A DNA stretch of 52,466 bases from Lentisphaerota bacterium (GTDB taxonomy: Bacteria; Verrucomicrobiota; Kiritimatiellia; PWTM01). The position numbers and the translations under genes are program-made. Positions 1 through 52,466 of the stretch are shown here, piece by piece. The notes beneath the pieces were generated by a model. The model was not told the origin of the DNA. It ran no database searches and saw only the letters and a list, made by a program, of their open reading frames with translations. Position 1 is the stretch's first letter; each line of letters starts with the position of its first letter. The stretch spans positions 1 to 52,466 of the forward strand of contig VGWF01000012.1 of assembly GCA_016873715.1 (NCBI GenBank), in the 5' to 3' direction.

Positions 1-108
1 GGGGGCCGCCCGCCGGTTCTCGATTCCCCGCCGCCGGCTCCCCTCCCCGCCCCGCGCTTCCGGCGTGCATCGGTCGGGCCGCTCCGCTACCATCCGCAGC
101 CGTGGTTC

Positions 109-202
109 GGAGGTGGCTGGGGCCCGGTGGCCCTTGCGGTCTTCAAAACCGTTGTGCCGTCGCAAGGCGGCGGGTAGGTTCGACTCCTATCCACCTCCGC
201 CA
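109..202 (+). tRNA. selC: tRNA-Sec (anticodon UCA)
   Basis: The gene can be folded by hand into a selenocysteine tRNA. An 8-bp acceptor stem (109-116 with 191-198) is followed by G and an encoded CCA end (199-202). A 5-bp T stem closes a TTCGACT loop, which gives the 8+5 architecture of bacterial tRNA-Sec. The anticodon loop CTTCAAA (141-147) has anticodon TCA at 143-145, and there is a long variable arm. The total is 94 nt, close to the E. coli length. It lies only 15 nt before selA, so tRNA and mRNA may share a transcript that needs processing. It would read the in-frame UGA codons of the three candidate selenoproteins downstream. Confidence 0.96.
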
Positions 203-217
203 CTCTGTTTCCGGGAG

Positions 218-1663
218 ATGCATCACGTGCAGAAGCGAGCGCCAGTAGCGAAGCGCGCGGCCACCGGGAGGTCGGCCAAACCCGTCGCGCGCCTGCCGGG
301 CGTGGATGAGGTCCTCCGGTCGGAGGCGGCTCGCCCGCTTCTGGAGTCCCACCCCCACCCCCGCGCGGTCGAGGGGGTCCGGGCGGCGATCGACGAACTC
401 CGGCGGGCCCCGGCCCGCGGCCCGGCGACGGCCGCATCGATCGCCGCACGCGCCGCGGCATGGCTTGCGGAGGACGTGTTCCAGCGCCTGCGCCCGGTCG
501 TGAACGCGACGGGCGTCATCCTGCATACCAACCTGGGACGCGCCGTCCTTCCGCCCTCCGCCGTTGTCGCGCTCGCGGCGATGGACCGCTGCTGCAGTCT
601 CCAGATCGACCTCGACACCGGTGCCCGCGGCAAGCGGCACGCGATGAGCGAACGGCTGCTGTGCCGCCTGACCGGGGCCGAGGCGGCGCTGGTCGTCAAC
701 AACAACGCCGCGGCGACCCTGCTCGCCCTCGCCGCCCTCTGCGCGGGACGCGAGGTCGTCGTCTCGCGCGGACAACTCATCGAGATCGGCGGCTCGTACC
801 GCCTCCCCGACTGCGTCCACCAGTCGGGCGCGACGCTCGTCGAGGTCGGCACGACCAACAAGACGCACCTGCGCGACTACGAGGCCGCGCTGACCGACCG
901 CACCGCCGCCGTGATGCGCGTCAACCCGAGCAACTACCGGATCATCGGCTTCTCGAAAGAGGTTCCGGTGTCGGACCTCGTCACGCTCAGGAAGGGCCGG
1001 CCGGACCTGCTGGTCCTCGACGACCTCGGCTGCGGCGCGCTGGTCGACCTCACCCGCTTCGGCCTGCCGCACGAGCCGACCGTCCCGGAGAGCGTCCGCG
1101 CCGGCGCCGACCTCTCGTTCTTCAGCGGCGACAAGCTGATCGGCGGTCCGCAGGCGGGGATCCTCGTCGGCCGCGCCGCCCTGATCGCGAAGATCAAGAA
1201 GCATCCGCTCACCCGCATGCTGCGGGTCGGCAAGATGACGGACCTCGTCCTGGAGCGCACGCTGCGGCTCTTCCTCGAGCCGGAGCGGCTGCCGGAGACG
1301 AACCCGACGTGGCGCATGCTGACGCTCCCTGCGGCCGCCCTCCGCGTACAGGCGGAGGCGCTCCTGGCCGCGGCCGTCGCTGCGGGCGCGCCGGCGGCGT
1401 GCCTGCGCGTCGTCCCGTGCGACAGCACGACCGGCGGCGGCTCGCTGCCGGGGCATCCGATCCCGTCCTTTGCCGTCGCCGCCCGTCGCGACGGGCTCCC
1501 CGCCGCGACGCTCCTGCGCCGGCTGCGCCGGCACGATCCGCCGGTGATCGGCCGGATCGAGGACGACGGCGTGATCCTCGATGTCCGGACGCTCCTGGAC
1601 GGCGAGGATGCGATCGTGGCGCGCGCCGTCGGCGCGGCGCTGGGGGCCGGAGGTCCTGCGTGA
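218..1663 (+). CDS. selA: L-seryl-tRNA(Sec) selenium transferase
   Basis: This is the PLP enzyme that converts Ser-tRNA(Sec) to Sec-tRNA(Sec) using selenophosphate. The product is about 481 aa, against 463 in E. coli. The N-terminal helix region (LPGVDEVL) matches the family, and the PLP-binding lysine sits in SGDKLIGGPQ (Lys306 from this start). An upstream in-frame start at 65 would run through tRNA-Sec and is unlikely. The GGGAG at 213-217 touches the ATG at 218 and is spaced better for the GTG at 227, so the true product may be three residues shorter. The stop overlaps the selD start (GTGA). Confidence 0.95.
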   Translation: MHHVQKRAPVAKRAATGRSAKPVARLPGVDEVLRSEAARPLLESHPHPRAVEGVRAAIDELRRAPARGPATAASIAARAAAWLAEDVFQRLRPVVNATGVILHTNLGRAVLPPSAVVALAAMDRCCSLQIDLDTGARGKRHAMSERLLCRLTGAEAALVVNNNAAATLLALAALCAGREVVVSRGQLIEIGGSYRLPDCVHQSGATLVEVGTTNKTHLRDYEAALTDRTAAVMRVNPSNYRIIGFSKEVPVSDLVTLRKGRPDLLVLDDLGCGALVDLTRFGLPHEPTVPESVRAGADLSFFSGDKLIGGPQAGILVGRAALIAKIKKHPLTRMLRVGKMTDLVLERTLRLFLEPERLPETNPTWRMLTLPAAALRVQAEALLAAAVAAGAPAACLRVVPCDSTTGGGSLPGHPIPSFAVAARRDGLPAATLLRRLRRHDPPVIGRIEDDGVILDVRTLLDGEDAIVARAVGAALGAGGPA

Positions 1664-2931
1664 GCGGCGTGGATGTACGCCGGCGCAAGGCGGTGATGTC
1701 GCGGTCGGTCCGGCTGGGCCACTGCGTCTGCAATACGCGGCAGGCCTGCCCGTGCGAGACCTTCCGCCTGCACAACGTGTGTCCCTGCGCCGGCGAGAAG
1801 ATGCCGGTCGCCTCCGGTCCGGTCGCGCTGACGCGGCATGTCCGAAAGGCCGGCTGCGCGTCGAAAATCGGCCAGGCGGACCTGTTGCGCCTCCTCGGGC
1901 AGCTCCCGCCCCTGACGGATCCCAACGTGCTGGTCGGCGCCTCCGCGGGCGACGATGCGGGCGTCTACCGCATCTCCGACGACCTCGCGCTGGTGCAGAC
2001 GGTGGACGTCTTCACGCCCTGCGTCGACGATCCGCGCCTTTTCGGCCGGATCGCGGCGGCGAACTCGGTCAGCGACGTCTACGCGATGGGCGGCCGGCCC
2101 GTGACGGCGCTCTCGGTCGTAGGCTTCCCGATCGACGATCTCGACGGGGCCGTTCTGGCCGAACTGATCCTCGGCGGACGCGAGAAGCTCGACGAGGCCG
2201 GCTGCGCGCTGGTCGGCGGCCACAGCTGGCAGGACGAGGAGATCAAGCTGGGCTTTGCCGTCACGGGGCTGATCCACCCGACGCGCGCGGTCCTGCGCGG
2301 CGCGGCGCGGCCGGGCGACGTGCTCGTCCTGACGAAGCCCCTCGGAACCGGGATGATCGCCTTCGCGGCGCAGCTCGGCCGCGCGTCGGCCGAGGCGCTG
2401 GCGGACGCGGGCGACGTGATGTCCACCCTCAACCGCGACGCGGCGGAGGCGATGGTCAGGCACGGCGCGCACGCGGCGACCGACGTCACGGGCTTCGGGC
2501 TCGGCGGCCACCTGGTCGAGATGATGCGCGGCAGCGGCTGCGCCTGCACGATCGACCTCCCCTCCCTGCCCGTCTTCCGCGCCGTACCGGAATGCCTCGC
2601 GCAGGGCATCCTCTCCGGCGCCGACGAGCGCAACGAGGCCTACGCCATGGGCTGGATCCGCGCGGAGGATCCCGCGGGCGAGTCGCTGCTGCCGGTCTTC
2701 TACGATCCGCAGACCTCCGGCGGCCTGCTGGTCAGCCTGCCGCCGGAGCGGGCGGCGGCGCTGTGCGACGATCTGCGCGGGCGCGGCCACGACGCGGTGC
2801 GGATCATCGGCCGGGTCGCCGGCCTGGAGCCGGGCGCGGAGAGCCGGATCGTCGCGACCGGCACATCGCTCGAAGCGTGCCGCGGGCCGGCCGGCGCGAT
2901 CCGACCCCCGCCCCCGGGAGCCGCGCCGTGA
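1660..2931 (+). CDS. selD: Selenide, water dikinase (selenophosphate synthase)
   Basis: The enzyme makes selenophosphate from selenide and ATP for SelA. The start is the GTG at 1660, which overlaps the selA stop and has GGAGG at 1649-1653 six bases upstream. The product is 423 aa, longer than the usual 345-350. The catalytic pair is Cys66 and Lys69 in AGCASKIG, so this is a Cys-type SelD with no Sec of its own. Family motifs such as GDDAGVY, SDVYAMGG, GFGLGGHL and DPQTSGG are present. The extra length is an N-terminal segment with three CxC pairs (Cys22/24, 30/32, 41/43) ahead of the catalytic Cys, which could bind metal or act in redox. The stop overlaps the selB start. Confidence 0.95.
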   Translation: MSGVDVRRRKAVMSRSVRLGHCVCNTRQACPCETFRLHNVCPCAGEKMPVASGPVALTRHVRKAGCASKIGQADLLRLLGQLPPLTDPNVLVGASAGDDAGVYRISDDLALVQTVDVFTPCVDDPRLFGRIAAANSVSDVYAMGGRPVTALSVVGFPIDDLDGAVLAELILGGREKLDEAGCALVGGHSWQDEEIKLGFAVTGLIHPTRAVLRGAARPGDVLVLTKPLGTGMIAFAAQLGRASAEALADAGDVMSTLNRDAAEAMVRHGAHAATDVTGFGLGGHLVEMMRGSGCACTIDLPSLPVFRAVPECLAQGILSGADERNEAYAMGWIRAEDPAGESLLPVFYDPQTSGGLLVSLPPERAAALCDDLRGRGHDAVRIIGRVAGLEPGAESRIVATGTSLEACRGPAGAIRPPPPGAAP

Positions 2932-4919
2932 CCAGCCGCCGCCCGCCCGGCCTCCTGCGCGCCGAGGTCCAGCCGGACGTCGTCGCGATGCTCTGCACAG
3001 CGGGCCATGTCGACCACGGCAAGACCAGCCTCGTCAAGACGCTGACCGGCTGCGCCACCGACCGGCTCAAGGAGGAGATCGAGCGGGGGCTGACGATCGA
3101 ACTCGGCTTCGCCCCCTGCTGGATCGGCGGCGAACTGTGCGCGGGCATCGTCGACGTACCCGGCCACGAGCGGTTCGTCCGCACCATGGTCGCCGGCGTC
3201 TCGGGCATCGACTTCTGCATCCTCGTGATCGCGGCGGACGACGGCGTCATGCCGCAGACGCGCGAGCACGTCGAGATCATGCAGCTCATGGGTATGACGC
3301 AGGGCATGGTCGCGCTGACCAAGATCGACCTCGTCACGCCCGAGGACGTCGCGGCGCGCACGGAGGAGATCCGCGCATTCCTGGAGCCGACGTTCCTGCG
3401 CGGCGCGCCGGTGTGCCCGGTCTCGACGATCACCGCGGACGGGTTCGAGGGCTTCTACGACACGCTGGTTGCCGGGCTGAAGGCGGGGCTGCGCGACCGG
3501 CGGACGGGCGTCTTCCGCATGCCGGTTGAGCGCGCCTTCTCGCGTCCCGGGTTCGGCTCCGTCGCGACGGGCATCCCCGTCGCCGGTACGATCCGCCTCG
3601 GCGCGGAGGTGGAATGCGTTCCGGGCGGCCTTCGCGGGCATCTGCGCGGCCTGCAGCGGTTCGGGCGCACGGCGGAGGATGGCGGCGCCGGGCAGTGCCT
3701 GGCGTTGAACATCCCGGAGTTCGGCAAGACCCCGCCCGCGCGCGGGCAGGTGCTGTGTCCGCCGGGACACCTGCAGGCGGCGCTGCAATTCCACGCGCGC
3801 CTGCATGCGGTTCCTCGGCTCGATCCGCCGCTGGCCAACGCGGAGGACGTCACGTTCCACACCGGCACGGCCGAGCAGCACGGCCGTGTGTTCCTGCTCG
3901 AGTCGAAGAAGCTGGGCGCGGGCGAGTCGCAGCTGGCGACGGTGGTCGTCGACGAGCCCGTCGCCGCGGCGGCGGGCGACCGGTTCATCGTGCGGCGCGT
4001 CTCGCCGCCGATGACCGTCGGCGGCGGACGGCTGTTGCGGGTCGATACCGCGGCCCGCCGTCCGCGGCGCAAGCTGCTGCTCGACGAACTCCAGCGCCAC
4101 GAGGCGTTCCTGGCCGGGGTCGAGTGGGATTCCGACGAGGGCCGGCGCCGCCGGGTCGAGCACCTGCTGGAGCACGGCGAGACCGCCGCGCTGTCCGCCG
4201 ACGACCTCGGCCGCCGCCTGCTGCTGACCGGCGACGCCGTGAAGACCGCGATCGGGACGCTGGCCTCCGCGGGGACGGCGATCGACCTCGGCGGCGGGAC
4301 CTGGGCCCACGCGGCGCGCGCGACGGCCCTGCGCGGGCGGATGGAGAAGCGGCTGGCCGAACTGGCGGCGGCCTCGGACCGGCTTCGTGTGCCCCTCGCC
4401 GAATGGCGCCGCGGCTTCGACGTTCCCGACGCGCTCTGGACCCACGGCTGCCGCGAGATCGAACGCGCCGGCGGCGTGCGCATCGCGGGCGGCTTCGCGA
4501 TGCCGGCGGCCGGATTCGAGACGCTGCCGGCCCCCGACCGCGCGCTGGCGGAGCGGATGCTCGCCCTCTACGAGCGCGAGGCGTTCGAGACCACGCACCC
4601 GGACGAGGTGCACGCGAAGCTCGGCGCCCCGCCGGACCGCACCGCGCGCATGCTGGAGTGGCTGACGGCGCGGGGCGACCTCGTGCGCGTGGCCCCGAAC
4701 GTCGTGCTGACCGCGGCCCGGCTTCGTGCGGCGCAGGACCACGTCGTGAAGACCATCCAGGCGTCGGGCAGCCTCGACTCGCAGGCCTTCCGCGCGCACT
4801 TGGGCGTCTCGCGCAAGTACGCGATGTCGATCCTCGATTTTCTTGATTTGCGCAAGGTGACCCTCCGGGTCCAGAATGCGCGGCGGCTTCTCCCGGGGTG
4901 GGAGCAGCGGCTGGTGTGA
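2928..4919 (+). CDS. selB: Selenocysteine-specific elongation factor SelB
   Basis: SelB is a translation GTPase that carries Sec-tRNA(Sec) to UGA codons marked by a SECIS hairpin. The product is 663 aa. The G1 motif GHVDHGKT lies at residues 26-33, DVPGHERF is the G3 motif, and TKID is G4. EF-Tu-like beta-barrel domains follow, then a C-terminal winged-helix region (about residues 400-663) that in SelB binds the SECIS RNA. The start is the GTG at 2928, overlapping the selD stop, with GGGAG at 2916-2920 seven bases upstream. The ATG at 2988 is a less likely alternative. selA, selD and selB overlap by four bases each, so they should be translationally coupled. Confidence 0.95.
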   Translation: MTSRRPPGLLRAEVQPDVVAMLCTAGHVDHGKTSLVKTLTGCATDRLKEEIERGLTIELGFAPCWIGGELCAGIVDVPGHERFVRTMVAGVSGIDFCILVIAADDGVMPQTREHVEIMQLMGMTQGMVALTKIDLVTPEDVAARTEEIRAFLEPTFLRGAPVCPVSTITADGFEGFYDTLVAGLKAGLRDRRTGVFRMPVERAFSRPGFGSVATGIPVAGTIRLGAEVECVPGGLRGHLRGLQRFGRTAEDGGAGQCLALNIPEFGKTPPARGQVLCPPGHLQAALQFHARLHAVPRLDPPLANAEDVTFHTGTAEQHGRVFLLESKKLGAGESQLATVVVDEPVAAAAGDRFIVRRVSPPMTVGGGRLLRVDTAARRPRRKLLLDELQRHEAFLAGVEWDSDEGRRRRVEHLLEHGETAALSADDLGRRLLLTGDAVKTAIGTLASAGTAIDLGGGTWAHAARATALRGRMEKRLAELAAASDRLRVPLAEWRRGFDVPDALWTHGCREIERAGGVRIAGGFAMPAAGFETLPAPDRALAERMLALYEREAFETTHPDEVHAKLGAPPDRTARMLEWLTARGDLVRVAPNVVLTAARLRAAQDHVVKTIQASGSLDSQAFRAHLGVSRKYAMSILDFLDLRKVTLRVQNARRLLPGWEQRLV

Positions 4920-4938
4920 GACGAAAGGCAAGCGCGGC

Positions 4939-5217
4939 ATGACTCCGAAGGGCGAGCGGTGGGTACGGCTGGTGGGCGGCATCGCCGCCGCGCTGGCCTT
5001 CGCGGCGATCGCGCGCGGGCTGAGCCGCTCCCACACGGTCTACGACAAGGGCGCGGCCGAGTTCGGCCTCGACGATCCCATCCGGATCACCGAGAAGCAA
5101 CTCAACGCCGACGCGACCTTCTCCGGCGTCGAATCCAGCCGCAAGACCGGCAAGATGCTCTCGACCTACGACCGCAGCCAGCCCCCGGGCAAGCGCGCGT
5201 GCCCCACCTGACTGTGA
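4939..5217 (+). CDS. Candidate small membrane-anchored selenoprotein ending CPT-Sec-Leu
   Basis: I do not recognise the family. The reading frame starts at ATG 4939, 19 bases after selB. It encodes about 90 aa with one N-terminal hydrophobic segment (residues 9-26) and a short polar domain ending ACPT. It then meets UGA (5209-5211), CUG and a second UGA (5215-5217). If the first UGA is read as Sec, the protein ends Cys88-Pro-Thr-Sec91-Leu92, a C-terminal CxxU redox motif. Support comes from a perfect 10-bp hairpin with a GGU loop placed like a SECIS, the position directly behind selADB, and the same CPT-UGA in a second gene at 7229. If UGA is a normal stop, the product ends at 5211 as a 90-aa protein. 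The existence of the gene is fairly sure, the Sec reading less so. Confidence 0.6.
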
Positions 5218-5223
5218 TCCCTG

Positions 5224-5246
5224 CGGTCCGCCCGGTGGGCGGACCG
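5224..5246 (+). promoter_or_regulatory. Putative bacterial SECIS hairpin (3' UTR of the small CPTU protein)
   Basis: A perfect 10-bp stem (5224-5233 with 5237-5246) encloses the loop GGT. The stem starts 13 nt and the loop 23 nt after the UGA at 5209-5211, matching the geometry of bacterial SECIS elements, which carry a G (often GU) in the apical loop. It lies beyond the second UGA, so it is not coding. No T-run follows (the next bases are AAAAG), which argues against a simple intrinsic terminator, though a terminator role cannot be excluded. Confidence 0.55.
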
Positions 5247-5251
5247 AAAAG

Positions 5252-5459
5252 CACCACGGATCTCGCGGATGGCGCGGATTTGCGACGGAACATGCCCCCA
5301 ATTGCTGGATATCGAATGCCGGCCAGGATGACAGGATCTGCCGAGGGTCGGGCCGATAGGCTGCCCGTCCGCCTGACGGCTTTCATCGGGTGCATGCGGG
5401 GCCGTTCTCAGGTCTGTCCCTGCCCGTCTTCATCCGTGCCGTCCGTGCAATCCGTGGTG
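5252..5459. repeat. Inverted pair of CACGGAT-type short repeats
   Basis: 5252-5280 contains ACGGAT, GCGGAT, GCGGATT in roughly 9-10 nt phase. 5431-5459 contains the complementary series ATCCGTG, GTCCGTG, AATCCGTGG. The two arms are imperfect inverted copies about 150 nt apart. The rest of 5218-5491 shows no gene. The same CACGGAT core recurs at 50628 and 52257, so it looks like a dispersed intergenic family. Confidence 0.6.
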
Positions 5460-5491
5460 TCCCCTCCCCCCGCCGCCTGTGGAGAGACCTG

Positions 5492-6379
5492 GTGAATGCG
5501 GCGGGCAGCAGGTCGAAGCGTCCCCGGAACCGGTGGCGGCCGTGGGTGCAGGCGGTGTCGCTCGTCGGCCTCAACCTCTCCGCGGGATCGCTCGCCCACT
5601 GGCAGGCGAAGTGGATGTGCCTGCCGGTGATGAACTGCCACTCGTGCACGCTGGCGATCTTCGGCTGTCCGATCGGGATGATCTCGCACTATGCCGGCTA
5701 CCGCGTGTTCCCGCTGCTGCTGGCGGGCATGCTCTTGCTGGCCGGGGCGCTCGTCGGCCGGATGTTCTGCGGGTGGGTCTGCCCGTTCGGCACGCTCCAG
5801 GACTGGCTCCACAGGATCCCGTCGCGCAAGTTCGGCCTGCCGCGATGGGCGGGCTGGATCAAGTACGCGGTGCTGGTCCTGATGGTCTTCGTCTTCCCGT
5901 TCCTCTGGGGCGAACTCACGCAGGCCTCGTTCTGCCGCTGGTGCCCTCCGACCACGATCCAGGTGACGATCCCGAACCTGCTGACCGGGGTGACGAAGGC
6001 GGTCACGTCCGCGATGGCGATCAAGATCGCGATCGCGCTGGCGGTCTTCATCGCCTGCATCTGGGTTTCGCGGCTCTTCTGCCGGGTCTTCTGCCCCATC
6101 GGCGCGCTGATGGCCGTCTTCAACCACATCTCGCTCTGGCGGGTCGGCCCGCTGAAGACCCGGTGCACCGGCTGCGAGCTGTGCCGCGACAAGTGCCCGA
6201 CCGCGGTCGCGCCGTTCGACCGGCTCGCCGCGGGCGTCCCGGCGAACCGTCACGCGGACTGCGTCGTTTGCCACGACTGCACGCTAGGCTGCTCCCGCGA
6301 GCAGAAGCGCGCGCGGACGGTCCGGACGGAAGACCAACACGAAGGCGCAGAGGCCGCAACGAGGACGATGGCGCAATAG
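5492..6379 (+). CDS. Membrane [4Fe-4S] protein, NapH/NosR-like
   Basis: A 295-aa integral membrane electron-transfer protein. Hydrophobic segments alternate with the paired motifs FCGWVCPFG (Cys93, Cys97) and FCRVFCPIG (Cys197, Cys201) typical of the NapH/NosR/YccM type. Extra cysteines occur at NCHSC (49, 52) and FCRWC (148, 151). The C-terminal domain has two ferredoxin-like clusters, CTGCELCRDKC (225-235) and CVVCHDCTLGC (257-267). The GTG at 5492 is chosen because GGAGAG (5481-5486) precedes it; an upstream frame opening at 5390 runs through the repeat. In related systems such proteins pass quinol electrons to periplasmic enzymes. Its place between two predicted selenoproteins suggests it may reduce them, which is inference. 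Confidence 0.85.
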   Translation: MNAAGSRSKRPRNRWRPWVQAVSLVGLNLSAGSLAHWQAKWMCLPVMNCHSCTLAIFGCPIGMISHYAGYRVFPLLLAGMLLLAGALVGRMFCGWVCPFGTLQDWLHRIPSRKFGLPRWAGWIKYAVLVLMVFVFPFLWGELTQASFCRWCPPTTIQVTIPNLLTGVTKAVTSAMAIKIAIALAVFIACIWVSRLFCRVFCPIGALMAVFNHISLWRVGPLKTRCTGCELCRDKCPTAVAPFDRLAAGVPANRHADCVVCHDCTLGCSREQKRARTVRTEDQHEGAEAATRTMAQ

Positions 6380-6405
6380 GACGGCGCGACCGGCGTTATA
6401 CGACT

Positions 6406-7068
6406 ATGAACACTCTCCACCGTGTCCGGATCCTCGCCGGCTTGGCGACCGCACTGGCCACGATCGCGGGCGCACAGGGGCCGGGCGGGCGCCCGGTCCA
6501 GCGGGGGCGCCCGGAGGCATCCGGAGGTCCGGCGGTGGGCGATCCGGTGCCGGCGATCGAACTGCAGCGACTGGAAGCGGCCGACGGCGCCGCGAAGCCC
6601 GGCGCGAAGGAACCGCTGGTCGATCACGCGAAGAAACGGCCCGTCGTGCTGATCTTCTCGAGCTTCACGTGACCCCCGTTCCGCGCGGCGGCCCCGGCCG
6701 TCGAGCGCTTGTACCGGCGGTACAAGGACCAGGCGGACTTCAAGATGATCTACGTGCGCGAAGCTCACCCGGACGACGGGTGGCAAACCGAGTCCAACCG
6801 GCGCGCCGGCATTGTCTACAAGACCCCGACCAACGATCTGGCGCGGGCCGCGATCGCCGCGGACTGCGTGCGGGCGCTCGGCATCACGTTCCCCTGCCTG
6901 GTCGACGACATGCAGGACAGCGTGCAGAAACTGCTCCGCGCGTGGCCGGCGCGGGCGGGAATCGTCGGGGCCGACGGACGGATCGCCTACCTCAGCGCGC
7001 CCGGGCCGCGCGGCGTCGATCCCGATGCGATCGAGGCCGCGCTCAAGAGGACGCTGGCCGGCCCGTGA
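6406..7068 (+). CDS. Secreted iodothyronine-deiodinase-like selenoprotein (in-frame UGA)
   Basis: An ATG at 6406 begins a 220-residue thioredoxin-fold protein if the UGA at 6670-6672 is read as Sec89. A signal peptide is visible (residues 1-23, ending TIAGA). The active-site stretch FSSFT-Sec-PPF and the later EAHPDDGW (119-126), then VDDMQ and a GRI-Y-GP region, follow the order seen in iodothyronine deiodinases. Animal deiodinases have SCT-Sec-P; here the Cys two before Sec is Phe. The frame stays open and family-like on both sides of UGA, and the downstream half has no good start of its own, only a TTG inside the family core. A SECIS-like hairpin sits at 6683-6708. The bacterial substrate is unknown; it could be a peroxide, a thiol or a halogenated compound. 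TGA at 7066-7068 is the real stop. Confidence 0.88.
6683..6708 (+). promoter_or_regulatory. Putative bacterial SECIS in the deiodinase-like gene
   Basis: Stem GCGC+GGCGGC (6683-6692) pairs with GCCGTC (6697-6702) and, after a GA bulge, GCGC (6705-6708), with one G-U pair. The apical loop CCCG is 6693-6696. The stem begins 11 nt and the loop 21 nt after UGA 6670-6672, the expected SelB-binding distance. It is inside the coding frame, as in known bacterial selenoprotein genes. Confidence 0.6.
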
Positions 7069-7081
7069 CCGGCCGCCGCGA

Positions 7082-7818
7082 TCAGCGACTGGCCTGCGCC
7101 GTGCCGCCGATGGGCTGAACGTCCACCGGGATCTTGGTGCCGATCGTCTGGCCGCTGACTTCGGTATACGCCACGAGCGTATACTTCCCTGGTTTGGCCA
7201 CCTCACCGAGGTAGCCGCCGCCGCCTCCTCACGTAGGGCACATCGAGTCCAGGGATTTGGACTTGGCCAAGGCCGGCTTGCCCGCCTCGTCCAGAAGGTA
7301 GAAGTGGCAGCTTCCGCTGGTCTCCAGCGTCCTCGCGAACTTGCCGCCCCCCATATCCTTGGCCTTGTAGCACGAGGCCGTGATCTTGACGCCGAGCGGC
7401 TTTCCTTCCTTCCAGTCCCGGTTCTTGGAGGAGGTCTTGTCCAACCCGGCGCTTGCGACGAACTGGTACTTGCTGCCGTGCTTCTCGTCCGTGATCTCGG
7501 ACTTGAGCTCGGCAAGCTTCGCGTCGGGCAGCACGATCGCCGTGTTCAGCGACGGACCGGAGGAGAGGCCCGTGAGCGCGATCGGCTGGCCGCCGGCGCT
7601 CCGGACTGCTCTTGGATGAAGGCCTGGTCCTCGGCACTGAGCAACTGGCGCCGGATGCCGAGGGTCTGGCCATCGGGCTTCTTCAGGGTGACCGTGTCGC
7701 CGGTGATCCGGACGAACTCGGCATCGAGCTTGGTCCCGGAAACGCTCGTCCACTCCCGCGCCGAGGCAACGGAACAACACGCGAGGCCCATCGCGACCCA
7801 TCGCAACCAGGCTTTCAT
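7082..7818 (-). CDS. Secreted SHD1-domain protein with CPT-UGA (candidate selenoprotein), frameshifted
   Basis: ATG at 7818 is preceded by AAGGAAG. A signal peptide (residues 1-20, ending VASA) leads into an SHD1-like domain (about 21-71: REWTSVSGTKLDAEF through LSAEDQAFIQ), a domain frequent in planctomycete and verrucomicrobial secreted proteins. Near 7590-7605 the coding sense moves to another frame, equivalent to one missing base. The new frame runs to Ser-Met-Cys-Pro-Thr, then UGA at 7229-7231. It continues for 48 convincing residues (YLGEVAKPGKYTLVAY, an Ig-like beta pattern) to TGA at 7082-7084. A 9-bp hairpin with a GGU loop follows the UGA. The Sec reading has good support. The frameshift may be an assembly error, a real mutation or two genes. 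It converges with the deiodinase-like gene, 13 bp apart. Confidence 0.7.
7196..7216 (-). promoter_or_regulatory. Putative bacterial SECIS in the SHD1 selenoprotein gene
   Basis: On the minus strand, GGCTACCTC (7216-7208) pairs with GAGGTGGCC (7204-7196) with one G-U pair, enclosing the loop GGT (7207-7205). The stem starts 13 nt and the loop 22 nt after the UGA at 7231-7229. Loop sequence and spacing match the hairpin at 5224-5246. Confidence 0.6.
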
Positions 7819-8150
7819 GCGCTTCCTTCTCTCCTGCGGCGGGCACAATTCCCGCCTCGGGTGCGAGTTTAGGCGACCGCCCGCGCCAACGCGAGCAGGA
7901 ATTGTCCCCGGGCGCATCTCCGATTCGTGGACCTGATCCTGCGCGCGCCTTCATCATCGCCGCTCAGGAGCGGAGGTGCGCCCCGCCAGCCATCACCCAG
8001 CGCAAGATCGGCGGTGGCCCCGCATAGTAGTCATCACGCTCCGCGTGATGGCAATCCGGACTACGGGGATTTCCTCACGCGGAGCGTGAGGACTACTTTG
8101 GCGCCCGCACCCGGCCGTCGCCCTGCGCAGGACCGGAGATGCGACCACTG
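7819..8150. other. Intergenic region between two minus-strand genes
   Basis: 332 bases with no convincing gene. It should hold the promoter of the SHD1 gene (minus strand) and contains the palindromic repeat pair at 8026-8097. No other structure stood out. Confidence 0.6.
8026..8097. repeat. BIME-like pair of inverted REP-type palindromes
   Basis: The left arm 8026-8050 and right arm 8073-8097 are inverted copies (23 of 25 positions complementary). Each arm is itself a hairpin: ATCACGC-TCC-GCGTGAT on the left and CCTCACGC-GGA-GCGTGAGG on the right, flanked by AGTAGTC/GACTACT. Two opposed palindromes a short distance apart in an intergenic region is the layout of REP/BIME elements. A RAYT-type transposase elsewhere in the genome would be expected; none is in this window. 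Confidence 0.75.
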
Positions 8151-9536
8151 TCACCCACCGCCACCCGCGCTGGCGGACCGGAGGCGGGCGGCCAGGTCCG
8201 AGGGCAGGAGGAACTCCGCCTTCTCGGACGCCAGGAAGTCCAGGATCGCAAGGAACTGCGCGAACCGGTCGCCCGCGCCCCACATCATCGGGTGGCCCTG
8301 GAGCACGAAGTACGTGCGGTCGGGGTGCCTTGCGTAGCCGGCCCGGAACCATGCGGCATCGGGCACGCCGACGCTGCGCTCGAGGTTCACGTCCCACACG
8401 CGGTCGAGGACCGTCACCTTGCCCTCCGCATCCAGGGCTCGCGATGCCGCATCGGCCGGCTGGGGATAGAGCCACGCCCTCATGTGCGGATCGGCGGCCA
8501 TCACGCGCGCGGTCCCGGCATCGAAGCTGGGTCCGTACACCCCGCCGGGCGGACCGAAGGTGGTGAACGAGAAGCCGAGCTTCGCGACCGCGAGTTCCTG
8601 CGAACGGTCGAATCGGCGCTTCTGCTCCTCGAACGGACGGCCGCAGAACTCGTTGAACTTCCGTCCGTCCGCCTCGTGGGTGGCGTGATCCCACCCGTGG
8701 AACCAGAACTCGACCCCGCCGGAGCCGTGCAGGTCCCGGATCCACTTCACGTACTCGGGCGCCGCCTCCTCCAGCGTCCGGCAGACGACGCCGAAGCCCG
8801 CCTTGATGCCGCGATCCCGGAGGACCCCGGCCAGCCGGACCCACGCGTCGGGCGCGCGGCCTCCGACCTGGGCGACGTCATCGAACTTGAGAACGATCGC
8901 CGGCGGACGCGCGCGCGGCGGGAGGTTGGCCGGCAGGGCCGCGACGGGCGCCGGCCGGGGCGCGGGCGGTTTCTCCGGCAGCGGCGCAGCCGCCGGATCG
9001 AGGCCGTCGAGGACGAAGTCGTCGCAGTCGGCCGCGCCGGTGGCGGACGAGTAGGAGTGGATCCAGACGGCCACCGAGGCGGCGCCGGGGGGGACTGCGG
9101 AGGTCATCGCGTAGTCGTGCCACCCGCCGTCGGGCCGGTCGATCGCGCGGCCCGCGGTGCCCCAGCCGTCCTTCACCGCCGGGTCCTTCACCGGGCGTCC
9201 CTCCGGGGAGAAGAACCACAGGTAGACGCCCATGAACCGGTCGCGCGTTCGTGCCCGGAACGAAAGCGACACGCGGCCGCCCTCCGTCACCGGCAGGCGC
9301 GCGCTGCGCACCGAGGAACCCTCCGTGGCGCTGCCGTCGACAACGCGGAGGCCAAGTCCCCCGCCGCGCGCGGCGGCCTGGGTCACGACGGACATCGAGT
9401 CCTCGACGCGCCAGCCGGCCGCGCCGTCCTCGAAGCCCGGGTTGGGAAGCGGCGTGCGGGCCGACGACGCGCCCACGGCCAGGAGAACCGCGGCCAGGAA
9501 CCCGAGAGGTCGCGCGCGGCAGGGGCGAAGGTTCAT
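8151..9536 (-). CDS. Secreted polysaccharide-deacetylase-like protein
   Basis: 461 aa from ATG 9536. A signal peptide ends near ASSA (residue 26). A beta-rich N-terminal carbohydrate-binding-like region (NPGFEDGAAGWRV, residues 32-190) is typical of CBM-type domains. A Pro/Ala linker (about 195-215) leads to a C-terminal catalytic domain with IVLKFDDV, the conserved aspartate pair of NodB-like deacetylases, and FWFHGWDH, the metal-binding histidine motif, then FGPPGG. It is probably exported to act on a polysaccharide. The exact substrate cannot be read from sequence. It lies 55 bp from recB on the same strand, without an obvious functional link. Confidence 0.7.
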   Translation of the reverse strand: MNLRPCRARPLGFLAAVLLAVGASSARTPLPNPGFEDGAAGWRVEDSMSVVTQAAARGGGLGLRVVDGSATEGSSVRSARLPVTEGGRVSLSFRARTRDRFMGVYLWFFSPEGRPVKDPAVKDGWGTAGRAIDRPDGGWHDYAMTSAVPPGAASVAVWIHSYSSATGAADCDDFVLDGLDPAAAPLPEKPPAPRPAPVAALPANLPPRARPPAIVLKFDDVAQVGGRAPDAWVRLAGVLRDRGIKAGFGVVCRTLEEAAPEYVKWIRDLHGSGGVEFWFHGWDHATHEADGRKFNEFCGRPFEEQKRRFDRSQELAVAKLGFSFTTFGPPGGVYGPSFDAGTARVMAADPHMRAWLYPQPADAASRALDAEGKVTVLDRVWDVNLERSVGVPDAAWFRAGYARHPDRTYFVLQGHPMMWGAGDRFAQFLAILDFLASEKAEFLLPSDLAARLRSASAGGGG

Positions 9537-9591
9537 GCGGGGCAGTATCGATCCCCGCCCCGCCGCACGCAAGACGCCGCGACGCCCGGCG

Positions 9592-12500
9592 TCACGGCGA
9601 CGGGCCGTCGAAGAGCGCGGAGATCGCCCCGATCCGCGCCGGATCGGGGCGCGAGAAGTGAACGCCGCGCGCCGGGCCGTCGGCCGGGTCGAGACCGCGG
9701 ACGAAGAGATAGAACGCCCCGCCGAACCGCCGGGCGAAATCGTCCGCCGACCAACCGCGCGCGAGAAGAAGGCGGCGGAGCGCGACGCTGTAGAGGTCCA
9801 CCTGCAGGTCGTAATCGGCTGCCGCCATCTCGCGGACGAGGCGCGCGGGCAGGTAGTCGTCGGGCGACGGTCCGAGGAGATTCGACTTGTAGTCGAGGAG
9901 GTAGACCCGCCCGCCGGCCTCGAACACCAGGTCGATGTAGCCCTTCAGGAAGCCGTGCATCGGGTCGAAGACCAGCCGGGAGGGGCCGTCGCGGTCCGCG
10001 GAGGGGCTCCCGGCACGGCCGAGGACGCGGTTGAGTTCGTCGGGCGCGACACGGGCGACCGGGTGCAGGAACGGCAGCTCGCGCAGGCAGCGCGCGGGGT
10101 CGAGATCGCGCAGGCGGAGGCCGGTGGCATCGAGCGGCGTGTCGAGCGTCGCGCACACGGCGCGTGCGAACGCGTCGCGCCAGCGCGCGTCGAGACCGTA
10201 GTGCGGCAGGACTTCCTCCGCGGCGAGCGCCGCGGAGCGCAGGTCGGTCGCGGCGAAGTCCGCGTGTTCCATGAGCTCGTGCAGCAGCCGGCCCGGTCCG
10301 GGCCCGGCCGGGAAGCGGAATCGCTCGTCGGCCGCATCGGCGGCGGCGGCCGGCGCGGACGGGGCCGCCTCGTCGTGATCCGGGCGCTCGGCGGCGGCCT
10401 GGGTCGAGGCCTTGAGCGACGAGAAGCTCGCGATGCGCCATCCGTCGTCGAGCGGGCCGTGGAAGCTCCGCGCCTGCGGAGACACCGCGGGTGCGGGCGC
10501 CGCCGGGCCGCGCGCGGCGCGCGGCGGCGGCAGCGGACCGACGGCCAGCCCGCCCTGCGCCGCCTCGACCGCACGGTCGAGATCGGCGCGCACGGCGGCC
10601 GGGCTCCACGGCTTCACATGCTCCACCGCCTCGCCGGGCACCGCCCCGGCCGGCGCGTGGAGCAGCCACGCGAGCGGTGACAACTCGGCCCCGTGGATGG
10701 CCCCCCACCCCGCATAACAGGCGAGACGCGCGCGCGTCAGGGCGACATAGGCGAGGCGCACGCTCTCCTGGAACGTCTCGGCCTGCCGCCGCGCCGCGTG
10801 CGTGCCGGCGTCCGGGCCCCCGGTGTCGAGGATGCGCCGCCCGCCGTCCTCGCGCTCGTGGCAGACCACCGGGATGCGGTCGCGGTCGTTCCGGGGAAGC
10901 GACCACAGGAACGGACAGAAGACCACCGGGTACTGGAGGCCCTTGCTCTTGTGGATGGTGACGATCCGCACGCGCGAGGCGTCGCTCTCCAGGCGCATCT
11001 CGGACTCGTCCGACGCCTCCTCGCCCGCCGCCGCGACCTCGGCGTCGAACCAGGCGACAAGGCCGGCCGGGCTCATCCGGCGCGCGGCCTCGGCGGCGCC
11101 CAGCAGTTCGGCCAAGTGGCGGACGTTGGTCACGCGGCGCTCGCCGTCCGCCCGGGCGAGGAGGCGGTCGAGGGTCCCCTCCTCCGCCAGCAGGCGCTGG
11201 AACATCGCGCCGAAGCCGTCGCGCACCCATCGGGCGTGGAAGGCCTGCCAGCGGCCGACCAAGGCGTCCCAGTCCGCCGGCGCCGCCGCCGCGGCGTCCA
11301 GCGCGGCGGGCGTCCAGCCGAGGAGCGGCGTCAGCGCGGCGCCGCGGAGCAGTCCGACGTCGCGCGGACGCGCGAGGGCGGCCAGCACGGCCTGCAGGTA
11401 CCGGGCGTCGACCGAGCCGAAGACGCTCGACGGGCTCGACTCCACCGCCGGCACGCCGGCACGGTCGAGCGCGGCGCGCACCCGAGCGCCCTGCGCGTGC
11501 GTGGAGACCAGCACCGCCAGGTCGCCCGCCGACAGCGGCCGCTCGCGGGGACCGCCGGCGACGCGCGCCCCGGAGGCCGGATCGAGCAGGCGGACCGCCT
11601 CCGCGGCCACGGCGTCGCAGAAGCGGGCCTCCGCATCGCCCCTGCCGAGCGGCTTGCCGTCATCGCCGGGACCGGCCAGCCACAGCGTCATCGGCGCCGG
11701 CTCGCGCCCGCCGATGCGGAGCGTCTCGATGCCGTCGCGTTCGGCGGGCGTGACGGCGGCCGGGCCGATGAAGGTCTGCACGAAGGCGTCCGGCCGGGCG
11801 AAGACGGCGTTCACCGCCCTCACGAGCCGAGGGGTCGAGCGCCAGTTCCGGTCGAGCGAGTGCGCCTCTGCGCCGGCCCGCGCGTCGCCGTAGGCGAAGA
11901 TGTCCGCGCCGCGGAAGGCGTAGATCGACTGCTTCGGATCGCCGATCAGGAAGAGGTCGGTGCCGCCCTTCCCGTGCATCGCGCGCAGGATCGCGTACTG
12001 CGCGGGATCGGTGTCCTGGAATTCGTCGACCATCGCCACGGGGTAGTCGCGGGCGAGCGCCGCGGCGAGACGGGCGCCGCCGGGCCCCTCGAGCGCCGCG
12101 CGCACGAGGCCCACCAGTTCGTCGTAGCTGCGCAGGTTGAGCCGCGCGTGGAGGTCGCGCCGAAGCGCCGGAACCTCCCGCGCCAGCCGCGCGAGCCAGC
12201 CGGCGCGCAGGCCGTCCGCCACCGCGACCAGGGCCTCCCGCGCATCGGACGCCGTCTCCGCCGCGTCGAACAGCGGGGACGCCGCCGGGCGCCGCCCGCC
12301 CTTGGCCCCGGCGCTCACGGACGCGGCCGACAGCCTGCGCAACGCATCGCCGATCTCCGCCGCCGGATCCGGGTCCTGCAGCCAGGCCTCGACGGCGTCC
12401 AGAATGCCGGGGATCTTCGAGGCCCGGTACCGCGTCTGGTTCATCACGGCCGTGTCGGAGAGGATCGCCTGCGCCGCGGGCCGCGCCCCCGGCCAGGCGC

Positions 12501-13176
12501 GGGCGAGCGCGGCGACGGCCTTCTCGAACGCCTTCTCCGCGGCGCGGATGGACGCGGGCGAAGGCGCCGCGTCGGGCACGACGACGAACGAGTCCGCGTC
12601 GGCCACGAGCCGCACGACCGCGCCCAGCGTTCCGGCATCGAGCCCGGCGAGCGCCAGCGCCGTGGCGGGACCCGCCGCATCGGGCAGGGTTGCGCGCAGG
12701 AAGGTCCGCGCCATGCGGTCCTCGAGGTCGGGGGACGGCGGCGTGATCTCGGCCTCGCCCAGGGCGTCGCACTCGAAGACGCGGTCGCGGAGCACGCGCT
12801 GGCAGAACGAGTGGAGGGTCCCGATCGGCGCGCGGTCGTAGTCCGCCACCGCCGCGTCGAGCCGCGCCGCGATCTCGCGCAGGTCCGCCCCGCGCCCGAG
12901 TCCGGCGAGGATGCCGTCCGCCGCCGGCGCGCCGCGCGCAAGGGCGTCGCGCGCCTTCGCGATGCGCGCGCGGAGCCGGTCGCGCAGTTCCGACGCGGCC
13001 GCGTTCGTGTAGGTGACGACCAGGATCCGCGCCACGTCGAGCCCGTCCCGCTCGAGCAGCAGGCGCAGGTGCAGGTCGGCCAGCGAGTGGGTCTTGCCGG
13101 TGCCCGCGCTGGCCTGGAGGAGTTGGACGCCCTTCAGCGGGACGGAGCGGGGATCGAAGACCCTGGGCTTCTTCAC
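9592..13176 (-). CDS. recB: RecB-like helicase-nuclease (UvrD/Rep family)
   Basis: 1194 aa from a GTG at 13176 that overlaps the recC stop (GTGA), with GGGGAGGG just upstream. Walker A is ASAGTGKT near the N-terminus. Further helicase motifs are DEFQDTD (Walker B), GDPKQSIYAFRGAD and VRIVTIHKSKGLQYP, then LAYVALTRAR. The C-terminal nuclease has GYIDLVF and LLDYKSN, the RecB nuclease signature, so the cutting site is intact. With RecC it should process double-strand DNA ends for RecA loading. No recD lies beside it in this window. Confidence 0.92.
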   Translation of the reverse strand: MKKPRVFDPRSVPLKGVQLLQASAGTGKTHSLADLHLRLLLERDGLDVARILVVTYTNAAASELRDRLRARIAKARDALARGAPAADGILAGLGRGADLREIAARLDAAVADYDRAPIGTLHSFCQRVLRDRVFECDALGEAEITPPSPDLEDRMARTFLRATLPDAAGPATALALAGLDAGTLGAVVRLVADADSFVVVPDAAPSPASIRAAEKAFEKAVAALARAWPGARPAAQAILSDTAVMNQTRYRASKIPGILDAVEAWLQDPDPAAEIGDALRRLSAASVSAGAKGGRRPAASPLFDAAETASDAREALVAVADGLRAGWLARLAREVPALRRDLHARLNLRSYDELVGLVRAALEGPGGARLAAALARDYPVAMVDEFQDTDPAQYAILRAMHGKGGTDLFLIGDPKQSIYAFRGADIFAYGDARAGAEAHSLDRNWRSTPRLVRAVNAVFARPDAFVQTFIGPAAVTPAERDGIETLRIGGREPAPMTLWLAGPGDDGKPLGRGDAEARFCDAVAAEAVRLLDPASGARVAGGPRERPLSAGDLAVLVSTHAQGARVRAALDRAGVPAVESSPSSVFGSVDARYLQAVLAALARPRDVGLLRGAALTPLLGWTPAALDAAAAAPADWDALVGRWQAFHARWVRDGFGAMFQRLLAEEGTLDRLLARADGERRVTNVRHLAELLGAAEAARRMSPAGLVAWFDAEVAAAGEEASDESEMRLESDASRVRIVTIHKSKGLQYPVVFCPFLWSLPRNDRDRIPVVCHEREDGGRRILDTGGPDAGTHAARRQAETFQESVRLAYVALTRARLACYAGWGAIHGAELSPLAWLLHAPAGAVPGEAVEHVKPWSPAAVRADLDRAVEAAQGGLAVGPLPPPRAARGPAAPAPAVSPQARSFHGPLDDGWRIASFSSLKASTQAAAERPDHDEAAPSAPAAAADAADERFRFPAGPGPGRLLHELMEHADFAATDLRSAALAAEEVLPHYGLDARWRDAFARAVCATLDTPLDATGLRLRDLDPARCLRELPFLHPVARVAPDELNRVLGRAGSPSADRDGPSRLVFDPMHGFLKGYIDLVFEAGGRVYLLDYKSNLLGPSPDDYLPARLVREMAAADYDLQVDLYSVALRRLLLARGWSADDFARRFGGAFYLFVRGLDPADGPARGVHFSRPDPARIGAISALFDGPSP

Positions 13177-16100
13177 GGCGTGCCCTCCCCGATCGCCGCG
13201 AAGAGCGGACCGTAGAGCCGCTCCGCCCACTCCCGCAGGCCGGCGGTCGCGGGGTCGTGTTCCGCCGGAACGAGCGAAGGGAGGATCGAGCTCCGATCGA
13301 ACCAGCCGGTGCCGCGTTCGTTCGCCCACGCGTCGCGCACCTTCGCCGCGGACCTCTCGTCCCGATCGCCGCGAACCCATGCCTCGGCGCCGGCCGGCCA
13401 GACGGTCAGCACGGAGCGGAGCCCCGCGGCCCAGGCCTCGAGCCAGTCGCGCATCCGGGCTTCCGGGTCGGGGACCGGGCCGAAGACGACGGTTTCGTCG
13501 GCGAAGACGACGCTCGTCCGCGCCGCCGCTGCGCCGGTCGCGCAGAGGACCAGGTGCCGGAGCCACGGATCGACGAGATGGGCCGCGTGCCGGCCCACCT
13601 TCTTCCAGACCAGCAGTCCGTCCTCGCGCAGATCGTCCAGCCGCGCGCGCAGCTCGACCTCCGCGGTGCGGCACGTCCACTCCACCGGCGCGACGACCGC
13701 CCCGCGGCGCCAGGGCTCGAGGCGCGCCTCGAAGGCGCGAAGGTCGCGCTCGAAGTCCCGCAGCGCGGGCCCCGCGGCCGCGCCGTGCGGGAGCGCGCCG
13801 GCCGCGCGGAGGATCCCGGCGGCGACCGGAGCCGCGGCCCCGCTCTCCAGCCGGGCCCCGATCAGCAGGCGGTCCCACGGGCGGTCCTCCAGCTCGCAGG
13901 GCAGCAGCGGCTCGGCGTCCCCCGGCTCCTCGTCCGCGCGCATCCGGCGGACGCCCAGCCGCATCGTCGCGAACCCCTCGGCGGGATCCCGCATGAACTT
14001 CGCCAGTTCGGAAAGCGTCACGACGCGGAGCGGTTCGGGCAGCGGCCCCCCGATCGGCGGCGGGAGCCCGGCGGCGGGCGCGGCGCCGGTCCGGGCCGCC
14101 ATCGCGAGGGCGTGGCGCGCGGAGTAGCTGAAGAGCCGCGGGTCGCTCCCGTCGAAATAGGCACGGCTGAACGGCTGGAGCGGGTGGCGCACGACGAGGC
14201 CCTCGCGCGCGGGGCGTCCGCCGGGGCCCTCGAAGATGCGGTCGACCGCGTCGAGCAGTTCGCAGACGCACACCGACGGGGGCCGCGGTTCGTCGGAGCG
14301 GATGTCGCGGCCGACGTGGCTGACATGCAGCGCATCCCGCGCCGCGAAGAGGCATTCGAGGAAGAGGTAGCGGTCGTCCAGACGCCGGCTCCGGTCGCCG
14401 GGGCGCGGCGCGGCGCGGATGAGGTCGAAGCCCGGGGCGGCGTCCTGCCGCGGGAAGGCGTCGTCGTCCATGCCGAGCAGGCAGACGACGCGGAACGGGA
14501 TGCTGCGCATCGGGACGAGATTGCAGAACGTGACGCCGCCGCCGAGGAACGGCGACGCGAGCGACGAGCGGTCGAGGCAGTCCTCGAGCGCATCCCTCGC
14601 CGCGGGCAGCGGCAGCTCGCCCGCGAACCCCGCGCGTCCGGCGGCGGCGGCCCAGTCGACGACGTCGCGGAGGATCCCGCCGAGTTCCTCGTGCTCCTCC
14701 GGCGCCGGGTCGATCAGCCGCGCCGCCGCCGCGCCCAGGCGGCGCGCCCATTCGGCCGGCGCGTGCGGCCCGGCGAGCGCGTCGGCGCATTCGCAGGCCG
14801 CCGCGTGGAACCCGCAGAGCGCCGCCAGCACCTCCGGATCGGGCGCATCGACCGGGAGCACGCCGGCGAAAAGGTCCAGCGGTCCGCCCTCGACGGCGTC
14901 GCCCAGGACGAGGCGGTCGAGGCCGAAGCGCCACGTATGGGGCGCGTCGTCCCCCGCGTCGCCCCGGCCGCGCCGGATCGCGGCCGCGCCGACCCACGCC
15001 CGCACCGCGGCGACGCCCGTCTCGTCGAGACCGAAGCGGCGCATCACGGGTGGACCGCCCAGCAGGTCGAGGAGGTCCGGGGCGCCGAAATCACCGTCCG
15101 GCAGCCGCAGCAGCCTCCGGACCGCGTCGGCCACGCGGCCGAACCGGAGCGGGCTGCGATCGGCGACGGTGAACGGGATGCGCGGCTCGCCGGCCCCGAA
15201 CACGGCCTCGACGGCCGCGGCGTAGGTCTCGATGTCCGGCGCCATGACGATGATATCGCGCGGCGTGAGGCCGGGGGTGCGCGCAAGGCGGTCGAGGAGC
15301 TGGTCGTGCAGGACCTCGATCTCGCGTTGCGGGCTGTGGCAGACGTGCACGCGGATGGAGTCGTCGGCGTCCTCCGCCGCCGCGCGCGGCGCGCCGGGCG
15401 CCGGCTCGGGCTCGAACGCCGCGATGCGCCGGCGGACCTCGTGCAGCGCGCGGCCGGAGGGCGGCGTCCCGTCCGTCCACAGCTCCTCCGCGTTCCATTC
15501 CGCGGCCTCGTGGAGCGCGCCGAGGAAGTCGCGGCCGACGGCGCCATCGAGCGCGAGGAGCGAGGGCGCCTCGCCGGCGTGGAGCGAGCCGGGGGCCAGG
15601 CCGTGCCGCCGCTCGCGGATGCGCTCGCGCTCGGCGGCGCGGGGGCTCCCCGTCTCGAACCACATCTCGCGGCAGGGATTCAGGGCGTAGACGGTCACGT
15701 CGGCGTGCCGTCCGAGCGCGGCGAACGCGGCGAGGTAGGCCGGCGGAAGCGCGGAGAGGCCGAAGACCGAGACGCGGTGCGGCGCGGCGGCGGCGGCGGG
15801 GGCCGCCGACTCCAGGGCGCGGACGAGGTCCTCCATCACGCGGGCCGGGTGGCGCGGACCGAGACGCGCCACCGTGCGCCGCCAGAGGTCCGCCTGCCAC
15901 GCGGCGTCGTCCGCCGGAAGCCGGAGCCCGCGGGGCGCCGGGCGTCGCGCCTCCCACGCGGCGAGGAGGTCGCCGCGGTGGACGGCGTACTGGTCGAACC
16001 GGTCCGCCACGCTCCGCGCGAGGTGGACGAGACGGCGGCCGTCGGAGTCCCCGCGAAGGTAGCGCGCGGGCTCTCCGGACGCCTCGGGCAGAAGGTCCAT

Positions 16101-16382
16101 CAGCGTCCAGACCAGCGTCCCCGGATCGTAGGGATCGGGATCGGGCACGAGGCCGAGGCGCGCGGCGACGCGCCACAGCAGAGCCTTCGGGAACGGGAAC
16201 TCGCCGAGGGTCCAGATGCCCAGGCGCTCCGCGAGACGCAGGGAGAGCCAGCGCTCCATGCCGCGGTTCTGGACGACGATCGTCTCCTTCGCGAACGGGT
16301 CGGCCGGCGGCCGGGCGCGGAGCGTGTCCGCCAGCGCGCCGGCGAGGCGTCCGAGATCGTCGCTGACCGTCACGCGGAACAC
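13173..16382 (-). CDS. recC: RecC-like exonuclease V subunit
   Basis: 1069 aa from a GTG start at 16382, seven bases after the preceding oxidoreductase stop, whose GGGGAG end can serve as ribosome site. The N-terminal region has NRGMERWLSLRLAERLGIW and the FPFPKALLWR stretch typical of RecC, followed by HVCHSPQREIEVLHDQLL and IIVMAPDIETY, inactive-helicase-like segments of RecC. It overlaps recB by four bases, so the two subunits are probably coupled. RecC normally recognises Chi and guides the nuclease; whether this organism uses a Chi site cannot be seen here. Confidence 0.9.
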   Translation of the reverse strand: MFRVTVSDDLGRLAGALADTLRARPPADPFAKETIVVQNRGMERWLSLRLAERLGIWTLGEFPFPKALLWRVAARLGLVPDPDPYDPGTLVWTLMDLLPEASGEPARYLRGDSDGRRLVHLARSVADRFDQYAVHRGDLLAAWEARRPAPRGLRLPADDAAWQADLWRRTVARLGPRHPARVMEDLVRALESAAPAAAAAPHRVSVFGLSALPPAYLAAFAALGRHADVTVYALNPCREMWFETGSPRAAERERIRERRHGLAPGSLHAGEAPSLLALDGAVGRDFLGALHEAAEWNAEELWTDGTPPSGRALHEVRRRIAAFEPEPAPGAPRAAAEDADDSIRVHVCHSPQREIEVLHDQLLDRLARTPGLTPRDIIVMAPDIETYAAAVEAVFGAGEPRIPFTVADRSPLRFGRVADAVRRLLRLPDGDFGAPDLLDLLGGPPVMRRFGLDETGVAAVRAWVGAAAIRRGRGDAGDDAPHTWRFGLDRLVLGDAVEGGPLDLFAGVLPVDAPDPEVLAALCGFHAAACECADALAGPHAPAEWARRLGAAAARLIDPAPEEHEELGGILRDVVDWAAAAGRAGFAGELPLPAARDALEDCLDRSSLASPFLGGGVTFCNLVPMRSIPFRVVCLLGMDDDAFPRQDAAPGFDLIRAAPRPGDRSRRLDDRYLFLECLFAARDALHVSHVGRDIRSDEPRPPSVCVCELLDAVDRIFEGPGGRPAREGLVVRHPLQPFSRAYFDGSDPRLFSYSARHALAMAARTGAAPAAGLPPPIGGPLPEPLRVVTLSELAKFMRDPAEGFATMRLGVRRMRADEEPGDAEPLLPCELEDRPWDRLLIGARLESGAAAPVAAGILRAAGALPHGAAAGPALRDFERDLRAFEARLEPWRRGAVVAPVEWTCRTAEVELRARLDDLREDGLLVWKKVGRHAAHLVDPWLRHLVLCATGAAAARTSVVFADETVVFGPVPDPEARMRDWLEAWAAGLRSVLTVWPAGAEAWVRGDRDERSAAKVRDAWANERGTGWFDRSSILPSLVPAEHDPATAGLREWAERLYGPLFAAIGEGTP

Positions 16383-16388
16383 GTCGGG

Positions 16389-17369
16389 TCACTCCCCGGG
16401 ATAGCGCACGCCCCAGCGCGCGCGGAGGCCGTCCATCAACTCCATCCGCCGCAGGGTCTCGGCGTGCGGCACGAACGGGCACTCCGTCGCGCCGGCCGCG
16501 ACGAGCCGCATGACCTCGGCGGCCTCGTGCTGGTAGCCGCGGCCCGGCTGCGGCGACTCGATCGTGCGCGCCTCGCCGCCGGCGGGCTCGACGGTCACGC
16601 GCGACGGCCGCCACATCGGCTCGTGCACGACGAGGCGTCCGCGCGTGCCGAGGACCGCGGCCTCGCGCCGGCCCTGCGCCTCGAACCCCGCCGTGAAGGC
16701 CGCCATCGCCCCGTCCCCGTAGCGCATCGCGACGGAGCAGGTCCGGTCGACGCCGGTCGGGGCCAGGTTCGCGACCGATTCGACCCGCTCGGGCCGGTCG
16801 CCGAGGACGTCGAACGCGAGCGCGAGCGGGTAGATGCCGACATCGAGCAGCGCGCCGCCGCCCTGCGCGGGGTCGAAGAGGCGGTTGGCCGGATCGAACG
16901 GTGCGGGATAGCAGAGGTCCGCCGTGACGGCGCGGGGCGTGCCGATGCCGCCCGAGCGGAGCAGGTCCATCGCGGCGCGGACGGCGGGGAAGAACCGCGT
17001 CCAGAGGCCTTCCATCAGGAACACGCCGCGGCGGCGGGCGGCGTCGACGAGGAGCCCGGCTTCGCGCGCGTTGAGCGCGAGCGGCTTCTCGCAGAGAACG
17101 GCCTTCCCGCCTGCGATGCAGGCGAGCGCATCGGCGAGGTGGGCGGTGTTGATCGAGGCGACGTAGGCGATCTCGACCTCGGGATCGGCGGCCAGCGCGG
17201 CGGCGCCTTCGTGGGCGCGCGCCCCCGGCAGGCCCGCCTCGTCCGCGAACGCGCGGGCACGGGCGGCCGAGCGCGAGGCGACGGCGACGACCCGCGCGCC
17301 CGCCGCATGCGCGAGATCGGCCGCGAACAGCCGCGCCACGCGCCCCGTGCCGACGATTCCCCACCGCAT
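16389..17369 (-). CDS. Gfo/Idh/MocA family oxidoreductase
   Basis: 326 aa from ATG 17369, with GGAGG about nine bases upstream. The N-terminal Rossmann fold starts MRWGIVGTGRVAR (a GxGxxA-type NAD(P) site). The family's EKPLALN motif, with the lysine typically in catalysis, is near residue 97. The C-terminal domain has GGGALLDVGIYPL, another family hallmark, with the histidine of the dihydrodiol or inositol dehydrogenases replaced. The best general label is a sugar- or diol-type dehydrogenase. It sits directly before recC on the same strand but with no functional link I can name. Confidence 0.88.
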   Translation of the reverse strand: MRWGIVGTGRVARLFAADLAHAAGARVVAVASRSAARARAFADEAGLPGARAHEGAAALAADPEVEIAYVASINTAHLADALACIAGGKAVLCEKPLALNAREAGLLVDAARRRGVFLMEGLWTRFFPAVRAAMDLLRSGGIGTPRAVTADLCYPAPFDPANRLFDPAQGGGALLDVGIYPLALAFDVLGDRPERVESVANLAPTGVDRTCSVAMRYGDGAMAAFTAGFEAQGRREAAVLGTRGRLVVHEPMWRPSRVTVEPAGGEARTIESPQPGRGYQHEAAEVMRLVAAGATECPFVPHAETLRRMELMDGLRARWGVRYPGE

Positions 17370-17524
17370 CCGGAGATCCTCCGTCCCGGCCGCGCCCGCG
17401 GCCGCCGATGCCCGCACTATAGCCGACGGCGCCCGCCTGTCGCACGCTTTGTCCGATCGGCCCGGACTTGCTAGGATCCCCCGCGGCGGGGCCTCCGGGT
17501 CGACGCCCCGCACGGAGTCGACGC

Positions 17525-17881
17525 ATGCGCCATCCTGCACGGTCGGTCCTCGCGGGGGTCCTGGCCCTGCTCCAGGGCTGCGCCACGGCGCGGCTGTGGG
17601 AATGGACCGACCCGAACGAGCGGGTGTGGATCGGGGCCGACGCGATCACCGAGCAGGCGCTCCAGGCGCGCGGCATCGACTACCAGGTCTATTCCGGCGC
17701 CCTCGGCAACGGCTTCCTCGTGCGGAAGAACGTCCGCGGGCGGCTGTGGGACTACCAGCTTCGCGCCCTCGGCACCCCGGTCACCCTCGTGCTGGACGCC
17801 GCGACGGTCGTGGTCATCATCGGGGCGTTCGTGTTCGTCCACGAACCGGCCGGCACGGTCAAGCTGATCGAGAAGCTCTGA
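17525..17881 (+). CDS. Small putative lipoprotein
   Basis: 118 aa from ATG 17525. A short basic start and hydrophobic core end in LLQGC, a lipobox with Cys19 as the likely acylated residue. The mature part begins ATARLWEWTDPNERVWIG and ends with a second hydrophobic stretch (about residues 87-105: VTLVLDAATVVVIIGAFVF). It could therefore be anchored by lipid at the N-terminus and by a helix near the C-terminus. I do not recognise the family. Its TGA and the surE stop on the other strand share the palindrome TGATCA at 17879-17884. Confidence 0.7.
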   Translation: MRHPARSVLAGVLALLQGCATARLWEWTDPNERVWIGADAITEQALQARGIDYQVYSGALGNGFLVRKNVRGRLWDYQLRALGTPVTLVLDAATVVVIIGAFVFVHEPAGTVKLIEKL

Positions 17882-18646
17882 TCACGCGCCGGGCGCGGCG
17901 GCCCAGCCCGCGAGGTGGCCGAGGCTGCCGGCGTGGGTCAGGTCGAAGTGGATCGGCGTCATGGAGACCCACCCCTCCGCCACGGCGCGGAGGTCGGTGC
18001 CGGCCGGATCGCCCTCCGGCTCGAGGTAGCCGTCCATCCAGTAGTAGATGTTGCCCCGGGGATCGGCGCGCTTGTCGAACGTCTCGATGAACCGCGACGG
18101 CGCCATGCGGGTCGCCGCGAAGCCGCGCAGGTCGCCGTACGGGAGGTTGGGCACGTTGACGTTGAGGAGGACGCCCTTCGGCAGCGGGTCGCGCACGAGC
18201 CGTCCGGCCAGCTCCCGCGCGACCCGGGCGGCGGTGTCCCACCGGGGATCGCGGAAGGTGTTCAGCGAGACCGCCATGCTGGGGATGCCGAGGATCGTAC
18301 CCTCCGTCGCGGCGGAGACGGTTCCGGAGTAGATCACCGCGATCCCGGCGTTGGGCCCGAGGTTGATGCCGCTGACGACGAGGTCCGGCGGCTCCGGCAG
18401 CAGCGCGCAGACGGCCAGCTTCACCGAGTCCGCCGGCGTTCCGCCGACGGCGTGCCCGGTGAAGCCGCCGGGTTCGCAGACCGTCCGGGTCTTGATCGGA
18501 TCGGTCAGCGTGATGGCATGGCCGACCGCGCTGCGTTCGGAATCGGGCGCGACGACCACGACCTCGCCGAGCCCTTCCATCGCCGCCGCGAGGGAGCGGA
18601 TGCCGGGGGCGTGAATGCCGTCGTCGTTGGACACCAGGATTCGCAT
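17882..18646 (-). CDS. surE: 5'/3'-nucleotidase SurE
   Basis: 254 aa from ATG 18646. The N-terminal MRILVSNDDG is the SurE signature with the metal-binding Asp pair, followed by HAPGI, VVAPDSERSAVGHAIT and VVSGINLGPNAG, all conserved in the family. The enzyme removes phosphate from nucleoside monophosphates and is linked to stationary-phase survival. Length is normal. It is divergent from the type II secretion operon and ends tail-to-tail with the small lipoprotein. Confidence 0.95.
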   Translation of the reverse strand: MRILVSNDDGIHAPGIRSLAAAMEGLGEVVVVAPDSERSAVGHAITLTDPIKTRTVCEPGGFTGHAVGGTPADSVKLAVCALLPEPPDLVVSGINLGPNAGIAVIYSGTVSAATEGTILGIPSMAVSLNTFRDPRWDTAARVARELAGRLVRDPLPKGVLLNVNVPNLPYGDLRGFAATRMAPSRFIETFDKRADPRGNIYYWMDGYLEPEGDPAGTDLRAVAEGWVSMTPIHFDLTHAGSLGHLAGWAAAPGA

Positions 18647-18725
18647 GCCCGCAGCCTCGCACACCCGCCCTCCGCCCGGCAAGCCCGGCGGGCCCCGCCC
18701 CGCGGCCGCGCGACCCGCGGCCAAG

Positions 18726-18755
18726 TTGACTCGGCCCGCACGCGCGGCCTATCCT
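18726..18755 (+). promoter_or_regulatory. Putative sigma-70-type promoter of the gsp operon
   Basis: TTGACT (18726-18731) and TATCCT (18750-18755) are separated by 18 bases and lie about 23 bases before the gspE start, in the divergent gap between surE and gspE. Both boxes stand out in otherwise extreme GC sequence. Confidence 0.5.
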
Positions 18756-18777
18756 TCACTCTTTGGAGACGATGCGC

Positions 18778-20508
<1,731 letters not shown>

Positions 20509-20541
20509 TTCCGGCCGGACCCCCGACACCCGACACCTCCC

Positions 20542-21864
20542 ATGCCGACGTTCACCTACAGCGCGCGCAGCCGGGACGGCCGGAAGGTGGAGGGGTCCCT
20601 CGAGGCCGCCGACCGCCGGGCCGCGCTCGCGGCGCTCTCGCGGATGGACTGCGTCCCGGTCCGGATCTCCGAGACGGGCGGCGGCGCGCCGCCCCCGAAG
20701 CCGGCGGCGAAGGCCGCGCCGAAGCCGGCCGCGCCGAAACCCGCGGCGAAACCGGCGCCGGCGGGGGGCGGGACCGCCCGGCCGCGGTTCAAGCTGACCT
20801 TCCGCCGCAGCAACCGGCCTCACATGTCGATGCGCGAGATGCTCCTGTTCACCCGGGAGCTGAGCGACCTCCTCGCCTCGGGCATGACGCTCGGCGAGGC
20901 GCTCCACACGCTGTCGCGCCGCGGGGCGGCGGACGCGGCGGGGACGGCGCTGACGACGGAACTCCGCGACGAGATCGTCCGCGGGTCCAGCCTCTCCGAG
21001 GCGCTCGCCTCCCATCCCGAGACCTTCCCCACCCTCTACGTCAGCATGGTCAAGGCCGGCGAGGCGGCCGGCTCGCTCGGCGAGGCGCTCGAACGGCTGG
21101 CGCGACACTACGAGCGGACGCAGGAGGCGCGCGAGAAGGTCGTGATGGCCCTGACCTACCCGGCGATCGTGATGATCGTCGGCGGGCTCACGATGGTCTT
21201 CATCATGATCTTCGTGATTCCGCGCTTCGCGAGCATGTTCGACGAGCTGGGCAGCACGCTGCCGCTCCCGACGCGCATCCTGATCGGCCTGAGCCACTCC
21301 TTCACCGGCGTCCGCGGCCTCGTCCTTCTCGCGGTCGTGACCGCCGGAGTCATCGGCGCGCGCCGGGCGCTCCGCTCCGAGCGCGGGCGGTCGTGGTGGC
21401 ACCGGACGCAGCTCAAGGTTCCCGTGGTCGGCCGCGTGGTCAGCGCGGCCTCCTACACGCACTTCGCGCAGACCCTCGGCTCGCTGCTGGCCAACGGCGT
21501 GCCGGTGCTGCAGGCGCTCTCGATCGTCGAGATGACCGTCGGGAACTCGGTCATCGCGCGCGAGATCCGCGAGGCGCGGGAGCGGGTCACCGACGGGTCG
21601 AGCATCTCCGGACCCCTGGCGGCGGGCAACGTGTTCCCGCCGCTGCTGACCGACATGCTGGCGGTCGGCGAGCGGACCGGCGACATGGCCGGCGCGCTCA
21701 CGCACATCGCGCGGCGCTACGAGGGCGAGCTCGACCGCAGCGTCAAGCTGTTCATCACGGTGCTCGAGCCGTTGCTGATCGTGCTGATCGCCGCGATGGT
21801 CGGGTTCGTGGCCATCAGCATGCTGATGGCGGTGTTCGACCTGACGAGCGGGTTGCAGGCATGA
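20542..21864 (+). CDS. gspF: Type II secretion inner-membrane protein GspF
   Basis: 440 aa from ATG 20542. The N-terminus MPTFTYSARSRDGR is the family start. A Pro/Ala/Lys repeat linker (about residues 51-75) separates it from two T2SSF domains, each containing the ASGMTLGEAL or ANGVPVLQAL pattern and a hydrophobic segment. A final membrane helix is near residues 413-432. It is the platform protein that couples GspE to the pseudopilus. The linker is longer than in most GspF proteins. Confidence 0.94.
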   Translation: MPTFTYSARSRDGRKVEGSLEAADRRAALAALSRMDCVPVRISETGGGAPPPKPAAKAAPKPAAPKPAAKPAPAGGGTARPRFKLTFRRSNRPHMSMREMLLFTRELSDLLASGMTLGEALHTLSRRGAADAAGTALTTELRDEIVRGSSLSEALASHPETFPTLYVSMVKAGEAAGSLGEALERLARHYERTQEAREKVVMALTYPAIVMIVGGLTMVFIMIFVIPRFASMFDELGSTLPLPTRILIGLSHSFTGVRGLVLLAVVTAGVIGARRALRSERGRSWWHRTQLKVPVVGRVVSAASYTHFAQTLGSLLANGVPVLQALSIVEMTVGNSVIAREIREARERVTDGSSISGPLAAGNVFPPLLTDMLAVGERTGDMAGALTHIARRYEGELDRSVKLFITVLEPLLIVLIAAMVGFVAISMLMAVFDLTSGLQA

Positions 21865-21964
21865 GGCGTCTCCGGTTCCCGGCTCCGGGCCCCAGGATCG
21901 GGCCGTCATGGAACTTGAAACCTGGCGCTTGAAGCTTGAAACTCGGCTCATCGGAGGAAGTGAC
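21865..21964 (+). other. Short gap with CTTGAA direct repeats before gspG
   Basis: The 100-bp gap holds imperfect direct repeats of CTTGAAAC/GCTTGAAG (about 21913-21945) and a strong ribosome site GGAGGAAG just before the gspG ATG. No gene is present. Confidence 0.4.
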
Positions 21965-22402
21965 ATGAGAAACGACAAACGGATCCGGCGGAACGGCAGG
22001 GCGGGCTTCACGCTGATCGAGATCCTGCTGGTGGTGGTCATCATCGGGATCCTGGCCGGCATCGCGCTGCCGAAGCTGAGCGGCCACACGCGCCGGGCGG
22101 AGATCGCCAAGACGCGGGCGGAGATCGAGAACATCGGGACGGCGCTCAGCCAGTTCGAGCTCGACCTCGGGGAGTTCCCGAAGTCCCTGCAGGAGCTGGT
22201 GACCTCGCCGGGCAGCGACCGGTGGAACGGACCCTACCTGACCAAGGGCATGCCGATGGATCCGTGGAAGCGGAGCTATCTCTACGCCTGCCCGGGCCAG
22301 CACAACCCGAAGACCTACGACCTGGCGTCGCTCGGCCCCGACGGGGTCGAGAGCGGCGACGACATCGTCAACTGGCAGACCGACGCCGCCGCGACGCCGT
22401 AG
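21965..22402 (+). CDS. gspG: Major pseudopilin GspG
   Basis: 145 aa. A class III prepilin leader ends at Gly14, followed by FTLIEILLVVVIIGILAGIALP with Glu19 at mature position 5. The C-terminal part has the GspG layout (RWNGPYL, DPWKRSYLYACPGQ, LASLGPDG), including the usual calcium-site region. It is the main subunit of the pseudopilus and needs GspO prepilin peptidase, which is not in this window. The ribosome site GGAGGAAG is strong, fitting a highly made subunit. Confidence 0.95.
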   Translation: MRNDKRIRRNGRAGFTLIEILLVVVIIGILAGIALPKLSGHTRRAEIAKTRAEIENIGTALSQFELDLGEFPKSLQELVTSPGSDRWNGPYLTKGMPMDPWKRSYLYACPGQHNPKTYDLASLGPDGVESGDDIVNWQTDAAATP

Positions 22403-22423
22403 CGCGGCCGGCCGCGGAGATTC

Positions 22424-23026
22424 GTGACGCGGAACGCCGACAGCGTGGCCCCCCGGAACCGCGGCCGCCGCGGCTTCACTCTCATGGAGCTGCTGCTGGT
22501 CGTCGTGATCAGCCTCCTGGCGATGTCCATGGCGATCCCGCTCTTCGGCCAGGCGTCGCGCTCCAACAAGCTGCGGGTCTCCGCGCGGACGATCGTCGCG
22601 GCCCACCGCTACGCGCGGGGCATGGCGGTGCTGCGGCAGGCGGACATGGTCCTGCTGCTGGACCAGTCCGACGGCCGGGTCCAGGTCGTCCGCCTGCAGC
22701 GCGAGGGCGACGAGGCCGACGCGACCAACGAGGTGGAGGAGGCGACCAGCGAGGCCCGCTTCCTGCTCGGGAGCCGGGAGGAGGAGACCGTCGCCGCCCC
22801 GACCAACTCGGTGGATGCCGAGCTCCACCGGACGCTGCCGGAGGGCGTCCTCATCGCGGAGATCGACGTCGACCCGATGCAGCGGCACGAAACCGCCGCA
22901 TGGGTGGACTACATGCCGAACGGCATGTGCGACCCCTTCGAGGTGACGGTCGCGGACGACAAGGGCCGCCGGATCGTCGTCCGCGTCAACGGCGCCACCG
23001 GAAAGGCGGAGGTGCTCGATGAGTAG
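22424..23026 (+). CDS. gspH: Minor pseudopilin GspH-like
   Basis: 200 aa from GTG 22424, preceded by GGAG. The prepilin site is Gly17|Phe18 with Glu22, then a hydrophobic helix (LLLVVVISLLAMSMAIP). The middle region (ASRSNKLRVSARTIVAAHRYAR) matches the GspH helical spine. Order in the operon (after gspG, before gspI) supports the assignment. It overlaps the gspI start by eight bases. Confidence 0.85.
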   Translation: MTRNADSVAPRNRGRRGFTLMELLLVVVISLLAMSMAIPLFGQASRSNKLRVSARTIVAAHRYARGMAVLRQADMVLLLDQSDGRVQVVRLQREGDEADATNEVEEATSEARFLLGSREEETVAAPTNSVDAELHRTLPEGVLIAEIDVDPMQRHETAAWVDYMPNGMCDPFEVTVADDKGRRIVVRVNGATGKAEVLDE

Positions 23027-23918
23027 GCGGCCGTACCATCCGCCATCCGACGGGATGGACCCGCGGCGGCGGGGCAAGGCGGGGCTCACGCTGGTCGAGG
23101 TGCTGATGGCCATCGCGGTGCTCGGCATCGGGCTGAGCATCCTCGTCCACTCCGCGGGCCAGGCCCTGGGCGTGGTCAAGCGCACCCGCCACTTCGAGAC
23201 GGCGCGCCACCTCTTCGACATCGTCGAGCTGGAGAACCCGATCCTCGACCTCGAGGAGATGGCCGAGCAGACCGAGTCCGGCGGGTTCGAGGCGCCGAAC
23301 GATGCGTACACCTGGACCCGCTCCGTCGAGCCGATGTTCAACTTCGAGGAGGAGGAGACGGGGTTCTACGTCATCCGGACGCGCATCCTCTGGAACGAGC
23401 GGGGGCAGGAGTCCTACGAGGAGATCGTGACCGGCGTCTTCCCCGGCACCGAGCGCGAGGGCGCCCTGCCCGATGCCGAGGCCCTCGACGCCGAGACCGA
23501 GGCCGCCGGCGGCGGCGTGGCCGCGGCCGGCGGAATCCGCGGCGCCGCGCCGACCGGGCGGGGTGGCGACGGGCGCGGCGGCGACCGCGGCGCGGAGTTC
23601 ATGCGCGGCATGCGCGGCGGCGGCGAGGGAGGCTTCCCCGGGATGGCGGGCGGCCGCGGCGGCGCCCAGGGCGGCCGTGGGGCCGGAGCGGCGCCCGGAC
23701 GGGGCGCCGGCAACGCGGCGAACCGCGGGCAGGGCCGGGCCGGCGCGGGCCGCGCCTACTCGGGCGGAGGCGCGGGCGGGCGCCAGGGCGGCGGAGGAGG
23801 CGGAGGCGGCGGAGGCGGCGGACGCCAGGGCGGCGGCGGGGGCGGCCCCCCCGCGCCCGGAGGCGGTGGCGGCGGATGGAGCGGCGGCGGACCTCCGCCG
23901 CCGCCGGGGTTCCGGTAA
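23019..23918 (+). CDS. gspI: Minor pseudopilin GspI with a long glycine-rich tail
   Basis: 299 aa. The prepilin cleavage site is Gly22|Leu23 with Glu27 and a hydrophobic helix (VLMAIAVLGIGLSILV). Residues 23-140 look like a normal GspI (length about 120). From about residue 162 to the end the protein becomes a low-complexity tail of Gly, Arg, Ala and Pro with RGG-like repeats and runs of eight or more Gly. Such a tail is not typical of GspI. It could be a disordered external segment of the pseudopilus tip, or it may reflect repeat expansion in GC-rich DNA. Confidence 0.85.
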   Translation: MSRRPYHPPSDGMDPRRRGKAGLTLVEVLMAIAVLGIGLSILVHSAGQALGVVKRTRHFETARHLFDIVELENPILDLEEMAEQTESGGFEAPNDAYTWTRSVEPMFNFEEEETGFYVIRTRILWNERGQESYEEIVTGVFPGTEREGALPDAEALDAETEAAGGGVAAAGGIRGAAPTGRGGDGRGGDRGAEFMRGMRGGGEGGFPGMAGGRGGAQGGRGAGAAPGRGAGNAANRGQGRAGAGRAYSGGGAGGRQGGGGGGGGGGGGRQGGGGGGPPAPGGGGGGWSGGGPPPPPGFR

Positions 23919-23922
23919 GGCC

Positions 23923-24633
23923 ATGATCCGTCCGCATCCCGCCGGCCCGCCCGCGCGACGCGATCCCGGCTTCACGCTGATCGAGCTGCTCGTGGCGCTG
24001 TCGATCTTCGCGATCGCGTTCGCGATCGTGGGTCTTTCCTTCTACACGACGACGCGCGCGTGGTCGCGCGGCACGCAGGCGCTCGAGGGGCTCCACGAGG
24101 GCGAGTTCATGATGGACCAGGTCGTCTGCGCGCTGCGCTCGGCGGCGTGGTTCCGGACGACCGGCTCCGGCGGACGCTACGGTTTCTGGATCGAGGACGG
24201 CGAGGACACCTATCCCGCCGACACCATCTCGTGGGTGACCTCGGGCTCGGCCCTGATGCCGCCCGACTCTCCGTTCCGGCTCGGGCTGCACCGGATCACG
24301 CTCTCCGTCGAGGACTCCGACCTCGGCGAGCCGGCGCTGGCGGTGAGGGCCGTGCCCCCCTTCGTCGACGAGGAGGACATGGAGGAGCCGGAGCCGTGGT
24401 TTGCCGGCGGCGGCGTGCGGGGCCTCGACTGCCGGATCTGGGATGGCGAGATCGAGGACTGGACCGATGAGTGGGAGCACACGAACCGCCTCCCCAACCG
24501 CGTCGAGATCGCCCTCTTCTTCGACCCGCCCCACGAGGGCGAGGATCCGATCGTGCTCCGCCGCCTCGTGGACATCCCGGTGGCGGCCTACGCGACCACC
24601 GCGGTGTCGCGGACGGAGTCGAGAAGGCGGTAG
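23923..24633 (+). CDS. gspJ: Minor pseudopilin GspJ-like
   Basis: 236 aa from ATG 23923, four bases after gspI. The leader ends at Gly16, then FTLIELLVALSIFAIAFAIVG with Glu21. The later beta-rich domain contains MMDQVVCALRSAAWF and an acidic stretch (VDEEDMEEPEP). The assignment rests on the prepilin motif, size and position between gspI and gspK. GspJ, I and K form the tip complex of the pseudopilus. Confidence 0.82.
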   Translation: MIRPHPAGPPARRDPGFTLIELLVALSIFAIAFAIVGLSFYTTTRAWSRGTQALEGLHEGEFMMDQVVCALRSAAWFRTTGSGGRYGFWIEDGEDTYPADTISWVTSGSALMPPDSPFRLGLHRITLSVEDSDLGEPALAVRAVPPFVDEEDMEEPEPWFAGGGVRGLDCRIWDGEIEDWTDEWEHTNRLPNRVEIALFFDPPHEGEDPIVLRRLVDIPVAAYATTAVSRTESRRR

Positions 24634-24660
24634 ACGGGAGTTTCCGATTCCGGGGTTCAC

Positions 24661-25869
24661 GTGGCGCGGCCCGGGTTTGCGGCACACGAGACGGGCGGTT
24701 GGCGCGTTGAAGGGACGGGCAGGTTCCAGGTGTCAGGGTCCAGGTGTCATACAGCGGGAGGTGCGGGCGGCGGCGGGCAGCCGGGAACCGGCGTCCGGCC
24801 CGGCCGGCGTCCGGCCCTGCGTGCCGCCTCCCCCGTCCCCCCGGTCCCGTCCCCCGGCTCCCGCCGTCGCCGGCGCCGCCGCGGATCGGCGCTGATCGTC
24901 GCGCTCTGGGTGATCGTGATCCTGACGATGCTGGTGGGCACGCTCGGCTTCGAGATGCGCATCGAGGCCGGCATCACCTCGCACTACCGGAAGCGGTCGA
25001 AGGCCTACGCCCTGGCGAAGGCGGGCGCGGAATGGGCGCGCATGCTGCTGCTCAATTCCCGGAAGGTCGACACGACGGTCGACGAATCGATGGACGAGGA
25101 CCCGCTCGTCCTGAACCCGATGCTGCTCGCGCGCGGCATGGGCATCCGGAACGCGACGCAGGAGATGGGCGACGGCGTCTTCCGGGTCGACATCATCCCG
25201 GAGGGCAGCCGGCGCAACGTCAACCGCCTGCAGCAGCAGGAATGGCGCGAGTTGCTCGCCCAGGCCCGGGTGCCGGAGGACTGGTGGGACGAACTCATCG
25301 ACTGCGTCGGCGACTGGATCGACGCCGACGAGAACACCAAGCTCAACGGCGCCGAGGGCGACGACGCCTACTACAACGAGCGCGGCTACACCGTGAAGAA
25401 CGGACCCATCGACACGATCGACGAGATGCTCATGATCAAGGGCTTCGACGAGGCGATCCTGTTCGGCGGCCCCGGCCCCGACCCCGATTCGGAGCCGATG
25501 CTCGGCATCGCGCAGTGGCTGACCACGTGGGGCGACGGCCGGATCAATGCGAACAACGCGGGCTACGAAGTCCTTATGACCATCCCCGGCATTGCCGAGT
25601 GGGAGGCGGATGCTATTATCGAGGGGCGCGTGGGGCTCGACGGCGTGGAAGGAACCCGCGATGATGGATACGAGTCCGTCGACGAGATGATCGCGCGAAC
25701 CGGCCTGAATGCCGCCCTGAAGTCCTACTTCAGCGTCCGCGACCTCCGGTATGTGCGGGTGGTGTCGGTCGGGGACGTGCAGGGCGTCCGCAGCGGCGTG
25801 TGGGCGGTGTACCGCATCGAGGGCGGGCAGGTGCTGACGGTGTTCTGGCGCGAGGAGGCGATGCCGTGA
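24661..25869 (+). CDS. gspK: Minor pseudopilin GspK
   Basis: Up to 402 aa. The hydrophobic start GSALIVALWVIVIL lacks Glu at position 5, as GspK does, and is preceded by seven arginines. The large C-terminal domain has the GspK-type CVGDWIDADE and INANNAGYEVLMTIPGI (helix-hairpin-like) features. The start is uncertain. The GTG at 24661 gives a 75-residue leader, far longer than usual; the GTG at 24730 shortens it to 52, and no better start lies nearer. Residues before about 65 are Gly/Pro/Arg-rich and may not be translated. Confidence 0.85.
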   Translation: MARPGFAAHETGGWRVEGTGRFQVSGSRCHTAGGAGGGGQPGTGVRPGRRPALRAASPVPPVPSPGSRRRRRRRGSALIVALWVIVILTMLVGTLGFEMRIEAGITSHYRKRSKAYALAKAGAEWARMLLLNSRKVDTTVDESMDEDPLVLNPMLLARGMGIRNATQEMGDGVFRVDIIPEGSRRNVNRLQQQEWRELLAQARVPEDWWDELIDCVGDWIDADENTKLNGAEGDDAYYNERGYTVKNGPIDTIDEMLMIKGFDEAILFGGPGPDPDSEPMLGIAQWLTTWGDGRINANNAGYEVLMTIPGIAEWEADAIIEGRVGLDGVEGTRDDGYESVDEMIARTGLNAALKSYFSVRDLRYVRVVSVGDVQGVRSGVWAVYRIEGGQVLTVFWREEAMP

Positions 25870-25903
25870 GCGGCGGCCGGGAACGGAATCGGGGACGACG
25901 ACG

Positions 25904-27328
25904 ATGGGTGTGACCGAGAAGCTGAAGCTGCGCGCGGTTCCGGAACTCGGAGCCCGCAGCCTCGCGGCCGTCCACCGACACGGCGACTCGATCGCGTGGA
26001 CCACCCTGCGTGTCCGCAAGGACGCGCGCGATCCCGCGGTGCCCGAGTCCCGCCTGCTGCCGGCGCCCGCGGCGGATGCCGAGGCCGCCCCCGAGGTCGT
26101 CGGCACGGCGCTCCGTCCCCTGCTCGCGGGCGTGCGGGGCGAGGCGACGATGACGCTCCCGGCCGACCAGGCCCTGCTGCGCGTCGTCGAGCTTCCCACC
26201 GGCGATGCGACGGAACTGCCCGGCATGGTCGAACTGCAGATCGACCGGTTCTCCCCCTTCCCCGTCGAGCACCTGGTGGTCGCCTACGAGATCCTCGATT
26301 CCGCGGAGGACCGGACGCGCCTCCTGATCGCCGCGGTGCAGCGCGACCAGGTCGACCGCGAGGCGGCGATCCTGTCGGCGGCCGGCCTGGACGTCCGCCG
26401 CGTCGACCTCGACATCCTGGGGTGGTGGCACCACCTGCGCGCGTCGGACGCCGCGTCGGCCTCCGGCCTGCAGCTTCATCTCAATCTCGCCGCGAACGCC
26501 GTGACGGTGCTCGCGCTGCAGGACGGGCGGCCGGTGCTCGTCCGCGCGCTCGGACGCGGCGTCGGCACCGACACGCCGCAGGAGATCCAGGACGAGATCA
26601 GCCTGACGCTCACCCAGCTGGAGACCGAGTGGGGCCTGGGCGCCGGCGCCTCGATCGTCGCCTGGTTCGACGGCGAGCCCGACGCCGCCTGGGCGCAGGC
26701 CCTGGGCGACGCGTGCGGGCTGCCGGCCCGCGCCGCCGGCCTGGGCGACCTGCCCCCGCTGACGGAGGGGATCGTCCGCCGCGCCCTGGAGGATCCCGAG
26801 CGCACGCTCAACCTGGCCCCGCCGGAATGGGACACCGCCCGCAGGTCGCGGAACGCGTCCCGCCGGATCATCGTCGCCGCGGCCGCCTGCGTCGGAATCT
26901 GGCTCGCCGTGGTCGTCGGTTTCCTCGGGGCCCTGGAACTCCGCCAGGCCTCGCTCAACCGCCTCCGGACGCGGGTCGAGGTGCTCGAGAAGCCCGCGGG
27001 CGAGGTGCGGGTGCTGCAGTCGCGCACCAAGGCGCTCGAGGACTACGGCGACCGCAGCCGCTCCTCCCTCGAGCTTCTCCGCCAGATCAGCGCCGACCTT
27101 CCCGAGGGGCTCACGCTCTCGACGCTGTCCTTCCGCAAGGGCAAGAACCTCAACCTGCGCGGGGAGGCCGACGCGGTGAACGCCGTCTACGACTTCTTCG
27201 CCTCGATGGAGAAATCCGGACTGTACACGACGGTCACGCCGGAGGCGGTGACCCGCAAGTCGGGGGCGCAGGCCCGCGCGGAGTTCCGCTGGTCCGGCGT
27301 GCTCCCGGGCGGAGAGGCGACGCCGTGA
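25904..27328 (+). CDS. gspL: GspL / PilM-PilN-like assembly protein
   Basis: 474 aa from ATG 25904. The N-terminal cytoplasmic part (about 1-300) has the actin-like PilM/GspL fold pattern, for example VVELPTGDATELPGMVELQI and RFSPFPVEHLVVAYE. A single membrane helix lies near residues 325-345 (IIVAAAACVGIWLAVVVGFL). A PilN-like periplasmic domain follows (LRTRVEVLEK coiled region, then LPEGLTLSTLSFRKG). It joins the ATPase GspE to the inner-membrane platform. It ends in a GTGA overlap with the next gene. Confidence 0.85.
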   Translation: MGVTEKLKLRAVPELGARSLAAVHRHGDSIAWTTLRVRKDARDPAVPESRLLPAPAADAEAAPEVVGTALRPLLAGVRGEATMTLPADQALLRVVELPTGDATELPGMVELQIDRFSPFPVEHLVVAYEILDSAEDRTRLLIAAVQRDQVDREAAILSAAGLDVRRVDLDILGWWHHLRASDAASASGLQLHLNLAANAVTVLALQDGRPVLVRALGRGVGTDTPQEIQDEISLTLTQLETEWGLGAGASIVAWFDGEPDAAWAQALGDACGLPARAAGLGDLPPLTEGIVRRALEDPERTLNLAPPEWDTARRSRNASRRIIVAAAACVGIWLAVVVGFLGALELRQASLNRLRTRVEVLEKPAGEVRVLQSRTKALEDYGDRSRSSLELLRQISADLPEGLTLSTLSFRKGKNLNLRGEADAVNAVYDFFASMEKSGLYTTVTPEAVTRKSGAQARAEFRWSGVLPGGEATP

Positions 27329-27924
27329 TCCGGATGTCCACGCGGGAGGCGGTCCTGGCGGTCGCGACGCTGGCGGTCGGCCTGGGGGCCCTGACCTGGT
27401 GGGGCGCGAGTTCCCGCCTGGCGCGATGGACGGAGGTCGGCCGCACGGCCGAGGGCCTGCAGACCCGCCTCCAGATGGCCGAGCGGCTCGTCGGCCGGCG
27501 CGCGGAGATCGAGGGCCGCCTCGACGCCCTGCTCCGGCAGCTCCCGCGTCACGCGCCGGACAAGGACGTCACCGCCGAACTGCTCAAGCTCATCGAGACG
27601 ACCGCCTCGGAACACGGCCTCATGCTGACGCGCCGCGAACCGGAACGGGAGAAGGCGGCCGGCGAGCTCTACGAGGTCGCCATCAACTGCAACTGGGAGG
27701 GCACCCTCGACGCCCTGACCCGGTTCCTTCACGCGATCCAGTCCAAGGGCGCCGTGCTCGACGTGCGCGCCCTGACGATCACCGCCGGACGCTCCGGGTC
27801 CGGCGCCCTGTCGGGGAACTTCTCCGTCGCCTGCGCCTACACGCGCGTCCGCGCGCCGGGCGCATCCACCGCATCCGCTGCATCCCCCGCGGCCGCCGCG
27901 CCGGCCGGAGGCAAACCGAAGTGA
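27325..27924 (+). CDS. gspM: GspM / PilO-like assembly protein
   Basis: 199 aa from the GTG at 27325, overlapping the gspL stop and preceded by GGAGAGG; the ATG at 27334 is an alternative. One N-terminal membrane helix (AVLAVATLAVGLGALTWWG) is followed by a coiled region and a small ferredoxin-like domain (VAINCNWEGTLDALTRFLHAIQ), the PilO/GspM pattern. The C-terminus is Ala/Pro-rich. Position between gspL and gspD supports the assignment. Confidence 0.8.
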   Translation: MIRMSTREAVLAVATLAVGLGALTWWGASSRLARWTEVGRTAEGLQTRLQMAERLVGRRAEIEGRLDALLRQLPRHAPDKDVTAELLKLIETTASEHGLMLTRREPEREKAAGELYEVAINCNWEGTLDALTRFLHAIQSKGAVLDVRALTITAGRSGSGALSGNFSVACAYTRVRAPGASTASAASPAAAAPAGGKPK

Positions 27925-27965
27925 ACCCCGAAACCGGAAACGCCGGCAGGGACCGGAGTCACGTC

Positions 27966-30896
27966 ATGAATGGCATCGCCCATCGTTCGATCGCCGGCAC
28001 CGTGCTGCTCGCGCTGGCCCTCGCCCCGGCGGCGCGGGTCGTCGCGCAGACCGCCGCGCCGGCCCCGTCAGCCGCCGTTCCCGCCCTGGCGACGAACCGG
28101 GTCATCTCCCTCATCGTACCCGCGGCCGCCCCGGGCGCCGCGTCCGTCGCGGGCTCGTCGACGGCGGCGCCTCCGCCGATGATCGCGACCCCGGCGGCGT
28201 CCGGCTCGACCGCCGCGCCGGCGGTGATCGTCACCCCGCCCGCCGCCCTGGCGCCGGCCCCGGCCCTTGCGCCGGCCCCCGCGGCCCCGGCCATCCCCCC
28301 CGCACCGGCCGGCCCCGCCGCCCCGCCCCCCGCGGCCCCGACGATTCCGGCGGCCGTCACCGCGGCCCCGGCGACGGTGGTCGCCGCGCCCGGCCCGGTC
28401 CGGACCCCGGCGCCCCTCTCCGCCCTGCTTGCCCCGCCGCCCGCCGTCATCCCGGCCGGCGCGCCCGCGGCCCCGGGACTGCCGGGCGCCGCCGCCACGG
28501 GCCCGGGCGGACAGAAGCTCATCTCGCTCAGCTTCCAGGACGCGCCGGTGGACCAGGTCCTCGCCTTCTACGCCGAGCTGACCGGCCGGACGATGATCAA
28601 GGCGCAGGGCATCACCGCCGTCATCACGCTGCGCGGACAGACCAAGCTGACGGAGGACGAGGTCAAGCAGGCGATCGAGAGCGTGCTCGCGCTCAACAAC
28701 ATCTCCCTCGTGCCGCTCGACGAGAAGTTCCTGAAGGTGGTCCAGCCCCCGACCGCGCGCCAGGAGGGCCTGCCGATCCGGTTCACGCCGGACGGCAAGC
28801 TTCGGGAAGGCGACGGAATCGTCAGCCAGGTGATCGAGATCCGGCACGTCCTCGTGACGGAGGCGGTGCCCATCCTTCAGCAGATCCTTCACGGGTACGG
28901 CAAGATCCAGCAACTGACGGCCACCGCCATCCTGGTGACCGACACCGAGAGCAACATCCGCCGCCTCCTCGAACTCGTCGAGTACATCGACAAGCCCGCC
29001 GAGACCAAGGTCGACACGCGGATCTACGAGCTTCACGAGTCCATCGCCTACGAGGTCGCCCAGAGGCTCAACGAACTCATCACCGACCCCAACTCCCAGC
29101 AGCGGCGGCCGACCGTCACCATCGTCCAGCCGACCGCCCCCACCCCGCCGGGCGTCGTGCGCGCGCCGACCACGGGCCCCACCGTCCGGACCGACGTCAG
29201 CCTCGCCGACCGCGGCATCATCGTCGGACAGCCGCGCATCGTCGCCGACGACCGGACGAACATCCTGATCATCATCTCGGATCCGGCGAACTTCCCGTTC
29301 TTCGACAACATGATCAAGGTGCTCGACCGCGCCGTCGAACCGGAGACGCTCGTCAAGGTCTACACGCTCGAATACGCCGCGGCGGACGAGGTCGCCGACC
29401 TGCTGTCCTCCCTGATCGGCAGCACGAGCGGCCGGCGTCCGTCGGCCGCGCGCACCGGGACGTCGCAGAACCGCTCCGGCACGACGTCGTCGTCGCGGAC
29501 GACCGGCTCCCGTTCCCTGAGCTCCCGGTCCTCCAACTCCCGCCTGTCCCCCACGGCCAACCGCGGTTCGTCCACCGCCGGCGACAACCGGAGCCAGTCC
29601 ATCCGCGACTACATCGCCAGCCAGACCTCCGGCGGCAACCCGGCGGCGACGGCCGCCGGCGGCGCCGACGGCGAGGGCATCGGGGAGCTGTCCGACGAGA
29701 CCCGCATCCTGCCCGACCTGCGCAGCAACTCGATCCTGCTGATGGGCCGCAAGACGGATCTCAACGTTCTCGAGGAGATCGTCAAGGAACTCGACGTGAT
29801 GCTCGCGCAGGTCGTGATCGAGGCCGTGATCATCGAGGTCTCGCTCAGCGACGAGGTCTCCTACGGCGTCGACTGGCTGCAGCGCTCGATGCAGGCCTAC
29901 ACCGAGACCACGGCCGGCCCCGGCGGCGGCGTCGCCGTCCGCCAGCCCGTGATGTCGTGGGGCGGCGGGTTCCTCAGCAGCGCCGCCTCCGCGTTCCAGA
30001 GCGGCGCCGAGGTCGGCCGCGACGTCGCCCTCTCGTCCGGCGCCATGACCTACTACGCGACGATCGAGAACCTCAACCTCGACGCCGTGATCCGGATGGC
30101 CGCCAAGGACTCCGGCGCGCGCATCCTCTCCACGCCCGTCATCCTCACCACCGACAACACCGAGGCGAAGATCATCGCCGGCGAGGAGCGGCCGATCGTC
30201 ACCGCGACCACCGTCACCACCGGCGGCAACCAGACCTCCGCCTACGAGTACAAGAACATCGGCATCGAGCTGACCGTGAAGCCGCACATCAACCCGCAGC
30301 GGGTCGTCGTGATGGACGTCCTGCAGACCGCGGACAACGTCGGCGACATCGTGACGATCGACGGCAACGACGTGCCCGTCGTCACCAAGCGCGAACTCGA
30401 GGCCAACATCGCCGTCGAGAACCGCTCGACGATCATCCTCGGCGGGCTCGTCAGCAACGCCGACCGCAACAGCCGCTCCAAGGTCCCCTTCCTCGGCGAC
30501 CTCCCGATCCTCGGCCGCCTCTTCCGCTCCGACACCAAGAGCACGCAGCGGACCGAACTGCTCGTGCTGATCACCCCCTACGTCCTGCAGACCCCGCAGG
30601 AGGCGCGCGCCGAGACCCGCCGCATCCACGACTCCACCGACGCCGACAGCAGCCGCTGGTTCGAGAAGGGCTTCACCGACAGCGACCTCGCCCGGCAGAA
30701 GCGCCTCGAGATCCCCCAGGTCCGCAAGGACGCGAAACTGCCGCCGCGGATCGAGGAGTTCCTGCGCGGCGTCGCGACCAACCAGCCCGTCCGGTCCGGC
30801 GCGCGGACGATCGTCGTCCCGCAGACCCAGCAGTCGTCGCGGCCCTCCGCCCCGGCGGCGCTGCCGGTCCCCCCCCCCCCCCCCGCCCCCCGTTGA
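27966..30896 (+). CDS. gspD: Type II secretion outer-membrane secretin GspD
   Basis: 976 aa, much longer than the usual 650-710. A signal peptide ends near VVAQ (residue 28). Residues about 29-180 are a Pro/Ala low-complexity segment. N-domains follow (VDQVLAFYAELTGRTMI, then VIEIRHVLVTEAVPILQQIL), and a Ser/Arg-rich insert sits near residues 490-560. The secretin domain has VVIEAVIIEVSL, ARILSTPVILTTDN, GEERPIVT and VPFLGDLPILGRLF. The C-terminus ends in five prolines coded by a 16-C tract (30869-30884). It forms the outer-membrane channel for folded secreted proteins. It is last in the operon; in many bacteria gspD comes near the front. Confidence 0.95.
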   Translation: MNGIAHRSIAGTVLLALALAPAARVVAQTAAPAPSAAVPALATNRVISLIVPAAAPGAASVAGSSTAAPPPMIATPAASGSTAAPAVIVTPPAALAPAPALAPAPAAPAIPPAPAGPAAPPPAAPTIPAAVTAAPATVVAAPGPVRTPAPLSALLAPPPAVIPAGAPAAPGLPGAAATGPGGQKLISLSFQDAPVDQVLAFYAELTGRTMIKAQGITAVITLRGQTKLTEDEVKQAIESVLALNNISLVPLDEKFLKVVQPPTARQEGLPIRFTPDGKLREGDGIVSQVIEIRHVLVTEAVPILQQILHGYGKIQQLTATAILVTDTESNIRRLLELVEYIDKPAETKVDTRIYELHESIAYEVAQRLNELITDPNSQQRRPTVTIVQPTAPTPPGVVRAPTTGPTVRTDVSLADRGIIVGQPRIVADDRTNILIIISDPANFPFFDNMIKVLDRAVEPETLVKVYTLEYAAADEVADLLSSLIGSTSGRRPSAARTGTSQNRSGTTSSSRTTGSRSLSSRSSNSRLSPTANRGSSTAGDNRSQSIRDYIASQTSGGNPAATAAGGADGEGIGELSDETRILPDLRSNSILLMGRKTDLNVLEEIVKELDVMLAQVVIEAVIIEVSLSDEVSYGVDWLQRSMQAYTETTAGPGGGVAVRQPVMSWGGGFLSSAASAFQSGAEVGRDVALSSGAMTYYATIENLNLDAVIRMAAKDSGARILSTPVILTTDNTEAKIIAGEERPIVTATTVTTGGNQTSAYEYKNIGIELTVKPHINPQRVVVMDVLQTADNVGDIVTIDGNDVPVVTKRELEANIAVENRSTIILGGLVSNADRNSRSKVPFLGDLPILGRLFRSDTKSTQRTELLVLITPYVLQTPQEARAETRRIHDSTDADSSRWFEKGFTDSDLARQKRLEIPQVRKDAKLPPRIEEFLRGVATNQPVRSGARTIVVPQTQQSSRPSAPAALPVPPPPPAPR
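30869..30884 (+). repeat. 16-base poly-C tract at the 3' end of gspD
   Basis: Sixteen consecutive C, coding for the last base of a valine codon and five prolines, twelve bases before the gspD stop. It is the longest single-base run I noticed in the window. Loss of one C removes the gspD stop and joins the frame to galM; gain of one C shifts to a stop at the galM start. Tracts of this length often vary in length and are also prone to sequencing error. Confidence 0.85.
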
Positions 30897-30921
30897 GGAA
30901 CCGAAAGCGAAAGGAACCGCG

Positions 30922-32118
30922 ATGAACACGATCCGAACGACCGGCGCGGCGCTGGCCCTGGCGGCGGCCGCGGGATGGATGGGCGCATGCCGTTCCCCGA
31001 CGACCTGTGACTGCGCGTGCGGGGCCGGCGGAAAGGACTCGGTGAAGGTGAAGGCGACAATCTGCGAGAAATGGGGCGACATCGGCGGCAAGGCGGTCCT
31101 GCTCTACGCGCTGGACAACGGGCGCGGCCTCCGCATGAAGGTCACCAACTACGGCGGCATCATCACCGTCCTCGAGACCCCGGACCGGTCCGGGAAGCCG
31201 GCCGACATCACCCTCGGCTACGACAAGCTCGCGGACTACGTGAAGGCGACGCCCTACTTCGGCGCCCTCATCGGCCGCTACGGCAACCGCATCGCGAACG
31301 GCCGCTTCACCCTCGACGGCGCCGGGTACACGCTCGCGACGAACAACACGCCCGGCGGGATCCCCTGCAGCCTCCACGGCGGCCTGAAGGGCTTCGACAA
31401 GGTCGTCTGGGACGCCGCCGCGATCGAGATCGACGGCGACCCCGCCCTCAAGCTCCGCTACGTCAGCCGCGACGGCGAGGAGGGCTTCCCGGGCACCCTC
31501 GACGTCTCGGTTCACTACCGGCTCACGAAGGACAACGCGCTGCAGATCACCTACCGCGCCACGACCGACAAGGCCACGCCGGTCAACCTGACGCAACACG
31601 CCTACTTCAACCTCGCCGGCCACGCCGCGGGACCGATCCTCGACCACCAGCTCATGCTGGCCGCCGACCGGTTCACCCCCGTGACCGCCGGGCTCATCCC
31701 GACCGGCGAGCTGCGGCCCGTCGACGGAACCCCGTTCGATTTCCGCACGCCCACCGCCATCGGCGCGCGCATCGGCGCGAAGGACGAGCAGCTCGCCTTC
31801 GGCGGCGGCTACGACCACAACTGGGTGGTCAACGGCAAGGCCGGCGACCTCCGCCTCGCCGCCCGCGTGACGGAGCCGAAGAGCGGACGCGTCATGGAGG
31901 TCTGGACGAAGGAGCCGGGCATCCAGTTCTACTGCGGCAACTTCCTCGATGGCTCGAACGTCGGCAAGGGCGGCCGGCCTTACGCCTACCGCACCGGCTT
32001 CTGCCTCGAGACGCAACACTACCCGGATTCGCCGAACCAGCCGGCCTTCCCGTCGACCATCCTGCGCCCCGGCCAGGTCTACGACACCGAGACCGTCTAC
32101 AAGTTCTCGGCGAAGTAA
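30922..32118 (+). CDS. galM: Aldose 1-epimerase, predicted lipoprotein
   Basis: 398 aa from ATG 30922 with AAAGGAA upstream. The hydrophobic N-terminus ends MGAC, a lipobox (Cys23), followed by a Cys-rich TCDCAC stretch. The mutarotase domain contains TNYGGIIT, FGALIGRYGNRIANG, LHGGLKGFDK, LTQHAYFNLAGH (catalytic His), GGGYDHNWV and GFCLETQHYPDSPNQP (catalytic Glu). It interconverts alpha and beta anomers of sugars. Lipoprotein export is unusual compared with cytoplasmic E. coli GalM and fits extracytoplasmic sugar use beside the GH78 rhamnosidase. It sits 25 bp after gspD. Confidence 0.93.
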   Translation: MNTIRTTGAALALAAAAGWMGACRSPTTCDCACGAGGKDSVKVKATICEKWGDIGGKAVLLYALDNGRGLRMKVTNYGGIITVLETPDRSGKPADITLGYDKLADYVKATPYFGALIGRYGNRIANGRFTLDGAGYTLATNNTPGGIPCSLHGGLKGFDKVVWDAAAIEIDGDPALKLRYVSRDGEEGFPGTLDVSVHYRLTKDNALQITYRATTDKATPVNLTQHAYFNLAGHAAGPILDHQLMLAADRFTPVTAGLIPTGELRPVDGTPFDFRTPTAIGARIGAKDEQLAFGGGYDHNWVVNGKAGDLRLAARVTEPKSGRVMEVWTKEPGIQFYCGNFLDGSNVGKGGRPYAYRTGFCLETQHYPDSPNQPAFPSTILRPGQVYDTETVYKFSAK

Positions 32119-32137
32119 CCGCACAGGCGCGGTAGGC

Positions 32138-32182
32138 TCCAACCCTTGGACGGCGCACGCGCGGGCGCTTCCAAGGGTTGGA
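32138..32182. terminator. 13-bp inverted repeat between convergent genes (probable bidirectional terminator)
   Basis: TCCAACCCTTGGA (32138-32150) and TCCAAGGGTTGGA (32170-32182) are perfect inverted copies around a 19-base loop, just after galM and before the end of the convergent GH78 gene. There is no strong T-run on either side. It may instead belong to a dispersed palindromic repeat family. Confidence 0.5.
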
Positions 32183-32209
32183 ACGTTCCGGCCCGCCGGC
32201 GCCGGCGGC

Positions 32210-34738
32210 TCAGCGGCCGCCGACGGCCTGCCGTCCCGGCACCAGCGCCGTCTCCGCGCCCTTCCACACCAGGACGCCCCGGATGCCCTCCGGCAGCTCG
32301 ATGGAGCCCCGGCACGCGCCGCCCGCGAAGTCCAGGTCGACCGTGATGAACCCGTCCGGATGCGGCATGCGCGCCTTCACGCGGGGCAGCGGTCCGGGCT
32401 GCGGCGCGATGTGGACGGTGCGGAAGCCGGGCGACGACGGCCGGATCCCGGCTACGGTCGCGTAGAGATGGAAGAGCGGATGGCTGCCCCACGCGTGGCA
32501 GTCCGACCGCGTGTCGCCCGGCGCCTCGACGGGCGTGGTCAGCCCCTGCGCGAGGAGGTCCTTCCAGAACTGCAGGCGTTCGACGACGAGATCGCCGCGA
32601 CCGAACTGCCGCCACGTCTCGAGCAGGTAGAAGCTGAAGTAGATCGTCGCGCGGCCGAGGTCCGGCGCCTTCCGCAGCCCGTCGAACGCGCGCTCCGCGT
32701 CGGCGCCCGTCACCGTTCCGGTCAGCAGCGCCAGGCACTGGCCGTGCTCGCTGTACGAGGTGTGCGCGACGGTGTCGGCGACGAGCCCGCGGCCGGCGTC
32801 CCAGAACTTCGCGCGGATCGCGGCCTGCACGCGCTCCGCCTGGGCGCGGAGCCGCGCGGCCAGCGCGGGCTCGGCGAGGGACTCCTCCACGTCCGCCGCC
32901 GCCTGCAGCGCGAGGACGTAGAGCAGGTTGTTGATCGCGGAACAGCCGTCGCGGCCGTCGGGCGCGTAGCCGACCTTCCACTCCGGCACCCAGTCGATGA
33001 ACGACCAGCCGGGCAGGCCGTCCAGGAGGCCGTCGGCGTTGAGGAAGGCCTCGAAGTGCCCGAGCATCGCGCGCAGGCCCGGCGCGCGCGCCCTCACCCA
33101 CGCGGGGTCGTTGCGCCACCACGCCTGGTCGCGGACCATCAGCGCCCAGATCATCGAGAACGTCGTCGACATCTGCGGCACGTGGGACGGGAAGCGCTCG
33201 TTCACGAAGCCGCCGTTGGAGCGCGAGCGGTCGAAGAGATCGATGCCGCGGCGGACGAGGCGGTCGTCGCGCGTCATCACGTGCGTGGTGAGCATCTCGA
33301 GGCGCGAGTCGCCGACGTACATGAGCTGCTCGTAGTACGGGCAGTCCATGAACGTCTCGTGCGAGCACATCTGCATGCCGCGGACGGCGAGGTCGATCAC
33401 GCCCGGCAGGCCCGGGTCGCCCGCGTCGTAGGCGCCCTCGAACTCCAGCGGGTAGCGGGTCTCGTCGAGCGCGAGCGCGTGGAGCGTGAGCGGCTCCGCG
33501 GCGGTCGTGACGCGCACGCGGCACCAGAGGCCGGCGCGCCACCAGTGCGTCGAGAACGGGCGGCGCGCGCCGCCGTCGGGCAGGAACGTGTCGACCAGCC
33601 CCTTGAAGACCTTGCCCGCGAACTCGCCGCGATGGCCCTTGGCGCGGCCGTCCGGCAGGTAGAGGGCCTCGGCCCAGCCCCACTCCATCGACGCGCCGGC
33701 GCCGCCGGAGACCTCGGCGAACGGATGGGCGCACTGGTAGCGGCCGAGGTGCCACAGCAGCGAGACCGTGGTGTTGGGCGGCACGACGACCGCGCCCGTG
33801 CCGTCCACCAGCGCCTGCCACGCCGGCAGGTCGGGATGCGCGCCCGCGTCGGCGGCCACCGGCGCGGCGGGGTCGGCGGCGGTCGTCAGCGCGACGGCGC
33901 GGCCGGTGTGGATGCGGCGGTCGAGGCGGTCGGGCAGCGTCGACGGATGCAGCCGCCAGCCGGCGACGTACTGGCCGTAGGGCTGGTTCGGCACGGGGCC
34001 GCGGACCACGGTGACGGGGCCGAAGGCGCCGTCCTTCCACTGCGGCCCGCAGCCGCGGGCGGTCAGTTCGCCGCCGACGGCGAAGATCGACGGTTCGCGC
34101 GGGGGCGCCATCGTCAGCCCGTCCAGCCGGGCGACCTGCCACGGCGCCCTGCCGGTGGTCAGGGCCTTGTCGTAGGCGCCCTCGGCCTTGAGGATGAAGC
34201 CGCCGCGCCACGTGTGCTGGGCCATCGGCGAGAGCGGTCCGAGGCTCCAGCACAGGGCCTCGATGCGGTGCGGCCCCGGGGCCAGTTCGATGCGGTGCGT
34301 CGCGTAGCTCCATGCATCGACCGGGGAGCGGTCGGGGCCGCGGGCGATGCGGCGGCCGTCGAGGAGGAGTTCGTAGCGCTCGTCGGCGCTGACATGGATC
34401 GTCAGCGGCTCCGCGGTCGCGGCGAAGTCGCGCCGGAAGCGGAGGAACACGGGACCGCGCCAGCCGCCGTCGAAGTACGCGGCGCGGTCGGCGAACCGCG
34501 TCGCCAGGGCGTCGGGGAGGTCCCGCTTTCCGGCCTCGGGCAGCCCGGCGAAGTCCGGGTGCCAGATCCAGGAGGCGGAGTCGATCTCCTGCACGGGGAC
34601 GACGCCCGCGTTCCCGTCCGCCAGCCGCGGCGGCAGCAGGATCCGCCCGACCCGGGTCTCCGCGCCGGGGGCCGCGAGGGCTCCCGCCGTCATGGCCGCC
34701 GCCGCGAACACCGCCGCCCGCCGTCGAAGGTCGTTCAT
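32210..34738 (-). CDS. Secreted GH78-like alpha-L-rhamnosidase
   Basis: 842 aa from ATG 34738. A signal peptide is visible (MNDLRRRAAVFAAAAMTAGALA). Beta-sandwich domains come first (SASWIWHPDF, FRRDFAATAEPLTIHVSADERYELLLDG). The (alpha/alpha)6 domain follows with MDCPYYEQLMYVGDSRLE, which matches the CPxRE...GD region of GH78 in modified form, and later RSDCHAWGSHPLFHL and a C-terminal beta domain (PHPDGFITVDL). It should remove terminal rhamnose from plant or microbial glycans outside the cytoplasm. The altered active-site motif means the sugar specificity is less certain. It is convergent with galM. Confidence 0.82.
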   Translation of the reverse strand: MNDLRRRAAVFAAAAMTAGALAAPGAETRVGRILLPPRLADGNAGVVPVQEIDSASWIWHPDFAGLPEAGKRDLPDALATRFADRAAYFDGGWRGPVFLRFRRDFAATAEPLTIHVSADERYELLLDGRRIARGPDRSPVDAWSYATHRIELAPGPHRIEALCWSLGPLSPMAQHTWRGGFILKAEGAYDKALTTGRAPWQVARLDGLTMAPPREPSIFAVGGELTARGCGPQWKDGAFGPVTVVRGPVPNQPYGQYVAGWRLHPSTLPDRLDRRIHTGRAVALTTAADPAAPVAADAGAHPDLPAWQALVDGTGAVVVPPNTTVSLLWHLGRYQCAHPFAEVSGGAGASMEWGWAEALYLPDGRAKGHRGEFAGKVFKGLVDTFLPDGGARRPFSTHWWRAGLWCRVRVTTAAEPLTLHALALDETRYPLEFEGAYDAGDPGLPGVIDLAVRGMQMCSHETFMDCPYYEQLMYVGDSRLEMLTTHVMTRDDRLVRRGIDLFDRSRSNGGFVNERFPSHVPQMSTTFSMIWALMVRDQAWWRNDPAWVRARAPGLRAMLGHFEAFLNADGLLDGLPGWSFIDWVPEWKVGYAPDGRDGCSAINNLLYVLALQAAADVEESLAEPALAARLRAQAERVQAAIRAKFWDAGRGLVADTVAHTSYSEHGQCLALLTGTVTGADAERAFDGLRKAPDLGRATIYFSFYLLETWRQFGRGDLVVERLQFWKDLLAQGLTTPVEAPGDTRSDCHAWGSHPLFHLYATVAGIRPSSPGFRTVHIAPQPGPLPRVKARMPHPDGFITVDLDFAGGACRGSIELPEGIRGVLVWKGAETALVPGRQAVGGR

Positions 34739-34853
34739 CCGTGGCTCCTCCCGGCTTCCGGCGTCCCGTCCCGGGCCGCCGGCAACCGGCCGGCAGGATA
34801 GCCGAACTCGTCCCCGGCGCAATCGCGGAACCTCCCCCGCCCGCCGCCGGGAG

Positions 34854-34895
34854 GTGTAACATTATCGGATGCGGTCGCATCGGATAATGTTACAC
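34854..34895. promoter_or_regulatory. 42-bp near-perfect palindrome in the GH78-mreB divergent region
   Basis: Arms of 20 bases (34854-34873 and 34876-34895) are complementary except at one pair, around a 2-base centre. Each arm carries GTGTAACATTATC. It is much more AT-rich than its surroundings and lies between divergent start sites (34738 and 35010). It could be an operator, a cruciform or a dispersed palindromic repeat. The remaining divergent DNA (34739-34853, 34896-35009) shows only a TTGACG box. Confidence 0.65.
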
Positions 34896-34901
34896 TTGTG
34901 A

Positions 34902-36041
<1,140 letters not shown>

Positions 36042-36137
36042 CCGTAGCGCCGATCCGCTTCGTTCCCGTCCGCCGGCCCGTTCCGGCGGTTCCCGCGCCG
36101 CCACGGCACCCACACAACCCATGCAGCCTTTCCATCC

Positions 36138-36986
36138 ATGGTCAAACAGCGCGGTTTCGTCATCTGGGCCGTCCTCCTCGCGGGGCTGCTCGGCCTCCTG
36201 AACCTGCCCCTCCCCGCGTCGCGGCAGGCGAAGGAGGCGGTGCGCGAGGCCCTCGCGCCCCTGCACGCGCTCGTCTCGGGCGCGGGCCTGCGGCTCCGCG
36301 AGGCGGGCACGACGTTGCGCGGCATCGGCGGCCTCGCCTCGGAGAACCGGGCGCTCCAGGAGGAGGTCCTCCGCCTGCGCGGCGAGATGCGCGCGCTGCA
36401 GACGGACGCCAAGGAGAACGGCGTCCTCCGCGAACTCCTCGGGTTCAAGCGGCGCGCCGGCCAGAAGCTCGTCGCCGCCGAGGTGATCGCGCGCGACAGC
36501 ACGGGCTGGTGGCAGACCCTCCGTCTCGACCGCGGCAGCCGCGACGGCCTCGCGGCCGACCTCGCCGTCGTCACGCCCGACGGCCTCGCCGGGCGCATCG
36601 TCGAGGTCTCCGACCACACGGCCGACGTCCTTCTCGTCAGCGACCCGAGCTGCCGCGTCGCCGTCCGCATCCCGCGCACCGGCTCGAACGGGGTCCTCAG
36701 CGGGACCGGCGTGCGATGGAACGGGCAGGTTGTCTGCCGCATCGACTTCATCAACCGGAACCACGCGATCCGCCCCGGGGACGAGGTCGTCACCTCGGGC
36801 CTCGGCGGGGTCTTCCCGCCGGACCTCCCGGTCGGGTACGTCGAGACCGTCGAGACCGACGCGGCCGGGCTCTACCTGCGGGCCGAGGTGCTGCCGCGCG
36901 CGGACCTGGCGCGGATGCGCCACGCCTTCGTGCTGGCGGCGCCCCGCGAGGCGCCCGCGCCGTCGCGCCGGGGGGCCGCCCCATGA
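36138..36986 (+). CDS. mreC: Rod-shape protein MreC
   Basis: 282 aa with one N-terminal membrane helix (FVIWAVLLAGLLGLLNLPL), a coiled coil (about 65-100: ENRALQEEVLRLRGEMRAL, then NGVLRELLGFK) and the beta-barrel domain (VIARDSTGWWQTLRLDRGSRDGL, VVTSGLGGVFPPDLPVGYV). It links MreB and the wall enzymes in the periplasm. The stop overlaps the mreD start (ATGA). Confidence 0.95.
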   Translation: MVKQRGFVIWAVLLAGLLGLLNLPLPASRQAKEAVREALAPLHALVSGAGLRLREAGTTLRGIGGLASENRALQEEVLRLRGEMRALQTDAKENGVLRELLGFKRRAGQKLVAAEVIARDSTGWWQTLRLDRGSRDGLAADLAVVTPDGLAGRIVEVSDHTADVLLVSDPSCRVAVRIPRTGSNGVLSGTGVRWNGQVVCRIDFINRNHAIRPGDEVVTSGLGGVFPPDLPVGYVETVETDAAGLYLRAEVLPRADLARMRHAFVLAAPREAPAPSRRGAAP

Positions 36987-37486
36987 GCGTCCTCTCGCTG
37001 GTCATCGTGCTGCTGAGCGGCGGCGTCCTCCAGGCCGTGCTCCCGACCTGGGCCGCCGCCGGCCAGATGCCGGTGCCGGTGCTTCCGGCGCTCGTGGTCT
37101 ACTACGCGCTGACCCGCAACCGGGTCGCGGCCTTCTGGATCGGCGTCGCCGCGGGCCTCGTGCAGGACGCGCTCGGGATCGTGCCGCTCGGCTTCTCGTC
37201 GTGCTGCTTCGCGGTCGCGGCGCTGCTGCTCAACCGCTACCGCGAGGAGGTCTTCGAGTGGGAGGGCCTCACACACATGATCCTCGGCGGCGCGGCGGCG
37301 GCGGGGACGACGCTCGCGCTGGGCCTGCTGCTCGGCGCGGCGGCGGGGATGCACCTCCCGGTCGGCCGGATCGCGCTCAAAACCCTCGGCGCGGCGGGGC
37401 TCGGCGTGGCGACGACGCCCCTCGTCTGCCGCGGCGTCCGCCGGCTGGACGTCATGCTCGGCCTGGTCGCGGAGGCGCGCCGATGA
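36983..37486 (+). CDS. mreD: Rod-shape membrane protein MreD
   Basis: 167 aa and almost entirely hydrophobic, with about five membrane segments. FWIGVAAGLVQDALGIVPLGFSS is the family-type central loop. It overlaps both mreC and mrdA by four bases, so the three are translationally coupled. Confidence 0.9.
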   Translation: MSVLSLVIVLLSGGVLQAVLPTWAAAGQMPVPVLPALVVYYALTRNRVAAFWIGVAAGLVQDALGIVPLGFSSCCFAVAALLLNRYREEVFEWEGLTHMILGGAAAAGTTLALGLLLGAAAGMHLPVGRIALKTLGAAGLGVATTPLVCRGVRRLDVMLGLVAEARR

Positions 37487-39321
37487 GCGACCGCACCCGC
37501 ATCCCGCCGGACTGGGAGGTCGCGCGCCTCCGCCTGCTCTTCGCCGGCATGCTCGGCGCCTTCGCGGTGATCCTCGCGACGCTCTGGCGCATCCAGGTCG
37601 CCCACGGCGAGCAGTACCGCGAGGATCTTGCCAAGCAGAGCGTGCGCCGCGTCCGCATCCCCGGCCCGCGCGGGCTCATCTTCGACCGCCGCGGGCGGCC
37701 GCTCGCCGAGAACCGGCCGAGCTACGGCATCGCCCTCTACCTCGAGGAACTGCGCCCCACCGCCCGCCGCCGCACCACGGCGCAGGAGGTGACGCGGACG
37801 ATCGAGGAACTGACCGCGATCCTCGGCGTCCCGCCGCAGGTCACGACGAACGACCTCCGCGCCCACATCAAGCGCCGTCTCCCCCTCCCCTACATCGCCT
37901 GGCGCGACCTGCCCGAGGAGGCCGTCGCCCGGTGGGCCGAACGCGGCGCGTCGATGCCCGGCGTCGACCTCTACCCCGAGCCGGTGCGCGTCTACCGCGC
38001 GGGATCGAACGCCTGCCACGTCCTCGGCTACGTCGGACGCGCCGAGATCGACGCCGGGGCGGACGAGCCCTACCACTACTACCTCTCCGAAATGGCCGGC
38101 GCCGCGGGGATCGAGAAGGTCTACGACGACGTGCTGCGCGGCCAGGCCGGCGGCCGGCTCGTCCGCGTCGACGCCGCCGGGTTCCGCTACCACGATCTCG
38201 GCGGCACCGAGGCCAGGCCCGGGCAGGACCTGAAGCTCTCGCTCGACCTCGACCTCCAGCGCGCCGCCGAGGCCGCGCTCGCCGGCATCCCCGGCGCCCT
38301 CGTCGCGCTGGACCCCGACACCGGGGCCGTGCTCGCGATGGCCAGCACCCCCGCCTACGACCCCAACGGCTTCGTGCCCTCCATCCCCTCCTCCCTGTGG
38401 ACCGCGCTGCGGGACGATCCCCTCACGCCCCTGCTCAACCGCGCCGCCGCCGGCGCCTACGCCCCGGGCAGCACGTTCAAGCCGGTCGTCGCCATGGCCG
38501 CGATGCAGTCGCGCAAGGCGTCCGCCTCCACCCGCCACACCTGCCCCGGCTACTTCCAGCTCGGCAGCGCGCGCTTCCGCTGCTGGGACACCCTCGGCCA
38601 CGACACGATCGACCTCTCGCACGCGATCCGCTACTCGTGCAACGTCTACTTCTTCCACCTCGGCCTCGATACGGGGCCGGATCCCATCGCGGCGACGGCG
38701 CGCGCGATCGGCCTCGGCGGACGCTCCGGGATCGACCTCGACGCCGAGTCGCCGGGCATCGTGCCCGACCCCGCCTGGAAGCGCCGCGCATGGCGCGACA
38801 CGTGGCGCGACGGCGACACTTGCAACTACGCCATCGGCCAGGGACCGATCGCCACGACGCCGCTCCAGATGGCGATGGTCGCCGCGTCCATCGCCAACGG
38901 CGGGAAGCGCGTCCATCCGCGCCTCCTGATGGCCGTCCGCCCGCACGGGGCCGACGCCTTCCGCGACGCGCCCGGCGAGGCGCCCGAGTCCCTCGGCTGG
39001 AATGCCGCCGCCCTGCGCGTCGTCCGCGAGGGCATGCGGGACGTCGTGATGGCCGAGGACGGCACCGGCCGCCGCCTCCGCGTGCCGGGCGTCGCCCTCG
39101 CCGGCAAGACCGGAACGGCCGAGTACGGACGCAAGGAGGAGGGGAAGAAGCGCGGCTGGATGATCGCGTTCGGGCCGTTCGAGAAGCCCCGCGTCGCCGT
39201 CGCGATGGTCGTCGAGGACGCGGTGTCCGGCGGCCTCACCGTCGCGCCGCGCCTGCAGCAGTTCTTCGCCGCGGCGTTCGGGGCCGGCACCAACGCCGCG
39301 CCCGCCGGAGGCCAGGGATGA
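37483..39321 (+). CDS. mrdA: Penicillin-binding protein 2 (rod-elongation transpeptidase)
   Basis: 612 aa. One N-terminal membrane anchor is followed by the dimerisation region starting RIPGPRGLIFDRRGRPLAENRPSY. The transpeptidase domain has the active serine Ser330 in GSTFKP, the SCN motif (YSCNVYFFHLG) and KTGT (Lys542). It cross-links peptidoglycan for cylindrical growth with RodA and MreBCD. The start overlaps the mreD stop and the end overlaps rodA. Confidence 0.96.
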   Translation: MSDRTRIPPDWEVARLRLLFAGMLGAFAVILATLWRIQVAHGEQYREDLAKQSVRRVRIPGPRGLIFDRRGRPLAENRPSYGIALYLEELRPTARRRTTAQEVTRTIEELTAILGVPPQVTTNDLRAHIKRRLPLPYIAWRDLPEEAVARWAERGASMPGVDLYPEPVRVYRAGSNACHVLGYVGRAEIDAGADEPYHYYLSEMAGAAGIEKVYDDVLRGQAGGRLVRVDAAGFRYHDLGGTEARPGQDLKLSLDLDLQRAAEAALAGIPGALVALDPDTGAVLAMASTPAYDPNGFVPSIPSSLWTALRDDPLTPLLNRAAAGAYAPGSTFKPVVAMAAMQSRKASASTRHTCPGYFQLGSARFRCWDTLGHDTIDLSHAIRYSCNVYFFHLGLDTGPDPIAATARAIGLGGRSGIDLDAESPGIVPDPAWKRRAWRDTWRDGDTCNYAIGQGPIATTPLQMAMVAASIANGGKRVHPRLLMAVRPHGADAFRDAPGEAPESLGWNAAALRVVREGMRDVVMAEDGTGRRLRVPGVALAGKTGTAEYGRKEEGKKRGWMIAFGPFEKPRVAVAMVVEDAVSGGLTVAPRLQQFFAAAFGAGTNAAPAGGQG

Positions 39322-40436
39322 TGCGCCGCACCGCCGCCGCCCATCCGTTCCGCTGGCTCCTCCGGGCCGACGGCCTCTTCCTCGCCGCCGTCGTCCTGCT
39401 CATCGGCATCGGCATCGCCTTCATCTACAGCGCCGGCCGCCACGGCCCGAACCTCGCGACCCTCTGGCAGAAGCAGATCGGCTGGGCGGTCCTCGGCCTG
39501 ATCCTCTGCGCCGGGGCGATCGTGTCCGACTACCGCCGCATCGGGACGCAGGCGCTCTGGCTCTACTCGATCTCCCTCGGCGTGCTCGTGTTCACGCTGT
39601 TCTTCGGCATGAAGATCAACGGCGCCCGCTGCTGGCTGAACTTCTTCGGCACGCCGGTGCAGCCCGCGGAGTTCGCCAAGCTCGCCACGATCGCGATGCT
39701 CGCCCGCGAACTGAGCCGGCCCGACCTCAACCCCGAGCGGTGGGCCGTCCTCGTGCGCGGCGGCGTCCTCGGCGCCGCGCCGTTCGGCCTGATCATGCTC
39801 CAGCCCGACCTCGGCACGGCCTTCACCCTGGTCCCGGTCACGATGGCGATGCTGTTCGTCGCGGGCGTCCCCGCCCGCCGCCTCGCGCTGATCCTCGGGC
39901 TCGGCGTGCTGATGCTGCCGGCCGCGTGGATCTTCCTCGACGAGTACCAGAAGGAACGCATCCGGGTCTTCTTCGACCCCTGGCGCGATCCGCTCGGCAC
40001 GGGATGGAACAAGATCCAGTCCGAGATCGCCGTCGGCGCCGGCGGCCTGTGGGGCAAGGGATGGCTCGAGGGCACGCAGAACACCCTCGGGTTCCTCCCC
40101 CGCCCCGTCGCCCCGACGGATTTCATCTACTCGGTGATCGCGGAGGAACGGGGATTTGCCGGCTCGGTCGTGCTGCTCGCCCTCTTCACGGTGGTGCTGG
40201 GCGGCGGCATCCGGGCCGCGATCGGAGCAAGAGACAAGTTCGGACAACTGCTGGCCGCAGGGGTGGCGACCCTGCTCTTCTGTCACGTGTTCGTGAACCT
40301 GGCGATGACCATCGGGCTGCTGCCGATCACCGGCCTGCCCCTTCCCCTCGTGAGCTACGGGGGGTCGTTCATGGTGGCCATGGGCCTGGCCGCGGGACTG
40401 ACGCAGAGCGTGTTCGCGCGCCGGAGGCCGGCATGA
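39318..40436 (+). CDS. rodA: Peptidoglycan polymerase RodA (SEDS family)
   Basis: 372 aa with about ten membrane helices. SEDS motifs are present: QPAEFAKLA, QPDLGTAF, FLPRPVAPTDFIYSVIAEERGF (extracellular loop with the functional Asp) and LPLPLVSYGGS near the end. It polymerises glycan strands from lipid II together with PBP2. The start is ATG 39318 overlapping the mrdA stop. Confidence 0.96.
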   Translation: MMRRTAAAHPFRWLLRADGLFLAAVVLLIGIGIAFIYSAGRHGPNLATLWQKQIGWAVLGLILCAGAIVSDYRRIGTQALWLYSISLGVLVFTLFFGMKINGARCWLNFFGTPVQPAEFAKLATIAMLARELSRPDLNPERWAVLVRGGVLGAAPFGLIMLQPDLGTAFTLVPVTMAMLFVAGVPARRLALILGLGVLMLPAAWIFLDEYQKERIRVFFDPWRDPLGTGWNKIQSEIAVGAGGLWGKGWLEGTQNTLGFLPRPVAPTDFIYSVIAEERGFAGSVVLLALFTVVLGGGIRAAIGARDKFGQLLAAGVATLLFCHVFVNLAMTIGLLPITGLPLPLVSYGGSFMVAMGLAAGLTQSVFARRRPA

Positions 40437-40454
40437 TCCCGGGAAAGGGCATCC

Positions 40455-42059
40455 ATGATTAGGAAGCTGATCGACATGGTGTTCGGCAAGCGCGCGGTGA
40501 AGAACCAGATCATCATCAACGCGGAGGCGCTCGAGACCCGCGTCGCGATCCTCCAGGAGAACGAGCTGACCGACTTCCACGTCGAGCGGCCCAGCGAGGA
40601 CCGCATCGTCGGCTCGATCTTCAAGGGCCGCGTGCAGAACCTCGAGGACAGCCTCCAGGCCGCGTTCATCGACATCGGGATGAAGAAGAACGCCTTCATC
40701 CACTACTGGGACATGATCCCCGAGGACACCATGCGCCTCGAGGTCGAGGAGGGCGGCGGGGGCGGCGGCGAGGGCAACCGCCAGCAGCGGCGCAGCAAGC
40801 AGCTCGCCTCCGAGATCCAGCAGCGGTTCCCGATCGGCTCGGAGATCGTCGTCCAGGTCACCAAGGGCGCCATCGGCACCAAGGGACCGCGCGTCTCGGC
40901 CAACCTCAGCGTCCCCGGGCGCTACCTCGTCATGATGCCCGGCTCGTCGCTGAAGGGCGTCTCGCGCCGCATCGAGGATCGCGACGAACGCGAACGCCTC
41001 AAGAAGGTCCTCGCCCGCCTCCCGGTCCCCAAGAACCTCGGGATCATCGTCCGCACCGCCGGCCTCGGCACCCGCCGCACCGCGTTCGCCCGCGACCTGC
41101 GCTCCCTCCTCGACATCTGGGTCCAGATCGAGACCGGCATCCGCGAGAAGCCCGCCCCCTGCCGCCTCTACCAGGAGCCCGACCTGATCGAGCGGATGAT
41201 CCGCGACGCGCTCACCGAGGAGGTCGACCGCATCATGGTCGACTCGCGCGAGGAGTACGAACGCATCAAGGCCCTCGTCGCCCGCATCTCCCGGCGCGCC
41301 CGCGGCGCCCTGAAGATCTACGAGGGCGACGCGCCGATCTTCGAGTACTACGACATCGAACGCCAGATCGAGAACTCCTTCCGCCGCAAGGTGTGGATGA
41401 AGTCCGGCGGCTACATCGTCTTCGACGAGACCGAGGCGCTCGTCGCCATCGACGTCAACACCGGCCGCTACAAGGGCGGGAAGACGCAGGACGAGTCGAT
41501 CCTCCAGGTCAACCTCGAGGCCGCCGAGGAGGTCGCCCGCCAGCTCCGCATGCGCAACGTCGGCGGGCTCGTCGTCATCGACTTCATCGACATGAAGTCC
41601 CGCAAGGACCAGGCCCAGGTCTACCGCCGCATGAAGGAGTGCCTGCGCAAGGACAAGGCCCGCACCAACGTCCTCCAGATCTCGCCGCTCGGCCTCCTCG
41701 AGATGACCCGCCAGCGCACCGACGAGAGCATCCGCGACACCGCCCTCGTCAACTGCCCCTACTGCGGCGGCCGCGGCAAGGTGAAGTCCGCCCTGTCGAT
41801 GAGCGTCGAACTCCAGCGCCAGATCGCCGGCGTCATGCGCCGCCACCGCAAGCCGGGCGAGACCCTCGACCTGCGGATCGTCGTCAACCCCGTCATCCTC
41901 GAGCGCCTGCGCCGCGAGGACGAGGCCACCCTCGTCGCCATGGAGTCGAAGTACAAGGGCCGCCTGGGCTTCGTCCCGGACAACACCCGTCACATCGAGG
42001 ACTTCACCATCCAGAACGCCGCCACCGGGGCCGAACTCTATACCACGCGCGAGGCGTGA
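40455..42059 (+). CDS. rng: Ribonuclease E/G family protein
   Basis: 534 aa. An S1-like RNA-binding domain (VGSIFKGRVQNLEDSLQAAF) contains a Gly/Glu-rich insertion (about residues 98-110). The catalytic core follows, with DETEALVAIDVNTG and VVIDFIDM (metal-binding Asp residues). The zinc-link motif is CPYCGGRG near residue 434. There is no long C-terminal scaffold, so it is closer to RNase G than to full RNase E. It lies 18 bp behind rodA, the same neighbourhood as in proteobacteria. Confidence 0.93.
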   Translation: MIRKLIDMVFGKRAVKNQIIINAEALETRVAILQENELTDFHVERPSEDRIVGSIFKGRVQNLEDSLQAAFIDIGMKKNAFIHYWDMIPEDTMRLEVEEGGGGGGEGNRQQRRSKQLASEIQQRFPIGSEIVVQVTKGAIGTKGPRVSANLSVPGRYLVMMPGSSLKGVSRRIEDRDERERLKKVLARLPVPKNLGIIVRTAGLGTRRTAFARDLRSLLDIWVQIETGIREKPAPCRLYQEPDLIERMIRDALTEEVDRIMVDSREEYERIKALVARISRRARGALKIYEGDAPIFEYYDIERQIENSFRRKVWMKSGGYIVFDETEALVAIDVNTGRYKGGKTQDESILQVNLEAAEEVARQLRMRNVGGLVVIDFIDMKSRKDQAQVYRRMKECLRKDKARTNVLQISPLGLLEMTRQRTDESIRDTALVNCPYCGGRGKVKSALSMSVELQRQIAGVMRRHRKPGETLDLRIVVNPVILERLRREDEATLVAMESKYKGRLGFVPDNTRHIEDFTIQNAATGAELYTTREA

Positions 42060-42098
42060 GACTGGCCACGCGCATCGCGGGAGGCTATCGTACGCCCG

Positions 42099-45000
42099 AT
42101 GTCACACGAACCTGAAACCGCCGGTCCGGCCCCGTGGCCGGACCTGTACCGCGCCATGCGGATGGCCCGCCGCATCGAGGCCACCGCCACCGACCTCGCG
42201 CGCCGCGGCGACGCCTCGTTCCACCTCGGCGGCGACGGCCACGAGGCCTCCGCCGCCTTCGCCGCGCTCCTCGGCCCGCAGGACTGGCTCCACCCGCACT
42301 ACCGCGATGTCGCCCTCATCCTCGCGCGCGGCCTCCCCCCCTCCGCCTACCTGCACTCGCTGCTCGGCACCGCCTCCGGCCCGACCGCCGGCCGCGAGAT
42401 GCCCCCCTTCCAGTGCGACCCGGCCCTGCACATCCTCAGCATGCCCACCCTCGTCGGCAACAACGCCCTCCAGGCCGCCGGCGTCGCCGCCGCCGTCCGC
42501 GACCGGCCCGGCGCCCCCGTCGTCTACTGCGCCCTCGGCGACGGCGGCTCGCAGGAGGGCGAGGTCCTCGAGGCCGTCGCCGAGTGCGTCCGCGCCCGGC
42601 TCCCCGTCCTCTTCGTCGTCCAGGACAACCGCTTCGCCCTCTCCACCCCGACCGCCGGCCGCACCTTCTACGACCTGCCCGCCGGACCGGCCGGCGCCTT
42701 CCTCGGCGTCCCGATCGTCCACGTCGATGGGCGCGATCCCCTCGCCCTCCACGCCGCCGTCGCGCCGCTCGTCGCCGCCATGCGCTCCGACCGCGCCCCG
42801 CGCATCGTCGTCATGCACTGCGAACGGCTCCTGAGCCACTCGAACTCCGACGACCAGTCCGTCTACCGCAGCGACGCCGAGATCGCCCGCATCCGCGCCG
42901 ACGCCGACCCCGTCGCCACGCTGCGCGCCCGCCTCGCCGCCGGCCCGCTCGGCGCGCGGGGCGTCGACGCCCTCGAGGCCGCCGTCGAGGCCGACCTCGC
43001 CGCCGCCCTAGAGGCCGCCCGCGCCGCCCCCCGTCCCGTCCACGCCCCCGCCCGCCGCCCCCTGCCCGACGGCGCCGACCGCCGCTCGCGCGAGGCCCGC
43101 GGCGCGGACGCCGGCCGCACCCTCTCCATGCTCGAGGCGATGCGCGAAACCCTCCGCTCGCTGCTCGACCGCGATCCGGCCGTCACCCTCTGCGGACAGG
43201 ACATCGCCGACCCCAAGGGCGACGTCTTCGGCGTCACCCGCGGCCTCTCCACCGCCTTCCCCGGCCGCGTCGCGAACGCCCCCCTCACCGAGAGCACGAT
43301 CGTCGGCACCGCCGTCGGCCGCGCCCTCGCCGGCGGACGCCCCGTCGCCTTCCTCCAGTTCGCCGACTTCTTCCCGCTCGCCTACAACCAGCTCGCCGCC
43401 GAACTCGCCGCCATCCACTGGCGCACCAACGGCGCGTACGAAGCGCCCGTCATCGTCATGGCCGTCACCGGCGGCTACCGCCCCGGCCTCGGCCCCTACC
43501 ACGCCCAGAGCCCCGAGGCCGCCATGGCCCTCGCGCCCGGCCTCGACGTCGTCGCCCCCGCCACCGCCGCCGACGCCGCCGGCCTGCTCAACGCCGCCTA
43601 CGAATCCCGTCGCCCGACCGTCTTCCTCTACCCCAAGGCCCTCCTCAACGAGCGCCGCCTCGCCACCTCGCCGGACGTCGCCGCCCAGTTCGTCCCCCTC
43701 GGACGCGCCCGCACCGTCCGCTCCGGCCGCGACCTGACCCTCGTCGGCTGGGCCAACACCGTCGGCCTCTGCGAACGCGCCGCGGACGAACTCGCCCGCG
43801 CCGGCGTCGAGACCGAGGTCATCGACCTGCGCTCGATCTCGCCGTGGGACCGCGACCTCGTCGCCGCCTCCGCCGCCCGCACCGGCCGCCTCATCGTCGT
43901 CCACGAGGCCTCCGCCTTCTGCGGCGTCGGGGCCGAGATCCTCGCCGCCGTCGCCGAGTCGTCCACCGCCCCCGTCGCCCTCGCCCGCGTCACCGGCCCG
44001 GACTCCCTCCTGCCGTTCCATGCCGACCTCCAGCTCGAGGTCCTCCCCTCCGTGCGGCGCATCCTCGAACGCGCCGCCGCCATGCTCGACCTCGACCTCC
44101 GCTGGGAGAAGCCCGCCGACGACGCGCCCGGCACCCGCACCGTCCGCGCCGCCGGGTCGAGCCCGTCGGACGAGAACATCCGCATCGTCCGCCTCCACGC
44201 GAAGCCCGGCGACGCCGTCGCCGCGGGCGCCATCCTCGCCTCCGTCGAGGCCGACAAGGCCCCGCACGAGATCGCCGCGCCCTGCGCCGGCACCGTCGCC
44301 AGCCTCGCCGCCGCCGAGGGCGAGATCCTCAAGGCCGGCGCCCCCCTGCTGCGCCTCGCCGTCGCGGACGATGCCGCCTCCGCCGCCCCCGCCGCCGAAG
44401 TCCCCGTCATCCGGCGCCGCGCCCGCTCCGCCCGCACCGCCCCCGCCCTGCTCCGCCGCGACGAACGTCCCGTCGTCATCTCCGCCATCTGCCACACCAC
44501 CGGCGCGCGCGAGGTCTCGAACGAGGAACTCGTCCGCTCCTACCCGGACTGGAAGCCGGAGGACGTCGTCCAGCGCACCGGCATCGAGCGCCGCTACTGG
44601 ATCGGCCCCGGCGAGAACGCCCTCACCCTCGCCGTCTCCGCCTGCCGGAAACTCCTCGACCGCGAAGGCCTCACGATCGCCGACTTCAACGCCATCATCT
44701 GCAGCACCGGCACGCCGCTCTCGGCCACGCCCTCCCTCGCGTGCCGCATCCTGAAGGAACTCAACGAGCCCGGCGGGGCCGTCCAGATGCAGGCCCACGA
44801 CGTCAACGCCGCCTGCACCGGCTACCTCTACGCCCTCCAGCAGGCCTGCGACATGCTCCAGCACAACCCGGATGCCCGCATCCTCCTGGTCACGTCCGAG
44901 ACCCTCTCGCCCATGCTCGACCACTCCGACCCCGGCACCCTCTTCCTCTTCGGCGACGCCGCCACCGCCTCGCTCATCTCGCGCGAGTCCCGCCCCGGCG

Positions 45001-45431
45001 GCTTCAACCTGCGCGTCAGCCGGCCCGTCCTCTCCGCCCTCGGCGAGGAGGAGAAGGTTCTCTACGTCCCCGCCATCAACACCGGCGCCTACGTCGCGAT
45101 GGACGGCAAGCGCGTCTTCCGCGTCGCCATCCGCAAGATGATCGACATGCTCGAGGGCGCCTGCGGCGCCGACGGGCTCTCGATCAACGACCTCTCCATG
45201 ATCGTCCCCCACCAGGCCAACGAACGCATCATCGAGGCCATCCAGAAGGCGATCAAGTTCCCGACCGAGAAGGTCTTCTATTTCATCCGCGATTACGGCA
45301 ACACCTCGTCGAACACCATCCCCCTCGCCCTCTCCGCCCTCATCCCCGGCCAGCCCGCCGGCTACAAGGTCGGCCTCACCGCCTTCGGCGGCGGCTTCAC
45401 CTTCGGCGCCGCCATCCTCGAAGTGCTCTGA
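42099..45431 (+). CDS. Fusion of 2-oxoacid dehydrogenase E1-alpha, E1-beta, lipoyl-like domain and ketoacyl-ACP synthase III
   Basis: 1110 aa in one open frame with four modules. (1) Residues 20-320 are E1-alpha, with the thiamine diphosphate motif GDGGSQEG (147-154) to QDN177. (2) Residues 341-665 are E1-beta (LTESTIVGTAVG, FADFFPLAYNQL). (3) Residues 692-755 are a biotinyl/lipoyl-type domain with VEADK720A, Lys720 being the expected lipoylation site. (4) Residues 790-1110 are a FabH-like synthase with the triad Cys906 (AACTG), His1038 (VPHQAN) and Asn1068 (YGNTSSN). No E2 acyltransferase or E3 is in the chain. The layout suggests decarboxylation of a 2-oxoacid, transfer of the acyl group to lipoate, and direct use as primer for chain extension; that last step is inference. 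The next gene follows after 12 bp. Confidence 0.92.
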   Translation: MSHEPETAGPAPWPDLYRAMRMARRIEATATDLARRGDASFHLGGDGHEASAAFAALLGPQDWLHPHYRDVALILARGLPPSAYLHSLLGTASGPTAGREMPPFQCDPALHILSMPTLVGNNALQAAGVAAAVRDRPGAPVVYCALGDGGSQEGEVLEAVAECVRARLPVLFVVQDNRFALSTPTAGRTFYDLPAGPAGAFLGVPIVHVDGRDPLALHAAVAPLVAAMRSDRAPRIVVMHCERLLSHSNSDDQSVYRSDAEIARIRADADPVATLRARLAAGPLGARGVDALEAAVEADLAAALEAARAAPRPVHAPARRPLPDGADRRSREARGADAGRTLSMLEAMRETLRSLLDRDPAVTLCGQDIADPKGDVFGVTRGLSTAFPGRVANAPLTESTIVGTAVGRALAGGRPVAFLQFADFFPLAYNQLAAELAAIHWRTNGAYEAPVIVMAVTGGYRPGLGPYHAQSPEAAMALAPGLDVVAPATAADAAGLLNAAYESRRPTVFLYPKALLNERRLATSPDVAAQFVPLGRARTVRSGRDLTLVGWANTVGLCERAADELARAGVETEVIDLRSISPWDRDLVAASAARTGRLIVVHEASAFCGVGAEILAAVAESSTAPVALARVTGPDSLLPFHADLQLEVLPSVRRILERAAAMLDLDLRWEKPADDAPGTRTVRAAGSSPSDENIRIVRLHAKPGDAVAAGAILASVEADKAPHEIAAPCAGTVASLAAAEGEILKAGAPLLRLAVADDAASAAPAAEVPVIRRRARSARTAPALLRRDERPVVISAICHTTGAREVSNEELVRSYPDWKPEDVVQRTGIERRYWIGPGENALTLAVSACRKLLDREGLTIADFNAIICSTGTPLSATPSLACRILKELNEPGGAVQMQAHDVNAACTGYLYALQQACDMLQHNPDARILLVTSETLSPMLDHSDPGTLFLFGDAATASLISRESRPGGFNLRVSRPVLSALGEEEKVLYVPAINTGAYVAMDGKRVFRVAIRKMIDMLEGACGADGLSINDLSMIVPHQANERIIEAIQKAIKFPTEKVFYFIRDYGNTSSNTIPLALSALIPGQPAGYKVGLTAFGGGFTFGAAILEVL

Positions 45432-45443
45432 GGAGCCGAGGCC

Positions 45444-46793
45444 ATGCTGACCCGCATCTCCCGACGCGACTTCCTCAAGGCCTCGGGCGCGGCCGCGGCC
45501 GCCGCCGTCTCCGGCTGCCGGCAATTCGCCCCGGCCTCCGCCTCCGCCCCCGCCCGGCGGTGGTTCAAGGGCAACCTGCACATGCACAACCAGTGGTCCG
45601 ACGGCGAGCCCCTGCCGGAGTGGGCCGTCGACTGGTACAAGTCCAACGGCTACCACTTCATCTGCCCGTCGGACCACAACATCTTCCAGACCGACGCCCT
45701 CCGCTTCGACGGCTTCGGCTTCAACCTCCCGCCGTCGGATCCCGCCGCCTTCAAGGGCGAAACGTCGCTGTGGAAGATGGTCTCCCCCGCGGCCGGCTGG
45801 GCGAAGCTGACCCGGGCCCGCATCGACCAGGCCGCCGAACGCTTCGGCAGGGACTCCGTCCGCACCCTCGTCGTCGGCGGCCAGACCTTCGTCCGCATGA
45901 AGCCGTTCGCCGAACTCGAGAAGCAGTTCGTCGAGCCGGACAGGTTCCTCATGATCCCCGGCTTCGAGCAGACCGGCGGCTGCCCGGACGGCCGCCAGGT
46001 TCACGTCAACTTCATCAACGTCCGCGAGGCCTTCCCCTACATCGCCGCGGAACAGCCGGGGGAGATCCTCGAACGGACCTACGCCAGGGGCCGCGAACTC
46101 TACGGGAGAGACTACCTCTTCACCGCCAACCACCCGCTGTGGCGCTACTACGACGTCTCCCCGGCCGACCTGATCGCCCTGCCGCAGATCCGCCTCTTCG
46201 AGCTGAACAACAACGAGGTCACCGGCGGCTTCGACGCGCATCCCCGGGGCTGGACACCCGAGCGCTGCTGGGACATCGTCAACGCGCACCGGGCCGCGCA
46301 CGACCAGCCTCTCCTGCTGGGGATGGGATGCGACGACCGCCACGTCTACGACGGTCCCGCGAAGGCGTGGTCCGTCGTTCGCGCCGCGAACCTCCGCGCG
46401 GGGGACCTGATCGACGCGATCGCGGCGGGCGACTTCTACGCCTCCAACGGGCTGGATTTCGCCGACATCCGCTTCGACGGCCGCACGCTCGCCGTCCGGA
46501 TCGACGTCCGCGAGGAGGGTGCCCACCGCATCCAGTTCGTCGGCACGAAGCGCGGCTACGACCCGTCCCGCCGGACGGTCGACGTCGCCAAGGGCCCCCG
46601 CTGCCCCGAACGCAGGATCGACGTCTATTCCGACTCCATCGGCACGACCCTGGCCACGGTCGAGGGCACGGAGGGCGCCTACACCCTCAAGCCCGACGAC
46701 CTCTACGTCCGCGCCCGGATCGTCCGGGTCTCCCCCGAACTCCAGCCCGACTGGAAATCCCGCCCCGCCGCCTGGTCCCAGCCGTACCGGTAG
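45444..46793 (+). CDS. Tat-exported PHP-type metallohydrolase (CehA/McbA-like)
   Basis: 449 aa. The leader has the twin-arginine motif SRRDFLKASG and a hydrophobic Ala run, with a Cys (SGC) that could make it a lipoprotein. The fold looks like a PHP-type phosphoesterase: GNLHMHNQWSDG supplies the HxH pair, PSDHN the next ligands, TANHPLW and GMGCDDRHVY the later ones. The C-terminal part is beta-rich. The substrate is unknown. The motif order supports a metal-dependent hydrolase. Confidence 0.78.
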   Translation: MLTRISRRDFLKASGAAAAAAVSGCRQFAPASASAPARRWFKGNLHMHNQWSDGEPLPEWAVDWYKSNGYHFICPSDHNIFQTDALRFDGFGFNLPPSDPAAFKGETSLWKMVSPAAGWAKLTRARIDQAAERFGRDSVRTLVVGGQTFVRMKPFAELEKQFVEPDRFLMIPGFEQTGGCPDGRQVHVNFINVREAFPYIAAEQPGEILERTYARGRELYGRDYLFTANHPLWRYYDVSPADLIALPQIRLFELNNNEVTGGFDAHPRGWTPERCWDIVNAHRAAHDQPLLLGMGCDDRHVYDGPAKAWSVVRAANLRAGDLIDAIAAGDFYASNGLDFADIRFDGRTLAVRIDVREEGAHRIQFVGTKRGYDPSRRTVDVAKGPRCPERRIDVYSDSIGTTLATVEGTEGAYTLKPDDLYVRARIVRVSPELQPDWKSRPAAWSQPYR

Positions 46794-47351
46794 CCCTCCC
46801 GCGCCGTTGTCGTCATCTCGTCGCCCGGCCCGGACGAAGGCAAGCGCATGAGGACGAGGGACGAGGGGCGTGGGTCGAGGGGGCGTGTGAGAGTGGCTGG
46901 TGCCGGGAGGGCCGCCGGCCCCGGCGGCCGAACGAACGACCTGAAACGAACGCCCCGCCCAGCGTCCCGTTTGACAGCCCGTTCCGCAGCGACGTACCCT
47001 CCGCCCCATACGAAGAGTCCGCACGCCGGGAGACCGCGGACGCAGTGGATGAACCGATGCAAGGCGACGCACAGGTCCATCGGGCCGCGGATCCGGCGGG
47101 ATCCCGCGGACTCGCTCCCATCGGCGGATCGTCCGTTCCCTGCCTCCGATCTCCCGCCGCATACCTTCGCACCCTCCGCGCCTCACCGGCTCCCCGCCCC
47201 TCGGCCCCGTCTGAGGCCTATCGCTTTCCCCTACTGCACCCACGAAACCAAGCGGGAAAAGTCATGAGGCCCGGCACATGATCCCAACCCTCCGACATCA
47301 ATCATTTTCGGGCTCATTCGATGGTGGGCTTCCACAGGGGAAGGGCGCGAA
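46794..47351. other. 558-bp intergenic region with repeat remnants
   Basis: No convincing gene is present; the open frames here have shadow-type composition. About 46851-46880 there is GACGAGGGACGAGGGGCG, the reverse complement of the CCCTCGTCC/CCCTCGCCC runs at 50796-50830. The last 70 bases become clearly less GC-rich and lead to a strong ribosome site (GGGGAAGGG) for the next gene. Confidence 0.5.
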
Positions 47352-48689
47352 ATGGAAACACAGGACGCCCGTGTACCGAGTTCACCGATGATGCGGTTGA
47401 TCTACAGGGCGGGCGACCTGATTGTGCGATACAAGCGGGTGGCGCTCATGGTTGCCGTAGTTGCACTCCTGGCTGAGGCGACCCGCGTCACCTGGAGAGG
47501 AAAGACCGGGGACTTCGGGCCCGTCATCGACGCTGTCAACCGACTGGCAGCGGGAGAACCGCTGTATGTCGGCAACGAGACCGGACCCACCTACCCCTAT
47601 TCTCCGTTGTATGCGTTGTTGCTTCAGCCGCTTGGAATGCTTCCCGATCCGGCTATCCGGTTCCTCTGGTATCTTCTGACGTGGCTGTTCGTTGCTGGAT
47701 CATGGAGTTTGACTGCACGGATTCTCTACGACCGCGAACGATCCGACGCTGCGGTTCCCAAGGGGTACTGGTTCCTTGCCGTTGCTCCTGTATCGTATTT
47801 CGCTTACTACAACGCGCTGAATGGTCAACCCACCCCCCTCATGATGTTCCTCGTCATCCTCTCCTACTACCTTGACCGGCAAGGACGACAATGGCTGGCG
47901 GGGATCGCGTTGGCGGCCTCCATGCTGATAAAACCATTCCCCGTCATCGTCCTCGGATTCTGCCTCTTGAGGAGACGATGGCTCACAATCCTCTCAACGG
48001 CCGTTGCATCGTGCGTCTTCCTGATCCTGCCCGTTCTCCGCTTCAAGGAGCACTATGTGGAAGTGCTCAACCGTTGGATGCAAGTCAATCGGCAGCAGCA
48101 GACCATTTACGACATTTCCGACTGGGGGCACCAATCGATCTCATCCTTCTGGTATCGAGCCTTTGGCCGACATCATCCCCCTCCTTTCCTCACAGATCCG
48201 GCTGATCCCGTCTTCTGGTTTGTCTGGCTGAGCATTGCCGCCCTGGTTGTCGTGACGGTATTGACGACGCTTGCCGCGGCGCGAACGGGGCGCCAACAGG
48301 ATGAGCATGCCGCGTTCGCACTGTACCTCTTATGCTGGGCGTTGCTTCCGCCCACGAGCTGGAAGCACTACTACATTCTTCTTCTCTTCCCCTGCGCACT
48401 TCTTGCGAAAATCGCCCTTTCCAACGAGGCCGGCGGCAAGGCGAGCATGCGTGTCCTGGGCGCGCTCGTTGTCGGGCTCATTCTTCTGCACACGGATCTG
48501 CCGGGCGTGAAGCACACCTTCTATGAACTGTCCACGTGTGTCTTCATGGGACTTCTCGTTTTCGGGTTGCTCGCGGTGTTGGTGGCGAAGTCATTCATGG
48601 CCCAGCCATCGCCCTCGCTTGTACGAGCGACCCGCCACGGGTCGCTCGACGGTGAGGCGCAAGGTTCGGCACCTCGGCGCACGTCATGA
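47352..48689 (+). CDS. GT87-like integral membrane glycosyltransferase
   Basis: 445 aa with about ten membrane helices. The order is a short cytoplasmic start, a first helix (VALMVAVVALLAEA), then a periplasmic loop with GDFGPVIDAVNRLAAGEPLY and TYPYSPLYALLLQPLG. These resemble the DUF2029/GT87 polyprenol-phosphate mannosyltransferase group, as does the NGQPTPLMMFL segment. It probably uses a lipid-linked sugar. Codon use is far less GC-biased than in the genes to the left (sample lines near 52% GC), suggesting transfer. The last about 20 residues (VRATRHGSLDGEAQ) are encoded by a palindromic element and may be non-native. Confidence 0.75.
   Translation: METQDARVPSSPMMRLIYRAGDLIVRYKRVALMVAVVALLAEATRVTWRGKTGDFGPVIDAVNRLAAGEPLYVGNETGPTYPYSPLYALLLQPLGMLPDPAIRFLWYLLTWLFVAGSWSLTARILYDRERSDAAVPKGYWFLAVAPVSYFAYYNALNGQPTPLMMFLVILSYYLDRQGRQWLAGIALAASMLIKPFPVIVLGFCLLRRRWLTILSTAVASCVFLILPVLRFKEHYVEVLNRWMQVNRQQQTIYDISDWGHQSISSFWYRAFGRHHPPPFLTDPADPVFWFVWLSIAALVVVTVLTTLAAARTGRQQDEHAAFALYLLCWALLPPTSWKHYYILLLFPCALLAKIALSNEAGGKASMRVLGALVVGLILLHTDLPGVKHTFYELSTCVFMGLLVFGLLAVLVAKSFMAQPSPSLVRATRHGSLDGEAQGSAPRRTS
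48624..48648. repeat. REP-like perfect palindrome in the 3' end of the GT87 gene
   Basis: CGAGCGACCCG (48624-48634) and CGGGTCGCTCG (48638-48648) form an 11-bp hairpin with the loop CCA. Stem length and three-base loop resemble the palindromes at 8026-8097. It lies within the coding frame. Confidence 0.65.
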
Positions 48690-49525
48690 AGGGACGAATG
48701 AAACACACAGAAATGCAAGTGCGGAGCTGTCGGATCCTGCTTTGCCTCTTCGCTTCGCTCTTGGGTCCGACGGGGTGCACCCCTCGCGAAGACCCGAGGG
48801 CCAGGGAAAGGGGACTCGCCTGCCTGCGGGTTCTGATGGCGGAGGACCTGCTGTCGCATGCACACGTCGAGGTGCCCAGCCTGGAGAACATCGCCATTCT
48901 CGGAGACGGGGCCGAGCCGTACCTTGGCCTTCGACTGTTTCCCGGCCAGAAGAAATGCAACGGAGGCATCCGAGCGGAAGTGAGCGTTGACGTGCCTCAC
49001 CGGGAGGGCGACACCCTTCGCTACGAGTGGCGTTTCCGGGTGCCTGCGGACTTCCACTCCGACGCACCGAAGAACCGCTGGTGGGTCATCGGGCAGTGGC
49101 ATGACCAGCCCGACACGAGCCGCGGCGAGACATGGAAGGGCTTCCCCTCGCGCAGCCCGACCGTTCTCATCGGCATCGGAGAGCACGACGGACGCACGGC
49201 CATCGGCATCGAGTACGGCCCTACCCAAGCGGAGAAGCGAGGCCCCCTCTTCATTGAACGCGGGACGTGGCATCCCATCGCGCTTGTCATCCGTTGGTCG
49301 CAGAAGGCCGATGGGAGGGCCGAGGTCTTCTTCGACGACATGACCCGGCCCGTCTTCACCCTTGACGGCCCCAACATGCACAATGGCTTCCAGCACTACT
49401 TGAAGCTCGGCATGTACCGGCATCCGGATATCGCCACGGACAACTGGATCCACCTCGCAGGACTGAAAGTGGCCTTCGTTACCAACCCTGTCGGCCGGCA
49501 AGCCCCGACGACCTTGCCGGAATGA
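48686..49525 (+). CDS. Putative lipoprotein polysaccharide lyase
   Basis: Up to 279 aa from the ATG at 48686, which overlaps the previous stop (ATGA); the ATG at 48698 is an alternative. The N-terminal hydrophobic run ends GPTGC, a lipobox. The body is beta-jelly-roll-like, with LRYEWRFRVPADF, WWVIGQWHDQPD and HNGFQHYLKLGMYRH, features of the polysaccharide lyase family related to heparin/alginate lyases (Pfam Polysacc_lyase). It may trim the polysaccharide made with the adjacent membrane glycosyltransferase. Function assignment is moderate. Confidence 0.68.
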   Translation: MKGRMKHTEMQVRSCRILLCLFASLLGPTGCTPREDPRARERGLACLRVLMAEDLLSHAHVEVPSLENIAILGDGAEPYLGLRLFPGQKKCNGGIRAEVSVDVPHREGDTLRYEWRFRVPADFHSDAPKNRWWVIGQWHDQPDTSRGETWKGFPSRSPTVLIGIGEHDGRTAIGIEYGPTQAEKRGPLFIERGTWHPIALVIRWSQKADGRAEVFFDDMTRPVFTLDGPNMHNGFQHYLKLGMYRHPDIATDNWIHLAGLKVAFVTNPVGRQAPTTLPE

Positions 49526-49572
49526 TGTCACGGAAGCCCCAAGAGACGAACCGCCGAGCCGGGGCACGGCAG

Positions 49573-49618
49573 CGAACGGCCTCTCCGCCGCCCGTTCGAG
49601 CGTCGCGGGCGCCCGCGA
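49573..49618. terminator. Hairpin-forming palindromes after the lyase gene
   Basis: CGAACGG (49573-49579) pairs with CCGTTCG (49592-49598). Next to it is a perfect 16-base palindrome (49603-49618). They lie in the 163-bp gap behind the lyase and may end transcription, though no T-run follows. Confidence 0.35.
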
Positions 49619-49688
49619 GCACACCGTGCGCCGCGCCGCCGCCGAGTCTGTCGATGAGCTTGGTCGTCCGCCTGGAGAGAGAGCAAAC

Positions 49689-50024
49689 ATGAAATCATCA
49701 ACCGGCAGCATGGTGGCTGTTCTCACACTGATCACGGCGGCAATTGCATCGAGTCCGATCGCATTCCATCCTGCCGCGCCGCACGTCCCAGCAACCAAAG
49801 CCATAGAGATTGCAGACAAGTACGTGGGCGCAGCAACCCATTCAGCGCGCTACTGCTGCAGTGCCGTCCTGGATGAAGGGGGAATGGCACCCGCGCCACA
49901 TGGGTCTTCCCGGCATTGGCATCTGCAGTATCAGGACGCCGGCGCCGAGCGCACCAACGTCCTGCACGTTTACGTGGCGATGGATGGGCAGGCGGGAAGT
50001 CAGGTGCCACCATTAAGCAGATGA
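49689..50024 (+). CDS. Small secreted protein, unknown
   Basis: 111 aa from ATG 49689, with GGAGAG about ten bases upstream. A signal peptide is visible (MKSSTGSMVAVLTLITAAIASS). The mature part has IEIADKYVGA, then a region ending HWHLQYQDAG and NVLHVYVAMDGQ, a pattern like small PepSY-type or related secreted domains. I do not recognise a specific family. Two adjacent Cys (YCCS) may be structural. The C-terminus (SQVPPLSR) ends one base before the frame of the next gene. Confidence 0.55.
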   Translation: MKSSTGSMVAVLTLITAAIASSPIAFHPAAPHVPATKAIEIADKYVGAATHSARYCCSAVLDEGGMAPAPHGSSRHWHLQYQDAGAERTNVLHVYVAMDGQAGSQVPPLSR

Positions 50025-50118
50025 AATGCGGCGAACCAAGGCGTGGAGCGTTCGCTTCACCCGCGGCGCGCCGGCAGCTGACGCACCCGGCCCGCAGCGG
50101 TTTCTGGTCCGCTCACCC

Positions 50119-50646
50119 ATGACCATCGACCAAGAGATGAAGACAAGATTCAAGTTCGTTCGTACCCGCAGATACCTGGATGCCGATCTGGAACTGGTGC
50201 TGACGAAGACAACACAGGCGGATCCGGTGAAGAAGCATGTGCCGGGGTACGAGTTTGAGATGCGCCAGGCTGGCAAGACAGCCACGATCGGCAGCATTCG
50301 TTTGAGGATCGGCCGGACACGTCCCCTGGTCGGCTGGTGCGGACATGTGGGATACGGGGTCGACGAGAAGGCGAGAGGCAAACGCTATGCCGCCAGGAGT
50401 TGCAGGCTCATCTTCCCCCTTGCGTCCGCCCACGGACTGCAGACGCTCTGGATCACATGCGACCCGAGGAACATGGCATCACGCCGCACATGCGAAATTG
50501 CCGGGGGGACCTACGTGAACACGGTTCGCGTCCCGAAAGGGACGGAGATGTACGACCAGGGGCGACGATGGGTGAGAAGGTACCGATTCGATTTGAGAAG
50601 ACTTCTGTCGAACGCACCACGGGCCTTCACGGATCGCGGTGGCTAA
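50119..50646 (+). CDS. GNAT family acetyltransferase
   Basis: About 175 aa from ATG 50119; starts at 50026 and 50137 are also in frame and no clear ribosome site decides. The fold follows GNAT: a beta strand with [22 protein letters not shown], then [25 protein letters not shown], which includes the acetyl-CoA-binding R-G-K-x-Y-A pattern in place of the usual RGxGxA, and [20 protein letters not shown], typical of RimJ-type N-acetyltransferases. The end YRFDLRRLL fits the family, but the last 12 or so residues run into the repeat starting at 50628. Confidence 0.8.
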
Positions 50647-50757
50647 CCGTGAAGTCTCCGCCTCCGCCTTTCGGGCTACGGCGCGGCACGCCCGCCTTCG
50701 CGCCCGCCTGACCGCGGGCGGCGGGACCGCGGCCCGACTGACCTCGCCGAAGTCCAC
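50628..50757 (+). repeat. Dispersed repeat, copy 1
   Basis: About 130 bp starting CACGGATCGCGG, then AACCGTGAAGTC, TTTCGGGCTACGGCGCGG and the hairpin CGCCCGC/GCGGGCG (50701-50720), ending GCCGAAGTCC. It is a close direct copy of 52257-52385. It overlaps the 3' end of the acetyltransferase gene. Confidence 0.85.
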
Positions 50758-51133
50758 CCCTGCCTTCGACACTCGACACTCGCCACCCGCCACTGTTCCC
50801 CCTCGCCCCTCGTCCCTCGCCCCTCGTCCCCATTCGGTTGTCCCCATTCGGTTGTCGTCTTCCGGCCCGCCCTCGACCCTCGCCCCCCGCCCCTCGTCTT
50901 CTGCCCCCATTCGTTTGCCCTCCTCCGCCAGCCACTCGCCACTTGCCACCCGTCACTACTCCCCCTCGCCCCGCCCAACCTTGACTTCGTCTGCGGCTTC
51001 CCACCATGCTGATCGCATGATGTCCGACAGGAACGCGCCCATGACGGACGCGCACACGGCGTCGCGCGGCACGTTGCGCTCCGCGCCGCCCGTGCCGCGG
51101 GCGTTTGACCTAGTCGCAACCGTGAGGAACAGG
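50758..51133 (+). repeat. Low-complexity minisatellite-like region
   Basis: Imperfect tandem blocks: ACTCGCCACCCGCCACT (near 50773), CCCTCGTCCCTCGCCCCTCGTCC (about 50806-50830), CCCATTCGGTTGTC twice (50830-50855), then further CACTCGCCACTTGCCACC and CCCTCGCCCC blocks to 50980. No gene is evident. The part from about 51000 to 51133 is unique and leads to the HDAC-family gene. Confidence 0.6.
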
Positions 51134-52249
51134 ATGCTCAAGAGAATGATCCCGCTCGTTGCGGTACCGTGCTTCGTTTCGGCACCCGCGGATGGATCTG
51201 GGGGCGGGACAACAGACCCGGCCGTGCACCATCGACCCGCCGGGAAACCGGCGCCGAACGTGGCAGTGCTCTACAGCGACACGTTCCTCCTGCACGACAC
51301 CGGACCGAACCACCCGGAGCGTCCGGATCGCCTGGAGCGGGTGGTCGCCCGCCTCAAGGGCGACAAGAAGCTCTCGGCGGGACTGGTTTGGCCGGAGTTC
51401 AGGCCGGCGACGATCGAGGCCCTCGAAGCCGTCCACGCCCAGGACTACCTCAGGCTGGTCGAACGAGAAGTCAAGGCCATCGGGGAACGCGGCATCGCCG
51501 ACCTGAGCACCGGGGACACGGTGATCTCCCCGGGCACCTGGGAAGCGGCCACACTCGCCGCCGGGGCGGGGATCGCCGGCTGCGACGAGGTGATGTCCGG
51601 CCGGGTCTCGTCCGCCTTCGCGCTGGTCCGGCCGCCGGGGCACCATGCCTCACGCGCACGGGGCATGGGTTTCTGCGTGTTCAACAACGCGGCCATGGCT
51701 GCGCGGCATCTCCAGAAGCGCCACGGCATCCAGCGCGTGCTCATCGTCGACTTCGACGTCCACCATGGCAACGGCACCCAGGACATCTTCTACGAGGACG
51801 ATTCGGTCTTCTACTTCAGCGTCCACCAGCACCCGCTGTACCCGGGCACCGGACGGCCGACGGAGACCGGCAAGGGCAAGGGGGCCGGCTTCACCCTCAA
51901 CGTGGATCTTCCCGCCGGCGCCGGCGACCATGCGGCCCTGGACGCCCTGCGGAACAAGCTCAAGCCGGCCATGGAGAAGTTCAAGCCCGAGTTCGTCCTG
52001 GTCTCCGCGGGTTTCGACGGCCACAAGGGCGATCCTCTGGGCGGGCTTGCCTACAGCGACGACGGCTACGCGACCATGGCCGAAGTGCTCCTCGGCATCG
52101 CCGACCGCCACACCGCCGGGCGCATCGTGTTCCTCTTGGAAGGCGGCTACGAGCTGGAGAACGTCGCCCAGTCGGTGGCCCGGATTCTGGCCGTGCTGGT
52201 AGGGACGGAGGGACCGGAGATCCGGAACTCGCGAGGTTCAAGAGACTGA
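51134..52249 (+). CDS. Histone-deacetylase-family hydrolase, possibly exported
   Basis: 371 aa from ATG 51134, with GAGG six bases upstream. A short hydrophobic N-terminus ([16 protein letters not shown]) could be a signal peptide. The catalytic domain has [31 protein letters not shown] (His-His charge relay), [13 protein letters not shown] (zinc ligands) and [16 protein letters not shown], all intact. The family includes acetylpolyamine and acetoin-related amidohydrolases as well as histone deacetylases; the bacterial substrate is not readable from sequence. The gene stands between two direct copies of a 130-bp repeat. Confidence 0.88.
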
Positions 52250-52256
52250 GGACTCC

Positions 52257-52466
52257 CACGGATCGCGGCAGCGAACCGTGAAGTCCCCACCTTCGCCCTT
52301 CGGGCCACGGCGTGGCACGCCCGCCTTCGCGCCCGCCGGACCGCGGGCGGCGGGGCCGCGGCTCGACTGAGCGCGCCGAAGTCCGTCCCTCCTGGTCCGC
52401 ATTCGTTTGCCTTCCTCCGCCCCGCCACTCGCCACTCGCCACCCGCCACTGTTCCTCCTCGCCCCT
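52257..52466 (+). repeat. Dispersed repeat, copy 2, with minisatellite tail to window end
   Basis: 52257-52385 is the second copy of 50628-50757, with the same internal hairpin (52330-52349). From 52400 on, the sequence matches the low-complexity blocks near 50773 and 50910 (CATTCGTTTGCC, CGCCACTCGCCACTCGCCACC, CCTCGCCCCT), so the composite repeat is longer than 200 bp and continues beyond the window. Confidence 0.85.

Follow-up and report, generated by a model that had tools for sequence, protein, structure and literature searches.

Most searches for selenoproteins depend on homologues that carry cysteine (Cys) in place of selenocysteine (Sec), and the deep-Sep method may, by its own statement, miss families lacking such homologues (PMC12013277). 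Other relevant systems have been described separately. The membrane iron-sulfur proteins NapH/MauN and NosR have CxxxCP motifs, membrane helices and a C-terminal pair of [4Fe-4S] sites. Sec lies near the C-terminus in the short bacterial selenoproteins KCU-star, UXX-star and SaoC and is the second-last residue of mammalian selenoprotein S, a membrane protein (PMC3628699). Bacterial deiodinase-like selenoproteins carry the PF00837 domain, and exported proteins with an SHD1 domain are covered by PF03983.

Here, a locus of a Lentisphaerota bacterium is compared with these systems. The window, i.e. the whole stretch of 52,466 nucleotides that was analysed, is contig 12 of a 289-contig, 5.1-Mb genome; in the named genome collection, its relatives of the same family and class are listed as Kiritimatiellae and Verrucomicrobia. 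The comparison points to a selenium-based electron-transfer device of the cell envelope, unrecognised so far. Sec decoding, UGA conservation, SECIS elements and gene pairing are established by comparative sequence evidence; topology, electron flow, its direction and the substrate are inferred.

Sec decoding genes and a deiodinase-like selenoprotein

The bacterial set for Sec decoding is complete in the window. The tRNA-Sec with a UCA anticodon (109–202; ARAGORN; Rfam RF01852, 79.3 bits, cut-off 47) is followed on the same forward strand by selA (L-seryl-tRNA(Sec) selenium transferase, 230–1663; PF03841, 1e-131; TIGR00474, 517 bits), selD (selenide water dikinase in its Cys form, 1660–2931; TIGR00476, 345 bits from residue 56 onward) and selB (Sec-specific elongation factor, 2928–4919; SelB-wing_3; TIGR00475, 258 bits, just above the cut-off of 242). 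Two junctions overlap, the selA stop with the selD GTG at 1660 and the selD stop with the selB GTG at 2928. A previous sequence-only reading had described these four genes as overlapping or nearly touching, and ARAGORN, Rfam and NCBIfam models have now identified all of them.

The Cys-rich N-terminal extension of SelD (LGHCxC...CPC...CPCAGE; 1660–1860) is conserved in both phyla considered below (loci L007, L011 and L013) and is possibly a metal or selenium site. In islands of Hydrogenedentota, SelD is fused to a carboxymuconolactone decarboxylase (CMD)/AhpD-like domain with a CxxC motif (L011, 1424–3097; L013, 2334–3968); the CMD domain scores 45 bits in the L011 fusion.

In-frame UGA codons occur at 5209 and 6670 on the forward strand and at 7231 on the reverse strand. 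The sequence-only reading had taken the three interrupted frames for selenoproteins, each with a hairpin 3' of its UGA. Both proposals stood: the frames are supported by UGA conservation in relatives, covariation and Sec/Cys homologues, and the loops start approximately 20–22 nt after the UGA. Neither homologues ending at the UGA nor a lack of conservation in the downstream residues and hairpins was found.

The protein encoded at 6406–7068 (forward strand; Sec codon 6670–6672), with a signal peptide and the sequence SFTUPPF, is by homology an already known, deiodinase-like type of selenoprotein (PF00837, 79.5 bits, cut-off 27). Its Sec site (FSSFTU) aligns with that of a Sec relative (FGSYTU, G342) and of a Cys relative (GSYTC, G506). 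It differs from NCBIfam NF038285 in scoring 171 against 250, and "deiodinase-like" denotes the domain rather than a chemistry on iodothyronines. The candidate SECIS hairpin of this gene (6682–6707, forward strand) was identified by folding and, at z = −0.45, is no better than shuffled sequences; the Sec call at 6670 therefore rests on homology.

Two selenoprotein families with a CxxU motif

The first of the remaining frames, family 1, encodes a 92-residue single-pass membrane selenoprotein that ends in CPTUL and a stop (4939–5217, forward strand; Sec codon 5209–5211, true stop 5215–5217). Sequence and profile searches located it in 11 genomes, four of the host class and seven Hydrogenedentota, and inspection of the neighbours of NapH-like genes recovered three more, giving 14 genomes in two phyla. 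All 14 have C-P-T, UGA, a single sense codon and then UGA (9) or UAG (5), whereas by chance a stop two codons past other ORF-ending UGAs occurs in 17 of 627 cases (2.7%) in the same loci. The first UGA is never replaced by UAA or UAG. A second stop at a fixed place would be useless unless ribosomes passed the first UGA. The possibility that the second UGA (5215) also encodes Sec was rejected, since relatives carry TAG there; it is the real stop. A diverged fifteenth protein (G461) ends in CFT-UGA-ACG-AGC-UAA and lies upstream of its own NapH-like gene.

Family 1 is present in seven of the 12 Hydrogenedentota with selB (10 above the cut-off, plus two in which selB was recognised immediately next to family 1) versus none of the remaining 56 of the 68 genomes. 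It has 15 invariant residues, and the CPTU motif is among its conserved parts. One membrane helix lies within the first 30 residues and the N-terminus is positively charged; from the positive-inside charge, the CPTU end is predicted to be outside the membrane (N-in, C-out). The structure prediction has a low pLDDT of 59, and family 1 gave zero matches among Pfam and NCBIfam models, including those of KCU-star, UXX-star and SaoC. It differs from selenoprotein S in its bacterial envelope setting, its CPTU motif and its FeS partner, and no sequence kinship between the two is claimed.

The SECIS hairpin of family 1 (5224–5246, forward strand; 10-bp stem) folds at z = −3.4 and has a counterpart 19–24 nt after the UGA in 15 of 15 relatives. 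Stems of 6 bp or more with GG in the loop at 17–24 nt were present in 13 of 15 versus 66 of 1816 other TGA triplets; the remaining two have a 7-bp stem and a CGUGC loop. In a hand-trimmed stem alignment of 12 sequences every cell pairs and four of the six pairs have changed on both sides, these counts coming from related sequences and not being independent events. As the stem lies past the true stop, coding constraint cannot account for it.

Family 3 is encoded on the reverse strand. Its domain at 7080–7607 (Sec codon 7231–7229) is modelled as an Ig-like beta sandwich with a CPTU-GGGGGYLGEV loop; the model is good (pLDDT 85), and a fold search with it returned only remote Ig-like beta sandwiches, with zero matches at E < 0.001. 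A signal peptide and an SHD1 domain (7590–7818; PF03983, 29.5 bits, cut-off 23.7) precede it in another frame, so that the window copy is doubly broken, by the UGA and by a frameshift which leaves the half from 7818 to about 7590 out of frame. In a same-family genome (G007; L007 from 6698), the orthologue has signal peptide, SHD1 and CPTU domain in one frame, which indicates an indel near 7590–7607 in the window copy, either real or an assembly artefact. The SHD1 match is confined to the N-terminal part, and in the window and G007 the protein begins with SHD1, the feature it shares with SHD1 exported proteins; it differs from these in that several members have no recognisable SHD1 and the CxxU loop is on the separate Ig-like domain. 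No Pfam or NCBIfam model matches the CxxU family itself.

The profile search found the UGA at the identical place in 17 family 3 loci from 15 genomes, mainly of the host class but with G223, G137 and G243 from elsewhere in the phylum; the family was not found by sequence or profile search in the 68 Hydrogenedentota. The motif reads C[P/S/A][T/S/H]U-GGxGG[Y/H][F/L]GEV-xxG-YT, with strong conservation on both sides of the UGA. Six paralogues without the UGA have also lost the motif Cys and hence are not Cys replacements.

The family 3 hairpin (7196–7216, reverse strand; 9 bp), GGCUACUUC-GGU-GAAGUAGCC, has its stem starting 12 nt and its loop 21 nt after the UGA. It is coding sequence and was therefore tested against a synonymous recoding null: 112 of 117 cells pair, compared with 93.2 ± 3.2 (sd) and a maximum of 104 in 2000 recodings. 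Among 16 sequences, 13 cells have changed on both sides, a number reached by none of 500 shuffles. The loop spacing of families 1 and 3, 19–24 nt, is within the bacterial SECIS range of about 16–37 nt after the UGA. As regards the bacterial SECIS rule for G, it is among the first two loop bases in the CGGUG and GGU loops and third in the AUGGC loops.

Each of the three frames closes at its UGA under the standard code, and the codons might accordingly be read as ordinary stops, with the hairpins as chance structures or terminators. This is scarcely credible given the family 1 site, which lacks UAA and UAG in 14 genomes and has a further stop one codon later in all of them, the conserved family 3 residues past the UGA, the covarying hairpins at fixed spacing, the Sec/Cys pair in the deiodinase-like family and the co-occurrence with selB.

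Searches by sequence and profile, covering as many as 388 genomes of the phylum together with 68 Hydrogenedentota, found no Cys form of family 1 or family 3; for family 1, the named genome collection likewise contained none. A weak match at an FtsQ/FtsZ locus (L025) was dismissed as chance. Of the Cys homologues that the sequence-only reading had suggested looking for, the genomes searched thus contained one for the deiodinase-like protein (G506) and none for the other two. A list published in 2026, with 119 families of prokaryotic selenoproteins, contains neither of the two, and its table has no CPTU tail protein (PMC13188914), which fits the limit of deep-Sep on families without Cys homologues. 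Open-access literature on a NapH-selenoprotein link, or on Hydrogenedentota, Kiritimatiellae or SHD1 selenoproteins, yielded nothing relevant. Families 1 and 3 are missing from the databases searched, although an earlier description outside the open-access literature is possible. Fixed beside selB or one FeS membrane protein, they exemplify what Cys-dependent searches miss.

Gene pairing with a NapH-like iron-sulfur protein

The gene at 5492–6379 (forward strand) encodes a membrane [4Fe-4S] protein (Fer4_5, 66 bits) with CxxxCP motifs, membrane helices and a double [4Fe-4S] C-terminus. "NapH-like" denotes resemblance only: it scores 52.2 bits with the NapH/MauN model TIGR02163, below the curated cut-off of 213, and all eight members of the subfamily that were tested match this model weakly. 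It further differs from NapH/MauN in an additional N-terminal motif, C-x5-C-x2-C-x6-CP, with Cys residues invariant across the subfamily alignment, and in having a CxxU selenoprotein rather than NapG/NapC as its gene partner.

In all 14 genomes with family 1, from two phyla, a gene of this subfamily lies directly 3' of it, an adjacency that answers the suggestion, made from the window alone, to look for synteny in relatives. It is also near nine of the 17 family 3 Sec loci (window, G007, G500, G251, G008, G348, G371, G289 and G359) versus none of the six non-Sec paralogues; the other eight Sec loci have none in the flanks fetched, where some contigs end nearby. Conversely, a search of 193 genomes of the host class found the subfamily in 15, and in 14 of these it adjoins a CxxU protein of the family 1 or family 3 type, G492 being the sole exception.

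As selB immediately precedes family 1 in 12 of the 14 genomes, in both phyla, part of the synteny reflects one inherited or transferred island. This explanation does not cover five family 3 pairs (G500, G251, G008:C96, G348 and G289), in whose short flanks there is no sel gene. Two unrelated partner families exchange places beside the NapH-like gene, which is a stronger sign of a working link than the synteny of one operon. Comparative evidence thus strongly supports a functional link between the NapH-like protein and the CxxU selenoproteins; gene neighbourhood indicates such linkage, not electron flow. The sequence-only reading had linked the FeS protein with the Sec-containing proteins, and for families 1 and 3 this gains strong support from the 14/14 pairing and the partner swap. 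Membership of the deiodinase-like protein is less certain: its gene is not adjacent to a NapH-like gene in the relatives examined and may simply share the operon in this genome.

In all 14 genomes family 1 immediately precedes the NapH-like gene, with the SECIS between them, an order that would also suit a selenium-responsive leader, in which UGA read-through makes NapH-like expression depend on the supply of selenium. That this is the main role of family 1 seems very unlikely, as the protein of about 90 residues is itself conserved (15 invariant residues, and the CPTU motif too) and family 3, which lacks that arrangement, has the same NapH-like partner gene.

In L008, L011 and L109, from two phyla, an exported protein of about 390 residues (NRNLDLTDDP) and a membrane protein of about 270 residues are encoded 3' of the NapH-like gene. 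This pair is absent from this place in the window, and both proteins gave zero Pfam matches where scanned.

A proposed route for electrons in the envelope

According to our model, the island would make Sec and spend it on envelope proteins. The unrelated families 1 and 3 would each present a C-x-x-U redox pair at the outer face of the membrane and serve as alternative or joint partners of a single NapH-like protein with several [4Fe-4S] motifs. Taking electrons most likely from quinol or a cytoplasmic ferredoxin, this protein would reduce the selenenyl-sulfide of its CxxU partner, which would then reduce an envelope substrate; in this genome, the acceptor might be the thioredoxin-fold, deiodinase-like Sec protein whose gene comes next in the operon. 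This explanation as a whole is the one we favour, with moderate confidence. The balance also tips, if slightly, towards a hitherto undescribed redox module of the envelope. In it, a dedicated membrane FeS protein would be coupled to one or the other of two unrelated selenoprotein families, of which at least the CPTUx one is Sec-only and has a SECIS stem wholly past the stop.

DsbB and VKOR pass electrons from envelope thiols to quinone. The same partners might work in this sense, from envelope thiols or another reductant via CxxU and the NapH-like protein to quinone, and gene pairing and FeS motifs are equally compatible with both directions. Sec generally favours reductive chemistry, however, and the operon partner is a thioredoxin-fold deiodinase-like protein; on these general grounds, we consider the reverse flow unlikely.

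Alternatively, Sec could bind a cluster or a metal. The CxxU sites would then hold a soft metal or metalloid, e.g. mercury, copper or arsenic, which the NapH-like protein reduces or helps to move. The exposed C-terminal CPTUx tail would suit this role, and Sec in several other families is thought to bind metals (PMC13188914). Against it, the loci read showed no recognisable metal transporter or metal-resistance gene next to family 1, and the conserved genes further downstream gave zero Pfam matches where scanned; we regard metal binding as quite improbable. Reduction of the CxxU partners by the NapH-like protein, our preferred reading, offers a testable candidate route by which electrons could reach selenoproteins beyond the cytoplasmic membrane of Kiritimatiellae and Hydrogenedentota.

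Elsewhere in the window, a PilM/PilN-like fusion followed by a secretin (25904–30896) marks a type IV pilus or type II secretion cluster, and a histone-deacetylase-family protein with a long N-terminal region is encoded at 50639–52249. A single long frame at 42099–45431 joins 2-oxoacid dehydrogenase E1 parts, a lipoyl domain and KAS III in an unusual fusion.
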